DNA of 64,000 nucleotides. Origin: Advenella alkanexedens (GTDB lineage: Bacteria; Pseudomonadota; Gammaproteobacteria; Burkholderiales; Burkholderiaceae_B). The translations under genes and the position numbers were made by a program. A model generated the notes under the pieces. It was not told where the DNA came from. It made no database searches and saw only the letters and a list, made by a program, of their open reading frames with translations. The stretch covers positions 1-64,000 of the forward strand of contig NZ_JAHSPR010000004.1 in NCBI RefSeq assembly GCF_019132845.1. The letters are read 5' to 3'. Numbering within the stretch: position 1 is the stretch's first letter; each line of letters opens with the position of its first letter. Positions 1 through 64,000 of the stretch are shown here, one piece after another.

Positions 1-221
1 TCAGCATCACCAGCTTACGCTGGTGTGGCCTCTTACATTCCAAGCGCCCACACTTATCGGCTGTTATATTGTTAAAGAGCATTACAACATGACCCAACGG
101 TCATGAGGCTGACATAAACCTGCTTTACAGTAGGTCTTGTCGCATTCAGCTCAACCCGATTCAAACCCGAAGGTTTCCACATCAGACTGACTTGACTGCG
201 TTGCTGTGTCAGCAGCAGAGA
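1..221 (-). promoter_or_regulatory. rRNA operon leader (transcribed leftward; 16S lies outside the window)
   Basis: Read on the minus strand, this stretch follows a strong promoter and contains a boxB-like hairpin and a textbook boxA, then the GCCGATAAGTGTGGGCGCTT-type sequence that follows boxA in Burkholderiales 16S leaders. A hairpin at 8-25 (CACCAGC stem, 4-nt loop) lies near the edge and may belong to the processing stalk. No 16S 5' end (GAGTTTGAT) is present, so the rRNA gene itself must start beyond position 1. The start near 221 is inferred from the -10 box. Confidence 0.82.
70..105 (-). promoter_or_regulatory. boxB-boxA antitermination signal
   Basis: On the minus strand the hairpin CATGACC-loop-GGTCATG (88-105) is followed by boxA TGCTCTTTAACA (70-81), identical to the classical rRNA boxA. 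Such elements recruit NusB, S10 and SuhB-type factors so that RNA polymerase reads through the untranslated rRNA operon. The order boxB then boxA in the direction of transcription is the expected one. Confidence 0.85.
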
Positions 222-227
222 AACGAG

Positions 228-256
228 ATTATGAAGTATGTGGTTTTGTTTGTCAA
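228..256 (-). promoter_or_regulatory. Proximal rRNA promoter
   Basis: A perfect -35 TTGACA (251-256) is separated by 17 bases from CATAAT (228-233). An A/T-rich tract at 257-295 sits where an UP element would bind the polymerase alpha subunit. Strength and position relative to boxA identify it as the proximal rrn promoter. Confidence 0.85.
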
Positions 257-456
257 GAACTTTTTTAAAGAATTTTTAAAACCGTTCTTTTTAAACCACC
301 CGGCAAATCGTTAACACCAACCTGCCAGACCACCAACTTCACGTTGCCTGCTTAAGCCGTAGCGTTCTAAACCAACACACTTAACCAGACTTCGTTTCCT
401 TTTCACCGCCGGGCGTTTTGGACTAAATCCGTGTTGCCGTTGCTGCGAAAAAATGA

Positions 457-486
457 ACTATAGCATGACGTTTTCATTTCCCGCAA
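457..486 (-). promoter_or_regulatory. Putative distal rRNA promoter
   Basis: On the minus strand TTGCGG (481-486) is followed after 18 bases by TATAGT (457-462), preceded by TGC as an extended -10. Tandem promoters are common upstream of rRNA operons. This one lies about 230 bases upstream of the proximal promoter. The call is by motif only. Confidence 0.5.
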
Positions 487-903
487 GAGTTTGAACGTTT
501 TTTATTTACCCAAAAACCACAAAATCATCTATCTATTTGATTTATAAGGAAACGTCAAAAACAATAATTTGTTGCGTTTTTACACCACAACCAGGGCCGG
601 CATTTTTAACTGCCCGCCATATCCTCTTTGCCATCAAGGATCAATATGACGATTTTTTTTCTGTCTTTGCCCAATTAATGGCATACCTGGCTGCCAGCAC
701 CCACGGTTGAACCATAAAAATACCGTGTGCCAATTTACAACACAAACAAATAAACGAACACTCACACCGTCATCAACACACACGCTTGCCCTTCAATTCT
801 TTGTAATAAAAAAAGGGCCAACGGTTAAAACAACAGTTGCCCTTTTCTTCATTTGCTTTTTCTTTGTGTGCTTGGTCAAGCTTATTAAGCACTGATGATG
901 TCG
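487..903. other. Intergenic region between rRNA promoters and folE
   Basis: This stretch lies upstream of the rRNA promoters and downstream of folE. It holds the folE terminator (about 808-847) and AT-rich sequence. A 62-codon open frame at 707-895 has a low-complexity, Phe-rich tail encoded by the terminator's T-rich DNA and has no ribosome binding site, so I do not regard it as a gene. I see no tRNA or repeat here. Confidence 0.6.
808..847 (-). terminator. Terminator of folE
   Basis: On the minus strand AAGGGCAAC pairs with GTTGGCCCTT (one bulged base), followed by a run of seven T. It lies about 60 bases past the folE stop codon. Confidence 0.7.
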
Positions 904-1605
904 TTAATTTCTACGGTTACCGTTCATCAATGATAAAAATTCCTTTCTCAGATCCGAGTCTTTTAAGAATGATCCCCGCATGACGCTGTTGACCATTTTT
1001 GATCCCATATCTTTTACGCCACGCCATTGCATGCAGAAATGATCCGCTTCCATAACAACGGCCAGCCCATCGGGATTCATTTTCTTGACCAGTAAATCGG
1101 CAATTTGTGTAATGGCTTCTTCCTGGATCTGTGGGCGCTCCATGACCCAGGAAATAAGGCGGGCATATTTGGACAAGCCGATTAAATTGGATTGCTCATT
1201 GGGCATGATACCCACCCACACTTTCCCCATAATGGGACACAAATGATGGGAACAGGCGCTACGTACCTGAATAGGCCCAACAATAATCAACTCACTTAAT
1301 TTTTCCACATTGGGAAATTCGGTTGTCTCAGGCATAGCCTGATAGCGACCCGCAAACACTTCCTTGATAAACATTTTGGCAACACGCTTCGCCGTATCAT
1401 TGGTGTTGTGGTCTCTTTCGGTGTCAATCACCAGACTTTTAAGCACTTCTTTTAATTTTTCCTGGACTTCCTGCTGCAACAGATCGAGCTCACCGGGATT
1501 GATATAGGCCGAAATATTGTCATTGGCATGATAGCGGGCACCGGCCAGTTCGATACGTTTGCGAATATGATTGGAAATATAACTTGAATCTTGTGAGTCA
1601 CTCAC
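904..1605 (-). CDS. folE: GTP cyclohydrolase I (type IA, FolE)
   Basis: It converts GTP to 7,8-dihydroneopterin triphosphate, the first step of tetrahydrofolate synthesis, in the cytoplasm. The 233-residue protein has the FolE core: the CSHH zinc/active-site motif near residue 119, the HFCMQWRGV segment carrying the second zinc Cys, and the substrate-binding NLIGLSKYARL stretch. The first 45 residues are a variable N-terminal extension. The start is GTG with AAAGGA about 8 bases upstream. It is divergent from rng and ends at its own terminator, so it is probably a single-gene unit. A second, unrelated GTP cyclohydrolase (folE2, 47.0-47.8 kb) is in the same window, so one may serve a special condition such as metal limitation. 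Confidence 0.93.
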   Translation of the reverse strand: MSDSQDSSYISNHIRKRIELAGARYHANDNISAYINPGELDLLQQEVQEKLKEVLKSLVIDTERDHNTNDTAKRVAKMFIKEVFAGRYQAMPETTEFPNVEKLSELIIVGPIQVRSACSHHLCPIMGKVWVGIMPNEQSNLIGLSKYARLISWVMERPQIQEEAITQIADLLVKKMNPDGLAVVMEADHFCMQWRGVKDMGSKMVNSVMRGSFLKDSDLRKEFLSLMNGNRRN

Positions 1606-1744
1606 CGCAAAATCCTTTCTTTATGGGTTACACCGTATTCTGAATGTTAGTTTTTAACATACTTCAACTTGGGCATGTTCTCATGATAAGCTCATATAGA
1701 ATATACGACCCCCAAATAATACGCCAGACCAAGAGAAAACAAAC

Positions 1745-3208
1745 ATGAGCGAACAAATATTAATCAACGTCACGCCTTTTGAAACACGCGTCGCATTAAT
1801 CGAACTGGGAGCTGCCCAGGAAATACATATAGAACGCACCAGCCAAAGAGGTAAAGTTGGTAATATTTATTTAGGCAAAGTTGTACGCGTATTACCAGGA
1901 ATGCAAAGTGCCTTTATTGATATCGGGCTGGATAAAGCCGCATTTATTCATATTGCCGACCTGCGCGAAAACCGCTCTTTACGAAATACAGGCATTGCCT
2001 ACACGCAAATCGAAAAATTACTGTTTGAAGGTCAGTCTTTATTGGTGCAGGTTATTAAAGATCCTTTAGGCACCAAAGGCGCACGCCTGTCAAACCAGAT
2101 CAGCATTGCCGGACGCATGCTGGTATACCTGCCCCATGAACAACACATTGGCATTTCACAAAAAATTGAATCAGAGGAAGAGCGAAACCGCCTGAAAGAG
2201 CGGGTCATCGCCCTGATGGACCCCAATGAAAAAGGCGGTTTTATTGTACGCACCCAGGCCGAAGGCGCCACCGATGAAGAAATAAAGAAAGACCAGGAAT
2301 ACCTGAACCTGCGTTGGTCCATGATTAAAGAGGCGGTGCAAAAGCAATCGGCCCCCGCCCTTCTTTATGAAGACTTGACGCTGGCCCAGCGGGTGCTGCG
2401 TGACATGGTGACGCCCGAAACCAGGTCCATTGAAATTGATTCACGCAGTACGACTCAGACTCTGCTTGAGTGGGCTTCCATTTATACACCGTCAATCATA
2501 GGAAAAATAAAACATTATGCCGGTGAGCGACCGTTATTTGAAACCGCGTATGTTGACGAGGAAATCAACAGCGCCCTTTCACGGCGCGTTAACCTGAAGT
2601 CTGGCGGCTACCTGATCATAGACCAGACTGAAGCCCTGACCAGCATTGATGTGAACACCGGTGGATTTATTGGTGGGCGAAACTTTAACGACACCATTTT
2701 CAAAACCAATCTTGAAGCAGCGGTAGCCATTGCCCGTCAATTGCGCCTGCGTAATCTGGGCGGCATCATTATTATTGACTTCATCGATATGGACAATAAA
2801 GAACACCAGGATGCCATTTTGGCAGAGCTGCAAAAAGCGCTGGATAAAGACCGCACCAAAACAACCCTTAACGGTTTTTCCCAACTGGGACTGGTTGAAA
2901 TGACCCGAAAACGCACTCGTGACTCTTTGGCGCACCAGCTATGCGAACCCTGCCCAACCTGCCAGGCCAAGGGTTCGGTACAAACGCCAAGAACCGTTTG
3001 CTATAACATTTTGCGGGAGATCCTGCGAGAGGCCAAGCAATTCAACCCCAAAGAGTTTCGTTTAATTGCCTCGCAAAGCATTATTGACCTGTTTCTTGAA
3101 GAGGAAAGCCATTACCTGGCCACGCTGGGTGATTTTATTGGCAAGCCCATCACCCTTGAGGTTGACAACACCTATACGCAGGAAATGTATGACATTGTCC
3201 TGATGTGA
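1745..3208 (+). CDS. rng: Ribonuclease G
   Basis: This single-strand-specific endoribonuclease matures the 5' end of 16S rRNA and helps turn over mRNA. Its 487 residues match the RNase G length; the long scaffold tail of RNase E is absent. Visible parts: an S1 RNA-binding domain at about 37-125, the catalytic magnesium-binding aspartates in IDVNTGG (about 303) and IDFIDMD (about 346), and the zinc-link region CEPCPTC near 400, where RNase E/G proteins carry CxxC for dimerisation. It starts with ATG after an AAGAGAA sequence, is divergent from folE and converges on the hypothetical gene with 5 bases between stop codons. Confidence 0.94.
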   Translation: MSEQILINVTPFETRVALIELGAAQEIHIERTSQRGKVGNIYLGKVVRVLPGMQSAFIDIGLDKAAFIHIADLRENRSLRNTGIAYTQIEKLLFEGQSLLVQVIKDPLGTKGARLSNQISIAGRMLVYLPHEQHIGISQKIESEEERNRLKERVIALMDPNEKGGFIVRTQAEGATDEEIKKDQEYLNLRWSMIKEAVQKQSAPALLYEDLTLAQRVLRDMVTPETRSIEIDSRSTTQTLLEWASIYTPSIIGKIKHYAGERPLFETAYVDEEINSALSRRVNLKSGGYLIIDQTEALTSIDVNTGGFIGGRNFNDTIFKTNLEAAVAIARQLRLRNLGGIIIIDFIDMDNKEHQDAILAELQKALDKDRTKTTLNGFSQLGLVEMTRKRTRDSLAHQLCEPCPTCQAKGSVQTPRTVCYNILREILREAKQFNPKEFRLIASQSIIDLFLEEESHYLATLGDFIGKPITLEVDNTYTQEMYDIVLM

Positions 3209-3213
3209 ACCCA

Positions 3214-3576
3214 TTAACCGTGCCCGGGCCTGACCCGAGCTTGCATCTTGATGATTCTATCTTCAAGATGCGGAGAAGTTTGCAACGCAATCAAGGGGGT
3301 TTTTGAGTCTTCATTGGGTTCCAGACGCAAAATAATACTCTGACCGTCAAAAGTTTCAGGATCCGCCTCAATATCAATATATTTTTGCAAAAGTTCGTCT
3401 ATGGATTTTTGCGCCTCTGCCAGATAATAGTCCAGCGTATCTTCTGTTGCATTCTTGAAAGCATTTTCAATGGTTTTGGACAAATCCCAGGTAAAAAACA
3501 TTAAGGCGTTAGGGCCCTTTACCGAGGGGTGTTCATAACCCCATGAAGAAATTTCATGCTGTGCTTTTTCTGTCAT
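3214..3576 (-). CDS. Hypothetical protein, 120 aa
   Basis: I do not recognise this protein. It is soluble and acidic with no signal peptide or membrane segment. The middle part (about 30-75) looks helical and rich in Ala, Glu and Leu. It contains two Trp residues in the N-terminal third (SSWGYEHP and FTWDLSK). It follows msbA on the same strand after a 68-base AT-rich gap and ends 5 bases from the rng stop. Its ribosome binding site is weak. Codon use resembles its neighbours and the frame is fully open, so it is likely real. No function can be inferred beyond possible cotranscription with msbA. Confidence 0.7.
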   Translation of the reverse strand: MTEKAQHEISSWGYEHPSVKGPNALMFFTWDLSKTIENAFKNATEDTLDYYLAEAQKSIDELLQKYIDIEADPETFDGQSIILRLEPNEDSKTPLIALQTSPHLEDRIIKMQARVRPGHG

Positions 3577-3644
3577 TGATCTACCGTAAAAAAATATAAA
3601 TGTATTGCGTGTAACGCCTAAGAGTATAAAACAATAATTTTCAA

Positions 3645-5420
3645 TTAATCTTCACGAAACTGCATTTGATATAAGGTGGCGTACAAACCGCCTTTTTTCA
3701 AGAGTTCGTCATGTGTACCCGACTCGATAATCCGTCCATGATCAAGTACAACAATACAATTGGCATTTTGTACCGTTGATAAACGGTGGGCAATGACAAA
3801 AGTTGTGCGCCCCGCCATGAGCAGATCAAGTGAAGCCTGCACCTGACGCTCGGATTCGTTATCCAGGGCGGAGGTGGCTTCATCCAGAATAAGAATGGGC
3901 GCATTTTTGATTAAAGCCCTGGCAATCGCCAGGCGCTGACGCTGCCCACCGGAAAGCCATGCCCCATTTTCACCGACATGGGTTTGCAAACCATTGGGCA
4001 ACGATTCTACAAATTCCAGCAGATTGGCTGCCTTGAGAGCCTCTGTAATTTGTGACTCGGTGGCATTGCGATAGGAACCGTAAGCCACGTTCTGTGCAAT
4101 GGAGCCATCAAAAAGCACCACATTCTGACTGACCAGTGATAAATTGGCCCGCAGACTTTTCAGGGTCACATCATTAATATCGTGACCATTTATCGTGATA
4201 CACCCCGAGTCAGGTTCGACAAAACGGGGAATCATGTTGGCCAGCGTGGTTTTCCCGCTGCCTGAGCGGCCTACAAAAGCAATCGTTTCTCCGGATTTAA
4301 CCGTTAGTGAAATATTGGACAAGGTATTGCGCGGCGCATCCGGAAAACGAAAACATACATCCTTGAACTCAACCACTGCACCATTATTGATTTTCAGTTC
4401 ATGCTTACCCAGATCTTTCTCCTGGACACCATCAATCAATGAAAAGACACTTTCCGCAGCAATAAGCATTTTTTGCGCTTTGGAGGCCACATTGGTCAAT
4501 CGTTTGATGGGGTCAAGAATTTGTGCCAAGGCGGTCACAAACGCCACAAAAGCCCCCACCGTCAAGGTGCCCGCATTACCCTGATACAAAGCGGTTGCGA
4601 TGACGGCGGCAACGGCAAACGAAATACATAGCTGCGTCAGGGGCGTCATGGCAGCATCCGCGGACGCTTTTCTCATGGCGAACTTCCTTAAACCCGCATT
4701 CACCACTGCAAAACGGGACTGCTCGTATTCATAGCCATCAAACAGCTTGACTACGCGCTGGCCTTCAATACCCTCTCTTACCACATGCGTCAGCTGGGCA
4801 TTCATATTAATGGTTTGCCGATTAATACGACGCAAACGCTTGGTGAAATAGCGTGCCACCATAATGGACAAAGGCAGAATCAGAAAAATGATCAGACTGA
4901 GCTGCCAGGACAAGTACAGCAGCATCCCCAGCAGGGCAAGCACCACAAAAGTTTCCCGCACAATAATGGTGAAAACCTCTGTCGCATAATCAGTAACGTC
5001 ACCGGCATCAATCGTAAAACGGTTCATCAATCGTCCGGTATCGCCCTTCTGGAATTCGGTATCAGGCAAAGTCAGCAGGCGTTCATACATATCAGATCGC
5101 ATCCCAAGCAATACATTATTGGCAATCCATGCCAACAGGTAACTGCTGAGGAAGTTGCAAATTCCACGCGCCAGAAAAAGACTGACAATGGCAAGCGGCA
5201 TCATCCATATAAAATACGATTTTGCCCCATTAAAACCCTCATCCAGCAAAGGCTTCATAATGTAGGCCATGGCTGGCTGTGTCGCAGCCCCCAAAGCCAC
5301 GAACACCATGGCAACGGCGAGTGCTTTCCAGTACACGCCTACCCGCTTGTAGATTTTTCTCCATAGTTCCGGGTTGACCGCATGGGACCCTTCCCGGTGA
5401 TTTTGTTCGAATAAACTCAA
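3645..5420 (-). CDS. msbA: Lipid A export ABC transporter MsbA
   Basis: It flips lipid A-core across the inner membrane using ATP and works as a homodimer. The 591 residues form one half-transporter: six membrane segments at about 30-320, then a nucleotide-binding domain with Walker A GRSGSGKTT (about 380), signature LSGGQRQR, Walker B ILILDEATSALD and the switch His in FVIAHRLS. The predicted start is TTG, with a GAGAG stretch upstream; no better ATG precedes the first membrane helix. Divergent from a heptosyltransferase-type gene and upstream of a small hypothetical gene. Its LPS-related neighbours support MsbA over a generic exporter. Confidence 0.92.
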   Translation of the reverse strand: MSLFEQNHREGSHAVNPELWRKIYKRVGVYWKALAVAMVFVALGAATQPAMAYIMKPLLDEGFNGAKSYFIWMMPLAIVSLFLARGICNFLSSYLLAWIANNVLLGMRSDMYERLLTLPDTEFQKGDTGRLMNRFTIDAGDVTDYATEVFTIIVRETFVVLALLGMLLYLSWQLSLIIFLILPLSIMVARYFTKRLRRINRQTINMNAQLTHVVREGIEGQRVVKLFDGYEYEQSRFAVVNAGLRKFAMRKASADAAMTPLTQLCISFAVAAVIATALYQGNAGTLTVGAFVAFVTALAQILDPIKRLTNVASKAQKMLIAAESVFSLIDGVQEKDLGKHELKINNGAVVEFKDVCFRFPDAPRNTLSNISLTVKSGETIAFVGRSGSGKTTLANMIPRFVEPDSGCITINGHDINDVTLKSLRANLSLVSQNVVLFDGSIAQNVAYGSYRNATESQITEALKAANLLEFVESLPNGLQTHVGENGAWLSGGQRQRLAIARALIKNAPILILDEATSALDNESERQVQASLDLLMAGRTTFVIAHRLSTVQNANCIVVLDHGRIIESGTHDELLKKGGLYATLYQMQFRED

Positions 5421-5523
5421 GGAATACTCTCTTGTTAACCTGTCAAGCTTGGGATTTTAACGGTTTCAACATAAACATGCAGAAAAGTTTATGTTTTATG
5501 ACAATCAGGATAAAATCCGTCTA

Positions 5524-6486
5524 ATGAAAAATATATCTAGAATTTATCTGCGACTGCCGAACTGGATCGGTGATGTCTGCATGAGCCTGCCCAGTCTGTA
5601 TGCAACCCTGAACACAGGCTGTGAAGTGATTATCTGCGCAAAACCCTGGGCTGAAAGCCTGCTGAAGGGTATTGTAGGCACCCAATTCCTGAGTCTGAGT
5701 GGACAATGGAATAAAGATAGGGAAATTATCAAGGCACACAAAAAAAACAATCCGGCAAATGGCAAATCGGTAGGACTTCTATTACCCGACTCGCTCACCA
5801 GTGCCCTGACATTCAGACTGGCCGGACTGCCTTCGGCCGGTTACAAAGACGATGGCCGCTCGTTGCTATTGAAGTGGCCTTTTGACAAACCGTCCAAAAA
5901 TCTGCATGCGGTTGAGTCATGGTACCACCTGACTCATTGCGCCTTGCAAAAATGGCATCTCAACTCTGCCCCCACGCCTGAAAAAACACTTATTTTGCCC
6001 CTGGACAGGAAAGATACGCAAAAAGCCGAGATCCTGCTAAAAGAACATCGCCTGAAGGCCAAGACATTCATTCTGATTGCCCCTACGGCAACAGGCAAAC
6101 ACAAAGGCAAAGACAAGGTTTGGCCACAGTTTGCGGAATATACCCGCCATATGCGGGAGCAAGGATATACGGTTGTCATGTGTCCGCCCCCCAATGAACG
6201 GGAAGCCGCTTTCAGGAATGCCCCTGATGCCCTGTGCCTGCCTGCCGTTGGCCTGGGGGTGTTTGTTGCCCTGATCGGCAAAGCCGCCCTGGTTGTCTGC
6301 AACGACTCGGGTGTTTCTCATCTTGCCTCATTAACCAGAACACCTCAAATCACCCTGATTGGCGTTACCGACCCGAAACGCACCGGACCCTGGTCTACAA
6401 CCGCCCATATCTGTGGCAGTATGGATCACTGGCCTGAACTTGACACCGTCATCAAATTAAGCATATCAATCCTTACCACATCTTGA
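5524..6486 (+). CDS. Glycosyltransferase family 9 (heptosyltransferase-like)
   Basis: A member of the ADP-heptose:LPS heptosyltransferase family, which adds sugars to the LPS inner core on the cytoplasmic side. The N-terminus RLPNWIGDVCMSLP is the family's first Rossmann motif. The C-terminal half carries VVCNDSGVSHLA and DPKRTGPW, which line the nucleotide-sugar pocket. I chose the ATG at 5524 because it begins right before the conserved motif; an in-frame ATG at 5491 would add 11 residues. Neither has a strong ribosome binding site. It is followed 7 bases later by the ElyC/YdcF-type gene, so the two form an operon. Whether it acts as WaaC, WaaF or WaaQ cannot be told from sequence. Confidence 0.82.
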   Translation: MKNISRIYLRLPNWIGDVCMSLPSLYATLNTGCEVIICAKPWAESLLKGIVGTQFLSLSGQWNKDREIIKAHKKNNPANGKSVGLLLPDSLTSALTFRLAGLPSAGYKDDGRSLLLKWPFDKPSKNLHAVESWYHLTHCALQKWHLNSAPTPEKTLILPLDRKDTQKAEILLKEHRLKAKTFILIAPTATGKHKGKDKVWPQFAEYTRHMREQGYTVVMCPPPNEREAAFRNAPDALCLPAVGLGVFVALIGKAALVVCNDSGVSHLASLTRTPQITLIGVTDPKRTGPWSTTAHICGSMDHWPELDTVIKLSISILTTS

Positions 6487-6493
6487 GCCAGGT

Positions 6494-7255
6494 ATGAAAA
6501 GCCATCTCATTTCGCTGATTGTCCCACTGAATTTGTGCGTTTTCCTGATTATTTCAGGTGCAGTCCTGATTTTACTGCGAAAAAGAAAAACCGGTGTATT
6601 CCTGTGCCTTAGTGGGATATCCTGGGTCTTGCTCTGGTCCTTGCCCATTACCTCACTGATTCTTGGGGGAATACTGGAAAACCGTTACCCGCATCGGAGT
6701 ATTGACTCGATTCCCACGGCGCAGGCAATTGTTGTCCTGGGTGGGAACACCGCCAATAACCGGGAAAACTGGTTCCAGGAACTGAGTGATAACCCGTCAA
6801 CCCATTCCCGGATTGATACGGCCAGCGAGCTGTACCACGCCCAAAAAGCCCCCAAAATCATCGTCTCGGGCGGTGCGCTTGCCGGCGAGGTAAGTGAAGC
6901 CAAAGGCATGGCAGCAAAACTGGTAAGCAAAGGTGTGCCAAAATCAGCCATTTTGCTTGAAAACAATAGCAAAACAACTCATGAAAATGCCGAATTCACT
7001 GCCAATGAATTAATTCACAACGAAATAAAATCCATCATTTTAGTCACGTCCGCCCTTCATACCCCCAGATCCATGGCCGTCTTTGACAGATATAACCTGG
7101 AGGTAACCCCAGCCCCCAATCCCCCGCAAATTACTATTCCCGATGATCCCGGTTTCCTTCTTTTGCTTCCCAATGCCAGGGCACTCGAGAGTAGCCGCTC
7201 AATTATCAAGGAATATCTGGGATTAATTGTTTACTGGCTGCGTGGCTGGGTATAA
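6494..7255 (+). CDS. DUF218 (ElyC/SanA/YdcF family) envelope protein
   Basis: The 253-residue protein begins with two hydrophobic segments (about 9-28 and 36-62) and then has the DUF218 Rossmann-like domain: AIVVLGG, KIIVSGGA, TTHENAEF and ILVTSALHTPRSMAVF. This is the architecture of ElyC, which affects peptidoglycan and undecaprenyl-phosphate lipid carrier use, so an envelope role is likely; the exact reaction is unknown. It is 7 bases downstream of the GT9 gene. Its last 25 bases overlap the 3' end of the convergent GT4 gene. Confidence 0.85.
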   Translation: MKSHLISLIVPLNLCVFLIISGAVLILLRKRKTGVFLCLSGISWVLLWSLPITSLILGGILENRYPHRSIDSIPTAQAIVVLGGNTANNRENWFQELSDNPSTHSRIDTASELYHAQKAPKIIVSGGALAGEVSEAKGMAAKLVSKGVPKSAILLENNSKTTHENAEFTANELIHNEIKSIILVTSALHTPRSMAVFDRYNLEVTPAPNPPQITIPDDPGFLLLLPNARALESSRSIIKEYLGLIVYWLRGWV

Positions 7256-8388
7256 CTGCCTGCCTTGCCACTTCGTTCGGCCAACCAAATACGATAAGCG
7301 ATTTCCGTATCAAGGGCCAGCTTTTCAGTAGAAAATCCACCTTCATCATAAAGCCATTGATGGGCAGCCATGCTCATTTTCTGCCTTAACGCCGGATCGG
7401 CAATCAGGCGCTCCAGGGCATTTTCCAGGGCCTTACGATCTTTGCCGGGAACCAGGATACCGGTTTCACCATCCCTGAACATTTCGGAAACCCCTCCCAC
7501 ATCGGTCCCGATAACCGGCAAGCCACTCATTTGTGCCTCAACATAAACCGTACCTGAGGCCTCTTGTTCAGTAGCCAGGGCAAAAATATCACTGCCGGCT
7601 AACAAGTTGGGCACATCTTTTCGATACCCCATTAAATGAACCCGGTTTTCAACTTTTTTTTCCTTGATAAAAGCCACGACCTGTTCATAGGTGGGCGATC
7701 CTGCCCCCACCAGCACCAGATGCAAGTCGGGATATTTTTCAAACAGGGGCAGCATAGTATTGATCAGAAAAATATGGCCTTTTTTCTGGCGCATGACGGC
7801 AACACAGATCACGACGATTGCACTATCAGACAGATGCAACTCCTGACGCAAGGTAGACTGCTCAACAGTCTCGGGCGTGGCAACAGGCGAATAAATGGTT
7901 CTTACCTTATACTCGGGCACCCCTTTTTCCAAAACCATCTGCCTGACATGATTACTGACGGTGGAAATACGGTGTGGCAACCAACTGTATGACAACAGCG
8001 AACCGATGGGAGCAGCCAGATGCCGGGTGCGTACAATCAGCGGTGTTCCAGCCAGCCTGGCACCCAAGGCCGCTATCAGGGTATCTTTCCGGCTATGGGT
8101 ATTGAGCACATCAAACCTGCCCTGCTTCAGGATTTTTCTGAACTTAAGCACACCCCTGACAAAATTGCCCAGTCCCCCCATGGGTACGGTATGCACGGTA
8201 AATCCCAGGGCCCGCATACGCTCCACCAACTGAGCCTCGGGACGGCAGGCCAATTCAATATGGTGCCCCCGTTCGCGCATGGCCAGCATTTCCTTGAGAA
8301 TGCGATGTTCCTGCCCACCAAAAGAGACCGCCGCCTCGGAGTGAAGAATTCTTAACGGTTGATCCGTCAGCGATTGTTGCTTGCTCAT
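7231..8388 (-). CDS. Glycosyltransferase family 4 (GT-B fold)
   Basis: The 385-residue protein has the two Rossmann domains of GT4 enzymes: an N-terminal acceptor domain starting ILHSEAAVSFGGQEHR, and a C-terminal donor domain with the LVGAG strand, the EQEASGTVYVEAQMSGLPVIGTD region (the E-x7-E-type nucleotide-sugar site) and GVSEMF. No membrane segment is seen. Its start codon overlaps the dnaE stop (ATGA), so it is translationally coupled to dnaE. The sugar and acceptor are unknown; with MsbA and GT9 close by, LPS or another surface glycan is the most likely target. Confidence 0.85.
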   Translation of the reverse strand: MSKQQSLTDQPLRILHSEAAVSFGGQEHRILKEMLAMRERGHHIELACRPEAQLVERMRALGFTVHTVPMGGLGNFVRGVLKFRKILKQGRFDVLNTHSRKDTLIAALGARLAGTPLIVRTRHLAAPIGSLLSYSWLPHRISTVSNHVRQMVLEKGVPEYKVRTIYSPVATPETVEQSTLRQELHLSDSAIVVICVAVMRQKKGHIFLINTMLPLFEKYPDLHLVLVGAGSPTYEQVVAFIKEKKVENRVHLMGYRKDVPNLLAGSDIFALATEQEASGTVYVEAQMSGLPVIGTDVGGVSEMFRDGETGILVPGKDRKALENALERLIADPALRQKMSMAAHQWLYDEGGFSTEKLALDTEIAYRIWLAERSGKAGSYTQPRSQ

Positions 8389-11300
8389 TCGTAAATAACC
8401 TCGTATTCAGCATACTGTTTGGTGGCTTCAATTTTTTCAAATAAGGCATCAGCCATGCGTACCCGCCACTCTTCACCCAGGACAAGCTCACAACGGAAGC
8501 CCTTGGGCGATTGCAAATTCAACTGGACCCGCACACCTGGCACACCATTTTCAGGCTCGGCCCGGTAAGGATTAAGCAAAGCTTTAAGTGACTTCACACT
8601 AACCTCTTTATTCAGGTTGATTTGCAGGCTCCTGGCCTTTTCTTCCCGCGCCAGCTGCAGGTCATAAAGAGACTCCACCGATATACGCAATACGCCAGTG
8701 AATTTATTGGTCTTGATCTTGACTTGTGCAATCAACAACTGATCCGTCTTGAGACGATGCCGGTGAATCTCATAAACAGAAGACGGACACAGCACTTCAA
8801 CCTGGGCAGTACCATCATCGATCAGCAGGAAGTAAAGCCGGTTATCACCGGATTTGGTTTCTTGCTTGAGGGTAAAACTGCGGATACCAATCAGGACACC
8901 CGCTATCCATTGCGAATCACGTGATTCCTGCAGTTTGGCCAAAGTACCAGGAATAAAGCGACGCACCTCATCACGCCAGACCTCAAACAGATGGTGACTA
9001 AAGAAAAAACCCAAGGCATTTTTCTCTTCAAGCAGGCGGGTATGCAAGGACCATGGTTTGACCTTGCCCATTTCAAGCTGGACAATCGAACTGGAATCAT
9101 CCCCGAAAAGGGATACCTGGTTAGCGCTTTTTTCTGCCTGGTCTGCCGCATCAATCGCATGGGACAGGGCCGCCAGCAACGCCGAACGGTTCTCGTCAAT
9201 CGCATCGAATGCACCGGCACGAATCAGGGCCTCCATCGTGCGCCGGTTGACGGTGTGCCGGTCTACCCGCTTGCAAAAATCATATAAATCCACAAAGGGA
9301 CCGCCCTCATCACGGGCACGCAAGATTTCTTCAACTGCCCCCTGGCCCGTCCCTTTGACCGCACCCAGACCATAACGAATGGTTCTGGGAGGCTCTCCTC
9401 TTGCCACGTACTCATCAATAACCGGCTCAAAACGGAAAACAGACTGGTTGACATCGGGCGGCAAAACGGTCAGGCCGTTATCAACCGCATCACGCCAGAA
9501 AATCTGTACCTTATCGGTATCATCCATATCCGATGAAATCGTGGCCGAAATGAATTCGGCCGGATGATAAGCCTTCAGCCAGGCGGTCTGATAAGCAATC
9601 AGGGCATAGGCTGCCGAGTGACTTTTGTTGAATCCATAGCCGGCAAACTTTTCCATCAGGTCAAATAGCGTTACCGCCAGTTCACCGTCATAGCCCTTTT
9701 CAACGGCGCCTTTTTCAAACAGTTCCCGGTGCTTGGCCATTTCTTCGGGCTTTTTCTTGCCCATCGCCCGGCGCAGCAAGTCGGCACCGCCCAGACTGTA
9801 ACCACCAATAATCTGGGAAATCAGCATGACCTGTTCCTGATACACGATCACGCCATAAGTGCTGCTTAAGGTGGACTCAAGGTCGGGATGAAAGTAATCC
9901 ACCGTTGCCCGTCCATGTTTGCGATTGACAAAGTCATCCACCATGCCAGACTCAAGCGGCCCCGGACGATACAGGGCCAGCATCGCAATAATGTCTTCAA
10001 ATGTGCTGGGCAGCAGTTTCTTCAGGAGCTCTTTCATGCCGCGGGATTCAAGCTGAAACACTGCCGTAGTGTTACCCTCGCAAAGAATCCGGTAAGCCTC
10101 GGGATCATCCAGCGGTAATGCCATCACGTCAAAATCACGCTTGCTTTCATTAAAACGGCGCACATAACGCACGGCCCAATCCAGGATAGTCAGGTTGCGA
10201 AGGCCCAAAAAGTCAAACTTGACCAGACCAACATCCTCAACATCACCCTTGTCATACTGTGAAACCACACTGGTATCATGACCAGGCTGGCAGTAAAGCG
10301 GACAAAAATCGGTTAATTTACCCGGAGCGATCAACACACCGCCCGCGTGCATGCCAATATTGCGTGTCAGACCCTCAAGGGGTTTGGCCAGATCAACCAG
10401 CGCCTTTACTTCCTCATCAGTTTCATACCGACGTTTGAACTCGGGCTCCTCAGCCAGGGTTTTTTCAAGGGACCAGGGGTTGGCCGGATTGAAGGGAATA
10501 AGTTTGGACAAGCCATCACACAGGGAATAGGGCAACTCAAGTACCCGCCCCACATCACGCACCACCGCCTTGGCACCCAGGGTACCAAAGGTGGCAATCT
10601 GGCTAACCGCATCGCGTCCGTATTTATCTTTTACGTATTCGATGACTTTTTCACGGTTATCCTGGCAAAAGTCAATATCAAAGTCGGGCATGGAAACCCG
10701 TTCGGGGTTCAGGAACCGTTCGAACAGCAAGTCATAACGTATGGGATCAAGATCGGTAATGCCTAAGGAGTAGGCCACCAGAGAGCCGGCGCCCGAACCA
10801 CGACCCGGCCCTACGGGAACGCCATTGTTTTTACCCCAATTGATAAAGTCCTGAACAATCAGGAAATAGCCCGGGAAACCCATCTGGATAATTGTTTTAC
10901 ATTCCCACTGAAGGCGTTCGAGATAAGTGGGGTACTGCTTTTCCCTTTCTGCCTCATCAGGATATAACACCGCCATCCGCTTGGCCAGGCCTTCTTCCGC
11001 CAACTGAACCAGATAATCATCCAGGGTAATACCATCAGGCGTGGGAAAAATGGGCAATTGCGGTTTACCCAGCACCAGAGTCAGGTTGCATCGCTTGGCA
11101 ATCTCAACCGCATTTTCAAGTGCCGTGGGAATATCCTGAAACTTGCGTGCCATCTCTTCGGAGCTGGGCATGTACTGCTCTTCGGTAAAACGCCGAACCC
11201 GCTTTGGATTTCCCAGCAACTCACCTTCTGCAATACAAACACGCGCCTCATGAACCCGATAGTCTTCTTTCTTCAGAAACTGAATGGGATGGGTGGCCAC

Positions 11301-11900
11301 GACCGGCAAATGACATGCGGCAGCCAGCTTGACCGCCTCCTGTACATAAACCTCATCCGCGTCGAAGCCGGCCCGTTGCAACTCAATATAAAAAGCGTCA
11401 GGAAACAATTCAGACCATTGTTTGGCCAAAGCGATGGCCAGTTCCTGATTACCCACCTCAAGCGCCTGACCAATATCCCCCTGACGACCGCCGGAAAGCA
11501 GGATCAGGCCCTCTCCCATTTCACGAAGCCATTCTTTCCTGATTTCCGCCCTGCCCTTGTACTGGTTGCTGATCCAGGCCTTGGAAAGCAATTCGCACAA
11601 ATTATTGTAGCCCTGATGGTTTTTAACCAGCAGCAGGCAGCGAAATGGTTTTTCACGATCCTGTTCATTGGTCAACCAGACATCACAGCCTGCAATCGGT
11701 TTGATACCCTTGCCACGAGCGCCTTTATAAAGTTTGACGAAACCGAAAATATTGCATAAATCGGTAACCGCCAGGGCTGGCTGACCGAATTTGACAGCCT
11801 GGCCAATCAGGTCATCAAGACGGGCAATGCCATCCACCACCGAAAACTCGGAGTGGGCACGCAAATGGACAAATAATGGAGGGGTGTTTTCTGAAGTCAT
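8385..11900 (-). CDS. dnaE: DNA polymerase III subunit alpha
   Basis: Catalytic subunit of the replicative polymerase. About 1171 residues, the usual DnaE1 length. Visible parts: N-terminal PHP domain (FVHLRAHSEFS), the palm with catalytic PDFDIDF (D-x-D) and a third Asp in KFDFLGLR, the tandem helix-hairpin-helix region, and a C-terminal OB fold near 980-1070. The frame is open a further 48 codons upstream, but that part has no DnaE similarity. The ATG at 11900 directly precedes the conserved start and leaves a 13-base gap to hrpA. The stop overlaps the glycosyltransferase start by four bases. Confidence 0.96.
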   Translation of the reverse strand: MTSENTPPLFVHLRAHSEFSVVDGIARLDDLIGQAVKFGQPALAVTDLCNIFGFVKLYKGARGKGIKPIAGCDVWLTNEQDREKPFRCLLLVKNHQGYNNLCELLSKAWISNQYKGRAEIRKEWLREMGEGLILLSGGRQGDIGQALEVGNQELAIALAKQWSELFPDAFYIELQRAGFDADEVYVQEAVKLAAACHLPVVATHPIQFLKKEDYRVHEARVCIAEGELLGNPKRVRRFTEEQYMPSSEEMARKFQDIPTALENAVEIAKRCNLTLVLGKPQLPIFPTPDGITLDDYLVQLAEEGLAKRMAVLYPDEAEREKQYPTYLERLQWECKTIIQMGFPGYFLIVQDFINWGKNNGVPVGPGRGSGAGSLVAYSLGITDLDPIRYDLLFERFLNPERVSMPDFDIDFCQDNREKVIEYVKDKYGRDAVSQIATFGTLGAKAVVRDVGRVLELPYSLCDGLSKLIPFNPANPWSLEKTLAEEPEFKRRYETDEEVKALVDLAKPLEGLTRNIGMHAGGVLIAPGKLTDFCPLYCQPGHDTSVVSQYDKGDVEDVGLVKFDFLGLRNLTILDWAVRYVRRFNESKRDFDVMALPLDDPEAYRILCEGNTTAVFQLESRGMKELLKKLLPSTFEDIIAMLALYRPGPLESGMVDDFVNRKHGRATVDYFHPDLESTLSSTYGVIVYQEQVMLISQIIGGYSLGGADLLRRAMGKKKPEEMAKHRELFEKGAVEKGYDGELAVTLFDLMEKFAGYGFNKSHSAAYALIAYQTAWLKAYHPAEFISATISSDMDDTDKVQIFWRDAVDNGLTVLPPDVNQSVFRFEPVIDEYVARGEPPRTIRYGLGAVKGTGQGAVEEILRARDEGGPFVDLYDFCKRVDRHTVNRRTMEALIRAGAFDAIDENRSALLAALSHAIDAADQAEKSANQVSLFGDDSSSIVQLEMGKVKPWSLHTRLLEEKNALGFFFSHHLFEVWRDEVRRFIPGTLAKLQESRDSQWIAGVLIGIRSFTLKQETKSGDNRLYFLLIDDGTAQVEVLCPSSVYEIHRHRLKTDQLLIAQVKIKTNKFTGVLRISVESLYDLQLAREEKARSLQINLNKEVSVKSLKALLNPYRAEPENGVPGVRVQLNLQSPKGFRCELVLGEEWRVRMADALFEKIEATKQYAEYEVIYE

Positions 11901-11913
11901 GGGCAGAATTGTA

Positions 11914-14900
11914 TCAACGAATAATGGTTTCCCACGCCTTTTGCAGGCGCTTGACCGATACGGGCATAGGGGTTCTGAGTTCCTGGGCAAAAAGGGCAAC
12001 GCGCAACTCTTGCAGCAACCACTGAAAGTCATCAAGACGCTCATCAGGAGCGCCCTTGAGTGTACTTCGCATACGCTGGTAATTCACCAGCAATGGCGCC
12101 ATCTCGGCCATTATCCGTGCATCCCGTGCAGGATCACTGCGCAACTTGTCTATTCGTGCCGAACAGGCCTTGAGATAGCGCGGATAATGCACCAATTGCG
12201 TATACGGATTCTTTTTCAGGAAGTCCTTGCTCATCAAAACACCCAGATTGGCAACAATATCTTCATAAGCCTGTTTGTGCGATTTGATGGACGGAAGTTT
12301 TTTCTGCACCCCGGCCCACTCACTCAGGATTGTGCCTGCCAGACGGGCAATTTCCTGGATCAACAGGCCCAGACGCCCTTTGGCATCCTGTTTCCTTTGT
12401 TCAAAAGCATTGGCATCCTCAGGCAAGGGACTGGCCAGACAGGCCTGGATCAGGGCACAATCAACAATCTGGTCACGCAACTCTTCCTGTGAGCCCAAGG
12501 GCATGTAAATCATACTCATGCGCGTCAAATCGGTAATGTTTTTGCTTAAGAATTTAAGCTGATCTTTCAGGGCAATCCGAAAAAGTCGCAGCAAACCGGC
12601 CCGATGCTTCTGACGCGCCGTTTCAGGATCATCAAACACATCCAAATCACAGGACTCACCATTATCCACCAATGCCGGATAACCGATGAATGACTGGTTT
12701 TTCTTTTTGATTTCCAACAGTTCAGGCAATTGCCCAAAATTCCATTCGGTAATGTGCTCACTGGCCAGCACCTGGGCAACATCACGATCTTTGCTGGCCA
12801 GGCGCTGGAAAGTTTCCTGCGCCTGCATGCCATGCTCGGCCTTGAGCTGGTTCAGATTGCGCCCGGCTGACAACATACGTCCGTGTTCATCGATGACTTT
12901 AAAGTTCATGAATAAATGCACCGGCAAGGATTCAAGCTTGAAGTCTTCCTCTTTGACCCGAACCTTGCACTGGTCCCAAATATCTTGCGCAATAGCCGTT
13001 GTCAAAGGCATACTGGGGTTAGCCAGCCGCTCAAACCAGCGTTGATGGAAACCCGCCGCATAATCGGGCAGTGGTACGCAGTGACGGCGCAGCTTTTGGG
13101 GCAGTGACTTCAGCAACAAAAGCACCTTTTCCTTGAGCATGCCTGGCACCAGCCACTGACAACGTGTACCGTCAATCTGGTTAAGGGCATAAACGGGAAT
13201 CGTCATGGTCACCCCATCACGAGGTGAACCCGGTTCAAAATGATAATCAAGGGCCAGATCAATGCCATCCCATACCAGCTTTTTGGGAAACACCTCGGTG
13301 GTCACGCCTATGGCCTCATGGCGCATCAAGTCATCCCGGTTCAGGATCAGCTCTTGCTGGCTGGCTTCAGGCAAATCTTTATACCAGCTTTCAAGTGTGG
13401 CGGTCTGACAGATATGTTCGGGAATGAGTTTGTTGTAAAAAGCGAAAATCAGCTCATCATCCACCAGAATATCGGGCCTGCGCGACTTATGCTCCAGCTT
13501 TTCGATTTCACGTATCAAGCGGTTGTTGCGCACAATAAACGGTAATTTTGAGTCAATATCACCCGCCACAAGGGCATCCCGAATGAAAATTTCCCGTGAC
13601 TCGACTGGCGCTATCCGGCCATAATTCACCTTGCGCCCATGATAAATTTGCAAACCGTACAAACTGGCCCTTTCATTGGCCTGCACTTGCCCCAACTTGG
13701 CATTCCAGACCGGGTCGGACCATTGTTTTTTCAGCAAATGGGCGCCAATAGACTCTATCCAGCGAGGATCAATATTGGCAATGCATCTCGCAAACAGCCG
13801 CGAAGTTTCAACCAGTTCTGCGGCCATAATCCACTTACCCGCTTTTTTAATCAGCGTCGAACCCGGGTGAATAAAAAAGCGGATTTCACGGGCTCCCTGA
13901 TAATGCGGTGCCTCATCACCTTTAAAACCCAGATTGCCCAGCAAGCCGGTTAACAAGGCCTTGTGAATTTGTTCGTAAGTGGCATCGCTCTGGTTAAGCC
14001 GCCACCCCTGCTCCCGAACCAGGCTGTGCAACTGGGTATGCACATCATGCCATTCACGCAAACGCAAGGGCGACAGAAAAGAAGTCCTGAGCTTTTCCAC
14101 CAGCTTTCTTTGGGAGGCCTTATTGGCCACTGCATCGTTATACCAGTTCCAGAGCTTCAGGTACGACATGAATTCGGATTTGTCATCCTTGAATTTGGCA
14201 TGCGCCTGGTCACTGGCCTCCTTCGCATTGAAAGGACGCTCCCGGGGATCCTGAATAGACAATGCTGACGCAATCACCAGCATTTCTGCCAGACACTGGT
14301 GTTCTTTGGCGGCCAGAATCATGCGGGCAAGGCGTGGATCCACTGGCAATTTGGCCAGACTACGACCAACCGGTGTCAGTTTATTGGCGTCATCAATCGC
14401 CCCCAGTTCCTGCAAAAGATGATAGCCATCGGCGATCGCTTTGCCCGTTGGTTTATCCACAAAGGGAAATTGCTCGATCCCGTCCAGTCGCAAGGCCTTC
14501 ATGCGCAAAATAACCGAAGCCAGGGATGAACGCAGGATTTCAGGATCGGTAAAAGGTGCTCGCAGCTTGAAATCATCTTCATCGTAAAGCCGGATACAAA
14601 CGCCTGGCCCGATACGGCCACAACGACCTGCCCGCTGGTTGGCCGATGCCTGGCTAACCGGTTCAATCTGCAACTGTTCAACCTTGTTGCGCCAGGAGTA
14701 ACGCTTGACCCGGGCCAGACCACTGTCAATCACAAAACGGATACCCGGTACCGTTAAGGAGGTTTCAGCCACGTTGGTAGCCAGAATCACCCTGCGCTGA
14801 TTGGTACTTGGGTGAAAAATACGTTCCTGGTCGGCCTGAGACATGCGGGCAAACAAAGGCAACACCATGGTACCGGCTGGATGATGCTTGCGCAGGGACT

Positions 14901-15711
14901 CGGCCGCCTCGCGGATCTCCCTTTCTCCGGGCAGGAAAACCAATATATCACCCGGACCATGTTGCGCACATTCATCCACTGCATCCACAATGCCATCAAT
15001 CAGGTCTTTTTCTTCATCCCGGTCCAGACGACTGGACTCAGACTGCGTTCCGGCGGATTCCTCGTCATCAAAAAAACGAATGGGACGGTAACGCACCTCA
15101 ACCGGATACAAGCGCCCCGAGACTTCAATAACGGGCGCCTTCTGCCCGTTTTTGCCGGCAAAGTGCGTGGCAAATCGGTCTGCATCAATCGTGGCAGAGG
15201 TAATGATAAGCTTCAGGTCTTTGCGCCGGGGCAACAACTGCTTTAAAAACCCCAGTAAAAAATCAATATTCAGACTGCGCTCGTGCGCTTCATCGATAAT
15301 AATCGTATCGTAGCGCCTGAGCAGGGGATCACGCTGTGACTCAGCCAGCAAAATACCATCAGTCATCAGCTTGATGGCGGCACCGGGACCTGTTTTATCG
15401 CTAAAGCGAATCTGGTACCCCACCCATTCACCCATAGGCGTATTCAATTCCTGGGCAATACGTTTGGCCACAGACGTGGCGGCCAGCCGGCGTGGCTGGG
15501 TATGGCCAATCATACCTTTAAGGCCCCGCCCCAGCTCAAGACAGATTTTTGGCAACTGGGTTGTTTTGCCCGAACCGGTTTCACCGCATACAATAATTAC
15601 CTGATGGGCCTGAAGCGCCCTGGCGATTTCCGCCCTTTTCGCACTGACAGGCAAGTCTTCAGGGTAAGAGATGGAAGGAGGCAATCGCTCGGGCACGGCT
15701 TCATTTGACAT
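11914..15711 (-). CDS. hrpA: ATP-dependent RNA helicase HrpA
   Basis: A DEAH-box helicase that acts on RNA and helps rescue stalled ribosomes in E. coli. From the chosen ATG it has about 1265 residues, close to the family's roughly 1300. Motifs: GETGSGKTTQ (Walker A, about 45), DEAH in IIDEAHERS, SAT in ITSATID, and QRAGRCGR (motif VI). The HA2 and OB domains follow, then the large C-terminal DUF3418-type region. The start is uncertain: in-frame ATGs exist at 15711, 15753 and 15783. A TATAAT at 15782-15787 overlaps the 15783 ATG and could be the promoter, which favours a downstream start. It lies 13 bases upstream of dnaE, so the two may share a transcript. Confidence 0.93.
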   Translation of the reverse strand: MSNEAVPERLPPSISYPEDLPVSAKRAEIARALQAHQVIIVCGETGSGKTTQLPKICLELGRGLKGMIGHTQPRRLAATSVAKRIAQELNTPMGEWVGYQIRFSDKTGPGAAIKLMTDGILLAESQRDPLLRRYDTIIIDEAHERSLNIDFLLGFLKQLLPRRKDLKLIITSATIDADRFATHFAGKNGQKAPVIEVSGRLYPVEVRYRPIRFFDDEESAGTQSESSRLDRDEEKDLIDGIVDAVDECAQHGPGDILVFLPGEREIREAAESLRKHHPAGTMVLPLFARMSQADQERIFHPSTNQRRVILATNVAETSLTVPGIRFVIDSGLARVKRYSWRNKVEQLQIEPVSQASANQRAGRCGRIGPGVCIRLYDEDDFKLRAPFTDPEILRSSLASVILRMKALRLDGIEQFPFVDKPTGKAIADGYHLLQELGAIDDANKLTPVGRSLAKLPVDPRLARMILAAKEHQCLAEMLVIASALSIQDPRERPFNAKEASDQAHAKFKDDKSEFMSYLKLWNWYNDAVANKASQRKLVEKLRTSFLSPLRLREWHDVHTQLHSLVREQGWRLNQSDATYEQIHKALLTGLLGNLGFKGDEAPHYQGAREIRFFIHPGSTLIKKAGKWIMAAELVETSRLFARCIANIDPRWIESIGAHLLKKQWSDPVWNAKLGQVQANERASLYGLQIYHGRKVNYGRIAPVESREIFIRDALVAGDIDSKLPFIVRNNRLIREIEKLEHKSRRPDILVDDELIFAFYNKLIPEHICQTATLESWYKDLPEASQQELILNRDDLMRHEAIGVTTEVFPKKLVWDGIDLALDYHFEPGSPRDGVTMTIPVYALNQIDGTRCQWLVPGMLKEKVLLLLKSLPQKLRRHCVPLPDYAAGFHQRWFERLANPSMPLTTAIAQDIWDQCKVRVKEEDFKLESLPVHLFMNFKVIDEHGRMLSAGRNLNQLKAEHGMQAQETFQRLASKDRDVAQVLASEHITEWNFGQLPELLEIKKKNQSFIGYPALVDNGESCDLDVFDDPETARQKHRAGLLRLFRIALKDQLKFLSKNITDLTRMSMIYMPLGSQEELRDQIVDCALIQACLASPLPEDANAFEQRKQDAKGRLGLLIQEIARLAGTILSEWAGVQKKLPSIKSHKQAYEDIVANLGVLMSKDFLKKNPYTQLVHYPRYLKACSARIDKLRSDPARDARIMAEMAPLLVNYQRMRSTLKGAPDERLDDFQWLLQELRVALFAQELRTPMPVSVKRLQKAWETIIR

Positions 15712-15863
15712 TTGTTTTGTGCCACTGTGATTTGAAACAACATTTTTATGCATAAATAATCTATCTTTAAGTCTATCCGACATTATAATTTTGCCTTGAC
15801 TTTTTAATCTCAAAGTCTGGCCATTTTTTCATTTTTAGCCATACAGGATTGTAACTGAACACC

Positions 15864-17219
15864 ATGAGCACCCACGAACCCGAAACCTATTCCGCCCTAG
15901 ATGCACCTGAATATGCCCCGGCACAGTTTGTCCGATGGTTTCGGGAGGTGGCTCCATACGTACATACCCTGCGCGGAAAAACATTTGTTGTGGGTTTTGG
16001 TGGCGATCTGGTACAGGCTGGTGCCCTGAATGCATTGATTCAGGATCTGTCCTTACTGACAGCCCTGGGCGTTCACCTGATATTAGTGCATGGATCACGT
16101 CCCCAGGTCAATGAACAATTGCGCCTTAAAGGTTTTAGCTATCAATTTGGACGGGGCATTGAACCGACCAGTCCGGAGGCCCTGGAGTGCGCCAAGGAAG
16201 CGGCCGGTGAAATCCGTCTGGATATTGAAGCCGCTTTCAGCCAGGGCTTGCCCAATACCCCCATGTCCAACGCACACATCCATATCATTTCAGGCAACTT
16301 TGTAACCGCCCAGCCGGTAGGTGTCATTGACGGGGTCGATTACAAGCATTCGGGCAAGGTTCGCAAGTTTGACCTTGATGCGATGAAAAAAATCATCTCT
16401 CATGGTGCTGTGCTGCTCATGTCCCCGATTGGATTTTCCCCAACCGGAGAGGCTTTCAACCTGGCCATGGAAGAGCTGGCCACCAGCACAGCCATTGCGC
16501 TGAGTGCAGACAAGCTGATTTTCATGACCAGGAACAGCATGCTCAAAGATCTGAATGATAATGTCATTACGGAAATTGCCCGGGAAGATGCCGATAATCT
16601 GATCCGGCAAGGCCACCTTGATGAAGACACCGCCACTTTCCTGCAACATGCCTCCAATGCCGTCAAGCGTGGTGTCAAACGGGCCCACCTGATTCCCTAC
16701 GAACTGGATGGCAGCATCCTGCTTGAATACTTCACCCACGATGGTGTGGGCACCATGGTGGTGGAAGACACACTGGATGACCTGCGTCCAGCCACGATAG
16801 ACGATATTGGCGCAATTGTCAGCCTGATTGAGCCCCTGGAAGCCGATGGCACGCTGGTTCCTCGAGGTCGTAACGTGATTGAGCGTGATGTGGAGAAATT
16901 CACGGTCCTGGAGCACGATGGCATCATTTATGGCTGTGTTTCGTTAATTCCTTATCCTGAATCAAAAATGGCTGAAATGGCCTGCCTGATTGTCAACCCT
17001 GACTGGCAAGGCAGCGGTGAGGGTGAAATACTGCTAAGACACGCGGAAAACAAGGCGCGTGCGCTCGGTGTCAAGCGTCTGTTCGTGCTCACCACCCGCA
17101 CTTCACACTGGTTTGTCAAACGAGGCTTTGTTCAGGGAACCCTCAGTGATTTGCCCGCTGAAAAGCAAATGAATTACAATCGATCCAGGAACAGTCTAAT
17201 TTTTATCAAGAAACTTTAA
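15864..17219 (+). CDS. argA: N-acetylglutamate synthase
   Basis: It acetylates glutamate with acetyl-CoA, the first step of arginine synthesis. The 451-residue protein is the classical two-domain ArgA. An amino-acid-kinase fold (about 20-290) binds the feedback inhibitor arginine: FVVGFGGDLV, LILVHGSRPQVN, LLMSPIGFSPTGE. A C-terminal GNAT domain (about 305-451) carries the acetyltransferase motif near PDWQGSGEGEILL. Divergent from hrpA and followed 12 bases later by yggX, probably in one operon. Confidence 0.94.
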   Translation: MSTHEPETYSALDAPEYAPAQFVRWFREVAPYVHTLRGKTFVVGFGGDLVQAGALNALIQDLSLLTALGVHLILVHGSRPQVNEQLRLKGFSYQFGRGIEPTSPEALECAKEAAGEIRLDIEAAFSQGLPNTPMSNAHIHIISGNFVTAQPVGVIDGVDYKHSGKVRKFDLDAMKKIISHGAVLLMSPIGFSPTGEAFNLAMEELATSTAIALSADKLIFMTRNSMLKDLNDNVITEIAREDADNLIRQGHLDEDTATFLQHASNAVKRGVKRAHLIPYELDGSILLEYFTHDGVGTMVVEDTLDDLRPATIDDIGAIVSLIEPLEADGTLVPRGRNVIERDVEKFTVLEHDGIIYGCVSLIPYPESKMAEMACLIVNPDWQGSGEGEILLRHAENKARALGVKRLFVLTTRTSHWFVKRGFVQGTLSDLPAEKQMNYNRSRNSLIFIKKL

Positions 17220-17231
17220 TGAGGTAGCAAT

Positions 17232-17504
17232 ATGGCACGTCTTGTTCAATGTGTAAAACTTAAAAAAGAAGCTGAAGGCCTGGACTACCCTCCATACCCT
17301 GGCGATCTGGGCGTTAAAATCTGGCAATCCATTTCCAAGGAAGCCTGGATAGCCTGGACGGAAATCCAAACCCGTATCGTGAATGAGAACCGCCTTAACC
17401 TGGCGGATGCACGTGCCCGCAAATATCTGCAACAGCAAATGGAAAGCTATCTGTTTGAAGATGCCAATATCGAAGCCCAGGGTTACGTTCCTCCATCAAA
17501 CTAA
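17232..17504 (+). CDS. yggX: Fe(2+)-trafficking protein YggX
   Basis: A small protein (90 residues) that protects iron-sulfur clusters and limits oxidative damage. The N-terminal VQCVKL with its conserved Cys7, the GLDYPPYPG motif and the WxxWxxxQT helix are family signatures. Start ATG with GAGG upstream. It sits just after argA and before a strong bidirectional terminator. Confidence 0.95.
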
Positions 17505-17533
17505 CCCCACCGGCAATAAACCTTCAGCATAAC

Positions 17534-17564
17534 CAAAAACAGCCTCGGATGAGGCTGTTTTTTT
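17534..17564. terminator. Bidirectional terminator between yggX and phoU
   Basis: A 7-bp stem CAGCCTC/GAGGCTG (17540-17557) with GGAT loop has seven T on the right and a run of A on the left, so it can stop both convergent transcripts. Confidence 0.88.
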
Positions 17565-17586
17565 ATTACGTACGGTAAGACAGGCT

Positions 17587-18360
17587 TTATTTTCCGCTGG
17601 TGTCAGGCGCTTCGGTTGTCTCTGCCAGTTTGGCTTCCTTGAGAGCCTCTACCGCTTCTTTACCACCACGTGCCTGTAATTCAACATTCTTGACACCAGT
17701 GTGGCGCACATCTTCGCCCTGAACCATATAAATCACCCGCTCCGCCATGTTTTTCGCATGATCGCCAATACGTTCAAGCGCACGGGCGATAAACAGCAGA
17801 TCAATACTGCCTGAAATCGTACGTGGATCCTCAATCATGTAGCTGATCAATTCACGCAACACGCCCTTCCACTCTTTATCGACCAGCTTGTCACTGCGCA
17901 CCACTTCAGCGGCCAGAATGGGATCTCTGCGGGCAAAGGCATCAAGCGAACGGTTTAACATGGAGATAACACTTGCCGCCATGTGGCGCAATTCAATCAC
18001 AGGTTCATAGCGCGGATTGTTTTCGTGAAGACGTCGCGCCATTTTAGCCATTTTTTCAGCCTCATCACCGGAGCGCTCCATATCTGTCAGCATTTTTGAA
18101 ACTGACATCAGCAAACGCAAGTCGACTGCGGTTGGCTGGTTCAGTGCCATCACCTGGGTAATGGAAGAGTCAATATCAACCTCAAGCTGGTTGACTTCCT
18201 TCTCACGCTCGAAAATGCGTTCCATAACGACAGTATTGCCGGTTGTCAAAACATCAATGCCATCGGCAATCATGGACTCTACCAATCCGCCCATTCGTAA
18301 AAAGCGTGAACGAATGTCTTCGAGGTCTGCCTCAAAACGTTTATTTGTATGTTCAACCAT
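17587..18360 (-). CDS. phoU: Phosphate-signalling protein PhoU
   Basis: PhoU links the Pst phosphate transporter to the PhoR sensor and represses the Pho regulon when phosphate is plentiful. The 257 residues contain two three-helix PhoU repeats; the metal-binding E/DxxxD pattern is visible in MERSGDEAEKMAKMA (about 93) and ERIGDHAKNMAE (about 190). An acidic, low-complexity tail ends the protein. It lies 62 bases after rpiA on the same strand. Unusually for phoU there is no pst operon or phoB/phoR beside it in the window. Confidence 0.93.
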   Translation of the reverse strand: MVEHTNKRFEADLEDIRSRFLRMGGLVESMIADGIDVLTTGNTVVMERIFEREKEVNQLEVDIDSSITQVMALNQPTAVDLRLLMSVSKMLTDMERSGDEAEKMAKMARRLHENNPRYEPVIELRHMAASVISMLNRSLDAFARRDPILAAEVVRSDKLVDKEWKGVLRELISYMIEDPRTISGSIDLLFIARALERIGDHAKNMAERVIYMVQGEDVRHTGVKNVELQARGGKEAVEALKEAKLAETTEAPDTSGK

Positions 18361-18422
18361 ACCTGCACCTGTTTAAAAATAAATGAATCATTTTAAGAAA
18401 GTTTAATGACATGAATATGACA

Positions 18423-19097
18423 TTAAACCTTCATTGTCCTGAGCCCCTGCTGGGTGGCAATCAAGGCAACGCTGGCAGGAGCAATGGCAAATAAGCCACA
18501 TGTTACAACACCTGGAACGTTATTCATAATCGCCTCCATCTGAGCAGCATCATCAAGACTGAAACCGGCCACATCCAGAATCGGGTTGCCATTATCGGTA
18601 ATAAAACCCTCACGCAAGACAGGATCACCACCTAATGTCCGCATTTTTCTGGCAACCGCATTCACCGCCATGGGAATAACTTCAAGAGGAATGGCAAATT
18701 TCCCAAGCCTTTCCACCACTTTAGACTCATCAGCAATACAAATAAAGCGCTCGGCCACTGAAGCCACAATTTTTTCCCGGGTCAGGGCGCCACCGCCCCC
18801 CTTGATCATTTGCAGACGCGCATTGATTTCATCGGCACCATCCACATAAACCGGCATGCCCTGCACCTCATTGAGATCCAGCACGGGAATGCCCAAGCCA
18901 GCCAGGCGCTGTGCGCTTCGTTCGGAACTGGCTGCCGCTGCCATGAACTGATCCTTGAAGCCTGCCAGGTGATCAATAAACAAATCGGCGGTTGAACCGG
19001 TACCTACCCCAACAACGACGCCAGACCCCAGAAATGGCTGGATATACTCAACCGCTGCCTTGGCCACCTGCTGTTTCAACTCATTTTGACTTAACAT
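18423..19097 (-). CDS. rpiA: Ribose-5-phosphate isomerase A
   Basis: It interconverts ribose 5-phosphate and ribulose 5-phosphate in the pentose phosphate pathway. The 224-residue protein shows the phosphate-binding VGVGTGSTA, the catalytic region VDGADEIN and IKGGGGALTREK, and DESK. I chose ATG 19097 because AAGGG lies about 8 bases upstream; a GTG three codons earlier would touch that site. It follows yffB with 12 bases between and probably shares its transcript. Confidence 0.94.
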   Translation of the reverse strand: MLSQNELKQQVAKAAVEYIQPFLGSGVVVGVGTGSTADLFIDHLAGFKDQFMAAAASSERSAQRLAGLGIPVLDLNEVQGMPVYVDGADEINARLQMIKGGGGALTREKIVASVAERFICIADESKVVERLGKFAIPLEVIPMAVNAVARKMRTLGGDPVLREGFITDNGNPILDVAGFSLDDAAQMEAIMNNVPGVVTCGLFAIAPASVALIATQQGLRTMKV

Positions 19098-19109
19098 ATT
19101 CTTCACCCT

Positions 19110-19466
19110 TTACTTAAACTGCAGCGCATAATTTTTTTCAGAAAAACCCAGAAACACCTGGCCATCTTGCGTCACCGCTATCGGTCGCTTGATGACAGAA
19201 GGAAACCCGGCAGCGATGGCCAGCCATTGTTCATCCGATTCAGGCGTTTTTCTGTCGGCCGGCAAATTGCGCCAGGTCATGGAAGCACGATTGATGAGTT
19301 TTTCCCAGCCACCCACCAAGGGCGCCCATTGCCGCAACGTGTCGGCATCAATGGGATTGGCACGATAATCAATAAACTCAACCTCGTATTCATGGGCCTG
19401 CAGCCACTTAATGGCTTTCGTGCAGGTGCTACAGTTTTTAAGACCGTATATCGATATTGTTTTCAT
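19110..19466 (-). CDS. yffB: ArsC/Spx-family reductase-like protein YffB
   Basis: A 118-residue thioredoxin-fold protein of the ArsC family. Motifs: the N-terminal YGLKNCSTCTKA (CxxC where Spx has CxxC) and a later KRPIAV that resembles the RPI loop of ArsC. YffB proteins are not true arsenate reductases and their substrate is uncertain. The ATG at 19466 lies inside the 3' end of potI (29-base overlap), suggesting coupling to the pot operon; an earlier in-frame start would add residues with no family match. rpiA follows. Confidence 0.85.
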   Translation of the reverse strand: MKTISIYGLKNCSTCTKAIKWLQAHEYEVEFIDYRANPIDADTLRQWAPLVGGWEKLINRASMTWRNLPADRKTPESDEQWLAIAAGFPSVIKRPIAVTQDGQVFLGFSEKNYALQFK

Positions 19467-20265
19467 TTTTGTTGGTTCCTGCTTGAAGGCGGTTGGCAAC
19501 AATAACAAACACGCCTACCAAAACAATAAATAAAGTGGCCAAGGCATTCACCTCTGGCTTGATACCCAGCCGGACACGAGAAAACACTTCGATGGGCAAA
19601 GTTGTAAAGCCAGGTCCATTCAGGAACGAGGCAATCACCACATCATCGAGTGACAGCGTAAACGCCAGCAGCCAGGCAGCCACCAGGGCCGGGGCAATCA
19701 GTGGCAGGGTAATGGAAAAAAACACCTTCAGAGGTGTAGCCCCCAAATCCAGCGCCGCCTCTTCAAGGGAACGGTCAAGTTCACGCACCCGGGAAGCAAT
19801 AACCACCGACACATAGGCCACACACAGGGTAACATGTCCCAGCCAAATGGTAAAAATACCGTTACCGGCCGGAAACCCGGTGATATTCCTGACTTCAACA
19901 ATCATGAGCAAAAGGGAAATACCCAAAATCACATCGGGAATGACCAAAGGTGCATTCAACATGCCGATATAAAGCCCTATGCCCTTGAAATGCCCCTTGC
20001 GTACCAGCACATACCCGGCCCAGGTACCAATGAATACAGCGGCCGTAGCCGTCAGGATGGCAATTTTAAGGGACAGCCAGGCAGCATTTAGCAAGGCCTG
20101 ATCTTCGAACAGACTTTTATACCAGCGCAGGGAAAAGCCCGACCAGGACGAGGCCAACGCAGAGTCATTGAAAGAAAAAACAATCAGACTAAGAATCGGA
20201 ATGTATAAAAACAGAAAACCGATCCCCAGAAAAAACCATTTGAAGAAAACACTTTGCTTTGTCAT
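19438..20265 (-). CDS. potI: Putrescine ABC transporter permease PotI
   Basis: Second inner-membrane permease of a PotFGHI-type importer. 275 residues with six hydrophobic segments and the EAA loop EEAALDLGATPLKVFFSITLP that docks on the ATPase. Eight bases separate it from potH. The 3' end overlaps yffB. Confidence 0.92.
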   Translation of the reverse strand: MTKQSVFFKWFFLGIGFLFLYIPILSLIVFSFNDSALASSWSGFSLRWYKSLFEDQALLNAAWLSLKIAILTATAAVFIGTWAGYVLVRKGHFKGIGLYIGMLNAPLVIPDVILGISLLLMIVEVRNITGFPAGNGIFTIWLGHVTLCVAYVSVVIASRVRELDRSLEEAALDLGATPLKVFFSITLPLIAPALVAAWLLAFTLSLDDVVIASFLNGPGFTTLPIEVFSRVRLGIKPEVNALATLFIVLVGVFVIVANRLQAGTNKNENNIDIRS

Positions 20266-20272
20266 GACTTCC

Positions 20273-21178
20273 TCATTGGGACTCGGTTTGTTTGGACTGG
20301 TTGTACTGGAATATCGCCAGGGGCACCAGCAACAGCAAAATCATGGCAATGGCAACGGCTGCGGCAACCGGCCAGTTTGCATCGGTAAAATACTGATCCC
20401 ACATGACACGTCCGATCATATAGGTATTGGTTCCTCCCAACAGTTCAGGAATCACGTACTCTCCTACCGAAGGAATGAACACCAGCATCGCACCGGCAAT
20501 GACACCGGGCTTGGACAGGGGCAATGTGACTTTCAGAAAAGCCTGCCATGGCCTGGCACCCAAATCATAGGCGGCATCCAGCAAGCGCTGGTCGAGTTTG
20601 ATCAGGTTGGTATACAAAGGCAGGATAAAAAATGGCAGATAAGAATAGACCAGACCAATATAAACGGCCATATCGGTTCGATAGATTTCCAGCGGGGTAT
20701 CGATTACGCCCGTCCACAGCAGGAAATTGTTCAGCAACCCCTCATTGCGCAAAATACCGACCCAGGCATATACCCGCAGCAGCAATGATGTCCAGAATGG
20801 CAAAATCACCGCCAGCATCAGCAAATTGCGCACTTTAGGAGATGAACGTGCAATGTGATAGGCCATTGGATAACCAATCAAAATGCAACATATCGTGGTA
20901 ACGGCAGCCATTTTCAGGGAGTTAAGATAAGCCCCCACAAAAATACTGTCGGTGAGCAGCAGAATATAACCTTCCAAATGGAAAGCCAGCCTGACCACCC
21001 CATCCTTGATGTCAATTAATGAAGAATACGGTGGAATGCCAAATGTGGACTCGGCAAAACTGATCTTCAGGACAATGAAAAAAGGCACCAGCAGGCAAAT
21101 CACCAGCCACAGATAAGGCGGCAAGATGGCTAGCACGTTTTGTGACGGCAGGAATCTTTTCAGTAATGCGATCTTCAT
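20273..21178 (-). CDS. potH: Putrescine ABC transporter permease PotH
   Basis: First permease subunit, 301 residues, with a hydrophobic N-terminal helix followed by a periplasmic loop and five more segments, as in PotH/PotB. The EAA motif is DAAYDLGARPWQAFLKVTLP. Its ATG overlaps the potG stop by four bases (ATGA), giving coupled translation and so matched subunit amounts. Confidence 0.92.
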   Translation of the reverse strand: MKIALLKRFLPSQNVLAILPPYLWLVICLLVPFFIVLKISFAESTFGIPPYSSLIDIKDGVVRLAFHLEGYILLLTDSIFVGAYLNSLKMAAVTTICCILIGYPMAYHIARSSPKVRNLLMLAVILPFWTSLLLRVYAWVGILRNEGLLNNFLLWTGVIDTPLEIYRTDMAVYIGLVYSYLPFFILPLYTNLIKLDQRLLDAAYDLGARPWQAFLKVTLPLSKPGVIAGAMLVFIPSVGEYVIPELLGGTNTYMIGRVMWDQYFTDANWPVAAAVAIAMILLLLVPLAIFQYNQSKQTESQ

Positions 21179-22299
21179 GATGGCAATACCGTACCGCTGT
21201 CGGGTCCCCAGGTAATGTAGACCTCGTCATCTATCCCTGGCGCATCCTCCTGGGTAAGCTTGATACTGGGTACACTGGCTTCAATAATCTTTCCGGAATC
21301 CAGACGAATCTGATAAAGGGCATAACTGCCCATCCAGGCCAGGTGAGTAACCATGCCATGCCCCACATTGGTTTCATCCTCGGGCTGGTCACGCAACACC
21401 CGAATCTGCTCGGGTCGAATGGAAACAAAGATTTCCATACCCAAGGGTTCGCTAACACCGTGATTCACGTACATGGGTCGCATCAATTCATCGCTTTCAA
21501 TGAGGACGTGATCGGGCTCATCCACCACGATCCGGCCTGTAAAGATATTGGTGGAACCAATAAAGCTGGCCACAAACTGCGAATTGGGGAAGGTATACAC
21601 ATCATGGGGGGTACCACACTGCACGATTTGCCCGTCGGTCATGACGGCCAGACGATTGGCCATCGTCATGGCTTCTTCCTGATCATGGGTCACCATAATG
21701 CAGGTTACGCCCACCTGATCAAGGATTTTCACCAATTCGATCTGGGTTTTCTGGCGGATTTGCTTGTCCAGTGCCGACATGGGTTCGTCGAGCAACAGCA
21801 ATTTGGGCCGCTTGACCAGACTGCGCGCCAAAGCAACCCTTTGCTGCTGTCCACCGGAAAGCTGACCGGGCTTGCGTCTTGAATAAGCCGCCATTTGCAC
21901 CAGATCAAGCGCGGCAAAAACCCGATCATGAATTTCATTGCGCGCAATACCTTCCTGCTTCAGGCCAAACGCCACATTATCTTCAACCGTCATATGGGGA
22001 AACAGCGCATACGACTGAAACATCATGTTGACGGGACGTTTATAGGGTGCGATACCGGCAATATCCACCCCATCGAGCAGGATTTGCCCAGAGGTGGGCT
22101 GTTCAAACCCGGCAAGCATCCTTAACAAGGTAGACTTGCCACAACCGGAACTGCCCAGCAGGGCAAATATTTCATTACGACGCACGGACAGGTTCACCGA
22201 CTTCACGGCAACGGTATCACCAAAAATCTTGACAACATCAACCAGTTTGACGAACTCGTCGATGTTGTCTACCGGCGCAGGATGGCGCACTTCTGACAT
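21175..22299 (-). CDS. potG: Putrescine ABC transporter ATPase PotG
   Basis: ATP-hydrolysing subunit of the polyamine importer. 374 residues: Walker A GSSGCGKST (about 52), Q loop FQSYALFPHMTV, signature LSGGQQQRVALARSL, Walker B LLLLDEP, switch His MVTHDQEEA, then a C-terminal TOBE-type regulatory domain (about 290-370). It follows potF with two bases between and overlaps potH. Confidence 0.94.
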   Translation of the reverse strand: MSEVRHPAPVDNIDEFVKLVDVVKIFGDTVAVKSVNLSVRRNEIFALLGSSGCGKSTLLRMLAGFEQPTSGQILLDGVDIAGIAPYKRPVNMMFQSYALFPHMTVEDNVAFGLKQEGIARNEIHDRVFAALDLVQMAAYSRRKPGQLSGGQQQRVALARSLVKRPKLLLLDEPMSALDKQIRQKTQIELVKILDQVGVTCIMVTHDQEEAMTMANRLAVMTDGQIVQCGTPHDVYTFPNSQFVASFIGSTNIFTGRIVVDEPDHVLIESDELMRPMYVNHGVSEPLGMEIFVSIRPEQIRVLRDQPEDETNVGHGMVTHLAWMGSYALYQIRLDSGKIIEASVPSIKLTQEDAPGIDDEVYITWGPDSGTVLPS

Positions 22300-22301
22300 G
22301 A

Positions 22302-23405
22302 TTATTTACCTGATTTAAGCTCAGCCCACAAGCGCGTTTGCAAACGGGCGATATTCATGGGTTGGGCCTTGATGACAAAAAGAGTTTTAGCCACTTCTTC
22401 CTCAGGATAAATCATGGGATTGGAAGCAATATCCGGATTCACGAAATTCCGGGCCTCTTTATTGGCATTGGGATAAAACATGACATTGGTAATGGCTGCA
22501 TGCACCTCGGGCGTTTCAATGTAATTAATGAATTCCATGGCATTTTCAGGATGTGGTGCATCTTTGGGAATGGCCATGGTGTCAAACCATGCCGGTGCCC
22601 CGCCCTGTGGGATGAAATAATCAATATTGAATGATTTACCCGCCTCTTTGGCACGACTGGCCGCAATCATGACGTCACCAGAAAAACCATACACCATGCA
22701 CAGATCACCGGAAGCCAGTTCATCGATAAACCCGGACGAGCTGAACTGACGGATATAAGGACGGATTTTTTTCAGGACCTCAAGCGCCTCACGGTAATCT
22801 TCGGGCTTGCTGCTGTTGGGGTCTTTACCCATGTAATGCAACACGGCAGGAAATACCTGAGCCGCTTCATCGAGCATGGAAATACCGCAAGACTGGAACT
22901 TTTGTGCAATCTCGGGCTTGAACAGGTTATCCCAATTGGCCAGATCGGCATCCTCACCCAGAATTTCCTTGGCCTTGGTCACGTTGTAACCCAGGCCATT
23001 GGTACCGTAACCCCAGGGCACCAGATATTCATTGCCCGGATCAACCTGGGCGACCAGATCCATAATGGCCGGATCAAGGTTTTTCAGATTGGGGATTTTG
23101 GACTTATCCAGTTTCTGGAACAGACCACCTTCAATTTGCCGTGCCGCATAGTGGGTTGAGGGCACGACCACGTCGTAGCCCGAATTGCCGGTTAACAGTT
23201 TTGCCTGCAAAATATCATTGGTATCATAAGTATCGTAACGTACCTTGATACCCGTTTGTTTTTCAAAACCCGGAATCGTGTCAGGAGCCGTGTACTCGGC
23301 CCAGTTGTAAACGTTCAGCACTTTTTCCTCTTCTGCCAGGGCAACACCTGAAACAGAAACAGTCAATGCAGCAACGGCCAATTTACGAACGAATTGCATT
23401 TTCAT
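22302..23405 (-). CDS. potF: Periplasmic putrescine-binding protein PotF
   Basis: It captures polyamine in the periplasm and delivers it to PotHI. From the chosen ATG it is 367 residues with a Sec signal peptide (MKMQFVRKLAVAALTVSVSG, cleaved after ALA). The mature start LNVYNWAEY and the DTYDTND and YDVVVPSTHY segments are typical of PotF/PotD. A TAGGAG ribosome binding site stands about 11 bases upstream; an open extension of 17 codons precedes that site and lacks similarity. First gene of potFGHI. Exact preference (putrescine or spermidine) is inferred from gene order. Confidence 0.93.
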   Translation of the reverse strand: MKMQFVRKLAVAALTVSVSGVALAEEEKVLNVYNWAEYTAPDTIPGFEKQTGIKVRYDTYDTNDILQAKLLTGNSGYDVVVPSTHYAARQIEGGLFQKLDKSKIPNLKNLDPAIMDLVAQVDPGNEYLVPWGYGTNGLGYNVTKAKEILGEDADLANWDNLFKPEIAQKFQSCGISMLDEAAQVFPAVLHYMGKDPNSSKPEDYREALEVLKKIRPYIRQFSSSGFIDELASGDLCMVYGFSGDVMIAASRAKEAGKSFNIDYFIPQGGAPAWFDTMAIPKDAPHPENAMEFINYIETPEVHAAITNVMFYPNANKEARNFVNPDIASNPMIYPEEEVAKTLFVIKAQPMNIARLQTRLWAELKSGK

Positions 23406-23430
23406 ATCGTACTCGACTCCTAAACAGTGT

Positions 23431-23474
23431 AAAAAAAAAAGAGAATCATAAATCATTTAAAAAGAAAATGATTT
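23431..23474 (-). terminator. Possible terminator after kdkA
   Basis: An AT-rich stem AAATCATTT/AAATGATTT (23450-23474) with a 7-base loop is followed on the minus strand, 9 bases later, by ten T (23431-23440). The spacing to the T run is longer than ideal, so strength is doubtful. It separates the kdkA run from potF. Confidence 0.4.
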
Positions 23475-23477
23475 TTT

Positions 23478-24203
23478 TTATTGGTTTTTTATGTAAAACC
23501 GGCGCAAGTGTTCCCAAAATACCAAACCTGGCTGCCGCAACACTTTTTCAAGGGAACGTTTCAGACGATTCAGGTTATCGTCACATAATGAAGCGGTCAT
23601 GACAAGCTGCCGTCCCTTGTCAAAATCAATTAACCATGCTTTGTTATTACCATCCACCAAAATATTGAACGCATTGAGATCGGCATGCCACACGTTGGCC
23701 TGATGCATAAGATAAATACTGTCCGCACAGGCTCTGGCCAGTTCACTAAAATCAGCACTTGCCGGCATATCTTTCAAGACACTGGCCAGGGGCCGGGTAT
23801 CGGGCAACGTTTCAGTAATTAATGCAGCCTGGTAAAAACAACAAAAACGGGTATAGCCGGCAGCAACCACCCTGGGCACCGGCAAACCCCGGGCATGCAT
23901 GAATTGCAAAAGCCTGAACTCGGCAAATGAACGGGTATTTTCCGCCCCGCTCCAGACATAATGCGACTTGTTCAGACGAGCCACCAGCCCACCGCGCCGA
24001 TACTTGCGCAACACCCCGTTTCCCCAGCGGTCATGCACAAACCAGGCCGCATTGCGTCCCCCTGCACTGACCGGCCGGGCACGGTCCGCATAAAAACCGG
24101 GGTCAAACACACGCATGTCGGGTTCAATGGCAAATGCGGCATCATAAAGCATCCCGCTTTTGCCAACGTTAACCCGGACCGCTTGCCCTGACGTTTCAGT
24201 CAT
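23478..24203 (-). CDS. kdkA: 3-deoxy-D-manno-octulosonic acid (Kdo) kinase
   Basis: It phosphorylates the Kdo residue attached to lipid A at the inner membrane. The 241-residue protein has the KdkA/WaaP small kinase fold: RRGGLVARL near the ATP site, the catalytic loop HADLNAFNILVD (Asp base, Asn metal ligand) and the DFDKGR motif replacing DFG. Kdo kinases are found where Kdo transferase is monofunctional. Its start overlaps the stop of the globin gene by 8 bases. It is the last gene of a tight string with the globin and a large permease. Confidence 0.92.
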   Translation of the reverse strand: MTETSGQAVRVNVGKSGMLYDAAFAIEPDMRVFDPGFYADRARPVSAGGRNAAWFVHDRWGNGVLRKYRRGGLVARLNKSHYVWSGAENTRSFAEFRLLQFMHARGLPVPRVVAAGYTRFCCFYQAALITETLPDTRPLASVLKDMPASADFSELARACADSIYLMHQANVWHADLNAFNILVDGNNKAWLIDFDKGRQLVMTASLCDDNLNRLKRSLEKVLRQPGLVFWEHLRRFYIKNQ

Positions 24204-24615
24204 CCCGGTTTCTCATCCAGTCTGCCACACCATAAAAAGACTGCAACATGCGATCCATGATGGGTTCCGGAATGTTTTGGTCCATCATTGCCCTGCCCAT
24301 ACAAATCACCCACTGGTCACGTTCAACCGAACCGATGGAAAAAGGCATATGCCGGGCTTTAAGACGTGGATGCCCAAATTGTGAAATATAACGGTCGGGC
24401 CCGCCCAGATAACCGCTCAGGAACAAAAACAGCTTTTCCCGGGCATTATCCAGAGACTCACCGTGCGTTTGCCGCAGTTCCTTGAAATCGGGTTCAAGGT
24501 CCATCAAGTCATAAAACCGCTCAACCAACTCTTTAAGACCTTGCTCACCGCCAATCTGATCATAAAAACTAACCGTACGATCCAGTGGCTCAACCATGGG
24601 TTGCACACGTATCAT
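24196..24615 (-). CDS. Group II truncated hemoglobin
   Basis: A heme protein of the 2-on-2 globin family (group II, trHbO). The 139 residues contain FYDQIGGEQGLKELVERFYDLM (helices A/B), the FLSGYLGGP segment, the proximal His in HPRLKARHMPF, and the group II Trp of helix G in RDQWVICM. Such globins bind O2 or NO and are linked to redox or NO protection; the partner here is unknown. Its ATG directly abuts the permease stop (TAAATG) and its stop overlaps kdkA, so the three are translated together. Confidence 0.92.
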   Translation of the reverse strand: MIRVQPMVEPLDRTVSFYDQIGGEQGLKELVERFYDLMDLEPDFKELRQTHGESLDNAREKLFLFLSGYLGGPDRYISQFGHPRLKARHMPFSIGSVERDQWVICMGRAMMDQNIPEPIMDRMLQSFYGVADWMRNRDD

Positions 24616-27114
24616 TTAATCCATACTCCGTAAAACCTGCAAAGGAGGCGTTGTTTTAACACCCTTCAAGGCCATTTTACCCCCTAATGATGAAGCAGCA
24701 ACCCCAACCAGCACACCAACCAGCCATGGCCAGTAATTCAGACTGATGGTAAAGTCAAAAACGTAGTAGGCCAGCAGGCCGGCAATCAAAACAGCGGCCG
24801 TAGCTGCCAACAAGCCGGCAAACAAACCAATAATCAACAATTCGAGACGCTGTGCCTGATCCAGCTGTCCCGATGTCGCCCCCAGCGAACGCAATACCGC
24901 TGCTTCATAAATGCGCTCATCGTAAGTCGATAAAAAAGCGGCAATCAACACGACCACGCCTGCCAGAAAAGTGAAGATGAACAATAATTGTACGGCCAGG
25001 CTTACCTGTGAAAGCACCGATTCAAGTTGAGTCAATATACCGGAAACATCAAACACCGTAATGTTGGGAAACTGGCTCACCAGTTCCTGTGTAAACAGCG
25101 GCAAGTCTTCAGGCAAATAAAAGGAGGTAATCCAGGTGGCGGGCTTGCCCTCAAGCAATGAGGCGGACAGAATCGCAAAGAAATTAACCTGCATTGAATC
25201 CCATTTGACCGTTCTGAGGCTGGTGATTTTGGCTTCCACCAATTGCCCGGCCACATCAAAGGCCAGGCGGTCATTTAATTTAAGCCCCAGGGTGTCAGCC
25301 AGTTCCTGCTCAAACGATACTTCAGGCATTGCCTGATTCAGCCACTTTCCCTGGGTGATGGTATTGCTTTGTGGCAGCCCGTCAAGGTAAGACAGGTTGA
25401 ATTCGCGCTGCACCAACCGACGGGCTCTTTCTTCGGTGTAATCAGCCGGTGAGATTTCCTGGCCGTTGATTTGCACCAGGCGTCCTCGTACCATGGGCTC
25501 CAGCGATGGCTTGGCCAACCCCCTGCTTTCAAAAAACGCCTGCACCGGCTGGCGCTGGTCTTCCTGAATGTTAATCAAAAAACGGTTGGGTGCGTTATCG
25601 GGCAAGGTGTTACGCCAGCCATCAAGCAAATCAGTCCGGATCAGGCCAAGCAAAAGAATAATCATCAGCCCCAGCGCCAGCGAACATATCTGCACAATCG
25701 TCATTTGTTTGCGGCTTACCATACCGGCCAGCGCAAAACGCAAGACCGGTTTGTGCATCAGGCGCTTGCGCAGCGCCCCCACCAGCAAAACCAGCCCCCA
25801 AGAAAACAGGCCAAAAGCCCCCAAAGCCAGCAAGAAACCGACCCCGACGATCAGAGCCAGCACAAAACTTTTGGCAAACCACCAAAGCAGGGCCAGAAAC
25901 ACCACACCGCCCAACAGGTAAGCACCTGTTTTACCCGCTGACAACAATTGCAAATCCTGACGAAGCACTTTAAGCGGAGGCACCCTGCTTAGCTGCAATA
26001 ACGGTGGCACAGAAAAACCAATGAGCAGGGCAACCCCCACAATGGCCGCCTGGAAAGCCGGCAACAAAGTGGCTGCTGGCAACTCGGTTTGCAACAGAGG
26101 CATCAGAAAGTAAAGCAGGAAGTAATGAAACAAATACCCCAGAGCACTGCCTGCCAGGGCGGCAAACACGGCCACCAGCAAAAACTCCAGCAGCAGAATT
26201 TGCCTTACCTGGCGACCTGTGGCGCCAATGGTCCTCATGACAGCCACCCCATCCTGGTGTCGCCGGGTAAAGCGGCGCGACCCCAGGGCAATGGCCACGC
26301 AGGCAATCAAGACCGTTAACAGGGCCACCAGAGCAAAAAACTGCTGGGCCCTGTCCAGGGACTGTCGCACCTCGGGTCGTACGGATTCGGTGCCTCGTAT
26401 TTGCTGCCCCTTGGCAATCACCGTTTCCAGCCATTGACGATAATTGGCCACGACATTGCCATCACCCGCCACCAGCAATGCATATTTGATCCGGCTGCCC
26501 GGTGCAATCAGACCGGTTGCCGCCAGGTCGTCGGCATTCAACATAAGCCTTGGGGCAATGTTTACAAACTGCAAGCCCTTATCGGGCTCACTCTCGATGA
26601 TTTTCTCAACCCTGAACGTTTTATTGCCCAGTTGCACCGTCTGTCCGGGCAATACGTCAAGCTGCAGCAATAATTGCGCATCAGCCCAAACGGTTCCGGG
26701 TTCAGGCGCCTGGCGCACGCTTTCAATGGACGATTCGTGTCCCACCTTCAGTTTCAGGGTTCCCCGCAAAGGATAGGCGTCGCTCACGGCCTTGACAGAA
26801 GCCAGCCGGGTTTGATCAGCAGCGCTCACCATAGAAGGAAATTGCCAGGTTTGTGCCACTGACAAGCCATCTTTCCGGGCGCGCTCAAGCAAGTCTTGCT
26901 GAACCGGCTCATCGGATTCCAGCAACAGGTCTGCGGCCAGCATTTGTCCTGTGTCCCGTTCCAGGGCCCGTGACACCCTGTCAGACAGGAAACCCACGCT
27001 ACTGACGGCAACAATGGCAATAATCAGTGCAAGAAACAAAAGCTTGAGCTCACCGGATTTCCAGTCACGCTTGAAGGACACCCAGGCAAGTCGCCCGTTT
27101 AACATTCTTTTCAT
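24616..27114 (-). CDS. FtsX-like ABC permease (YbbP family)
   Basis: The roughly 832-residue protein has an N-terminal membrane helix, a periplasmic domain (about 50-240), three more helices with an FtsX core, a repeated central block, a second periplasmic region and a final FtsX core of three helices ending LRSMD. This is the YbbP layout, close to MacB/LolC-type permeases. In E. coli ybbP sits beside the ATPase gene ybbA and tesA; neither is here, so the ATPase must be encoded elsewhere. The ATG at 27114 is preferred over a TTG at 27129. The globin gene follows without a gap. Confidence 0.88.
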   Translation of the reverse strand: MKRMLNGRLAWVSFKRDWKSGELKLLFLALIIAIVAVSSVGFLSDRVSRALERDTGQMLAADLLLESDEPVQQDLLERARKDGLSVAQTWQFPSMVSAADQTRLASVKAVSDAYPLRGTLKLKVGHESSIESVRQAPEPGTVWADAQLLLQLDVLPGQTVQLGNKTFRVEKIIESEPDKGLQFVNIAPRLMLNADDLAATGLIAPGSRIKYALLVAGDGNVVANYRQWLETVIAKGQQIRGTESVRPEVRQSLDRAQQFFALVALLTVLIACVAIALGSRRFTRRHQDGVAVMRTIGATGRQVRQILLLEFLLVAVFAALAGSALGYLFHYFLLYFLMPLLQTELPAATLLPAFQAAIVGVALLIGFSVPPLLQLSRVPPLKVLRQDLQLLSAGKTGAYLLGGVVFLALLWWFAKSFVLALIVGVGFLLALGAFGLFSWGLVLLVGALRKRLMHKPVLRFALAGMVSRKQMTIVQICSLALGLMIILLLGLIRTDLLDGWRNTLPDNAPNRFLINIQEDQRQPVQAFFESRGLAKPSLEPMVRGRLVQINGQEISPADYTEERARRLVQREFNLSYLDGLPQSNTITQGKWLNQAMPEVSFEQELADTLGLKLNDRLAFDVAGQLVEAKITSLRTVKWDSMQVNFFAILSASLLEGKPATWITSFYLPEDLPLFTQELVSQFPNITVFDVSGILTQLESVLSQVSLAVQLLFIFTFLAGVVVLIAAFLSTYDERIYEAAVLRSLGATSGQLDQAQRLELLIIGLFAGLLAATAAVLIAGLLAYYVFDFTISLNYWPWLVGVLVGVAASSLGGKMALKGVKTTPPLQVLRSMD

Positions 27115-27133
27115 TGCCAATTTTCCCAATCGT

Positions 27134-27907
27134 TTATTTTGTCATCAACAATGCCACGGTGAAAAAGAGTACCAGAGAGAAAATTCTTTTCAGGTGCACT
27201 TCAGGCAGGCGGTACGCCAGCTTTACCCCATATTTCACCACGAACATGCCACCGATCGCCATACTTGACCCTATGACCCAGTCGGTATTGCCCCCCCAGG
27301 CATAGGTGCCCAACGCCACACAACTGCCCGGCACAATCATGGCCAAGGCCATGCCCTGTGCCGCTGTTTGCCTGAAACCATAATACATGGTCATGACCGG
27401 TACGATAATCAAAGAACCCCCCACCCCAAAAATACCACCAATCAGGCCCGAACCCAGCCCCAGCCAGACAGAAGTGGAAAGCTTCAGTTTGGTGGCAGCC
27501 CCTGCCTGATGGGTTGAATGCTTTTTGCTTTTCCCCGGCAGAGTCTGCCACACGTACAGCAACGCAATCAGGGCAAGAAAAATGGCAAACAAACGACTCA
27601 ACAGAACGGGATCAATATCCTGGGCCAGGATGGCCGCCAGATTGGTCGCGATCATATTCACCACCACGGCAATACTCACGCTTTTGAAATCGATTCTGTT
27701 GCTTTGATGATAACTTCTGATCGATAGCAGCACATTGCTGACAATCATGACCAGCGCTGTTCCCTGGGCCAGTTGCTGGGGCATATCAAACAGAAGCACC
27801 AGCATGGGAATGGCGATCAACCCTCCCCCGATGCCCACCATGGCCCCCACAAAACCAATGCTGGCCCCCAACAGCAAATACAAGGGAATACTCGCCAACC
27901 AATCCAC
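27134..27907 (-). CDS. TauE/SafE-family membrane permease
   Basis: The 257-residue protein has about eight hydrophobic segments in two similar halves, each with a Gly-rich motif (GAMVGIGGGLIAIPML and GGIFGVGGSLIIVPVM), the hallmark of TauE/SafE transporters. These export sulfite, sulfoacetate or related anions; the substrate here is unknown. It lies about 20 bases after radA and about 20 bases before the permease gene, on the same strand. Confidence 0.88.
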   Translation of the reverse strand: MDWLASIPLYLLLGASIGFVGAMVGIGGGLIAIPMLVLLFDMPQQLAQGTALVMIVSNVLLSIRSYHQSNRIDFKSVSIAVVVNMIATNLAAILAQDIDPVLLSRLFAIFLALIALLYVWQTLPGKSKKHSTHQAGAATKLKLSTSVWLGLGSGLIGGIFGVGGSLIIVPVMTMYYGFRQTAAQGMALAMIVPGSCVALGTYAWGGNTDWVIGSSMAIGGMFVVKYGVKLAYRLPEVHLKRIFSLVLFFTVALLMTK

Positions 27908-27928
27908 CCGTGACTCCTTTTTCCGGTT

Positions 27929-29290
27929 TTATTTTATAAACTGCAACACTTCATCAAGACGGGAAACCGGCCAGATTTCCAGCCCCTCAATTGCCTGCCT
28001 GGGTGCATTATGTTTGGGTATTAGCGCAATACTGAAGCCCAGTTTGGCGGCTTCCCTGAGACGTTCCTGCCCACGGGTGGCGGGACGAATCTCACCAGCC
28101 AAGCCCACCTCACCAAAAACCAGCAAGCCTTGTGGCAAAGGCTTGTTTCTTAGTGAGGAAATAATCGCCAGCAACACGGCCAGATCAGAGGCCGTTTCGG
28201 TAATCCTTACCCCGCCCACCGCATTGACAAAAACGTCCTGGTCAAACGTGGCCACCTGGGCATGCCGGTTAAGCACCGCCAATAACATGGCCAGTCTGCC
28301 GCCATCAAGCCCCAGCGACAAACGACGTGGATTGGGTACATGGGCGGTATCCACCAGCGCCTGTATTTCCACCAGCAAGGGACGGCTTCCCTCTTGCGTG
28401 GCCATCACACACGTGCCAGGCACATTGGAAGCATGCTGGGAAAGGAACAGTGCCGAAGGATTATTGACACCTTTGAGCCCTTTATCGGTCATGGCGAATA
28501 CGCCCAATTCATTGACGGCTCCAAACCGGTTCTTGAAAGCCCGAATCAGCCGATAGGAAGAATGGTGTTCACCCTCAAAATACAAAACCGTATCAACAAT
28601 GTGTTCCAGTACCCGGGGGCCTGCCAGCGTACCATCCTTGGTGACGTGCCCGATCATGATAATGGACACGCCGGTTTGCTTGGCCAGACGGGTAAGCTGT
28701 GCGGCACATTCACGTACCTGCGATACTGAACCGGGCGCAGCACTCAAGGCCCCTGAAAACAGGGTTTGAATGGAGTCAATCACGGCCACCTGGGGCTTTT
28801 CTTCCTGCAGGGCCCGCTGAATGGTTTCCAGCTGGATTTCAGCCAGCAACTTGACATTGCTGGCATCAAGATCCAGCCGTTGCGCCCTTAACGCCACCTG
28901 TTCCGCGGACTCTTCACCGGTTACGTACAACACTGAAACAGCCCGGGACAGCATGGCCAGTGCCTGCAACAAGAGCGTGGATTTGCCGATTCCGGGATCT
29001 CCGCCAATCAGAACCACCGAGCCCGGCACCAGCCCGCCACCCAACACCCGGTCAAACTCTGCCAGCCCTGTGGGCTGCCGGGGTGTTTCCCGTACTTCGA
29101 TGTCAGACAGCATCCGCACCGGTGCAGATGAAGCCAGATGGGAAAACCGGTTGGCGACCGCCGCAGATACAGGCTGCTCAATAGTTTCCTGCAAGGTATT
29201 CCAGGCACCACAGTGCGTACACTTGCCCTGCCATTTACTGCTGATGCCACCGCATTCCTGGCAGACATACACTGTTTTTGCTTTTGCCAT
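27929..29290 (-). CDS. radA: DNA repair protein RadA
   Basis: A RecA-like ATPase that speeds branch migration during recombinational repair. 453 residues in the standard order: N-terminal C4 zinc finger (CQECG ... CTHCG), Walker A GGDPGIGKST (about 95), the RadA-specific KNRFG motif near 250, and the C-terminal Lon-protease-like domain (about 280-450). Start ATG. It is upstream of the TauE-type gene. Confidence 0.96.
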   Translation of the reverse strand: MAKAKTVYVCQECGGISSKWQGKCTHCGAWNTLQETIEQPVSAAVANRFSHLASSAPVRMLSDIEVRETPRQPTGLAEFDRVLGGGLVPGSVVLIGGDPGIGKSTLLLQALAMLSRAVSVLYVTGEESAEQVALRAQRLDLDASNVKLLAEIQLETIQRALQEEKPQVAVIDSIQTLFSGALSAAPGSVSQVRECAAQLTRLAKQTGVSIIMIGHVTKDGTLAGPRVLEHIVDTVLYFEGEHHSSYRLIRAFKNRFGAVNELGVFAMTDKGLKGVNNPSALFLSQHASNVPGTCVMATQEGSRPLLVEIQALVDTAHVPNPRRLSLGLDGGRLAMLLAVLNRHAQVATFDQDVFVNAVGGVRITETASDLAVLLAIISSLRNKPLPQGLLVFGEVGLAGEIRPATRGQERLREAAKLGFSIALIPKHNAPRQAIEGLEIWPVSRLDEVLQFIK

Positions 29291-29370
29291 GAATTTGGCC
29301 TTTTCCTTTTATGATTTACATTACCGCCTGTTTGAAACAGATAAGCCCTGGCAACGGCCAGGTTTTAACG

Positions 29371-30078
29371 TTACAGGCTTTTTCCCCCATCAATTTGCAA
29401 TACCTGACCGGTAATAAAGGCGGCATCAGGAGACAACAGAAACTGCACCGCTGCGGCAATTTCCTCGGGGCGTGCCAAACGTTTAAGCGGAATTTCTGCC
29501 AGCAATTTTTTTTCTTTTTCACTACCTACCGGGTAACTTTCACGCAACAGCTGCGTTTCTACCGGACCAGGTGAAATGGCATTGACCGTAATGCCATAAT
29601 CGGCCAATTCCAGGGCCCATGTTTTGGTACAGCCCACCAGGGCCGATTTGGCCGCGGAATAACTGGTTTTACCCGCAGAACCTTGACTGGCAATACTGGC
29701 AATATTGATAATCCGTCCTTCCTGACGTTGTTTCATGACATCAGAAAAAGCCTGCACCACCTGAACCGCCGAACGAACATTAAGATCATAAACCTGGTAA
29801 AACGAAGCCAATGAAATCTCTCCCATCGCTTCAGGCTGAACAACACCCACATTATTGACAATGGCATCAACAGGATATTTTTCACGGATCATGCGCAAGA
29901 CGTCTTCGGTCTGGCCGGCATCACTCAAGTCACATTGATACAAAAAACCCGGAAAATCGATTTCATCCACATGGCGGGCCAGACCAATGACATGGGCTCC
30001 AGCATCACTCAGGCGTCTTGAAATTGCCCAGCCAATACCTTTGGTTGCCCCAGTTACCAGGACACATTTGTTCTTCAT
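29371..30078 (-). CDS. Short-chain dehydrogenase/reductase (FabG-like)
   Basis: A 235-residue SDR of the classical type: cofactor motif TGATKGIG (about 9), NNVG, catalytic Ser in NIASIASQGS, YSAAK (Tyr and Lys, about 148), and PGPVET. No acidic residue follows the second strand, which suggests NADPH use. It resembles 3-oxoacyl-ACP or acetoacetyl-CoA reductases, but the substrate cannot be fixed and no fatty acid or polyhydroxybutyrate genes are adjacent. It sits between alr and radA on the same strand. Confidence 0.85.
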   Translation of the reverse strand: MKNKCVLVTGATKGIGWAISRRLSDAGAHVIGLARHVDEIDFPGFLYQCDLSDAGQTEDVLRMIREKYPVDAIVNNVGVVQPEAMGEISLASFYQVYDLNVRSAVQVVQAFSDVMKQRQEGRIINIASIASQGSAGKTSYSAAKSALVGCTKTWALELADYGITVNAISPGPVETQLLRESYPVGSEKEKKLLAEIPLKRLARPEEIAAAVQFLLSPDAAFITGQVLQIDGGKSL

Positions 30079-30131
30079 CCGGTTTTCCTTATATTCACAT
30101 TCCGGTCTATTTTACTAGATTCGGACGCATT

Positions 30132-31280
30132 CTATTCTTCCAGTTCAACAGGCACTCGTTTTGCCAGCGCACACATGAGCTCATAGGAAATAGTGCCCGC
30201 ATGACTGGCCACTTCATCAATGTGCGGGCCATCTTGCCCCCATAAATTGACCCAATCGCCTTCCCGTGCACCGGGAACAGGATCAAGGTCTACCGTCAGC
30301 ATGTCCATGGAGACACGGCCGATAATTCTTGTACGCACCCCATTGACCATTACCGGTGTACCCGTTGGAGCATGCCGTGGATAGCCATCGGCATAGCCAC
30401 AGGCTACCACACCCACACGGGTATTTTGGGTGGTTGTAAATGTGGCGCCATACCCGACTGACTCACCCTTTTCCAGGTGCTGCACTGAAAGCAGTTTTGC
30501 CTTTAAGGACATGGCCGGACGCAAGCCGAATGCCGTCGCGGTTTCTGTGGGCGTATCAAAAGGAGATGCGCCATAAAGGCAAATACCCGGCCTGACCCAG
30601 TTTTCCCTCTCATTGAGAGCAAGAGACGGATAGCGCAACGTAGCAGCAGAATTGCACATGCTAAGCGCCCCGGGCAAGCCATCAATGGCCTGCTTCATAA
30701 GTCGGGCAGGTTCATCGGTGGCTCCTGGCTGGCCATCGGCACTTGCAAAATGCGACATAAAACCAATCTTGCCGACCCTGCCCTGCTTTTGCAAAGCCAG
30801 TAAATCCTGAAAGCGGGCGGCACAATCAGCGGGACGGAATCCCAAACGGTTCATGCCCGTATTAAGTTTGAGGAAAACATCAATAGGCTTGCCTGCCGGC
30901 ATTTTCTCCAGCATTTTAATTTGCGCAATATGATGAATACTGGTCGTGATATGGTTTTCCTGCAAATACGGCAAATCCGCCTGTTCAAAAAAACCTTCAA
31001 GCATTAATATTTTTTTGTACCAACCCTGTTCGCGGCAACGAACGGCATCATTCAAGTCAATCATCGCCAGGCCATCAGCCAGTCCGAACCCCTTAATGCC
31101 ATTTTCAAGCCCGTGCCCATATGCATTTGCCTTGATAACCGCCCAAATGAAAGGTGGCCCGAACAACTTTCCGGTTGTTTCCTGACAGCCCTTGCGGGCC
31201 ACCTGCAGATGATTGCGAACAACCTGCAAATTATGTGAAAGTGCCGGCAAAGATATGGTTGCACGGATGGGACGAGGCAT
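30132..31280 (-). CDS. alr: Alanine racemase
   Basis: It makes D-alanine for peptidoglycan, using pyridoxal phosphate. The 382 residues show the PLP Lys in VIKANAYGHG (about 50), RLGFR, the catalytic Tyr in VGYGATF (about 280) and the C-terminal beta domain. ATG 31280 has GGAGT at a good distance, while the ATG two codons earlier is too close to it. A 92-base region with a shared TATAAT-rich sequence separates it from the divergent hpnC. About 40 extra residues near the front (CQETTGKLFGPP) are a mild insertion compared with the shortest alanine racemases. Confidence 0.93.
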   Translation of the reverse strand: MPRPIRATISLPALSHNLQVVRNHLQVARKGCQETTGKLFGPPFIWAVIKANAYGHGLENGIKGFGLADGLAMIDLNDAVRCREQGWYKKILMLEGFFEQADLPYLQENHITTSIHHIAQIKMLEKMPAGKPIDVFLKLNTGMNRLGFRPADCAARFQDLLALQKQGRVGKIGFMSHFASADGQPGATDEPARLMKQAIDGLPGALSMCNSAATLRYPSLALNERENWVRPGICLYGASPFDTPTETATAFGLRPAMSLKAKLLSVQHLEKGESVGYGATFTTTQNTRVGVVACGYADGYPRHAPTGTPVMVNGVRTRIIGRVSMDMLTVDLDPVPGAREGDWVNLWGQDGPHIDEVASHAGTISYELMCALAKRVPVELEE

Positions 31281-31322
31281 TTGCATTACTCCAGTTTAAA
31301 AATACAGCACCCAGCCCCAAAT

Positions 31323-31347
31323 TATAATCACTCCTGCCACTTATAAT
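31323..31347. promoter_or_regulatory. Duplicated -10-like boxes between alr and hpnC
   Basis: Two TATAAT hexamers (31323-31328 and 31342-31347), each followed by CAC/CTCC-like sequence, lie in the divergent intergenic region. ATTATAAT reads the same on both strands, so either could serve alr or hpnC. No good -35 box was found at the right distance. Confidence 0.3.
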
Positions 31348-31379
31348 CACCCCGATGCAATTATTTTACGAGTCCCTGA

Positions 31380-32213
31380 ATGTCTGTTGACCATTATGAA
31401 AACTTTCCGGTTGCCTCTGCCCTGATCCCGGCAGCATTAAGACCCGCCATCCATGCGGTTTACGCGTTTGCACGCAGTGCCGATGATATTGCCGATGAAG
31501 GTGATTTGAATCCGGCCGCTCGACTGGAAAAACTTCAAGCCTACAGGACTGCGTTACGAAAAATACAACAATCTGGCAACCCGGATGATTTTGGTTCAAG
31601 CGAATTAAATCAGGTGTTTATTCCCCTCGCGACCATTATCCGGCAATATCATTTGCCCATATCCGCCTTCCAGGATTTACTCACTGCCTTCGAATCGGAT
31701 GTCCGTTTCATGCCATTTGCCAATCAGCAGGCGCTGCTTGAGTACTGCCGGTTTTCTGCCAATCCCGTAGGACTGTTAATGCTGCATATTTACCAGGCAG
31801 TCAGCGAAGAGAATATTGTCTTTTCCAATCAAATCTGCACGGCGCTGCAATTGGTTAATTTCTGGCAGGATATTGCCATTGACCTGAATAAAAACCGGGT
31901 TTATTTGCCCCAGGACAGCCTGCATCAACACAACATCACTGTACAAAACCAGGCATCTGAAAAGATAACCCCTGAGTGGATCGGATTAATGCGGGAACAA
32001 ATCGCATTTACCCGTACAATGATGCTTGCCGGTGCGCCACTTGTCAAAAACCTGCGCGGACGCCTGGCCTGGGAAATGCGCATGATTATTCAGGGTGGAT
32101 TGCGCATTCTGGAAAAAATCGAAAACGTCAACTATGATGTTTTCAACCAGCGACCCGTATTGAAAAAACCTGATTGGGCCATTATTTCATGGCGTGCTTT
32201 AACTCATTTTTAA
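31380..32213 (+). CDS. hpnC: Squalene biosynthesis protein HpnC (hydroxysqualene synthase)
   Basis: In the three-enzyme bacterial route, HpnD joins two farnesyl diphosphates to presqualene diphosphate, HpnC converts this to hydroxysqualene and HpnE reduces it to squalene. This 277-residue protein has the all-helical prenyl-synthase fold with aspartate-rich motifs RSADDIADE (about 33) and DIAIDLNKNRVYLP. It is the first gene of hpnCDE, divergent from alr; hpnD follows after four bases. Confidence 0.92.
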   Translation: MSVDHYENFPVASALIPAALRPAIHAVYAFARSADDIADEGDLNPAARLEKLQAYRTALRKIQQSGNPDDFGSSELNQVFIPLATIIRQYHLPISAFQDLLTAFESDVRFMPFANQQALLEYCRFSANPVGLLMLHIYQAVSEENIVFSNQICTALQLVNFWQDIAIDLNKNRVYLPQDSLHQHNITVQNQASEKITPEWIGLMREQIAFTRTMMLAGAPLVKNLRGRLAWEMRMIIQGGLRILEKIENVNYDVFNQRPVLKKPDWAIISWRALTHF

Positions 32214-32217
32214 CATC

Positions 32218-33090
32218 ATGACTCCAGACGAATACTGCCAGGATAAAACCAACAAAAGCGGATCCAGTTTTTATTACGCTTTCCTGTATCTGCAACCTGA
32301 ACCCAGACGCGCCATAACCGCCATCTACGCCTTCTGTCGGGAAGTTGATGATATCGTTGATGAGTGTTCAGATCCCTCATTGGCCCGGGTCAAACTGGGC
32401 TGGTGGCGCAATGAGATTGCCAATCTTTATAAACAAAAACCCGAGCATCCCGTGACTAAAGCCCTGGCGCCTCATATCGAGCCTTTCAAGCTGCCACAGG
32501 AAAACTTTCTGGCCATTATTGATGGCATGGAAATGGACCTTGACCAAAGCCGCTATCTGGACTGGGCAGGCCTGAAAAAATATTGCTGGCACGCCGCCAG
32601 TGTCGTGGGACTGTTATCGGCCCGGGTTTTTGGTTTTCACAATCCCCAAACCCTGCAATATGCGGAAAAATTGGGCCTGGCCTTGCAAATGACCAATATT
32701 ATCCGTGATATCGGCGATGATGCCCGTCGTGGACGTATTTATCTGCCCATTGAAGACTTGCAGGCTTTTAACGTCAAAGCCGCCGACATTCTTAACAGCA
32801 ATTACAACGACAACTTCAAAAAACTGATGGCCTTTGAAGCCAATCGTGCCCGCCAGCTTTATAAAGAAGCCTTCAGCCTGTTACCGGAAGAAGACCGCCG
32901 CGCTCAACGTCCAGGTATTATGATGGCCGCCATTTACCATGCCTTGTTAAAAGAACTCGAGCATGAGCAATGGAACATTCTGGACCAGCGTATCAGCCTG
33001 ACACCCATCCGGAAATTTTTCATTGCCTGGAAAATCTGGATCAATGGCGGCAAAATATTTACCCGTGACATGCGTAATGCCACCCCTTGA
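32218..33090 (+). CDS. hpnD: Presqualene diphosphate synthase HpnD
   Basis: It condenses two farnesyl diphosphates into presqualene diphosphate. The 290 residues carry the two magnesium-binding motifs REVDDIVDE (about 42) and RDIGDDARRGRIYLP (about 163), and the early FYYAFLYL/PEPRRAI stretch typical of HpnD. Its 3' end overlaps hpnE by 14 bases, so the two are coupled. Confidence 0.93.
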   Translation: MTPDEYCQDKTNKSGSSFYYAFLYLQPEPRRAITAIYAFCREVDDIVDECSDPSLARVKLGWWRNEIANLYKQKPEHPVTKALAPHIEPFKLPQENFLAIIDGMEMDLDQSRYLDWAGLKKYCWHAASVVGLLSARVFGFHNPQTLQYAEKLGLALQMTNIIRDIGDDARRGRIYLPIEDLQAFNVKAADILNSNYNDNFKKLMAFEANRARQLYKEAFSLLPEEDRRAQRPGIMMAAIYHALLKELEHEQWNILDQRISLTPIRKFFIAWKIWINGGKIFTRDMRNATP

Positions 33091-34429
33091 TACCCCCAAT
33101 CAAAAAAGTGTAGCCGTTATCGGTGCCGGTTGGGCGGGCCTGGCTGCCGCGCACACCCTGCAGCAACACAACATCAGGGTCCACGTCTTCGAACAATCGC
33201 ACACCCTGGGTGGACGTGCCCGTAAAGTACACTCCCGTAAACTGGGCAGAACAATTGATAACGGGCAGCATCTGCTAATTGGGGCTTATTCAGAAACCCT
33301 GGCACTGATGCAGGCACTGGGCCTGGATGAAAAAGAACAGTTCCTGAGACTGCCCCTTGATATTTCAACTTTAAATCAGGATTTCAGACTTTGCCTCAAG
33401 TCAGCCTTACCCGCACCACTGGATTTTCTGCTGGCCCTGCTAGGAGCCAGAGGCCTGCCCTTTACGGATAAATGCAAGCTGATCCGTGCACTGATAAGTC
33501 TAAAAAGGCAAAAATGGCAGGTTCCCCAGGCACAAACCGTTGGCAACTGGCTAAGGCAGGAAAAACAAACGCCTTTTCTTTATCAGGCATTTTGGGAGCC
33601 GCTTTGCATTGCCACGCTGAACACGCATACTGACAAAGCCAGCATGCAACTGTTTGCCCGTGTCTTGCAGCACAGTACCGATGCCGGCAAACAGGCCTCC
33701 GACTTCCTGATACCAAGGGTGGATCTAAGTGCCTTATGGGCAGAAAAGCTCAGCGCTGAGATTACGATTGCTTACGGTAAAAGCATACAATCCATACAAA
33801 TGACGTCTACCGGTTACCAAATAGATGGATGGGATGTCGAAGGGGTGATTCTGGCCACGCCTCCCACACAATGTGCCAAAATCATGGCTTCCCTGCCCGG
33901 CAGTGAAAACCAGCCCGCGCTCATGAAAGCACTGCAACAGTTCAGCTTCAATCCCATTCTGACCATTACCCTTGAGCTGGAAAAAAACTGGGACTTGCCC
34001 TTGCCACTTTATCTGCTTAAAACAGACAATCCGCAACAAGACCCGGGACAATGGCTATTCATGCGCTCACGCTTCATGAAAGATACAAGCAAAAGTGCAC
34101 GACCCGAAATTACCATTGTTATCAGCCAGGCCAGTGAATGGCTGGACAAGGACAAAACGGAAATTATCCGACTGGCAATTGAACAGCTTGCCAGACAGGC
34201 CCCGGCAAACCTGCCCTTGCCTGGCGTTACTGCCTGGGACATCATTACCGAAAAAAGGGCCACCTTTAGCGCTGAGCCGGGCCTGCAGCGCCTGCCAAAC
34301 CCCACTGCCTGGCCAGGTTTATATCTGGCTGGCGACTGGACCGACACCGGTTTTCCAGGGGTGCTTGAAGGTGCTGTCAAAAGCGGACAACTTGCAGCCC
34401 GACTTTTGGCACAACACCTTACTTCATGA
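33077..34429 (+). CDS. hpnE: Hydroxysqualene dehydroxylase HpnE
   Basis: A flavoprotein of the amine-oxidase/phytoene-desaturase superfamily that reduces hydroxysqualene to squalene. About 450 residues: N-terminal FAD dinucleotide motif VAVIGAGWAGLAAA, then GGRAR and NGQHLLIGAY, and the C-terminal FAD site YLAGDWTDTGFPGVLEGAVKSG. I chose ATG 33077 inside the end of hpnD since it directly precedes the FAD motif. The end overlaps the convergent nsrR stop by 11 bases. Later hopanoid genes such as the cyclase shc are not in the window. Confidence 0.92.
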   Translation: MPPLDTPNQKSVAVIGAGWAGLAAAHTLQQHNIRVHVFEQSHTLGGRARKVHSRKLGRTIDNGQHLLIGAYSETLALMQALGLDEKEQFLRLPLDISTLNQDFRLCLKSALPAPLDFLLALLGARGLPFTDKCKLIRALISLKRQKWQVPQAQTVGNWLRQEKQTPFLYQAFWEPLCIATLNTHTDKASMQLFARVLQHSTDAGKQASDFLIPRVDLSALWAEKLSAEITIAYGKSIQSIQMTSTGYQIDGWDVEGVILATPPTQCAKIMASLPGSENQPALMKALQQFSFNPILTITLELEKNWDLPLPLYLLKTDNPQQDPGQWLFMRSRFMKDTSKSARPEITIVISQASEWLDKDKTEIIRLAIEQLARQAPANLPLPGVTAWDIITEKRATFSAEPGLQRLPNPTAWPGLYLAGDWTDTGFPGVLEGAVKSGQLAARLLAQHLTS

Positions 34430-34868
34430 AATTGACAATTTTCTCCAGGGGCTCGTCTACGGCTGACCCACTGGATTTGAGAATATCAGCCAGTGTGTAT
34501 TTGGCAAAACAGGCAATAAATGCATCCAGCGCTTCTTGCATCACGTCCGTCAAACCGCAATAGGCCCCAATATTGCAAGTATTGTCACTGCCGAAACACT
34601 CCACCAAATAAAAATCCGGCTCAACCGTTTTAATCACTTCAGCCAAACAAATTTCTTCCGGCTGTTTGGCCAGCTTCATGCCTCCGCCTTTACCTCTTAT
34701 GGTTTCAATCCATGCCAACTGACTAAGCTGGTGCGTGATTTTCATAAGGTGAGGTTCTGAAATATGATAGGCCTTGGCAATTTCCTTAATGGTACAAAGC
34801 CTGTCCGAATGCATGGCCAAATACAAAAGCATCCTGAAAGCATAGTCTGTTCTAACCGTCAGCCTCAT
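34419..34868 (-). CDS. nsrR: Nitric oxide-sensing repressor NsrR (Rrf2 family)
   Basis: An iron-sulfur repressor that releases DNA when NO attacks its cluster. The 149 residues have an N-terminal winged helix (YAFRMLLYLA ... HISEPHLMKITHQL) and three cluster cysteines C91, C98 and C104 in the ECFGSDNTC/GAYC stretch, the NsrR pattern as opposed to IscR. The RGKGGG wing motif is present. It is translated with nnrS (ATGA overlap), and the operator found upstream of nnrS would make the pair autoregulated. The middle spacing (six residues between the first two Cys) is as in other betaproteobacterial NsrR, to my recollection. Confidence 0.9.
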   Translation of the reverse strand: MRLTVRTDYAFRMLLYLAMHSDRLCTIKEIAKAYHISEPHLMKITHQLSQLAWIETIRGKGGGMKLAKQPEEICLAEVIKTVEPDFYLVECFGSDNTCNIGAYCGLTDVMQEALDAFIACFAKYTLADILKSSGSAVDEPLEKIVNFMK

Positions 34869-36109
34869 TTTTTCTCCATGGGTTTAATCAGGCCGCCTTT
34901 ATCAAAAGCCTGGTCTGCGCGGGGCCGCGTCAGAATGGGTACAAACTGCCAAAGATAGAAACCAAAAGCCAGTATCCAGGCAAGCCCTGCCACATGCAGC
35001 AAAGACTGGGTATAAGCCGACGGGTACAAGGCTGCCAAACGGCTGATAGTGGCCACGAGCACCAGCACGTAACTGCTGACCATTAAGCGGCTTGCCTTTA
35101 ACGGGTGTCCGGTATGTCCCAGCGCAGTACGGGTTAGCATGCCAATAATCATGATAGAAAACCCGCCCATACCAATAACGTGAATATACGCGGCAGGACG
35201 GACCATGATGGAAGGACGGATACCGGCAAAATACAAGGCGCCCATTACCAGACCCAGACCCAGGAAGAAATAAGCCAGATACAACACCCAAAGCAGGGGT
35301 TCACCCAAGACTTTGGAAGGCTTCCATTGGATAACCTGGACAATCGCAATGATACCGGCAATGCCGATAAACAACGCCATTACTTTGGGCAAGGCAACAA
35401 GCCCACAGAAAATCGCAATCCCACAGGCAATTAACTGGTACAGCCCGGAACGGGTATGCATGGGAATCTGCAAGCCCTGAATTTTACGGGTGGCAAAAAA
35501 TGGCACGACACGACGGGCAATTAACAGGGCAATCAGCACCATAAACAGAATGCCGACTTCAAAAAACGACATCAGCACATCCAACTTGCCCTGATAATAG
35601 GTAAGCAGAAACATCAGATCCATTATGCCAAGACCCAATACAGCCCATGGTAAGGCATAGTTGCGTTTGCTTTTGGCTTTCAGGATCACCCTGAACAGAC
35701 AAATGGCCGATACCAGGTAAAAAGAAAACTCATATAGCATACCGGTGAAAAACATGCTATCGCCCGGAATCATAAAAGCAACACGGGCAATGAGCCAGGT
35801 AAGGGCAAGAATGGCCAGCGGCATGCCTTTTATCGGATTGGAGCCGGTCCAGGTTGCACTGGCAGTCAATAAAAAGGCAACCGCGATGGTACCCACAAAG
35901 GCCCACAGCATTTCATGGGCATGCCACCATATTCCATTTAAAGTGCCCAGCAAAAATTGCGGGGTATATATCCACAGCAAAATAGAAATCAGTGCCCAGG
36001 CTGCACCGGCAATATATAAGGGCCGAAACCCCAACGACAGGAACGCCGTCATCCGGGTTTCGGGCTTTTTGGTTTTGCCGGGTGGAGAGATGGAAATAAG
36101 TGTACTCAT
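34865..36109 (-). CDS. nnrS: NnrS family heme-copper membrane protein
   Basis: NnrS proteins are heme- and copper-containing inner-membrane proteins that ease nitrosative stress from NO. The 414-residue protein has about twelve hydrophobic segments, the early FRPLY motif, and WWHAHEMLWAF, whose His residues are conserved in the family. It heads a two-gene operon with nsrR and has an NsrR-type operator 31-60 bases upstream of its ATG. No nitrite or nitric oxide reductase gene is nearby. Confidence 0.92.
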   Translation of the reverse strand: MSTLISISPPGKTKKPETRMTAFLSLGFRPLYIAGAAWALISILLWIYTPQFLLGTLNGIWWHAHEMLWAFVGTIAVAFLLTASATWTGSNPIKGMPLAILALTWLIARVAFMIPGDSMFFTGMLYEFSFYLVSAICLFRVILKAKSKRNYALPWAVLGLGIMDLMFLLTYYQGKLDVLMSFFEVGILFMVLIALLIARRVVPFFATRKIQGLQIPMHTRSGLYQLIACGIAIFCGLVALPKVMALFIGIAGIIAIVQVIQWKPSKVLGEPLLWVLYLAYFFLGLGLVMGALYFAGIRPSIMVRPAAYIHVIGMGGFSIMIIGMLTRTALGHTGHPLKASRLMVSSYVLVLVATISRLAALYPSAYTQSLLHVAGLAWILAFGFYLWQFVPILTRPRADQAFDKGGLIKPMEKK

Positions 36110-36139
36110 GTATTGACCCTGTTTAACGTCATCATCACT

Positions 36140-36170
36140 TTATAAGATACCTATTATATATACCTTATAA
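36140..36170 (-). promoter_or_regulatory. Putative NsrR operator upstream of nnrS-nsrR
   Basis: A 31-base imperfect inverted repeat, TTATAAGATA - 11 bases - TACCTTATAA, contains at its centre a 23-base core (36144-36166) starting AAGAT and ending CCTT. This has the length and most bases of the 11-1-11 NsrR consensus of enterobacteria and betaproteobacteria (by my alignment 17 of 22 defined positions). It lies 31-60 bases before the nnrS start codon, where a repressor would block transcription. Confidence 0.65.
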
Positions 36171-36210
36171 GAAAAAAGCTATTCTTGTGATAGAAGTACA
36201 CAATAAACAC

Positions 36211-36594
36211 TTATTTGAATAACTGAACCAGCCACATCCCCAGTGCCGTCAACAATAAAGTGCTGCCCAGGCTGATACCCATATAGGCACCCGCCCACAA
36301 CAATTGTCCTTTAAGTAAAAACTGCAAGGTTTCTGCCGAGAAGGTGGAGAAAGTGGTTAATCCCCCCAGGAATCCGGTCACCAGAAACAGTCTTACCCAT
36401 AATGGGGTCTGCTCGTTGAAAGAAAAAAAACCAATCAGCATACCAATGAACAAGCCACCCAGACAATTGGCCAACAAGGTTCCCCATGGCCAGGACTCCT
36501 GATTAAGGGCTATCCCCAGCAACCAGCGCAACACGGCACCAAGGGCGGCACCGGTGGCCACTGCAAAAAAATTACCGGCAGTAAACAGGATCAT
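36211..36594 (-). CDS. crcB: Fluoride ion exporter CrcB (FluC)
   Basis: A fluoride channel that keeps cytoplasmic fluoride low. The 127-residue protein has four hydrophobic segments with the family motifs GAALGAVLRWLLG, PWGTLLANCLGGLFIG and GFLGGLTTFSTFSAET (Phe box and polar track). One subunit of a dual-topology homodimer, as usual. I saw no fluoride riboswitch in the 110 bases upstream. It follows thrC on the same strand but the thrC terminator lies between. Confidence 0.93.
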   Translation of the reverse strand: MILFTAGNFFAVATGAALGAVLRWLLGIALNQESWPWGTLLANCLGGLFIGMLIGFFSFNEQTPLWVRLFLVTGFLGGLTTFSTFSAETLQFLLKGQLLWAGAYMGISLGSTLLLTALGMWLVQLFK

Positions 36595-36675
36595 GACTTA
36601 ATAGCGATAGGATGAATGAACGATATTAATGAGGGTACAGCTTGCTGATATGCAGAAATGAGAGCACAGATAAAC

Positions 36676-36694
36676 AAGGGCACCGAAGTGCCCC
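36676..36694 (-). terminator. Terminator after thrC
   Basis: Stem GGGCAC/GTGCCC with a CGAA loop (36678-36693) lies about 12 bases past the thrC stop. On the minus strand it runs into CTTGTTTAT, a weak T-rich tail. Confidence 0.6.
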
Positions 36695-36705
36695 TGAAAT
36701 ATAAC

Positions 36706-38115
36706 TTACAACTGTACATGTTCCTGAATATATGAACGAACCAGTTCAACATTACAGTCCATGACAGTGACTTTCTGCGGCAAGTCAGCCAATCCTTTCA
36801 GGTGCTCGGGAACCGGTGCCGGCTGGCCAATCGCCTCCTGAATGGTCTCACTGAACTTGGCCGGCAGGGCTGTTTCAAGAACCAACATGGGAATACCTTC
36901 TTCCTGGTACTGACGGGCCACTTTTACGGCATCAGCCGTATGCGGATCGATCAGCACACCTTCCTGCTCGTAAACCGTTTTAATGGTTTGCAGACGATCT
37001 GCATGAGAACTTTGACCACCCACAAAGCCGAATTTATCTTCAAACAGGGGTTTAAGATCGCTCAGGTCAAATGAACCGTTACGCTCGAGAGATTCCCACA
37101 AGCCCTTGACCTTGCTGGCATCCTGACCGACGAGATCATAAACAAAACGCTCGAAATTGGAGGCTTTGGAAATATCCATGGATGGGCTGGAAGTGGCAAA
37201 GGTTTGCTCGGCAGAACGGGGCTTGTACACTCCGGTTCGGAAAAATTCTTCGAGAACATTGTTTTCATTGGTGGCCAGCACCAGACGACGTACTGGCAAA
37301 CCCATACTGCGGGCAATGTGCCCCGAAAGGATATTACCGAAATTACCGGAAGGCACCGCAAAGGAAACCTGTTGGTCATCCTGGCTGGTGGCACGCAGCC
37401 AGGCCCAGAAATAATAAACCACCTGTGCCGAAATACGGGCCCAGTTAATGGAGTTTACTGCACCAAGATGATACTTTTCCTTGAATTCAAGGTCTGAGGC
37501 CAACACTTTGACGATATCCTGGCAATCATCAAAAACACCACGCACGGACAGATTATGGATATTTTCGTCTTGCAGGGAATACATCTGCGCACGCTGAAAA
37601 TCACTCATCCGCCCATAGGGGGACAACATGAAAACCGAGATCCCTTTTTTGCCGCGCAAAGCATATTCAGCCGCAGAGCCCGTATCACCAGAGGTGGCAC
37701 CCAGAATATTGATGGTGGTGTTTTTACGCGCCAGCACATATTCAAACACCTGACCCAGAAACTGCATGGCCATATCCTTGAAAGCCAAAGTGGGGCCTTC
37801 AGAAAGACCGATCAATGTCATTCCATTGGCAAGTGGCTTGAGCGGGACAATAGCTTCACTGCTAAACACCTGGCTGTTATAGGCCGCGTGAGTCAGCCTG
37901 GACAGGTCCTCTTCAGGAATATCGGTGATAAACAGTTTCAGCACCTGGGTAGCCAGGTCTGCATAGGAAAGATGTCGCCAGGAAGCAAGCGTTTCACGGC
38001 TTACCTGGGGCAGACTTTCTGGCATGGCCAGACCACCGTCACGGGCCAGACCCTCTAGCAGGATTTCAGAAAAAGGAAGGGCTGCCATCCCACCACGGGT
38101 AGAAACATATCTCAT
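36706..38115 (-). CDS. thrC: Threonine synthase
   Basis: It converts O-phosphohomoserine to threonine with pyridoxal phosphate. The 469 residues match the long bacterial form. The PLP Lys lies in LAFKDMAMQFLG (about 107), and GATSGDTGSAAEYAL binds the phosphate. The start overlaps the hom stop by four bases, so hom and thrC are coupled. Last gene of alaC-hom-thrC. Confidence 0.95.
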   Translation of the reverse strand: MRYVSTRGGMAALPFSEILLEGLARDGGLAMPESLPQVSRETLASWRHLSYADLATQVLKLFITDIPEEDLSRLTHAAYNSQVFSSEAIVPLKPLANGMTLIGLSEGPTLAFKDMAMQFLGQVFEYVLARKNTTINILGATSGDTGSAAEYALRGKKGISVFMLSPYGRMSDFQRAQMYSLQDENIHNLSVRGVFDDCQDIVKVLASDLEFKEKYHLGAVNSINWARISAQVVYYFWAWLRATSQDDQQVSFAVPSGNFGNILSGHIARSMGLPVRRLVLATNENNVLEEFFRTGVYKPRSAEQTFATSSPSMDISKASNFERFVYDLVGQDASKVKGLWESLERNGSFDLSDLKPLFEDKFGFVGGQSSHADRLQTIKTVYEQEGVLIDPHTADAVKVARQYQEEGIPMLVLETALPAKFSETIQEAIGQPAPVPEHLKGLADLPQKVTVMDCNVELVRSYIQEHVQL

Positions 38116-39422
38116 GATAGATTTTCCAGTCGGATACGAGTTACAGAAGAATGGACAAAGCCAAGGTTTTCAATCATGCGAATGGCGTCAACCACATTGC
38201 CCTCGCGCGCTTCATGCGTAAGGATAATAATGGCCGCACTGCCCTCTCCTTTTTGCTCCTGCACCATGGAGTTGATGGAGATGGATTTATCTGCCAGGAT
38301 ACGAGTCAGATCAGCCAGCACGCCAGGACGGTCTTCAACGGTAAACCGCAAATAATAAGAAGTCCTGATTTCAGCAATGGGAAGAATATCAAAATCGGCC
38401 AATGCATTGGGCTGGAAAGCCAAATGCGGCACCCGGTTTTCAGGATCGGAGGTATGCATGCGGGTAACATCAACCAAATCCGCCACAACCGCAGATGCCG
38501 TTGGCTCGGCACCGGCACCGGCACCGTAATACAGGGTTTCGCCAATGGCATCACCCTTGACCAGCACCGCATTCATGGCGCCTTCCACATTGGCAATCAG
38601 TTTGGTGGCAGGCACCAGGGTTGGATGCACCCGCAGCTCGATGCCATTGGGACGACGCTTGGCAATGCCCAACAGCTTGATGCGATACCCCAGGCGCTCG
38701 GCATGGCTGATATCTTCCTGCTTCAGTGCGGTAATGCCTTCCACGTAGGCCTTGTCAAATTGAATGCGGATACCAAATGCCAAAGAGGCCAGCAAAGTCA
38801 ATTTATGTGCGGCATCGATCCCTTCCACATCGAAGGTGGGATCGGCTTCGGCGTAACCCAGGCGTTGCGCCTCGGACAGGACGGTTTCAAAGGGCAAGCC
38901 ACGCTGGCGCATTTCACTAAGAATGAAATTGGTGGTGCCATTGATAATACCGGCCACCCACTGGATACGGTTGGCGGTTAAGCCCTCACGAATCGCCTTG
39001 ACGATGGGAACCCCACCAGCCACGGCCGCTTCAAAGGCAACCATGACACCCTTCTTGCTGGCTGCGGCAAAAATTTCATTGCCGTGCATGGCCAGCAATG
39101 CCTTGTTGGCTGTTACCACGTGCTTGCCATTGGCAATGGCCTGCATGACCAGCTCACGTGCCAGGGTTTCGCCACCAATCAGCTCAACCACAATATCAAT
39201 CTCGGGATCGCTAACCAACCCCATCAGATCATCATCAACCGGCAAAGCTTCGCCAAAGACGGCTTTTGCCTTGGAGGGTGTGCGGGTAGCCACACGCACG
39301 ACTTCAATATCGCGACCGGCACGACGGGCAATTTCTTCAGCATTACGGGTTAACACTGAATAGGTCCCACCGCCCACTACACCAAAGCCCAGCAGGCCTA
39401 CCTTAATTGGCTTTAAATTCAT
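38112..39422 (-). CDS. hom: Homoserine dehydrogenase
   Basis: It reduces aspartate semialdehyde to homoserine, the branch point to threonine and methionine. 436 residues: N-terminal NAD(P) motif [11 protein letters not shown], catalytic-domain segment ANKALLA and [24 protein letters not shown], and a C-terminal ACT domain (about 355-430, beginning [15 protein letters not shown]) for threonine feedback. It overlaps both alaC and thrC by four bases. Confidence 0.95.
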
Positions 39423-40606
39423 TTGAGATACCCGTCCTTCCTGAACATGTCCTTGATACCGCGTATAGCCTGGCGAGTGCGTTGCTCATTTTCGATCAGG
39501 GCAAAACGGACGTAGTTGTCACCATACTCACCAAAACCGATACCGGGAGAAACCGCCACTTTGGCCTCGGCCAGCAATTTTTTGGAGAATTCCAGTGAAC
39601 CCAAGTGCTTATAAGGCTCGGGGATCTCGGCCCATATATACATGGAGGCCTTGGGAACTTCAACCATCCAGCCAGCCTCATGCAAGCCCTTGCATAAAAC
39701 ATCACGACGCTTCTGATACTGGGCAACCACTTCCTTGACACAGTCCTGGGGACCTTCAAGCGCGGCAATGGCACCCACCTGGATGGGTGTGAAAGTACCA
39801 TAATCATGGTAACTTTTCATACGTGCCAGGGCACTGACAATTTCCTCATTACCCACCATGAATCCAATACGCCAGCCGGCCATGTTATAGCTTTTACTCA
39901 TGGTAAAGAACTCTACTGCCACGTCTTTGGCACCAGGCACCTGCATAATGGAGGGTGCCACATAGCCATCGAAAGTAATATCGGCATAAGCCAGGTCGTG
40001 CACAACAATAATGTCATGCTCCTTGGCCAGCTTTACCACGCGCTCAAAAAACGGCAAATCCACGCATTGTGCGGTTGGGTTGCTGGGAAAGCCCAGAATC
40101 ATCATTTTGGGCTTGGGAATGGATTCACGCACCGCCTTTTCGATTTCCTCAAAGAAGTCGGTGCCGGGTGTCATGGGCACGGAGCGGATATTGGCACCCG
40201 CAATGACCGCACCATAAATATGAATGGGATAACTGGGGTTGGGCACAAGAACGGTATCGCCACGATCAAGAGTCGCCAGCATTAAATGTGCCAGACCCTC
40301 TTTGGAACCAATAGTGACAATCGCTTCCTTGTCGGGATCAAAAGAAATTTGATAGCGATGTAAATACCAGTCGGTGATGGCCTTGCGCAAACGCGGAATC
40401 CCCTTGGAAACCGAATAACCATGCGTATTGGGTCGTTCGGCCGCCTCTACCATTTTCTTGACAATGTGCTCGGGAGTGGGGCCGTCCGGGTTACCCATGG
40501 ACATATCGATAATATCTTCGCCACGCCGGCGCGCCGCCATTTTAAGCTCTCCGGTGATATTGAAAACATACGGAGGAAGTCGCTCTATACGTGGAAAATG
40601 CCTCAT
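39419..40606 (-). CDS. alaC: PLP-dependent aminotransferase (AlaC-type)
   Basis: A fold-type I aminotransferase, likely making alanine from pyruvate and glutamate. The 395-residue protein begins [16 protein letters not shown] as in AlaC, with [18 protein letters not shown], and the PLP Lys in [15 protein letters not shown] (about 242). The frame is open 43 codons further upstream, but ATG 40606 has AAGGTG six to eight bases before it and fits the family. It heads the operon with hom and thrC, a conserved order in betaproteobacteria, so it may alternatively serve threonine-family metabolism. Confidence 0.9.
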
Positions 40607-40853
40607 GGCCAACACCTTTTTAAACAAAAATAAATAAAACGCAATAAAACCTATTAATCTAGCGCATATGAACTGCATGATCAAATAGTTTTGGGCGGTT
40701 AGGTAAAAATTTGTATAAAAACATCTTTTTTCCATTTTAATGCAGGAATAGATCGATAATCACATAACAGGCATTCAATTGCCATGATGTCCGTCCAGCC
40801 ATCACAAACATGAAATATAGATAGAATATGATTAGTACGCATAAGGAGAAAAA

Positions 40854-41306
40854 GTGCAATTACAGAAAGTTGAACGCTCTGCTTTGAATACCGTTACGCG
40901 ATATGGTGACAATCATATTGATGTTAACGATATCCGCTATGAAAACGCCATCTGTTTCAAACCCGAGGGTCCAATAAACACCTGGCCGGTCACAAAAGTT
41001 TCGGACATCACGACCGAGTTGCTGGAACTGGCTGCCGGTGTGACTGCCAAACACGCCAGTGCCCTGGATTTTCTGGACGATAACGCCCCTGCCTCTTATG
41101 ATAATGCCCCTGATATCCTGCTTGTTGGAACCGGTGCAAAACAGGTGTTTATTTCACCCCAAATACTGGCTCCCTTATTAAAAGCCGGAATTGGCATTGA
41201 ATGCATGGATTCACAGGCTGCAGCACGCACCTATAATGTGTTAATGTCAGAAGGACGCAATGTTGCCGTCGCACTAATGTTGAACGAAGACAAAGGAAAT
41301 AATTGA
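40854..41306 (+). CDS. Mth938-like domain protein (DUF498)
   Basis: A 150-residue protein of the Mth938-like/DUF498 family, related to the mitochondrial complex I assembly factor NDUFAF3; its bacterial role is unknown. Motifs: ILLVGTGAKQVFISP and GIGIECMDSQAAARTYNVLMSEGRNVAVALML, typical of the family. The start is GTG with a strong AAGGAGA seven bases upstream. The stop codon is directly followed by the bcp ATG. Divergent from alaC across a 247-base AT-rich region with no other recognisable feature. Confidence 0.88.
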   Translation: MQLQKVERSALNTVTRYGDNHIDVNDIRYENAICFKPEGPINTWPVTKVSDITTELLELAAGVTAKHASALDFLDDNAPASYDNAPDILLVGTGAKQVFISPQILAPLLKAGIGIECMDSQAAARTYNVLMSEGRNVAVALMLNEDKGNN

Positions 41307-41783
41307 ATGAGTGATTTACCCGTTGTGGGAGAAAAAGCACCGGCATTCAAGGCGGAAAGCCATCTGGGGCCCATTGACCTGAATGCACTCAAGGGCAAAA
41401 ATGTCGTCCTGTATTTTTACCCGAAAGACAACACGCCCGGATGCACCGTTGAAGCCCAGGACTTTCGTGACCGATATGAGCAGTTCCAGGCGTTGAATAC
41501 GGAAATTATTGGTGTTTCACGCGACTCCCTGAAAACACACACCAATTTCAGTAACAAACATGAATTGCCCTTCCCCCTGATTGCCGATCCTGAAGAGCAA
41601 TTATGTACGCAATTTGGTGTCATGAAACTGAAGAACATGTATGGCAAACAGGTCAGGGGCATTGAACGCAGCACCTTCCTGATCAACAGCCAGGGAATTC
41701 TGGTGCAGGCGTGGCGCGGCCTGAAAGTACCCGGCCATGCCGACATGGTACTTGAAGCCGTCAAGGACATTGCCACCCACTAA
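41307..41783 (+). CDS. bcp: Peroxiredoxin BCP/PrxQ
   Basis: A thiol peroxidase that reduces hydrogen peroxide and organic peroxides. 158 residues with the peroxidatic Cys46 in TPGCTVEAQDF and the downstream R of the active site in GIERSTFLI. The usual second Cys five residues later (E. coli Bcp) is replaced; the only other cysteine is Cys100, which could be the resolving residue, as in PrxQ proteins with a distant partner. It starts directly after the DUF498 gene. Confidence 0.93.
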   Translation: MSDLPVVGEKAPAFKAESHLGPIDLNALKGKNVVLYFYPKDNTPGCTVEAQDFRDRYEQFQALNTEIIGVSRDSLKTHTNFSNKHELPFPLIADPEEQLCTQFGVMKLKNMYGKQVRGIERSTFLINSQGILVQAWRGLKVPGHADMVLEAVKDIATH

Positions 41784-41796
41784 GCCAACCCATTTA

Positions 41797-41816
41797 CTGC
41801 ATGCCTGTGCATGCAG
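41797..41816 (+). other. Hairpin between bcp and phoH
   Basis: A perfect 8-bp stem CTGCATGC/GCATGCAG with a 4-base loop lies in the 59-base gap. No T run follows, so it is not a standard terminator; it could partly stop or stabilise the bcp transcript. Confidence 0.4.
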
Positions 41817-41842
41817 GCAAACCCGGAACAAGAGTATAACGA

Positions 41843-43564
41843 ATGCCACTACCCAAGTTGCCTACGAAACCTGCCGATACGATTGATATTAGCACCATCG
41901 CCACACCCAAACCCAGGGCAACCGCCACGGCAGCCCGTGCACGCCCCAAAGCCAGTGCCACCAAGGCCACGGCTGCGGCAACCGAAGTCGTGGCTGATGT
42001 TGCCCAAGCAGCAAAAACCTCACGCCCGGCCACCACAACCGCCGCCGGTAAAACTGCAACCAAGAGCGTGAGCGAAAGCGTGGAAAGCAAACAAGCCGCG
42101 CCAGGCACCACCAAAACCACGGCAACAAAAAACCAGGCGACAAAAAAAACAACCCGCAAAACAACAAACACCGCCACTACGGAAACCAAAAAACTGTTTG
42201 TACTCGATACCAATGTATTGTTACACGACCCCTCTTCGCTGTTCCGTTTTCAGGAGCACGATATTTTCCTGCCCATGATGACCCTCGAAGAGCTGGATCA
42301 TCATAAAAAAGGCATGACTGAAGTTGCCCGTAATGCCCGGCAGGTCAGCCGCTCCCTGGATGCCCTGGCGGCCGAAACCGACGATATCCTGCATGGCATG
42401 AGGCTGGATGTCTTGGGCAATAAGGATGCAACCGGCCTGCTGCTGTTCCAGACTTCAAACATGGAAAGCGATCTGGGCATCAGCCTGCCCACCGGCAAGG
42501 CTGACAATATGATCCTGAGTGTCGTGCAAACCCTGCAAAAGCAACACCCCAAACGACAGGTCATTCTGGTCTCCAAAGACATCAACATGCGTCTGAAGGC
42601 ACGCGCCCTTGGCATGGAAGCCGAGGACTACCTGAACGACCACTCACTTGAAGACTCAGACCTGCTGTACGATGGCATTATGCAATTGCCGGCCAACTTC
42701 TGGTCTCGGCATGGTAAAGATGTGGAATCCTGGATGCAAGGAGGCACCACCTACTACAAGATCAAAGGGCCGCTGTGCCCCGAATTCATTATCAATGAAT
42801 TTGTATATCTTGAAGGCGACACCCCTTTATATGCACAAGTCAAGGAAGTGAGCGGTAAAACCGCTGTGTTAGCCACTTTGCGCGACTACACGCATAAAAA
42901 GAATAATGTCTGGGGAGTCACGGCACGCAATCGTGAACAGAACTTTGCCCTCAATCTGCTCATGAATCCCGACTGTGATTTTGTTTCTCTTCTGGGCCAG
43001 GCAGGCACAGGAAAAACACTTCTTGCATTGGCATCAGGGCTTACACAGGTACTTGAAACAAAACGTTATAGCGAAATCATCATGACCAGGGTCACTGTTC
43101 CCGTGGGTGAAGACATTGGCTTTTTGCCCGGAACTGAAGAAGAAAAAATGCAACCCTGGATGGGCGCCCTTGAAGACAACCTGGAATTCCTGAATTCCGG
43201 CATTCACACAGAAGCCGGTGACTGGGATCGCAGCGCCAGCAAAGAATTCATCAAATCGCATATCAAGGTCAAATCGCTTAACTTCATGCGTGGACGCACT
43301 TTCCTGAATAAATTTCTCATTATTGATGAGGCCCAGAACCTGACACCCAAACAAATGAAAACCCTCATTACGCGGGCAGGTCCTGGCACCAAGATTGTGT
43401 GCCTGGGTAATATCGCCCAAATTGACACCCCTTATTTAACCGAAGGCAGTTCAGGACTGACCTATGTGGTGGACCGCTTTAAAGGATGGTCCCATTCAGG
43501 GCATGTCACCCTGCAAAAAGGTGAGCGCTCACGCCTGGCCGACTACGCCAGCGATGCACTATAG
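41843..43564 (+). CDS. PhoH-family ATPase with PIN domain
   Basis: The 573-residue protein has three parts. Residues 1-117 are a disordered, Ala/Thr/Lys-rich region. A PIN nuclease-type domain starts at LFVLDTNVLLHD (about 118) and keeps the acidic residues (VLDTN, LEELD). The PhoH ATPase domain (about 350-560) shows Walker A GQAGTGKT and Walker B FLIIDEAQN. This is the PhoH2 architecture, linked to RNA unwinding and cleavage. The long basic N-terminal region is unusual compared with the family core. It is cotranscribed with, or close behind, bcp, and ends at a strong terminator. Confidence 0.9.
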   Translation: MPLPKLPTKPADTIDISTIATPKPRATATAARARPKASATKATAAATEVVADVAQAAKTSRPATTTAAGKTATKSVSESVESKQAAPGTTKTTATKNQATKKTTRKTTNTATTETKKLFVLDTNVLLHDPSSLFRFQEHDIFLPMMTLEELDHHKKGMTEVARNARQVSRSLDALAAETDDILHGMRLDVLGNKDATGLLLFQTSNMESDLGISLPTGKADNMILSVVQTLQKQHPKRQVILVSKDINMRLKARALGMEAEDYLNDHSLEDSDLLYDGIMQLPANFWSRHGKDVESWMQGGTTYYKIKGPLCPEFIINEFVYLEGDTPLYAQVKEVSGKTAVLATLRDYTHKKNNVWGVTARNREQNFALNLLMNPDCDFVSLLGQAGTGKTLLALASGLTQVLETKRYSEIIMTRVTVPVGEDIGFLPGTEEEKMQPWMGALEDNLEFLNSGIHTEAGDWDRSASKEFIKSHIKVKSLNFMRGRTFLNKFLIIDEAQNLTPKQMKTLITRAGPGTKIVCLGNIAQIDTPYLTEGSSGLTYVVDRFKGWSHSGHVTLQKGERSRLADYASDAL

Positions 43565-43602
43565 GAAATAATTGCACCCCTGAATTATTATTGTGGTATA
43601 AA

Positions 43603-43638
43603 AATAAAACCTGCGATCTTTCGTTCGCAGGTTTTATT
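43603..43638. terminator. Bidirectional terminator between phoH and dnaB
   Basis: A perfect 14-bp stem (AATAAAACCTGCGA and its complement) with an 8-base loop carries A-rich and T-rich flanks inside the stem, serving the convergent phoH and dnaB genes. Confidence 0.9.
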
Positions 43639-43679
43639 ATGGGTACCCAATTCTGCTGCCACCCATATTTCAGGCAGGC

Positions 43680-45071
43680 TTAATCCGCAATAAAGCTGTC
43701 ACCGGAACCCATATAATTAAGAAACTTGGTGCTTTCACCGGCAAAGGTCATTTTCACGGTACCGATAGGTCCATTCCGCTGCTTGCCAATAATGATCTCG
43801 GCCGTCCCCTTATCCGGGGTTTCCGGGTGATAAACCTCATCACGATAGATAAACAGAATTAAATCGGCATCCTGCTCAATCGCTCCTGATTCACGCAGGT
43901 CACTCATGATGGGTCGTTTATTGGTTCGCTGTTCAAGACTGCGGTTAAGCTGGGACAACGCAATCACCGGACAGTTCAGCTCACGTGCCAGCCCCTTCAA
44001 AGAGCGACTGATTTCAGAAATTTCAGCTGTCCTGTTTTCGTTCTTGCCACCACTGCCGCTGCCTGACATCAACTGCAGGTAGTCGATAATAATTACGCCC
44101 AGTTGGCCGCATTTACGGGTAAGCCGTCGGGCACGGGCACGAAGATCAATGGGGTTCAAGCCTGGCGTTTCATCGATGAAAATCTGCGCATTTTGCATCA
44201 ACTGCATGGCATGGGTGATTTTTGGCCAGTCATCGTCCAGCAGGCGCCCGGTACGCATACGTTGCTGATCAAGACGCCCCACCGAGCCCAGCATACGGGC
44301 CGCCAGCTGAACCGCGCCCATTTCCATGGAAAAAACCGCCACCGGCAAGCCCTGGTCAATAGCCACGTGCTCACCAATATTCATGGAAAACGAGGTTTTA
44401 CCCATGGATGGACGGCCCGCAACAATAATGAGATCGCCGGGGTGCATGCCAGAGGTTTTCCGATCAAGATCCACAAATCCGGTCGGTACACCCGTCACAT
44501 CCGAGACATTGTCGCGATGTGCCAGTTCATCGATCCGATCCACCACATCAATCAGCAACTTGCTCATTTCATGGAAATCATTCTCGCTGCGGGTACCCTC
44601 TTGAGCGATCTTGAAAATCCGGGCCTCTGCCTCATCCAGTAACTGACGCGCTTCCTTGCCTTTGGGGTTCAGGGCCTCGGAGGCAATTTCATCGGCAATA
44701 CTAACCAGTTTTCGCAACATGGCCCGTTCGCGGACAATTTCCGCATAACGCCGAATATTGGCAGCCGAAGGCGTATTCTGGGCCAAGGCATTCAGATAAG
44801 CCAGACCACCTATTTCCTCTGCCTTGCCTTCGGTTTCCAGGGATTCGTAAATAGTGACGACGTCTGCCGGCCTGTCCAGGTTTATGATTTTACAGACATG
44901 ACGCCAAATGACACGATGATCATGACGATAAAAATCATCTTCACTCAGAATATCCGAAATATACTCAAGTGCCGAGTTATCCAATAACAAACCACCCAGC
45001 ACCGACTGCTCGGCCTCTATGGAATGAGGAGGCAGGCGAAGTGATTCAATTTGAGGGTCGACTACATTCAT
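43680..45071 (-). CDS. dnaB: Replicative DNA helicase DnaB
   Basis: Hexameric helicase of the replication fork. 463 residues: N-terminal DnaG-binding domain (PPHSIEAEQSVLGGLLLD), and a RecA-like C-terminal domain with Walker A GRPSMGKTS (about 210), Walker B IIIDYLQLM and the arginine finger region SDLRESGAIEQDAD. The frame is open 39 codons further upstream, but those residues (a hydrophobic stretch encoded by AT-rich repeats) are not DnaB-like; ATG 45071 directly precedes the conserved domain. Downstream of rplI, in the standard rpsF-priB-rpsR-rplI-dnaB order, yet a terminator lies between. Confidence 0.95.
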   Translation of the reverse strand: MNVVDPQIESLRLPPHSIEAEQSVLGGLLLDNSALEYISDILSEDDFYRHDHRVIWRHVCKIINLDRPADVVTIYESLETEGKAEEIGGLAYLNALAQNTPSAANIRRYAEIVRERAMLRKLVSIADEIASEALNPKGKEARQLLDEAEARIFKIAQEGTRSENDFHEMSKLLIDVVDRIDELAHRDNVSDVTGVPTGFVDLDRKTSGMHPGDLIIVAGRPSMGKTSFSMNIGEHVAIDQGLPVAVFSMEMGAVQLAARMLGSVGRLDQQRMRTGRLLDDDWPKITHAMQLMQNAQIFIDETPGLNPIDLRARARRLTRKCGQLGVIIIDYLQLMSGSGSGGKNENRTAEISEISRSLKGLARELNCPVIALSQLNRSLEQRTNKRPIMSDLRESGAIEQDADLILFIYRDEVYHPETPDKGTAEIIIGKQRNGPIGTVKMTFAGESTKFLNYMGSGDSFIAD

Positions 45072-45138
45072 GCTGTTTACAATATGGGACGTGTTGAACG
45101 ATGCGCGCAAAGCTTGCGCGTAAAGAAAGAAGATGCAA

Positions 45139-45174
45139 AATACAAGGATAATAAATACAAGGATAATATTATCC
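45139..45174. repeat. 15-bp tandem repeat plus palindrome upstream of dnaB
   Basis: AATACAAGGATAATA occurs twice head-to-tail (45139-45153, 45154-45168). The second copy runs into the perfect palindrome GGATAATATTATCC (45161-45174). It sits in the 5' region of dnaB, 68-103 bases before the start codon, where a promoter or regulator site is expected. Confidence 0.7.
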
Positions 45175-45200
45175 GATGCAACCTCCAAGTATATACGTAA

Positions 45201-45224
45201 AAAAGCCGGCTATTGCCGGCTTTT
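45201..45224 (-). terminator. Terminator after rplI
   Basis: A 10-bp stem AAAAGCCGGC/GCCGGCTTTT with a TATT loop lies about 30 bases past the rplI stop. The T-rich end on the minus strand makes it a good terminator, though symmetrical. Confidence 0.85.
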
Positions 45225-45254
45225 ACAAGCTTGACAGTTTTAAAAAGCTGTCTG

Positions 45255-45710
45255 TTAAGCCATATCACCTTGAACTGCAACGGTGATTTCAGCATTAACG
45301 TCTGCATGCAGGTGAACCTGAACAGGATACTCTCCAACAGCTTTCAGGGCACCATCCAGCAAACGAACCTGTTGTTTCTCAACAGACTCAAAACCGGCAG
45401 CAACCAGGGCGGCAGCAATATCCATGTTGGTAACAGAACCGAACAGACGACCGTCCACACCGGCTTTCTGGTTGATGGTCAGGACAAAACCGTTCAGTTT
45501 TTCACAAACAGCTTGTGCAGCTGCCAGTTTTTCAGCCTGTGCTTTTTCCAGTTCTGCACGACGTGCCTCGAACTCTTTCAATGCGGCTTCTGTCGCGCGG
45601 CGGGCTTTTTTCTGAGGGATCAGGAAATTGCGTGCGTAACCGTCACGAACACGAACAACCTCACCCAGGTTACCCAAATTGCCGATTTTTTCTAGCAAAA
45701 TAACTTGCAT
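45255..45710 (-). CDS. rplI: 50S ribosomal protein L9
   Basis: A large-subunit protein that binds 23S rRNA near the L1 stalk. 151 residues: N-terminal [30 protein letters not shown] motif region, a long connecting helix and the C-terminal RNA-binding domain. AAGGA precedes the ATG. It follows rpsR by 16 bases. Confidence 0.97.
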
Positions 45711-45726
45711 GATTAATAATCCTTAA

Positions 45727-46002
45727 TTATTTGTGGTTGTCAGTGTATGGAAGCAAAGCCAGGAAACGGGCACGCTTGATAGCTGTATCAAGCTGGCGCT
45801 GGTAGTTTGCTTTTGTACCTGTTAAACGGGCAGGAATGATTTTGCCAGTTTCTGTAATGAAGTCGCGCAGTGTATCGACATCTTTGTAATCGACTTCTTC
45901 AACACCTGCTGCTGTAAAGCGGCAGAATTTACGACGTTTGAACAATGGATTTTGCTGCGTGAATTTGCTGCGTTTGTCCTTGCCTTTTTTCATGAAAGCC
46001 AT
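45727..46002 (-). CDS. rpsR: 30S ribosomal protein S18
   Basis: It pairs with S6 on the small-subunit platform. 91 residues from ATG 46002 ([11 protein letters not shown]), with the conserved FKRRKFCRF and [18 protein letters not shown] regions. A 15-codon upstream extension is open but overlaps the spacer and is not S18-like; AAAGG lies about nine bases before the chosen ATG. Confidence 0.96.
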
Positions 46003-46078
46003 GATTTGTGCCTTTATTCGTGTGTGAGGCCTGGGCCTCGAATTCATAAAAGAGCTTTATGCCCTGAACTTAAGTATT

Positions 46079-46402
46079 TCAGACAGTAGGGTGAACCATT
46101 GCAACAGCATTTGATGGAAACTGGACGCTCTGGATATGCAGAATGACACGTCCGGAATTTTTACGCGCCTGAGCCAAAAAGCCCTTGACACGCACTTCAC
46201 TTCCCAATGCAAGACCCGACATCACCATAGCGGTTTCTCCGAGTACTCTTGCATGAATGATCAACTCAATCATGCGTGGATGTGAAGCTTCAATGATTTC
46301 CGATTGATGCTGAAGCACAAGATCCAGTGCCGGCAAGCCCGCCGGTGTATGCCTTAACGGCTTGACCTCCAGTAGCCTGGCCTGCAATTGAACCTGGTTC
46401 AC
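46079..46402 (-). CDS. priB: Primosomal replication protein PriB
   Basis: A dimeric single-stranded-DNA-binding OB-fold protein that helps PriA reload DnaB at stalled forks. 107 residues, with the N-terminal strand NQVQLQARLLEVKPLRHTPAGLP and central LVLQHQS, and GLALGSEVRVKGFLAQ resembling the single-strand-binding family. The start is GTG 46402; a TTG two codons upstream is possible. It lies between rpsF and rpsR, its usual place in beta/gammaproteobacteria. Confidence 0.9.
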   Translation of the reverse strand: MNQVQLQARLLEVKPLRHTPAGLPALDLVLQHQSEIIEASHPRMIELIIHARVLGETAMVMSGLALGSEVRVKGFLAQARKNSGRVILHIQSVQFPSNAVAMVHPTV

Positions 46403-46419
46403 AAACAATAACCAGCTGA

Positions 46420-46800
46420 TTACTCTTCGCTATCCTGCTCTGCAGATGACTCGGCAGTTGCTTTACGCGCTTCTTCACGCTCGACAGATTTCATCATGAT
46501 AGATGCATCTGTGTGCGCTTTACTGGTTTTGATAACCAGGTTGCGTAAAACAGCATCGTTGTAGCGGAAAGAGTGTTCCAGCTCGTCAAGCGTTTCCTGG
46601 TTGCACTCGATGTTCATACACACGTAATGGGCTTTAACCAGTTTTTGAATTGGGTATGCCAACTGACGACGACCCCAGTCTTCAAGACGGTGGACAACAC
46701 CATTGTTGCCCGTTACCAAAGCTTGATAACGTTCGATCATTGCAGGGACCTGTTCACTTTGGTCCGGGTGCACGATAAACACTACTTCGTAGTGACGCAT
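46420..46800 (-). CDS. rpsF: 30S ribosomal protein S6
   Basis: Small-subunit protein that binds S18 and 16S rRNA. 126 residues: [31 protein letters not shown] and [22 protein letters not shown] are conserved. The C-terminal tail is acidic (AEQDSEE), the site that RimK extends with glutamate in E. coli. AAGGAG is just upstream. First gene of the rpsF-priB-rpsR-rplI operon. Confidence 0.97.
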
Positions 46801-46820
46801 AATAACTCCTTAAGGATATC

Positions 46821-46842
46821 TTGCCATTAACATAAATGGCAA
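46821..46842 (-). promoter_or_regulatory. Hairpin in the rpsF leader
   Basis: An 8-bp stem TTGCCATT/AATGGCAA with a 6-base loop ends 20 bases before the rpsF ATG, just ahead of the ribosome binding site. In many bacteria the S6:S18 complex binds a structured rpsF leader and represses the operon. Whether this hairpin has the conserved S6:S18 bulge motif I could not confirm. Confidence 0.45.
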
Positions 46843-46934
46843 CTGACAGCCCGCCCATGCTTTTGCCACCCGATTCAATTCAAAAACACCAAATTAAACC
46901 CGCCACAAAGCATAAGTCGAGCAAGAAACCGTTA

Positions 46935-46963
46935 AATATAACATAATTCTTAAAAACAAACAA
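46935..46963 (-). promoter_or_regulatory. Putative promoter of the rpsF operon
   Basis: On the minus strand TTGTTT (46958-46963) is followed after exactly 17 bases by TATATT (46935-46940), with an A/T-rich stretch upstream. It would give a leader of roughly 128 bases before rpsF. Confidence 0.5.
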
Positions 46964-47013
46964 AAAATTATTCAGATTTCGTTCTGTTTTTAAATACCTG
47001 AAAAGGCCACCCA

Positions 47014-47041
47014 CACTTTGTCGCAAACCCGCAACAAAGTG
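47014..47041 (-). other. Hairpin after folE2
   Basis: CACTTTGT (47014-47021) pairs with ACAAAGTG (47034-47041) seven bases past the folE2 stop. There is no T run directly after it, so it is at best a weak terminator for the xseB-ispA-dxs-folE2 operon. Confidence 0.4.
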
Positions 47042-47047
47042 CGATCA

Positions 47048-47845
47048 TCATCCTTCGATTACTGCGTAAGCCGAATGATTATGAATGGATTCAAAGTTTT
47101 CAGCTTCGATTTTATAGCGCCTGAGCTGGGGAATTTTCCGGATATTGGCTGCCACGTCACGAATCAGGTCTTCAACGAACTTGGGATTATCGTAAGAGTG
47201 TTCAGTGACATACTTTTCATCCGGGCGTTTCAACAAGCCCCACAATTCGCAGGAAGCCTGTTTTTCAACGGTTTTAATGACCGATTCCATCGTATACGCA
47301 CTATCTGCAACCAGCTGAACGGTAATGTGTGAGCGCTGGTTGTGGGCACCATAAGCGGAAATGGCTTTAGAGCACGGACACAGACTCATGACCGGCACAA
47401 CCACATTAAATTCGAACTCGACCTCATTGCCACGGGCAACCGCAAACCAGGTCACTTGGTAATCCATCAGGCTTTCAACGCCTGAAACCGGTGCACTCTT
47501 GTTAATAAAATACGGGAAAGAAACGGTCAGATCACCTTTTTCAGCATGCAACAAAGGCAGCATCTCGCGAGCCATGTCCTTGAAAAGCTCAATAGTCATG
47601 GCTTGTGAGCGATAGCGCTCAAGCAGCGCCACGAAGCGGGACATATGTGTCCCTTTTTCGTCTTCGGGTAAAAATACGGTAAGTGTCCATTCAGCAATGG
47701 TGGGCTGCACTGAACCATCAGCAGCCTGCACCAGCATGGGATGTTTTACACGTCTGATTCCTACGCGTTCAATTGGTATATGACGCAAGTCCTGGGAACT
47801 TTGCACGTCGGGCATCAACTCGTCCGAGCCAATCATGGAATTCAT
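47048..47845 (-). CDS. folE2: GTP cyclohydrolase FolE2 (type IB)
   Basis: It makes dihydroneopterin triphosphate from GTP, the same reaction as FolE, but with a T-fold of different sequence and a broader metal choice. 265 residues, with the catalytic SLCPCSKAIS (Cys of type IB, about 151), GAHNQRSH and the PVSGVES region. It lies 11 bases after dxs and is part of the xseB-ispA-dxs-folE2 string. In other bacteria folE2 is often induced by zinc shortage; here I saw no separate promoter in front of it, so it is probably expressed with dxs. Confidence 0.94.
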   Translation of the reverse strand: MNSMIGSDELMPDVQSSQDLRHIPIERVGIRRVKHPMLVQAADGSVQPTIAEWTLTVFLPEDEKGTHMSRFVALLERYRSQAMTIELFKDMAREMLPLLHAEKGDLTVSFPYFINKSAPVSGVESLMDYQVTWFAVARGNEVEFEFNVVVPVMSLCPCSKAISAYGAHNQRSHITVQLVADSAYTMESVIKTVEKQASCELWGLLKRPDEKYVTEHSYDNPKFVEDLIRDVAANIRKIPQLRRYKIEAENFESIHNHSAYAVIEG

Positions 47846-47856
47846 ATATTAAAAAC

Positions 47857-49725
47857 CTAAGTAATATTCAAAACGGATTTAAAACGTGCGTGGATTGATG
47901 CCTCGATTCCATCAGAATCAAGGCCCACACCCTTCAAAAGCGCAGCCTGATCACCGTGATCGATAAAACGATCAGGCAAGCCAAGCTGCAAAATGGGTTT
48001 ACTGAGCCCAAACGCGCTCATAAGCTCAGCAACGGCGCTACCAGCACCCCCCATTACACTACCTTCTTCCAGTGTCACAAACACTTCATGTGACGCTGCC
48101 AACTGTTTGACCAGTTCTGCATCAATCGGTTTTACAAAACGCATATCAACCAGCGTTGCATTCAATTTCTCGGCAACCGGCAAGGCTGCATGCAGCAAAG
48201 GCCCAAAAGCCAGAATCGCCAGACGCGAACCCTCACGACGCACCACACCCTTGCCCAGTTCGACAGGATCAAGCGTGTCACTGACATTTGCTCCCGCACC
48301 TGCACCCCTGGGATAACGCACTGAGGCCGGCCCTTGATAGTGGTAACAGGTATTCAGCAACAACCGCGCCTCATTTTCATCAGAAGGAACGGCCACCACC
48401 ATATTGGGAATGCAACGCAAAAAAGCAATATCATAGTTGCCGGCATGGGTGGCGCCATCGGCCCCCACCAGCCCCGCCCGGTCCAGGGCAAAAGTTACAT
48501 CCAGATTTTGCAGGGCAACATCGTGAATCAGTTGATCATACCCCCTTTGCAGGAAGGTTGAATAAATAGCCAGGACAGGTTTAAGGCCTTCACAGGCGAT
48601 ACCGGCCGCAAAAGTGACCGAATGCTGTTCGGCAATGCCCACATCGAAATAACGGTTCGGAAAGCGTTTTTCAAACTCGACCATCCCGCTGCCTTCCCGC
48701 ATGGCTGGCGTGATACCAACCAGCTTTTCGTCTTGCGAGGCCATATCGCACAACCAATGCCCAAAAACCTGGGTAAAGGTTTGTTTGCCCGGCTTGGCAG
48801 GTTTCTGGATACCCACTTCGGGGTCAAATTTGCCGGGTCCATGATACAGGATAGGGTCGGCCTCGGCCATTTTATAACCCTGCCCTTTTTTGGTAACCAC
48901 ATGCAGGAATTGCAAACCACCCATTTGGCGCAGATTTTGCAAGGTGGGCACCAGCGCATCCAGGTCATGGCCATCTATGGGACCCACATAATTAAAGCCG
49001 AACTCCTCAAACCAGGTAGCCGCCCCCAATATACCTTTGGCATGCCCTTTCATTTTACGGGCCATTTCCATGACCGGAGAAGGAAACTGCCCCAATACCG
49101 CCTTGCCTACACTGCGGGCTTCCTGATAAAGCGTCCCCGACAGCAACCTGGCCAGATACTTGTTAAGCGCCCCCACCGGAGGGGATATGGACATATCATT
49201 GTCGTTAAGAATAACCAGCAGATTAATGCCAGGGGTGACACCGGCATTATTCAACGCCTCGTAGGCCATGCCCGCCGTCATGGAACCATCGCCAATGACG
49301 GCAATGTGCTGACGCTCTATTTGCAGATTACGTGAAGCCACGGCCATTCCCAAGGCGGCCGAAATGGACGTGGAAGAATGGGCGGTACCAAAAGCATCGT
49401 ATTCTGATTCGCTACGTTTGGGAAAGCCCGAAATACCACCTTCCTGGCGTAAATGTGCCATCCCCTCACGTCGCCCGGTAAGAATTTTATGCGGGTAGGA
49501 CTGGTGCCCGACATCCCAGATGATCCGGTCATGCGGTGTATTAAACACATAGTGAAGCGCAAGCGTAAGCTCTACCGTTCCAAGATTGGACGACAGATGA
49601 CCTCCCGTTCTGGATACCGAGTGAATAATAAAAGACCGAAGCTCGCTGGCCGCCTGCTCGAGCTCTGAACGGCTTAGTTTTCTGACATCATCGGGCGTGT
49701 TGAGCTTTTCTAGAAAATTTGACAT
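47857..49725 (-). CDS. dxs: 1-deoxy-D-xylulose-5-phosphate synthase
   Basis: Thiamine-diphosphate enzyme that joins pyruvate and glyceraldehyde 3-phosphate, the first step of the MEP isoprenoid pathway. The 622-residue protein shows the transketolase pattern: SSNLG and [15 protein letters not shown], the ThDP motif [25 protein letters not shown], and in the second domain [13 protein letters not shown]. It is 14 bases downstream of ispA. Confidence 0.96.
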
Positions 49726-49739
49726 TAATACGCTTCACA

Positions 49740-50654
49740 TCAATAACTGCGGTGAATAATGAAATCGGCCAACTCTTTGAGTCGAACGGCAGAATCACCT
49801 AATGGTTTAATGGCTTCGATAGCCACTTCATACAATTTCCGGGCAAAATCCCGAGACTCTTCAAGACCCATAATCGAGACATAGGTGGGTTTGTTTTCTT
49901 CGGCATCCTTGCCAGCTGTTTTACCCAAGCCTTCTGTGTCAACCGTGACATCAAGAATATCATCGACAATCTGGAAGGCCAACCCAATGGCAGAGCCGTA
50001 TGTTTCCAGCGCACGCCTGGTTTCAGAGGTGGCACCGGTAACAATAGCCCCCAGCAAAACACTGCCTTCGATAAGCGCCCCGGTTTTCAGGCGATGCATG
50101 AATTGCAGCTGATCAAGGGTCAGTGTCTGATTAACACTGGCCAAATCAATGGCCTGCCCCCCCACCATTCCCAGGCTGCCAGCTACCCGCCCAAGCACCT
50201 GCACAGCCTGTACCACCAGGGCAGGCGCTACCGGCATTTGCGCAAGCTCGGCAAAAGCCAGCGGTTGCAGGGCATCACCCGCCAACATCGCAGTAGCCTC
50301 ACCAAACCGCACATGCACCGTAGGTTGCCCCCTGCGCAGGACATCATTATCCATGCAGGGTAAATCATCATGAACCAGGGAGTAAGCATGAATCAGTTCA
50401 ACGGCCGCGGCAGCCTTGTCAAGCGCATGGCTATATGAATCTATCGCAACGCCCTGTTGCAAGGCAGCCCTTCCTGCCGCATAGACCAGCGTGGCACGAA
50501 TTCTTTTGCCCCCCCCCAAGGTGGCATAGCGCATGGCTTCATGCAACTCGAGCGGTACCTCGTTAGCACCGGGAAGCGCCTTCTCGAGTGCCGTTTCCAC
50601 ATTGTTGACACAAGCAAGCAGCCAGTCCTGAAAACACATTGAACCTGTACTCAT
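49740..50654 (-). CDS. ispA: Farnesyl diphosphate synthase
   Basis: It builds C15 farnesyl diphosphate from isopentenyl and dimethylallyl diphosphate. 304 residues: GGGKRIRA, first aspartate-rich motif LVHDDLPCMDND (about 95), and second motif FQIVDDILDV (about 235). The residues before the first motif fit a C15 product. It follows xseB by three bases. The product feeds hpnD elsewhere in the window as well as quinone and undecaprenyl synthesis. Confidence 0.95.
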   Translation of the reverse strand: MSTGSMCFQDWLLACVNNVETALEKALPGANEVPLELHEAMRYATLGGGKRIRATLVYAAGRAALQQGVAIDSYSHALDKAAAAVELIHAYSLVHDDLPCMDNDVLRRGQPTVHVRFGEATAMLAGDALQPLAFAELAQMPVAPALVVQAVQVLGRVAGSLGMVGGQAIDLASVNQTLTLDQLQFMHRLKTGALIEGSVLLGAIVTGATSETRRALETYGSAIGLAFQIVDDILDVTVDTEGLGKTAGKDAEENKPTYVSIMGLEESRDFARKLYEVAIEAIKPLGDSAVRLKELADFIIHRSY

Positions 50655-50657
50655 TGT

Positions 50658-50906
50658 CTATTCAACCTCGATTTGTGCCGGGCGCAACAAATTGTTCTGA
50701 AGCACCTGCACCTGTTGTTCCGCGGCATCCAGGCGCTCCTGACAAACCCGCGCCAGCGCCACCCCCCTTTCATAGGCTTTCAAAGAGGCTTCCAGGGAAA
50801 GCACATCGCTTTCCATTGACTGTACAATCTCTTCAAGCTCTTTCAGGGCAGACTCAAAATCCTTAGGCAAATCAATGACATCCAGTTTTTCGGTTGATTC
50901 TGACAA
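50658..50906 (-). CDS. xseB: Exodeoxyribonuclease VII small subunit
   Basis: The 82-residue helical protein pairs with XseA to degrade single-stranded DNA. The FESALKELEEIVQSMESDVLSLEASLKAYERGVAL stretch is the conserved coiled-coil core. It precedes ispA, the usual order in proteobacteria. The 259-base region up to the divergent Rieske gene holds AT-rich promoter sequence, such as TACAAT at 50939-50944 on this strand and 51074-51079 on the other, without clear -35 partners. Confidence 0.94.
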   Translation of the reverse strand: MSESTEKLDVIDLPKDFESALKELEEIVQSMESDVLSLEASLKAYERGVALARVCQERLDAAEQQVQVLQNNLLRPAQIEVE

Positions 50907-51165
50907 GGGGCACTCCAGAAAAATTCAAATAATCTGGTATTGTACGAAATCATGGCCTGCCAAGGGCCATATTTTAAGAGTTTTACGTATTTTTCAATCT
51001 GCGCCTTTTTTACGAGCCCAAAAAAATAATAACCTCCCTTACTTTTTTTATTATTAAGGCATTGAATTTTCTGTACAATTTAGCGCTACTTTCTATTTCA
51101 ACAATTTGCCGGCTCATGACCCTTGGTGAGGCGGCTTTATTATATATAAGCGGGGGATCCACAAA

Positions 51166-52308
51166 ATGTCAGTAATTGCATCCATGAAACATGTTGAACC
51201 GGCGCAAACCCAATTACCGGTACATGTTTATTTTGACGAAAACGTCTTTGCCAGGGAACAGGAACAAATTTTCAGACAGTCCGCCTGTTATGTGGGGAAC
51301 GAGAAAATGGTACCCAACATCGGAGACTGGAGAACCCTGGTTCAGGAACAGGCCGGACGAATTCTGGTTCGCAACAAAAACGGCCCCGAATTGTTATCCA
51401 ACGTTTGCCGCCACCGCCAGGCCATCATGCTGGGCGGGGAAGCCGGCAATGTAACCGGTGCCGTCAAGAATCATGGCAATCTGCAAGAAAATGGTGGCAA
51501 TATTGTCTGCCCCCTGCACCGCTGGACTTATGACAACCAGGGAACCTTGCTGGGCGCTCCGCAATTTGGCGAAAAACCTTGCAAAAACCTGCAAAGATTC
51601 CCGCTGTCAAACTGTCATGGCCTGCTTTTTGAAGGCCCGCGCGACCCTGCGACGGATCTTGCCCGGCTTTTTTCCAAGCCCGAGTTCGATTTTTCCGATT
51701 ACGTTCTGGATCATGTCGAAGTACATGAGTGCAACTATAACTGGAAAACCTTCATTGAAGTCTACCTCGAAGACTACCATGTTGCGCCCTTTCATCCTGG
51801 ATTGGGCAAATTCGTCACCTGTGACGATCTTCAGTGGGAGTTCGCAGACTGGTTCAGTGCGCAACATGTAGGCACCCATCAGGCGCTGGCCAATCCCGGA
51901 TCCGAGGTCTATAAAAAATGGCACAATGAGTTGCTTAAGTTCCGCCAGGGCGAGCAACCCGACTTTGGCGCCATCTGGGTCACTTACTATCCCACCCACA
52001 TGATAGAGCTTTACCCCCATGTGCTGGTTTTATCCACGCTGTATCCTGTCAACCCACAAAAAACCGTCAACATCGTCGAGTTTTATTATCCCGAAGAAAT
52101 CGTCATGTTTGAGCGCGATTTTATCGAAGCCCAGCGGGCCGCCTATATGGAAACCGCGATTGAAGATGATGAGATTGCCGAGCGCATGGATGCCGGTCGC
52201 CTGGCCCTGCTCAAACGCAACACCAGCGAAACAGGCCCATACCAGTCTCCACTGGAAGATGGCATGCAACATTTTCATGAGTGGTACAACCGCATCATGA
52301 ATCATTAA
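51166..52308 (+). CDS. Rieske ring-hydroxylating-type oxygenase, alpha subunit
   Basis: A 380-residue protein with a Rieske [2Fe-2S] domain (C81, H83 in VCRHRQ; C115, H118 in VCPLHRW) and a catalytic domain with the mononuclear iron ligands in NWKTFIEVYLEDYHVAPFHPG (His pair about 205 and 210). Between the two halves of the cluster motif are 31 residues, against about 16 in many relatives, due to a Gly/Asn-rich insertion (residues 95-111). The substrate is unknown. Divergent from xseB; a neighbour of this type beside xseB-ispA-dxs is familiar in Burkholderiales. A strong terminator follows. Confidence 0.88.
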   Translation: MSVIASMKHVEPAQTQLPVHVYFDENVFAREQEQIFRQSACYVGNEKMVPNIGDWRTLVQEQAGRILVRNKNGPELLSNVCRHRQAIMLGGEAGNVTGAVKNHGNLQENGGNIVCPLHRWTYDNQGTLLGAPQFGEKPCKNLQRFPLSNCHGLLFEGPRDPATDLARLFSKPEFDFSDYVLDHVEVHECNYNWKTFIEVYLEDYHVAPFHPGLGKFVTCDDLQWEFADWFSAQHVGTHQALANPGSEVYKKWHNELLKFRQGEQPDFGAIWVTYYPTHMIELYPHVLVLSTLYPVNPQKTVNIVEFYYPEEIVMFERDFIEAQRAAYMETAIEDDEIAERMDAGRLALLKRNTSETGPYQSPLEDGMQHFHEWYNRIMNH

Positions 52309-52355
52309 TTAGCCGGTCACAGAAAAAAATCATTTTAAACTTAAAAAATACCCCC

Positions 52356-52389
52356 CCCTTGAAAGGAAACCGCTTTCAAGGGTTTTTTT
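52356..52389 (+). terminator. Terminator after the Rieske gene
   Basis: A 10-bp stem CCCTTGAAAG/CTTTCAAGGG with a 7-base loop is followed by seven T. It lies 48 bases past the stop and is preceded by a run of eight C. Confidence 0.88.
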
Positions 52390-52420
52390 ATCGGTGCATG
52401 TAATTGCGCGTATTTAATGC

Positions 52421-53266
52421 CTAGCCAACCGCAACAGGCCTGGAACTGTCACTGCACCATTCGCTCCAGGACCCGGGGTAAAGCGCAGATCCCGTTAAAC
52501 CCGCCACTTCCATGGCCAGCAGGTTATGGCAGGCACTGATTCCGGAACCACACTGGTGAACAATCTGCTCCGGCTTGTTGTTGCCAAGCAATTGTGCAAA
52601 ACCGGACTTAAGCTCGTCAACGGGAAGAAAGAAACCATCACTATCCAGATTACGGGAAAATGGCCAATTTATCGCTCCGGGAATATGCCCGGCAACTGGA
52701 TCAATGGTTTCATTTTCACCACGGAAACGGTTTTCAGCACGCGCATCGATAACCGTAAAAACAGGCTGATTGATATTGGCCAGTACCGCATTGGCATCCA
52801 CCACCGGCATGCCAGTGGCCCCAGACTCCCACACAACAGGCGCACGCGGTGCCGGTTTTTCACGCTCAATATCACCGCTAATCTGGCCCCAGGCACTCCA
52901 GCCACCGTTAAGCACCCTGACCTTGGTGCAACCCGCCCAGCGCAACATCCACCATAAATGAGCGGCAAACATGCTGTCCCTGGCGTCATAGACCACAATA
53001 TTGGCCTGAGGATCAATACCCAGGTTACCTAGTAACCGGATAAACTCCTCACGTTCAGGCAAGGGATGCCGCCCATTTTTTCCTGTTTTGAGCCCGCACA
53101 GGTCAATTTCATGATCAAGGAAAATGGCGCCCGGAATATGTCCCTCGAGATATTGCTCCCTGCCCAACTGATGGTTGGCCAGATCATGCCTGGCATCCAG
53201 GAGAATCAGGCTATCATCATCATTTAATAAATCTTGCAACTCGAGTGCTGAAATTAAGGGTTCCAC
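52421..53266 (-). CDS. sseA: 3-mercaptopyruvate sulfurtransferase
   Basis: It transfers sulfur from 3-mercaptopyruvate to thiols or cyanide. 281 residues in two rhodanese domains; the first (1-140) is inactive, the second carries the active Cys in HQCGSGISAC (about 237), close to the CGSGVT loop of mercaptopyruvate sulfurtransferases and unlike the CRKGVT of thiosulfate rhodaneses. The start is GTG with GGAG eight bases upstream. It lies 35 bases after the EamA-type gene. Confidence 0.9.
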   Translation of the reverse strand: MEPLISALELQDLLNDDDSLILLDARHDLANHQLGREQYLEGHIPGAIFLDHEIDLCGLKTGKNGRHPLPEREEFIRLLGNLGIDPQANIVVYDARDSMFAAHLWWMLRWAGCTKVRVLNGGWSAWGQISGDIEREKPAPRAPVVWESGATGMPVVDANAVLANINQPVFTVIDARAENRFRGENETIDPVAGHIPGAINWPFSRNLDSDGFFLPVDELKSGFAQLLGNNKPEQIVHQCGSGISACHNLLAMEVAGLTGSALYPGSWSEWCSDSSRPVAVG

Positions 53267-53301
53267 TTTCTTGCTCCAGATAGTTCAAAAAATCATCAAA
53301 T

Positions 53302-54183
53302 TCAGGTCTCAGCCATTTTTTTCCGGGATCGGGCTGCCTCTGCCAGTTGCATGGTTCTCCAGGCAGACAGCAGTCCGGCCAAAATAATCAGCCCCATGCC
53401 TATCCAGGCCAGCAAATCGGGGATATCTCCCCAGAAAACGATACCCAGTATAGCTGCAAATATAATGGTACTGTATTGCAAAGCCGCAGTCAGAATCGGA
53501 GAACCCTGACCAAAGGCACGGGTAAGTGCAAGCTGTCCGATCAGTCCGCTAACGCCCACCCCGAAAAGTGCCAGCCAGGTGGTGAGATTGGGTTCCCCAT
53601 AACCATGCGCCTTCAAGCCAAGAAAACCGGTTAACACCACAATCAGTGAAAAGTAGAAAACGGTTCTCCAGATCGGCTCTCCAATTGCCCCCAACGCTTT
53701 GATCTGCAACATGGCTATACCCCCAAATGCCCCAGACATCAGGCCCAGTGAAGCAGCAAACCACTGGTCTTCAGTGATGCTGGGGCGCAACACCAGCAAC
53801 ACCCCCAGAAAACCCAAAATGACCGACAGCAGACGCAGCGAATCTTTCGGGCCCTTGTTGCTGAAAAACACATAACCGGCAATAAACAGCGGAGAGGTAT
53901 AGTTAAGACTGGCACTGGTTGATAACGGCAGGACGGAATAACCATAAAACCCCATCCACAGGGACGTTACGCCAAACAGATTACGTAAAACATGCAATTT
54001 AACACTTTTCGGCTTCAGGGACTGGTGGCTTAACAGCGCCCACAACACAATCGCTACAATGGAAGGCAACCCGCGGGCTATCACAACAAGAGGCAGGCTT
54101 GAGCCCATCTCATAAGACAGCTTGATACAAGTACCCATAATGGCGAACATCAATGCCGCCAGCAGCATCCACAACGATTGCAT
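53302..54183 (-). CDS. EamA/DMT-superfamily transporter
   Basis: The 293-residue protein has ten hydrophobic segments in two EamA repeats (about 5-135 and 148-280), the drug/metabolite transporter layout. The substrate is unknown; RhaT/YdcZ-type exporters of amino acids or metabolites are relatives. The C-terminus is basic (ARSRKK). It is upstream of sseA on the same strand and divergent from htpX across a 195-base AT-rich gap with no clear motif. Confidence 0.87.
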   Translation of the reverse strand: MQSLWMLLAALMFAIMGTCIKLSYEMGSSLPLVVIARGLPSIVAIVLWALLSHQSLKPKSVKLHVLRNLFGVTSLWMGFYGYSVLPLSTSASLNYTSPLFIAGYVFFSNKGPKDSLRLLSVILGFLGVLLVLRPSITEDQWFAASLGLMSGAFGGIAMLQIKALGAIGEPIWRTVFYFSLIVVLTGFLGLKAHGYGEPNLTTWLALFGVGVSGLIGQLALTRAFGQGSPILTAALQYSTIIFAAILGIVFWGDIPDLLAWIGMGLIILAGLLSAWRTMQLAEAARSRKKMAET

Positions 54184-54378
54184 AGCCTATCTGACCCTGA
54201 AAGGAACATTCTGAAATAAGAAAATCATCATTCTATACCCAAGGTCCCTTTAAATGACGGGAAATCACCTTATATAATTATTAAACAAATCAATATCGCT
54301 GTATTAATCATTTTATTTAAACTATATTATGATGCAGCTCATTTCCGAAAACAGTTAGATTAAAAGACTTAAACCCTT

Positions 54379-55260
54379 ATGAAACGCATTTTTCTATTTC
54401 TTATGACCAACCTGGCCGTTATGGTTGTGCTGGGTGTCACGCTAAATATCCTGGGCATCAACCGCTTCATCACGGCTGAAGGCCTGGACATGACGCAATT
54501 GCTGGCCTTCTCTGCCGTTGTCGGCTTTACCGGCTCCATCATCTCCCTGCTAATTAGCAAACCCATGGCAAAATGGAGCACGGGTGCCCGCGTCATTAAC
54601 CCTGCCGCTCCCGCCAACAGCACGGAAGCCTGGCTGGTTGATACCGTTCATCAACTGGCCGACCGTGCGGGCATTGGCCATCCTGAAGTGGCCATTTATG
54701 AAGGAGATCCGAATGCCTTTGCCACCGGTGCCTTCAAAAATGATGCGCTGGTAGCCGTTTCCACCGGCCTGCTCAACAGCATGACCGAGGAAGAGGTCGC
54801 CGCAGTTCTGGGCCACGAAGTCGCCCACGTGGCCAATGGTGACATGGTAACGCTTACGCTTATTCAGGGTGTCGTCAATACCTTTGTCGTTTTCCTGTCA
54901 CGCATTGTGGGTTATGTCGTTGACCGGGTCATCCTGAAAAATGAACGTGATGTCGGAATTGGTTACTACATTTCCGTCATCGTCTGTGAGATTGTCTTTG
55001 GCATCCTGGCTTCCATCATTGTTGCCTGGTTCTCCCGTCAGCGTGAATACCGTGCCGATGCCGGCGCGGCCCAGCTCCTGGGCTCAGCCGACCCGATGAT
55101 TCATGCCCTTGCCCGTCTGGGCGGCCTCACCCCCGGTGAACTGCCCCAGCAATTGAACGCTTCGGGCATTAGTGGCAAAGTCAATGTGGCTGCCCTGTTC
55201 TCCACCCACCCGCCTATCGAGCACCGTATCAATGCATTGCGTGCCCGGGTTGTCAAATAA
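54379..55260 (+). CDS. htpX: Membrane zinc protease HtpX
   Basis: An inner-membrane metalloprotease that clears misfolded membrane proteins under heat or envelope stress. The 293 residues have two N-terminal helices, the zinc motif [12 protein letters not shown] (about 145), the third ligand Glu in [10 protein letters not shown] (about 222) and two more helices between. Family length is matched. No sigma-32 promoter could be seen in the 195 bases upstream. Confidence 0.95.
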
Positions 55261-55279
55261 ATAATTACCCGCTCTATCA

Positions 55280-55307
55280 CGCTTTGGGCGCAATCGTACC
55301 CAAAGCG
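55280..55307 (+). other. Hairpin after htpX
   Basis: CGCTTTGGG pairs with CCCAAAGCG around a 10-base loop, 20 bases past the htpX stop, without a T run. A stronger terminator follows. Confidence 0.4.
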
Positions 55308-55329
55308 TTGGCAACTCAACCAACGCAAA

Positions 55330-55367
55330 AAAACAGCGCTCCGGCTTATAAACCGGAGCGCTGTTTT
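55330..55367. terminator. Bidirectional terminator between htpX and polA
   Basis: A perfect 15-bp stem AAAACAGCGCTCCGG with its complement and an 8-base loop has A/T-rich ends on both sides. It serves the two convergent genes. Confidence 0.92.
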
Positions 55368-55416
55368 ATCATGGTACAGACAAAGCATATCGGCTTTGAG
55401 CCTGTCTACGGCCTAT

Positions 55417-58137
55417 TTAATGGGCCTGCTCCCAATTGGGACCCATCCCCACTTCAGCCACCAACGGCACCTTCAGCTCCGCCACGCCACACATAAGTTC
55501 AGGCAACCTGGACTTGACCAAATCCACTTCATCTTGCGGCACTTCCAGCACCAATTCATCATGCACCTGCATGATGATCATGGTTTTCAGGTTTTCCTTT
55601 TCTATCCATTCCTGCACGGCCACCATGGCCATTTTAATCAGGTCAGCCGCCGTGCCCTGCATGGGCGCGTTAATGGCCGCCCTTTCTGCCGCTGCTTTAC
55701 GTGGCCCTTTGGCCCCCTTGATTTCAGGCAACCACAGACGCCGCCCGAAAACGGTTTCCACATACCCCTGCTCATTGGCCTTGGCCCGGGTAAGGTCCAT
55801 GTAAGTAGCCACACCGGGATAGCGTTCAAAATAACGGTCAATGTAAGATTGCGCCGCATCACGAGTAATACCCAGGTTGCTGGCCAATCCAAATGCCCCC
55901 ATACCGTAAATCAGACCAAAGTTAATGGCCTTGGCAGCACGACGCTGCTCAGCGGTTACTTCGTCCAGTGGCGTACCAAACACTTCGGATGCAGTTGCCC
56001 GGTGAATATCCTTGCCTTGGGCGAACGCCAATTGCAGGTTGGCATCATCCGACACATGCGCCATCACTCGCAACTCAATTTGTGAGTAGTCAGCCGACAT
56101 AATGACGCCCCCTTTTTCGGGCACAAAAGCGGTTCTGACCCGGCGCCCTTCCTCGGTACGCACCGGAATATTCTGCAAGTTGGGATCGGAAGAAGCCAGA
56201 CGACCTGTAATGACCGCGGCCTGCGCATAATTGGTATGCACCCGGCCGGTTTTGGGGTTGATCATTTTGGGTAATTTGTCGGTATAGGTGGATTTAAGCT
56301 TGGCCAGCCCACGGTACTCCAGCAAAGTGGCCGGCAACGGGTAATCCTGGGCCAGCTTGGTTAACACTTCTTCGTCGGTTGAGGGTGCCCCCTTGGGCGT
56401 TTTGCGGATAACCGGCAATTGCATGCGTTCAAATAAAATTTCGGCCAGCTGCTTGGGCGAGTTCAGATTAAACGGCTGACCCGCCAATTCGTATGCTTTA
56501 TTTTCCAACTCCAACAGCTTCAAACCAATTTCATGGCTTTGCTGCTGCAAGGCTTTTTCATCAATCTTGACACCATTACGCTCGATTTTGGCCAACACTT
56601 CAGAAACCCACATCTCAAGCCGGTAAATCCGGTCAAGTCCTTCTTCAGCCACCACCAAAGGACGCATCAGACCAGCCAACTGCAAGGTGAAATCGGTATC
56701 TTCGCAGGCGTAAAAAGAGGCTTTTTCAATTTCAACCTCATCAAAACCGATCTGACGGGCACCCTTGCCACATAAATCCGTGTAATCCACCCCTTTGCGC
56801 CCCAGATAACGCTGCGCCAGGTCTTGCATGCCAACACTGCGATGGGATTCGAGCACATATGCCATCAACATGGTGTCGTCCTGTATCCCTTTTAACGCAA
56901 TACCTTCATTGGCAAATACATGCGTGTCATATTTGGCGTTTTGCAGCACCTTGGCCGCATTGTCGTCTTCCAGCCATGGCCGCAGTTTTTCAAGCACCAT
57001 GGCTTTATCCAGTTGCTGGGCCAACATATTCCCTTTATGGGCCAGCGGAATATACCACCCCTGCCCTGGATGAATGGACATGGAAGTCCCCACCAGCGAT
57101 GCCACCATCGGGTCCAGCGAAGTGGTTTCGGTATCCAGTGCCACCAACGAAGCGGCCTGGATCTGTGCCAGACAATCTTCCAGCAATTCGGGCGTATCCA
57201 CCGTCACGTAATCGACGGTTTCCGGTGCCTCGGGAATATCATGGGCAACCCTGGCATCCTGTTGCGGCACGGCCTGGTCATCACCGGTCAACTCACGTAA
57301 CCAGGTACGGAATCCAAAATGATCGTAAATTTCCCTGAGTGTTTCCGAATCCTGTGGCTTGCGCGCCAAATCAGACATATCGGTAAAAAAATCATCAATT
57401 TCACAATCACGCTTGATGGTGATCAGCCGACGGGTAAGTGCAAAATTGGGAATGGCTTCACGCAGGTTATTGCCAACAACCCCTTTTATCTTATCGGCAT
57501 TTTCAACCAGCTTATCAAGAGAGCCGTATTCACTGAGCCACTTGACCGCCGTTTTCGGTCCCACTTTTGGCACCCCGGGTACATTATCCACCGAATCACC
57601 AATCAGCATCAAATAATCGATAATTTGCTCGGGTAACACGCCAAATTTGCTTTTCACCCCTTCCACATCCAGCGTTTCATTGGTCATTGTATTAACAATA
57701 CTGACATGCCCATTAACCAGCTGGGCGATATCCTTATCCCCTGTTGAAATAATGGTCTTGACATCATTTTGTGTCGCAATTTCTGCTAAAGTGGCAATAA
57801 TGTCATCCGCCTCGACCCCGGGCTTTGCAATGACAGGCCACCCCATGGCGCTGATGGCCTTGTGAATGGGCGCTATTTGCAAAGCAAGGTCATCAGGCAT
57901 GGGAGGACGATGCCCTTTGTACTCAGGATACAAATCATCACGAAATGTTTTGCCTTTTGCATCAAAAATGCAGGCAACATAATCAGCCTGGTAATCCTGG
58001 TTGATTTTGCGCATCATATTGATGACACCATAAATGGCACCGGTTGGCTCACCCAATGCATTTCTTAAATCAGGCATTGCATGGAAAGCCCGGTACAAAT
58101 AGCTAGATCCATCAACAAGTAATAAGGTTTTTTTCAT
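55417..58137 (-). CDS. polA: DNA polymerase I
   Basis: It removes RNA primers and fills gaps in repair. About 906 residues from ATG 58137 (MKKTLLLVDGSS). Domains: 5' nuclease (1-290, with VDGSSYLYRAFHA and SGDKDIAQLV-like TGDKD), 3'-5' proofreading (DTETTSLD, so active), and polymerase (DYSQIELRVMAHVS, INFGLIYGMGAFGLA and VHDELV). Its ATG lies in the CATG that also forms the start codon of the divergent LOG gene, so each promoter must lie inside the other gene or the short overlap. Ribosome binding is weak; an earlier start (MVAAFVTD, 58161) is possible but not better. Confidence 0.96.
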   Translation of the reverse strand: MKKTLLLVDGSSYLYRAFHAMPDLRNALGEPTGAIYGVINMMRKINQDYQADYVACIFDAKGKTFRDDLYPEYKGHRPPMPDDLALQIAPIHKAISAMGWPVIAKPGVEADDIIATLAEIATQNDVKTIISTGDKDIAQLVNGHVSIVNTMTNETLDVEGVKSKFGVLPEQIIDYLMLIGDSVDNVPGVPKVGPKTAVKWLSEYGSLDKLVENADKIKGVVGNNLREAIPNFALTRRLITIKRDCEIDDFFTDMSDLARKPQDSETLREIYDHFGFRTWLRELTGDDQAVPQQDARVAHDIPEAPETVDYVTVDTPELLEDCLAQIQAASLVALDTETTSLDPMVASLVGTSMSIHPGQGWYIPLAHKGNMLAQQLDKAMVLEKLRPWLEDDNAAKVLQNAKYDTHVFANEGIALKGIQDDTMLMAYVLESHRSVGMQDLAQRYLGRKGVDYTDLCGKGARQIGFDEVEIEKASFYACEDTDFTLQLAGLMRPLVVAEEGLDRIYRLEMWVSEVLAKIERNGVKIDEKALQQQSHEIGLKLLELENKAYELAGQPFNLNSPKQLAEILFERMQLPVIRKTPKGAPSTDEEVLTKLAQDYPLPATLLEYRGLAKLKSTYTDKLPKMINPKTGRVHTNYAQAAVITGRLASSDPNLQNIPVRTEEGRRVRTAFVPEKGGVIMSADYSQIELRVMAHVSDDANLQLAFAQGKDIHRATASEVFGTPLDEVTAEQRRAAKAINFGLIYGMGAFGLASNLGITRDAAQSYIDRYFERYPGVATYMDLTRAKANEQGYVETVFGRRLWLPEIKGAKGPRKAAAERAAINAPMQGTAADLIKMAMVAVQEWIEKENLKTMIIMQVHDELVLEVPQDEVDLVKSRLPELMCGVAELKVPLVAEVGMGPNWEQAH

Positions 58138-58804
58138 GTCAGTAACAAAAGCAGCGACCATCCAGGGACAAATCAGGGAAATTTCCGCTGAATTGCAAGA
58201 TGCCGCCGATCATTTAAAAGATATTTCAGCAGCTGTAAGTATATTCGGAAGTGCCCGCACAAAAACAGATTCTCCTTACTATCGTAAAACGATTGAGATC
58301 AGCCAAAAACTGGCACAGACCGGATTCCATATTATTTCAGGCGGAGGTCCCGGCATTATGGAGGCCGCCAACAAGGGCTGTTTTGAAGCGGGTGGCACCA
58401 GCATTGGGCTCAACATCAAGCTCCCGCACGAACAGAAAGACAATCCGTTTCAGTCACAAAGCATTTATTTCAAATATTTCGTTTCAAGAAAAACCACATT
58501 TTTCATGAACAGCTCTGGCTATATCATTTTACCGGGCGGGTTTGGCACCCTTGATGAGCTCTTCGAAGCGCTTACCCTGATCCAGACCGGAAAAGCCCAT
58601 AAAGCCCCCATTATTTTGGTGGGCACCGAATTCTGGGATGGTCTGCTGCAATGGATAAAAAAACAAATGCTGGGCAACCACTATATTTCACCCAGCGATA
58701 TGGATCTGTTCGTGGTTGAAGACGACCCGGACCGCATCGTCGCCCTCCTCCAGGCCCATCACCAACAACATCTGGAAGAAAAATTCCAGCTTGGGCTGTG
58801 CTAA
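58136..58804 (+). CDS. LOG-family protein (TIGR00730 type)
   Basis: The 222-residue protein shows both motifs of cytokinin-activating LOG phosphoribohydrolases: GGGPGIMEAANKG (about 75) and PGGFGTLDELFE (about 140). LOG enzymes cleave nucleoside 5'-monophosphates to the free base; in bacteria the natural substrate is often unclear. The first 35 residues are a leader not present in short LOGs. AAGG precedes ATG 58136 by about nine bases. It is divergent from polA with overlapping start codons. Confidence 0.88.
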   Translation: MSVTKAATIQGQIREISAELQDAADHLKDISAAVSIFGSARTKTDSPYYRKTIEISQKLAQTGFHIISGGGPGIMEAANKGCFEAGGTSIGLNIKLPHEQKDNPFQSQSIYFKYFVSRKTTFFMNSSGYIILPGGFGTLDELFEALTLIQTGKAHKAPIILVGTEFWDGLLQWIKKQMLGNHYISPSDMDLFVVEDDPDRIVALLQAHHQQHLEEKFQLGLC

Positions 58805-58833
58805 TTCCACTTCAGGATAGCATCTGAATTCAT

Positions 58834-58856
58834 AAACGCCCGAACGGGCGTTTTTT
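58834..58856. terminator. Terminator between the LOG gene and the lipoprotein gene
   Basis: Stem ACGCCC/GGGCGT with a 4-base loop followed by six T; A bases on the left allow use in both directions. The minus-strand stop codon of the lipoprotein gene starts inside the T run. Confidence 0.8.
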
Positions 58857-59133
58857 AATTTGCGGTACCGGCCTGATCCCCGGTGTCCGTTTGCGGGGGA
58901 CGGCACACGACATAAGCGACCGGCACGTCTTCCTCTCTTATTTCGCTCTCCATCACCCTCCCCGACAATGTATTGACACAGCGGTCTGTCATTTTCTGCA
59001 GGCACACACTTTCATTCTGATAACAGGGAAGAATAAGATGGGCATCGGTCTTCTCATATAAAATTTCACCGCTGCCACATCCCGTCAACAAAACAGCCAC
59101 CATCCCGGCCACCTGCGCTTTGCTCAATTGCAC
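58855..59133 (-). CDS. Small putative lipoprotein
   Basis: From a GTG start at 59133 with a perfect AGGAGA seven bases upstream, the 92-residue product begins VQLSKAQVAGMVAVLLTGCGSG, a short lipoprotein signal with lipobox LTGC. The mature part has four further Cys (CYQNESVC, DRC, VVC), perhaps forming two disulfides, and no known domain. An ATG 18 codons upstream would put a second hydrophobic stretch before the signal and lacks a ribosome binding site. Function unknown. Convergent with the LOG gene. Confidence 0.7.
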   Translation of the reverse strand: MQLSKAQVAGMVAVLLTGCGSGEILYEKTDAHLILPCYQNESVCLQKMTDRCVNTLSGRVMESEIREEDVPVAYVVCRPPQTDTGDQAGTAN

Positions 59134-59323
59134 GTCTGCTCTCCTGTTTATTTTCCTGAACAGAAAAATCATTTTCAAATAATTCACTAATGCTCATCAT
59201 TTCAATTTATTTATTGAAATAAATCAAACAAACAGACATTATCGGGCTCACATCACTGCTTGCAGGCTAATATTAACAAAAATTAACCATGCATAACATA
59301 TATTGTCAAAAAGAGAAACAAGA

Positions 59324-60049
59324 ATGACAACCGATAAAAACCTTGATGCCGTCTTTGATCCATTTGACCAAATAGAACAGCAGGCGTTTTTAGAACAATC
59401 ATTGCAAAAGGCCGATTTTGAATATTATATTTATATCCAGAACACGCCTTTTCCCTTCAATAATACCGAATCACAATTCCTGTGCGCCAGCAATCTGCCC
59501 CATTCAAGCCTGAAAAACCTGCAGGATGGCATTGTGCTCAATAAAAACCCACTGGCCTGCCTCAACAACGACTCAACAGCCCATTACCAAACATTCTCCT
59601 GGAACAGACATGCGCTTTCCAATCCTCCCGAGCTGACCAGACTGCTTAAAGACTTCCCACAATTACACGGCCTGCATTTTCCGTGCCAGAATATTTCCGG
59701 CCATAAAAAAAACTCCCTAACCCTGCTCAGGGCCTGCCATCCTGTTTCGACGCAGGAAATCAGGCAAAACCTGTTCCCCCTAAGGCATCTGGTTTTTTCC
59801 GCCCGCTATTTGATCAGACAAAATCTCATCAGTCATTATTTGAACACCATGCATCCAACCCTCCCACCACGGCAAATGGAAATAAGCCGGTGTATCGTGG
59901 CAGACATGAGCAATAACGATATTGCCAGGCTGCTTCGAATCAAGAACGAAACCGTGACCTATCACGTAAGACAGATTCTCAGAAACACAAACTCCAGTCG
60001 CCGAACGACAGGAGCGTTCAAGGCACTATTGCCGGAATTGATCACCTAA
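59324..60049 (+). CDS. LuxR-family transcriptional regulator (quorum-sensing-like, solo)
   Basis: The 241-residue protein has an N-terminal domain (about 15-165) resembling autoinducer-binding LuxR domains and a C-terminal LuxR HTH (about 180-237: SNNDIARLLRIKNETVTYHVRQIL). Some ligand-pocket residues are kept (W93, P76, G116 in TraR-type alignment), but the positions usually Trp, Tyr and Asp read Ser/Leu/Asn (SSLKNL, NKNP), so it may bind a different molecule or none. No luxI synthase is present. ATG 59324 follows AAGAGAAAC; a TTG seven codons earlier is less likely. The gap before it (59134-59323) is AT-rich. Confidence 0.75.
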   Translation: MTTDKNLDAVFDPFDQIEQQAFLEQSLQKADFEYYIYIQNTPFPFNNTESQFLCASNLPHSSLKNLQDGIVLNKNPLACLNNDSTAHYQTFSWNRHALSNPPELTRLLKDFPQLHGLHFPCQNISGHKKNSLTLLRACHPVSTQEIRQNLFPLRHLVFSARYLIRQNLISHYLNTMHPTLPPRQMEISRCIVADMSNNDIARLLRIKNETVTYHVRQILRNTNSSRRTTGAFKALLPELIT

Positions 60050-60207
60050 ATACCCTGCGCCACTGAAGGCACTGCCCGCAACCCTGTCCTGGCCCCTTTA
60101 TTTCTATTCAATCCCAAGTGGCAAAACAACCTACTTAAATCAGTAAAGACTTATAATAATACGTTTTACGGGATTTATCCCTGGCCCATTTTTTACCGCA
60201 GAAAGTC

Positions 60208-62865
60208 ATGTTGGAACAATATAACCCACTAAAAGTAGAACAAAACGCTCAACGCAACTGGCAAGATGCCAATGCCTATCTGGTCAGCGAGCATGCCAAA
60301 GACAGCAACGGCAACGACAAACCCAAGTTTTATGCCTGCTCCATGCTGCCCTACCCTAGCGGCAAGCTGCATATGGGCCATGTCCGTAACTACACCATCA
60401 ACGATATGATGGCGCGCCAGCTGCGCATGCGTGGATTCAACGTACTCATGCCCATGGGCTGGGACGCTTTCGGCATGCCGGCCGAAAATGCTGCCATCAA
60501 ATCAAAGGTCCCTCCCGCAAAATGGACTTACGACAACATTGCCTACATGAAAAAACAAATGCAGGCAATGGGACTGGCCATCGACTGGTCACGCGAAATG
60601 TGTGCCTGCGACCCCGATTACTACAAATGGAACCAATGGTTCTTCCTGAAAATGCTTGAAAAAGGCATTGCCTACCGTAAAACCCAAACCGTTAACTGGG
60701 ATCCGGTCGACAATACCGTGCTGGCCAATGAACAGGTCATTGATGGACGCGGCTGGCGCTCGGGTGCACTGGTTGAAAAACGTGAAATTCCCGGCTACTA
60801 CCTGCGCATTACCGACTACGCCGAAGAACTGCTGCATGAAGTCAAGCACAATCTGCCCGGCTGGCCCGAGCGCGTACGCCTGATGCAGGAAAACTGGATC
60901 GGCAAAAGCGAAGGGGTCCGTTTTGCCTTTACCCATGACATCAAAAACAATGAAGGCCAGCTTATTCAGGATGGACGCATGTATGTGTTCACCACCCGCC
61001 CCGACACCATCATGGGCGTTACCTTCTGTGCGGTTGCCCCCGAGCACCCGCTGGCTACCCATGCCGCGCAAAACAACCCCGACCTGGCGGCCTTCATCGA
61101 AACCTGCAAGCTGGGTGGCACAACCGAGGTCGAAATGGCCACCCGTGAAAAAGAAGGGTTGCCCACCGGCCTGTACGTGACCCACCCCATTACCAATGAA
61201 CAGATTGAAATCTGGGTTGGTAATTATGTCCTCATGAGCTACGGTGATGGCGCCGTCATGGGCGTACCTGCCCACGATGAGCGGGATTTCGCTTTTGCAC
61301 TGAAATACCGGTTGCCGATCAAACAAGTCATCTCGGTTCAGGACAAACCCTACTCAACCGAACAATGGCAGGAATGGTATGCCGACAAACAAAACGGCAT
61401 TGTCATCAACTCAGGCCAGTTCAACGGCCTTAACCACCAACAGGCTGTCGATGCCGTTGCCGAAGTACTTTCCGGCAAGGGTCTGGGCGAAAAGCAAACC
61501 ACCTGGCGCCTGCGTGACTGGGGCATTTCCCGTCAACGTTACTGGGGTACCCCCATTCCCATCATCCATTGCGCAGACTGCGGTCCGGTTCCCGTACCCG
61601 AAAAAGACCTGCCAGTCAGACTGCCCGAAGAGCTGATTCCCGATGGCAGTGGCAATCCGCTTAACAAGCACGAAGCATTCCTGTCTTGCGCCTGCCCCAA
61701 ATGTGGCAAGCCTGCCCGTCGCGAAACCGACACCATGGATACTTTCATCGACTCCTCCTGGTACTTCATGCGGTACACTTCGCCCGGCAACAACAATGCC
61801 ATGGTTGATGCCCGCAACGACTACTGGATGCCGATGGACCAATACATTGGCGGCATTGAACACGCCGTGCTGCATTTGCTGTATGCCCGCTTCTGGACCA
61901 AAGTCATGCGCGACATGGGCCTGGTCAAATTTGACGAGCCTTTCAAGAAACTGCTTTGCCAGGGTATGGTGCTTAACCACATCTACTCTCGCAAAAACGA
62001 AAAAGGTGGTATTGAATATTTCTGGCCAGAAGAAGTTGAAAATATTTACAACGAAAAAGGCAGCATTATCGGTGCCCGCCTGATCAAGGACAACTCACCG
62101 GTCGACTACGGCGGCATTGGCACTATGTCCAAGTCCAAAAACAACGGGGTAGACCCGCAAGCCCTTATCGACACCTTGGGTGCCGATACCGCCCGTCTGT
62201 TTGTCATGTTTACCAGCCCCCCAGAACAAACACTGGAATGGTCCGACTCCGGTGTGGAAGGCTCTCACCGTTTCCTCAAGCGTTTGTGGGCCATGGCTTA
62301 TAACCACAAAGAAATTATTAGCCGTGCACCTGCCACTGCCCCCGACTGGAGCAACGCACCCAAGGCCGTGAAAGAACTGCGCCGGATCGCTTACTCCCTG
62401 CTCAAGCAGGCCAATTACGACTACGAGCGCATTCAATACAACACCGTGGTTTCTGCCAACATGAAACTGCTCAATGCGATTGAAGACGCCAAACTCGAAG
62501 CCGGTCCCGAAGCCGATGCCGCCATCAAGGAAGTAATCTGCATTCTGCTGCGCATGCTTTACCCTGTGGTTCCGCATATTACCTGGCATCTGTGGAATGA
62601 GCTTGGCTATGCCCAGCAGCACGGTGACCTGCTTGATGCACCATGGCCGGAACTTGACGAACAGGCGCTGATTGCCGATGAAATTGAAATGATGCTGCAA
62701 ATCAATGGAAAACTGCGCGGCTCGGTTAACGTACCTAACGGAGCCCCCAAGGAAGACATTGAAAAACTGGCAATGGCACATCATTCAGTAGAGAAATTCC
62801 TTGAAGGCCGTGCGCCCAAAAGGATCATCATTGTTCCCGGCAAGCTGATCAACATTGTAGGATAA
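60208..62865 (+). CDS. leuS: Leucyl-tRNA synthetase
   Basis: It charges tRNA-Leu. 885 residues, class I: HIGH-type motif [15 protein letters not shown] (about 51), editing domain (about 225-420 with TTRPDTIMG), the zinc-type segment CADCGP ... CPKCG, and KMSKS-type TMSKSKNNG (about 640). The C-terminal anticodon and ULS domains are complete. A TATAAT lies at 60152-60157, without a clear -35. leuS is followed seven bases later by lptE, the usual order. Confidence 0.97.
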
Positions 62866-62872
62866 GTAAAAA

Positions 62873-63454
62873 ATGCAGACACAAGCACGCTTCATCTTCC
62901 CACATACCAAACGTGTACAACTGTTACTGGCAGCAGGTGTTCTGCTGTGTCTGCTCATTGCCGGCTGCGGCTTTAAAATGCGCGGTCCCACACCACTGCC
63001 TTTTTCCACCCTGTATACCAATATCCCGCAAAACTCCGCCTTTGGCTCAAGAGTCTGGCGTGCCATTCAGGCCAACTCGCCCGGTACGACCGTCACTGCC
63101 GATGCTGCCCTGGCACAAGCAAAGCTGATTCAGGAGGATTTTAGCCGCTCACAGCGTGAGGTTTCCCTGGACGCCCAGGGTAAGGTCGAGGAATACGAAC
63201 TCAACCTGGTTCTGACCTTCAGCATGACAGACAGTCATGGCAATGAACTGATCCCAACCTCACGGATTGAGGCCACCCGCCAGCTGCCTTACGATGAAGA
63301 TGATGCATCAGCCAAGCAGGAAGAAATGGCACAATTGTATACAGACATGGAAAAAAGCATCGCAGACCGCCTGATCCGTCGCATTACATCCCCGGATGTC
63401 ATCACGACCTATCTGCAACATAACCCGACGCCGGGTTTTGTACCTGCGCAGTAG
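62873..63454 (+). CDS. lptE: LPS-assembly lipoprotein LptE
   Basis: An outer-membrane lipoprotein that plugs LptD and helps insert LPS. The 193 residues have a lipoprotein signal (lipobox LIAGC, Cys about 32) and GFKMRG directly after, as in LptE. The rest is the mixed alpha/beta LptE fold. The N-region before the hydrophobic core is long (MQTQARFIFPHTKRVQ). It lies between leuS and holA in one operon. Confidence 0.92.
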   Translation: MQTQARFIFPHTKRVQLLLAAGVLLCLLIAGCGFKMRGPTPLPFSTLYTNIPQNSAFGSRVWRAIQANSPGTTVTADAALAQAKLIQEDFSRSQREVSLDAQGKVEEYELNLVLTFSMTDSHGNELIPTSRIEATRQLPYDEDDASAKQEEMAQLYTDMEKSIADRLIRRITSPDVITTYLQHNPTPGFVPAQ

Positions 63455-63455
63455 T

Positions 63456-64000
63456 ATGGGGCAAACCTTTAATCATGATTCGTTTGCCAGTCATATTATC
63501 CAGTCTGCTACCGCACTGGATACGCTTTATTGTGTCTGCTCCGATGAACTCTTGCTACGCAATGAAACCGTTGACAGCATACGTCAGGCCTGCCGGGACA
63601 AAGGGTATAACGAACGAACCAGCCTCATTCTTGACGCCAATGGCAACTGGAATGCCATTCAGGAATGCACCCAAAGCATTTCCCTGTTTGGCGATCTGAA
63701 AATCCTGGAAATCACCATTCCCACCGGCAAACCCGGTAAAACCGGTGCCACGGCACTTATCAATCTTGCAGCACAGGTCCAGAAAGGTGAAATTACCGAC
63801 ACCATTATCGTTATCAGCCTGCCCAAACTGGACAAAACCACGGCCAAAACCAAATGGGCCCAACAGTTGCTGGCAGCCGCTACCGTTGTCAATATTGCCA
63901 ACATTGATCGCCAGCAATTGCCCGCCTGGATCAAACAACGCCTGAAAAAACAAAATCAGTCTGTCGATGACGCCACGCTTGCCTGGATGACCGACAAGGT
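63456..64000 (+). CDS. holA: DNA polymerase III subunit delta (partial)
   Basis: Clamp-loader subunit that opens the sliding clamp. The frame starts with ATG two bases after the lptE stop (TAGTATG) and stays open for 181 codons to the window edge. The product begins MGQTFNHDSFASHI and contains ELLLRNETVDSIRQAC, SLFGDLKILEIT and the IVISLPKLDKTTAKTKW stretch, matching the N-terminal RecA-like domains of HolA. The C-terminal part lies beyond position 64000. Confidence 0.9.
   Translation, partial: MGQTFNHDSFASHIIQSATALDTLYCVCSDELLLRNETVDSIRQACRDKGYNERTSLILDANGNWNAIQECTQSISLFGDLKILEITIPTGKPGKTGATALINLAAQVQKGEITDTIIVISLPKLDKTTAKTKWAQQLLAAATVVNIANIDRQQLPAWIKQRLKKQNQSVDDATLAWMTDK

Follow-up and report, generated by a model that had tools for sequence, protein, structure and literature searches.

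What does a receptor for acyl-homoserine lactones (AHLs) become after quorum sensing has been lost? There are many LuxR solos whose pocket is altered, and few of them have a known input. The stretch of DNA analyzed here (64,000 nucleotides, hereafter the window) belongs to an Advenella genome (Alcaligenaceae; 2.99 Mb in 20 contigs, 99.5% complete) and carries a luxR-type gene (Table 1) with which this question can be addressed. Judging from sequence comparisons, we consider it rather likely that this gene encodes a LuxR solo that is found throughout the genus, has lost the ability to sense AHLs, and acts as a DNA-binding regulator, with either a non-AHL ligand or none at all.

Table 1. Positions in the window of the luxR-type gene, its diagnostic residues, and the candidate elements upstream
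Feature	Position	Strand	Evidence
luxR-type regulator gene, solo, 241 aa	59324..60049	+	ORF and translation; Pfam GerE; orthologue profile; orthologues in 10/10 Advenella
Autoinducer-binding-like N-terminal domain, residues 21-150	59384..59773	+	PF03472 below cutoff; orthologue-profile match
S62, at TraR W57 position (S/R/G/A in the window's clade)	59507..59509	+	Alignment with RhlR and QscR
L66, at TraR Y61 position	59519..59521	+	Alignment with RhlR and QscR
N75, at TraR D70 position	59546..59548	+	Alignment with RhlR and QscR
P76, TraR P71, kept	59549..59551	+	Alignment with RhlR and QscR
W93, TraR W85, kept	59600..59602	+	Alignment with RhlR and QscR
G116, TraR G113, kept	59669..59671	+	Alignment with RhlR and QscR
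GerE/LuxR helix-turn-helix, residues 179-221, with Q184, S188, and D194	59858..59986	+	Pfam E value of 7.1e-9; residue table
Dyad ATTTATTTATTGAAATAAAT, 20 bp, candidate autoregulatory site	59205..59224	.	Conserved in three species
Promoter-like site TTGAAA-17-CATTAT, overlapping the dyad	59214..59242	+	9/12 consensus match
Small divergent putative lipoprotein ORF	58855..59187	-	10/10 Advenella loci; lipobox LLTGC by eye

Domain homology and the search for a synthase

According to the ORF list and its translation, the gene starts with an ATG at 59324 and ends with a stop codon at 60047-60049, and the starting methionine is common to the orthologues of A. faeciporci, A. mandrilli, and an Alcaligenaceae MAG. 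The GerE domain (PF00196) was recognized by Pfam above its cutoff (E value of 7.1e-9); the autoinducer-binding domain (PF03472, Autoind_bind) reached 17.5 bits (E value of 0.003), below the 23-bit cutoff, which was exceeded in 3 of the 10 Advenella genomes. Compared on its own with the PDB, the window protein matched an engineered RhlR (E value of 3.4e-9), SdiA (0.002), and native RhlR (0.018). A profile made from 8 of the 10 Advenella orthologues matched these receptors over both domains, with E values of 2e-27 for the engineered RhlR, 2e-20 for native RhlR, 8e-24 for QscR, and 1e-17 for SdiA. Full-length homology to AHL receptors is therefore secure, in agreement with the first-pass annotation, which had described the N-terminal domain as AHL receptor-like. 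With its 241 amino acids, GerE above the cutoff, and the profile match to both domains, the protein has the architecture of a LuxR solo (PF03472 plus PF00196 in ca. 230 to 270 amino acids). An AlphaFold2 model computed from a four-row alignment was poor (mean pLDDT of 48.4 and pTM of 0.33), and a Foldseek search with it placed RhlR, SdiA, QscR, and CviR on top (E values of 2e-5 to 5e-4; TM scores of ca. 0.2). Given the low pLDDT and TM values, we took this ranking as weak support for the fold and read no pocket geometry from it.

No luxI gene (PF00765) was detected in the whole 2.99-Mb assembly of the window genome, and none of the 10 Advenella genomes gave a match at an E value of 0.001. The same search retrieved clear luxI genes in three genomes from other genera of the family (G025, G199, and G171; E values of 1e-22 to 1e-25), which serve as the positive control, given that PF00765 remained unmatched in a control set of 14 genomes. 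LuxM-type synthases (PF17327) gave no match either, in a search that had no positive control. Thus, the earlier remark that no luxI lies near the gene was right, and the search of the rest of the genome that it had proposed extends it to the complete assembly and to the 10 genomes of the genus, so that the regulator is a solo with no cognate luxI found at either level. Across the family, PF00765 matched 53 of 268 genomes at an E value of 0.001, 9 of them over the cutoff; apart from the three clear luxI genes, we observed weak matches (E values of 3e-7 to 1e-3), mostly open frames of ca. 270 amino acids and none of them in Advenella, which are possibly other acyltransferases. The genome of A. 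kashmirensis (described as Tetrathiobacter) has been reported to be without the full quorum sensing gene set, which was found in Bb and A8 (Bordetella bronchiseptica and Achromobacter) and not in Tk; LuxR is not mentioned in the passages concerned (PMC3669393).

Chance match aside, a single Autoind_bind-type gene was detected in each Advenella genome. PF03472 at an E value of 0.05 found 8 of the 10, always through this gene, and the other two were reached by the protein search. A second putative autoinducer-domain gene in the window genome (G000:C13, L026; E value of 0.02) contained three in-frame stops and was discarded as a chance match.

Pocket and DNA-binding residues

TraR itself missed the E value of 0.001 when the profile was compared with the PDB, and RhlR and QscR served as references for mapping the residues. 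To convert TraR to RhlR numbering, we used offsets of +11 as far as W85 and +6 from F101; they are our own reading, checked at only the six motif positions, which fall on W, Y, D, P, W, and G in RhlR. In TraR numbering, W57-Y61-D70-P71-W85-G113 reads S-L-N-P-W-G in the window protein, with three of the six residues canonical, and the Thr at the T129 position is also kept. This is what the first-pass annotation had read from the letters (Ser, Leu, and Asn for W57, Y61, and D70, with the equivalents of P71, W85, and G113 retained), and the alignment with RhlR, QscR, and 30 relatives did not restore the canonical residues. Three changes absent from that annotation affect the DNA-binding hallmarks, E178Q, L182S, and G188D (Q184, S188, and D194 in the window protein). 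With half of the pocket hallmarks and all three DNA-binding ones replaced, only three of the nine hallmark residues defined in PMC10134790, which also defines the solo classes and class E, are left, and the protein has the residues of an AHL quorum sensing receptor neither in the pocket (SLNPWG) nor in the DNA-binding part (Q/S/D).

In order to put these residues into perspective, we compiled 62 ORF rows; 9 without both domains were dropped, and the remaining 53 full-length sequences reduced to 41 distinct ones (10 Advenella, one from G222, a genome of another genus, and 30 others), to which pieces of RhlR and QscR were added. The 30 others are a part of all the matches, most of them found by their likeness to the window protein. 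Among them, W57, W85, and G113 were conserved in 30/30, Y61 and D70 in 29/30, and P71 in 26/30; W57, Y61, and D70 occurred together in 29 and the whole WYDPWG in 26. None of the 10 Advenella orthologues kept W57 or Y61, and D70 was also absent from all four members of the window's clade. Position Y53, given as conserved in PMC3821632, was Tyr in all 30 other relatives, and the 10 Advenella all have Leu or Ile there. As the same losses are found in every Advenella orthologue, the change of the pocket is not the drift of one sequence.

Two pocket forms can be distinguished within the genus. In the window's clade, the motif reads SLNPWG (window), RLNPWG (A. faeciporci), GLNPWG (A. mandrilli), and AFNPWC (MAG), and L58, L63, N75, P76, W93, and L104 are invariant, so that a modified pocket could persist. 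In all six large-genome Advenella (4.3 to 4.9 Mb), which form the sister clade, it reads L-DTWG, with D70 kept; there, a two-residue gap takes up the Y61 position, so that where Y61 is placed depends on the alignment. G222 has SMKPWG, in a region of uncertain alignment. The DNA-binding changes are distributed differently. E178Q is common to all 11 proteins encoded next to leuS (those of Advenella and G222) and to one receptor with a canonical pocket (L014), L182S occurs in three species, and G188D occurs only in the window and A. faeciporci. L014 lies ca. 15 kb from the luxI gene of G171; a different receptor, L029, is encoded next to this luxI.

W57 and D70 are hydrogen-bonding partners of the AHL. 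With both of them and the roof aromatics gone, AHL sensing has most likely been lost, and the failure to find luxI together with the unrestored canonical residues supports the view that the protein is a LuxR solo and that it probably does not bind AHLs. It is improbable that the protein still perceives the AHLs of neighbors through an unusual pocket, as a class B solo: the homology in fold to RhlR, QscR, and SdiA and the retained W85, P71, and G113 would agree with this, but the very residues that bind the AHL, as well as Y61, are replaced, while 29 of the 30 other relatives keep all three. Under our preferred reading of a solo that has left AHLs behind, the protein retains its fold and its DNA-binding domain, and the AHL pocket would have been dismantled, most simply before the sampled Advenella species diverged. 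In the window's clade, the aromatic residues of the roof and the hydrogen-bonding partners W57 and D70 have given way to small or aliphatic residues (plus one Arg and one Phe) and to Asn, with AHL binding presumably lost on the way.

Selection and candidate inputs

We then compared rates of evolution (Nei-Gojobori) among the window genome, A. faeciporci, and A. mandrilli. The luxR-type gene had dN/dS values of 0.18 to 0.23, against 0.036 to 0.065 for polA and leuS, 0.05 to 0.12 for LOG, 0.14 to 0.18 for lptE, and 0.25 to 0.32 for the lipoprotein ORF; comparisons of the luxR-type gene with the MAG were mostly saturated. Values of ca. 0.2 indicate purifying selection and not a pseudogene. A decaying gene without function is thus very improbable; the three changed DNA-binding hallmarks and a dN/dS above those of polA, leuS, and LOG could be taken in its favor, but the frame is open in all 10 genomes, the ratio is near that of lptE, and the helix-turn-helix still scores over the Pfam cutoff. 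By domain, dN/dS was 0.22 to 0.36 in the N-terminal part and 0.07 to 0.14 in the DNA-binding part (one pair could not be computed). Between the window and A. faeciporci, the bootstrap intervals were apart (0.36 [0.21 to 0.60] versus 0.07 [0.02 to 0.16]), while they overlapped between the window and A. mandrilli.

Conservation of the pocket was evaluated at 16 positions taken from the literature (14 of them usable in the large-genome clade), with a permutation that treats columns as independent. Relative to the remaining positions of the domain, those of the pocket were better conserved in the 30 other relatives (0.707 versus 0.407; P = 0.0001) and in the six large-genome Advenella (0.952 versus 0.775; P = 0.009), and not significantly so in the four sequences of the window's clade (0.656 versus 0.552; P = 0.14). 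This favors a retained, different ligand in the large-genome sister clade and perhaps in the window's clade.

These values bear on the two inputs that we consider for such a solo. The first is a pocket rebuilt for a non-AHL ligand, either an endogenous metabolite or a compound from a host or neighbor, as in PluR, PauR, and the PAB solos. We give it somewhat less than an even chance. The persistence of P71, W85, G113, and the Thr at the T129 position, the conserved pocket of the sister clade, and the existence of solos with altered motifs and known non-AHL ligands (described in PMC4235431 and PMC10134790) all point in this direction. However, the residue at position 57 differs among four related species (S, R, G, or A), conservation of the pocket in the window's clade does not significantly exceed the domain average, and PluR, PauR, and the PAB solos keep D70 and an aromatic residue at position 61, neither of which is found in the window protein.

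The second is a ligand-independent regulator of class E type, in which the N-terminal domain would be a scaffold for folding and dimerization and the output would follow the protein's own expression. This is quite possible, though we would lean against it. The loss of W57, Y61, D70, and Y53, the variability of position 57, and the faster N-terminal domain in the comparison with A. faeciporci are consistent with it, and CarR, CepR2, and MalR (PMC10134790) provide precedents of ligand-independent class E solos. These three examples retain all six pocket residues, however, and both the overlapping intervals with A. mandrilli and the significantly conserved pocket of the sister clade argue against it. 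Under the overall reading of a non-AHL solo, the input would then be either a ligand other than an AHL, probably an endogenous one, or the level of its own expression, the latter in the window's clade.

Compared with the receptors of known structure, the window protein resembles RhlR, QscR, and SdiA in its two-domain length and order, in the full-length profile match, and in W85, P71, and G113, and it differs from them in the replacement of W57, Y61, D70, E178, L182, and G188 and in a genome without a luxI match. Equivalents of W57 and D70 have also been lost in solo subgroups H and I of fluorescent Pseudomonas, a different genus, according to PMC8546723. The Photorhabdus regulators PluR and PauR are likewise presented in PMC4235431 as Autoind_bind solos with an altered WYDPWG and non-AHL ligands, photopyrones for PluR and dialkylresorcinols for PauR (see also PMC10134790), but they keep Y61 and D70 (TYDQCS and TYDQYI, versus SLNPWG in the window protein); the same source gives D70N for 19% of Photorhabdus solos. 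The plant-sensing PAB solos (OryR type), as treated in PMC3821632, share with the window protein changes in the specificity patch, including A105 to Leu (L108 here). Nevertheless, they are reported there with Y61W in 18/18, W57M in 13/18, D70 kept, and a pip neighbor, and the window protein has none of these, with Ser and Leu in place of the W57M and Y61W signature. No proline iminopeptidase (pip) gene was found among the neighbors scanned from 47048 to 63454 (polA, TIGR00730 [LOG], the unnamed lipoprotein, leuS, lptE, and seven more), where the only peptidase belonged to the M48 family. The first-pass annotation had suggested that such solos can sense other molecules, such as host or neighbor signals; with neither the PAB signature nor a pip neighbor, with a variable position 57 in the window's clade, and with a ligand-independent regulator fitting equally well, nothing found here points to this type of input.

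Given that solos with altered pockets were already known, including some that have lost W57 and D70, we regard the Advenella protein as a new lineage within a known type. This lineage stands out by combining a position next to leuS in all the genus genomes examined, changes in 3/6 pocket and 3/3 DNA-binding hallmarks of one protein, and two types of pocket in one genus. Among the publications listed in our literature searches, none deals with an Advenella LuxR regulator, judged by title or the start of the abstract. As it is the only autoinducer-type receptor detected per genome, with neither a canonical paralogue nor a luxI found and with two pocket forms, the gene offers a clean test system. 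A more specific and more speculative scenario, which we rate as rather unlikely in its entirety, is that an Advenella-wide, leuS-linked branch of AHL receptors left quorum sensing completely, in a genus with no luxI detected, and split into two pocket types, one SLNPWG-like with a hypervariable position 57 and the other L-DTWG with two residues deleted, one clade having evolved a ligand-independent autoregulator and the other having acquired a new endogenous ligand.

Locus, phylogeny, and upstream DNA

The named orthologues were those of A. faeciporci KCTC 23732 (77% identity) and A. mandrilli WQ 585 (66%), together with the Alcaligenaceae MAG (41%). A protein search (E value of 1e-5) of the 268 genomes of the family, its own included, gave 17 positive genomes, all 10 Advenella and seven others; the best of the latter was G222, with 27% identity, and two of the seven matches cover the DNA-binding part or little more. 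A profile of the N-terminal domain matched, in the same 268 genomes, the 10 Advenella, G222, and G043, whose pocket looks canonical by eye. In all 10 Advenella loci, leuS is directly downstream of the luxR-type gene and the small lipoprotein ORF is upstream on the opposite strand, and the TIGR00730 (LOG) gene follows in nine, the contig of the tenth ending first (leuS, polA, and the TIGR00730 gene were named by NCBIfam).

In a tree of 43 rows, the 11 leuS-linked proteins were on one side of a branch with support of 100/99. G222 was nested with the small-genome species (98/89) on a long branch, with Advenella then not one clade; when G222 and a second long row, L054, were removed, Advenella was a single clade (100/100). 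We regard the luxR-type gene as vertically inherited. Regarding a mobile origin, none of 99 pattern matches in viral contigs was confirmed as a relative, and a plasmid search returned 29 records with weak matches, one of them extending over the greater part of the query with 22% identity.

The LuxR-type gene of G222 (L011, 1468-2199, reverse strand) is also upstream of leuS, and its product is ca. 26 to 27% identical. The LOG and lipoprotein genes were unmatched in the stretch of G222 examined, and the gene may be a true orthologue or have reached this position by convergence.

Between the divergent lipoprotein ORF and the luxR-type gene, we found the dyad ATTTATTTATTGAAATAAAT, which is AT rich and not lux box-like. 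It has six consecutive complementary pairs that are invariant in three species, a number that was reached by none of 500 column shuffles, a lenient control. The exact sequence occurs once in the genome, and the search for a regulon pointed to no further targets (5 genome matches within three mismatches versus 5 with the reversed control). Its half-sites were absent upstream of the 6/6 large-clade genes, where a different and weak dyad was equalled or exceeded by 78 of 500 shuffles. ATTTATTTATTGAAATAAAT overlaps the -35 element of the promoter-like match; the region contains 4 such sites, which is not clearly more than in shuffled sequences (3.1; standard deviation, 1.7). Autoregulation through the dyad would be our guess. 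The likeliest target of the regulator would be this dyad over its own promoter, perhaps together with control of the divergent lipoprotein gene. leuS may have a promoter of its own, recognized by eye within a conserved part of the gap between luxR and leuS, so that there is no sign of its control by the LuxR-type protein.

The lipoprotein ORF had no Pfam or NCBIfam family and is fast evolving, as seen in its dN/dS. In three large-genome Advenella (L007 816-1316, L008, and L009), an extra glycine-rich, lipoprotein-like ORF with a lipobox recognized by eye (LLTGC or LLGGC) is located between the small lipoprotein ORF and luxR; in the window, the corresponding space cannot accommodate such an ORF. 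Elsewhere in the window, an HrpA-like helicase ORF (DUF3418, 11914-15813) and the DNA polymerase III alpha ORF (8385-12044), both on the minus strand, share ca. 130 bases (11914-12044), the former with its 3' end and the latter with its 5' end; this overlap probably reflects only a mechanical choice of the polymerase start.
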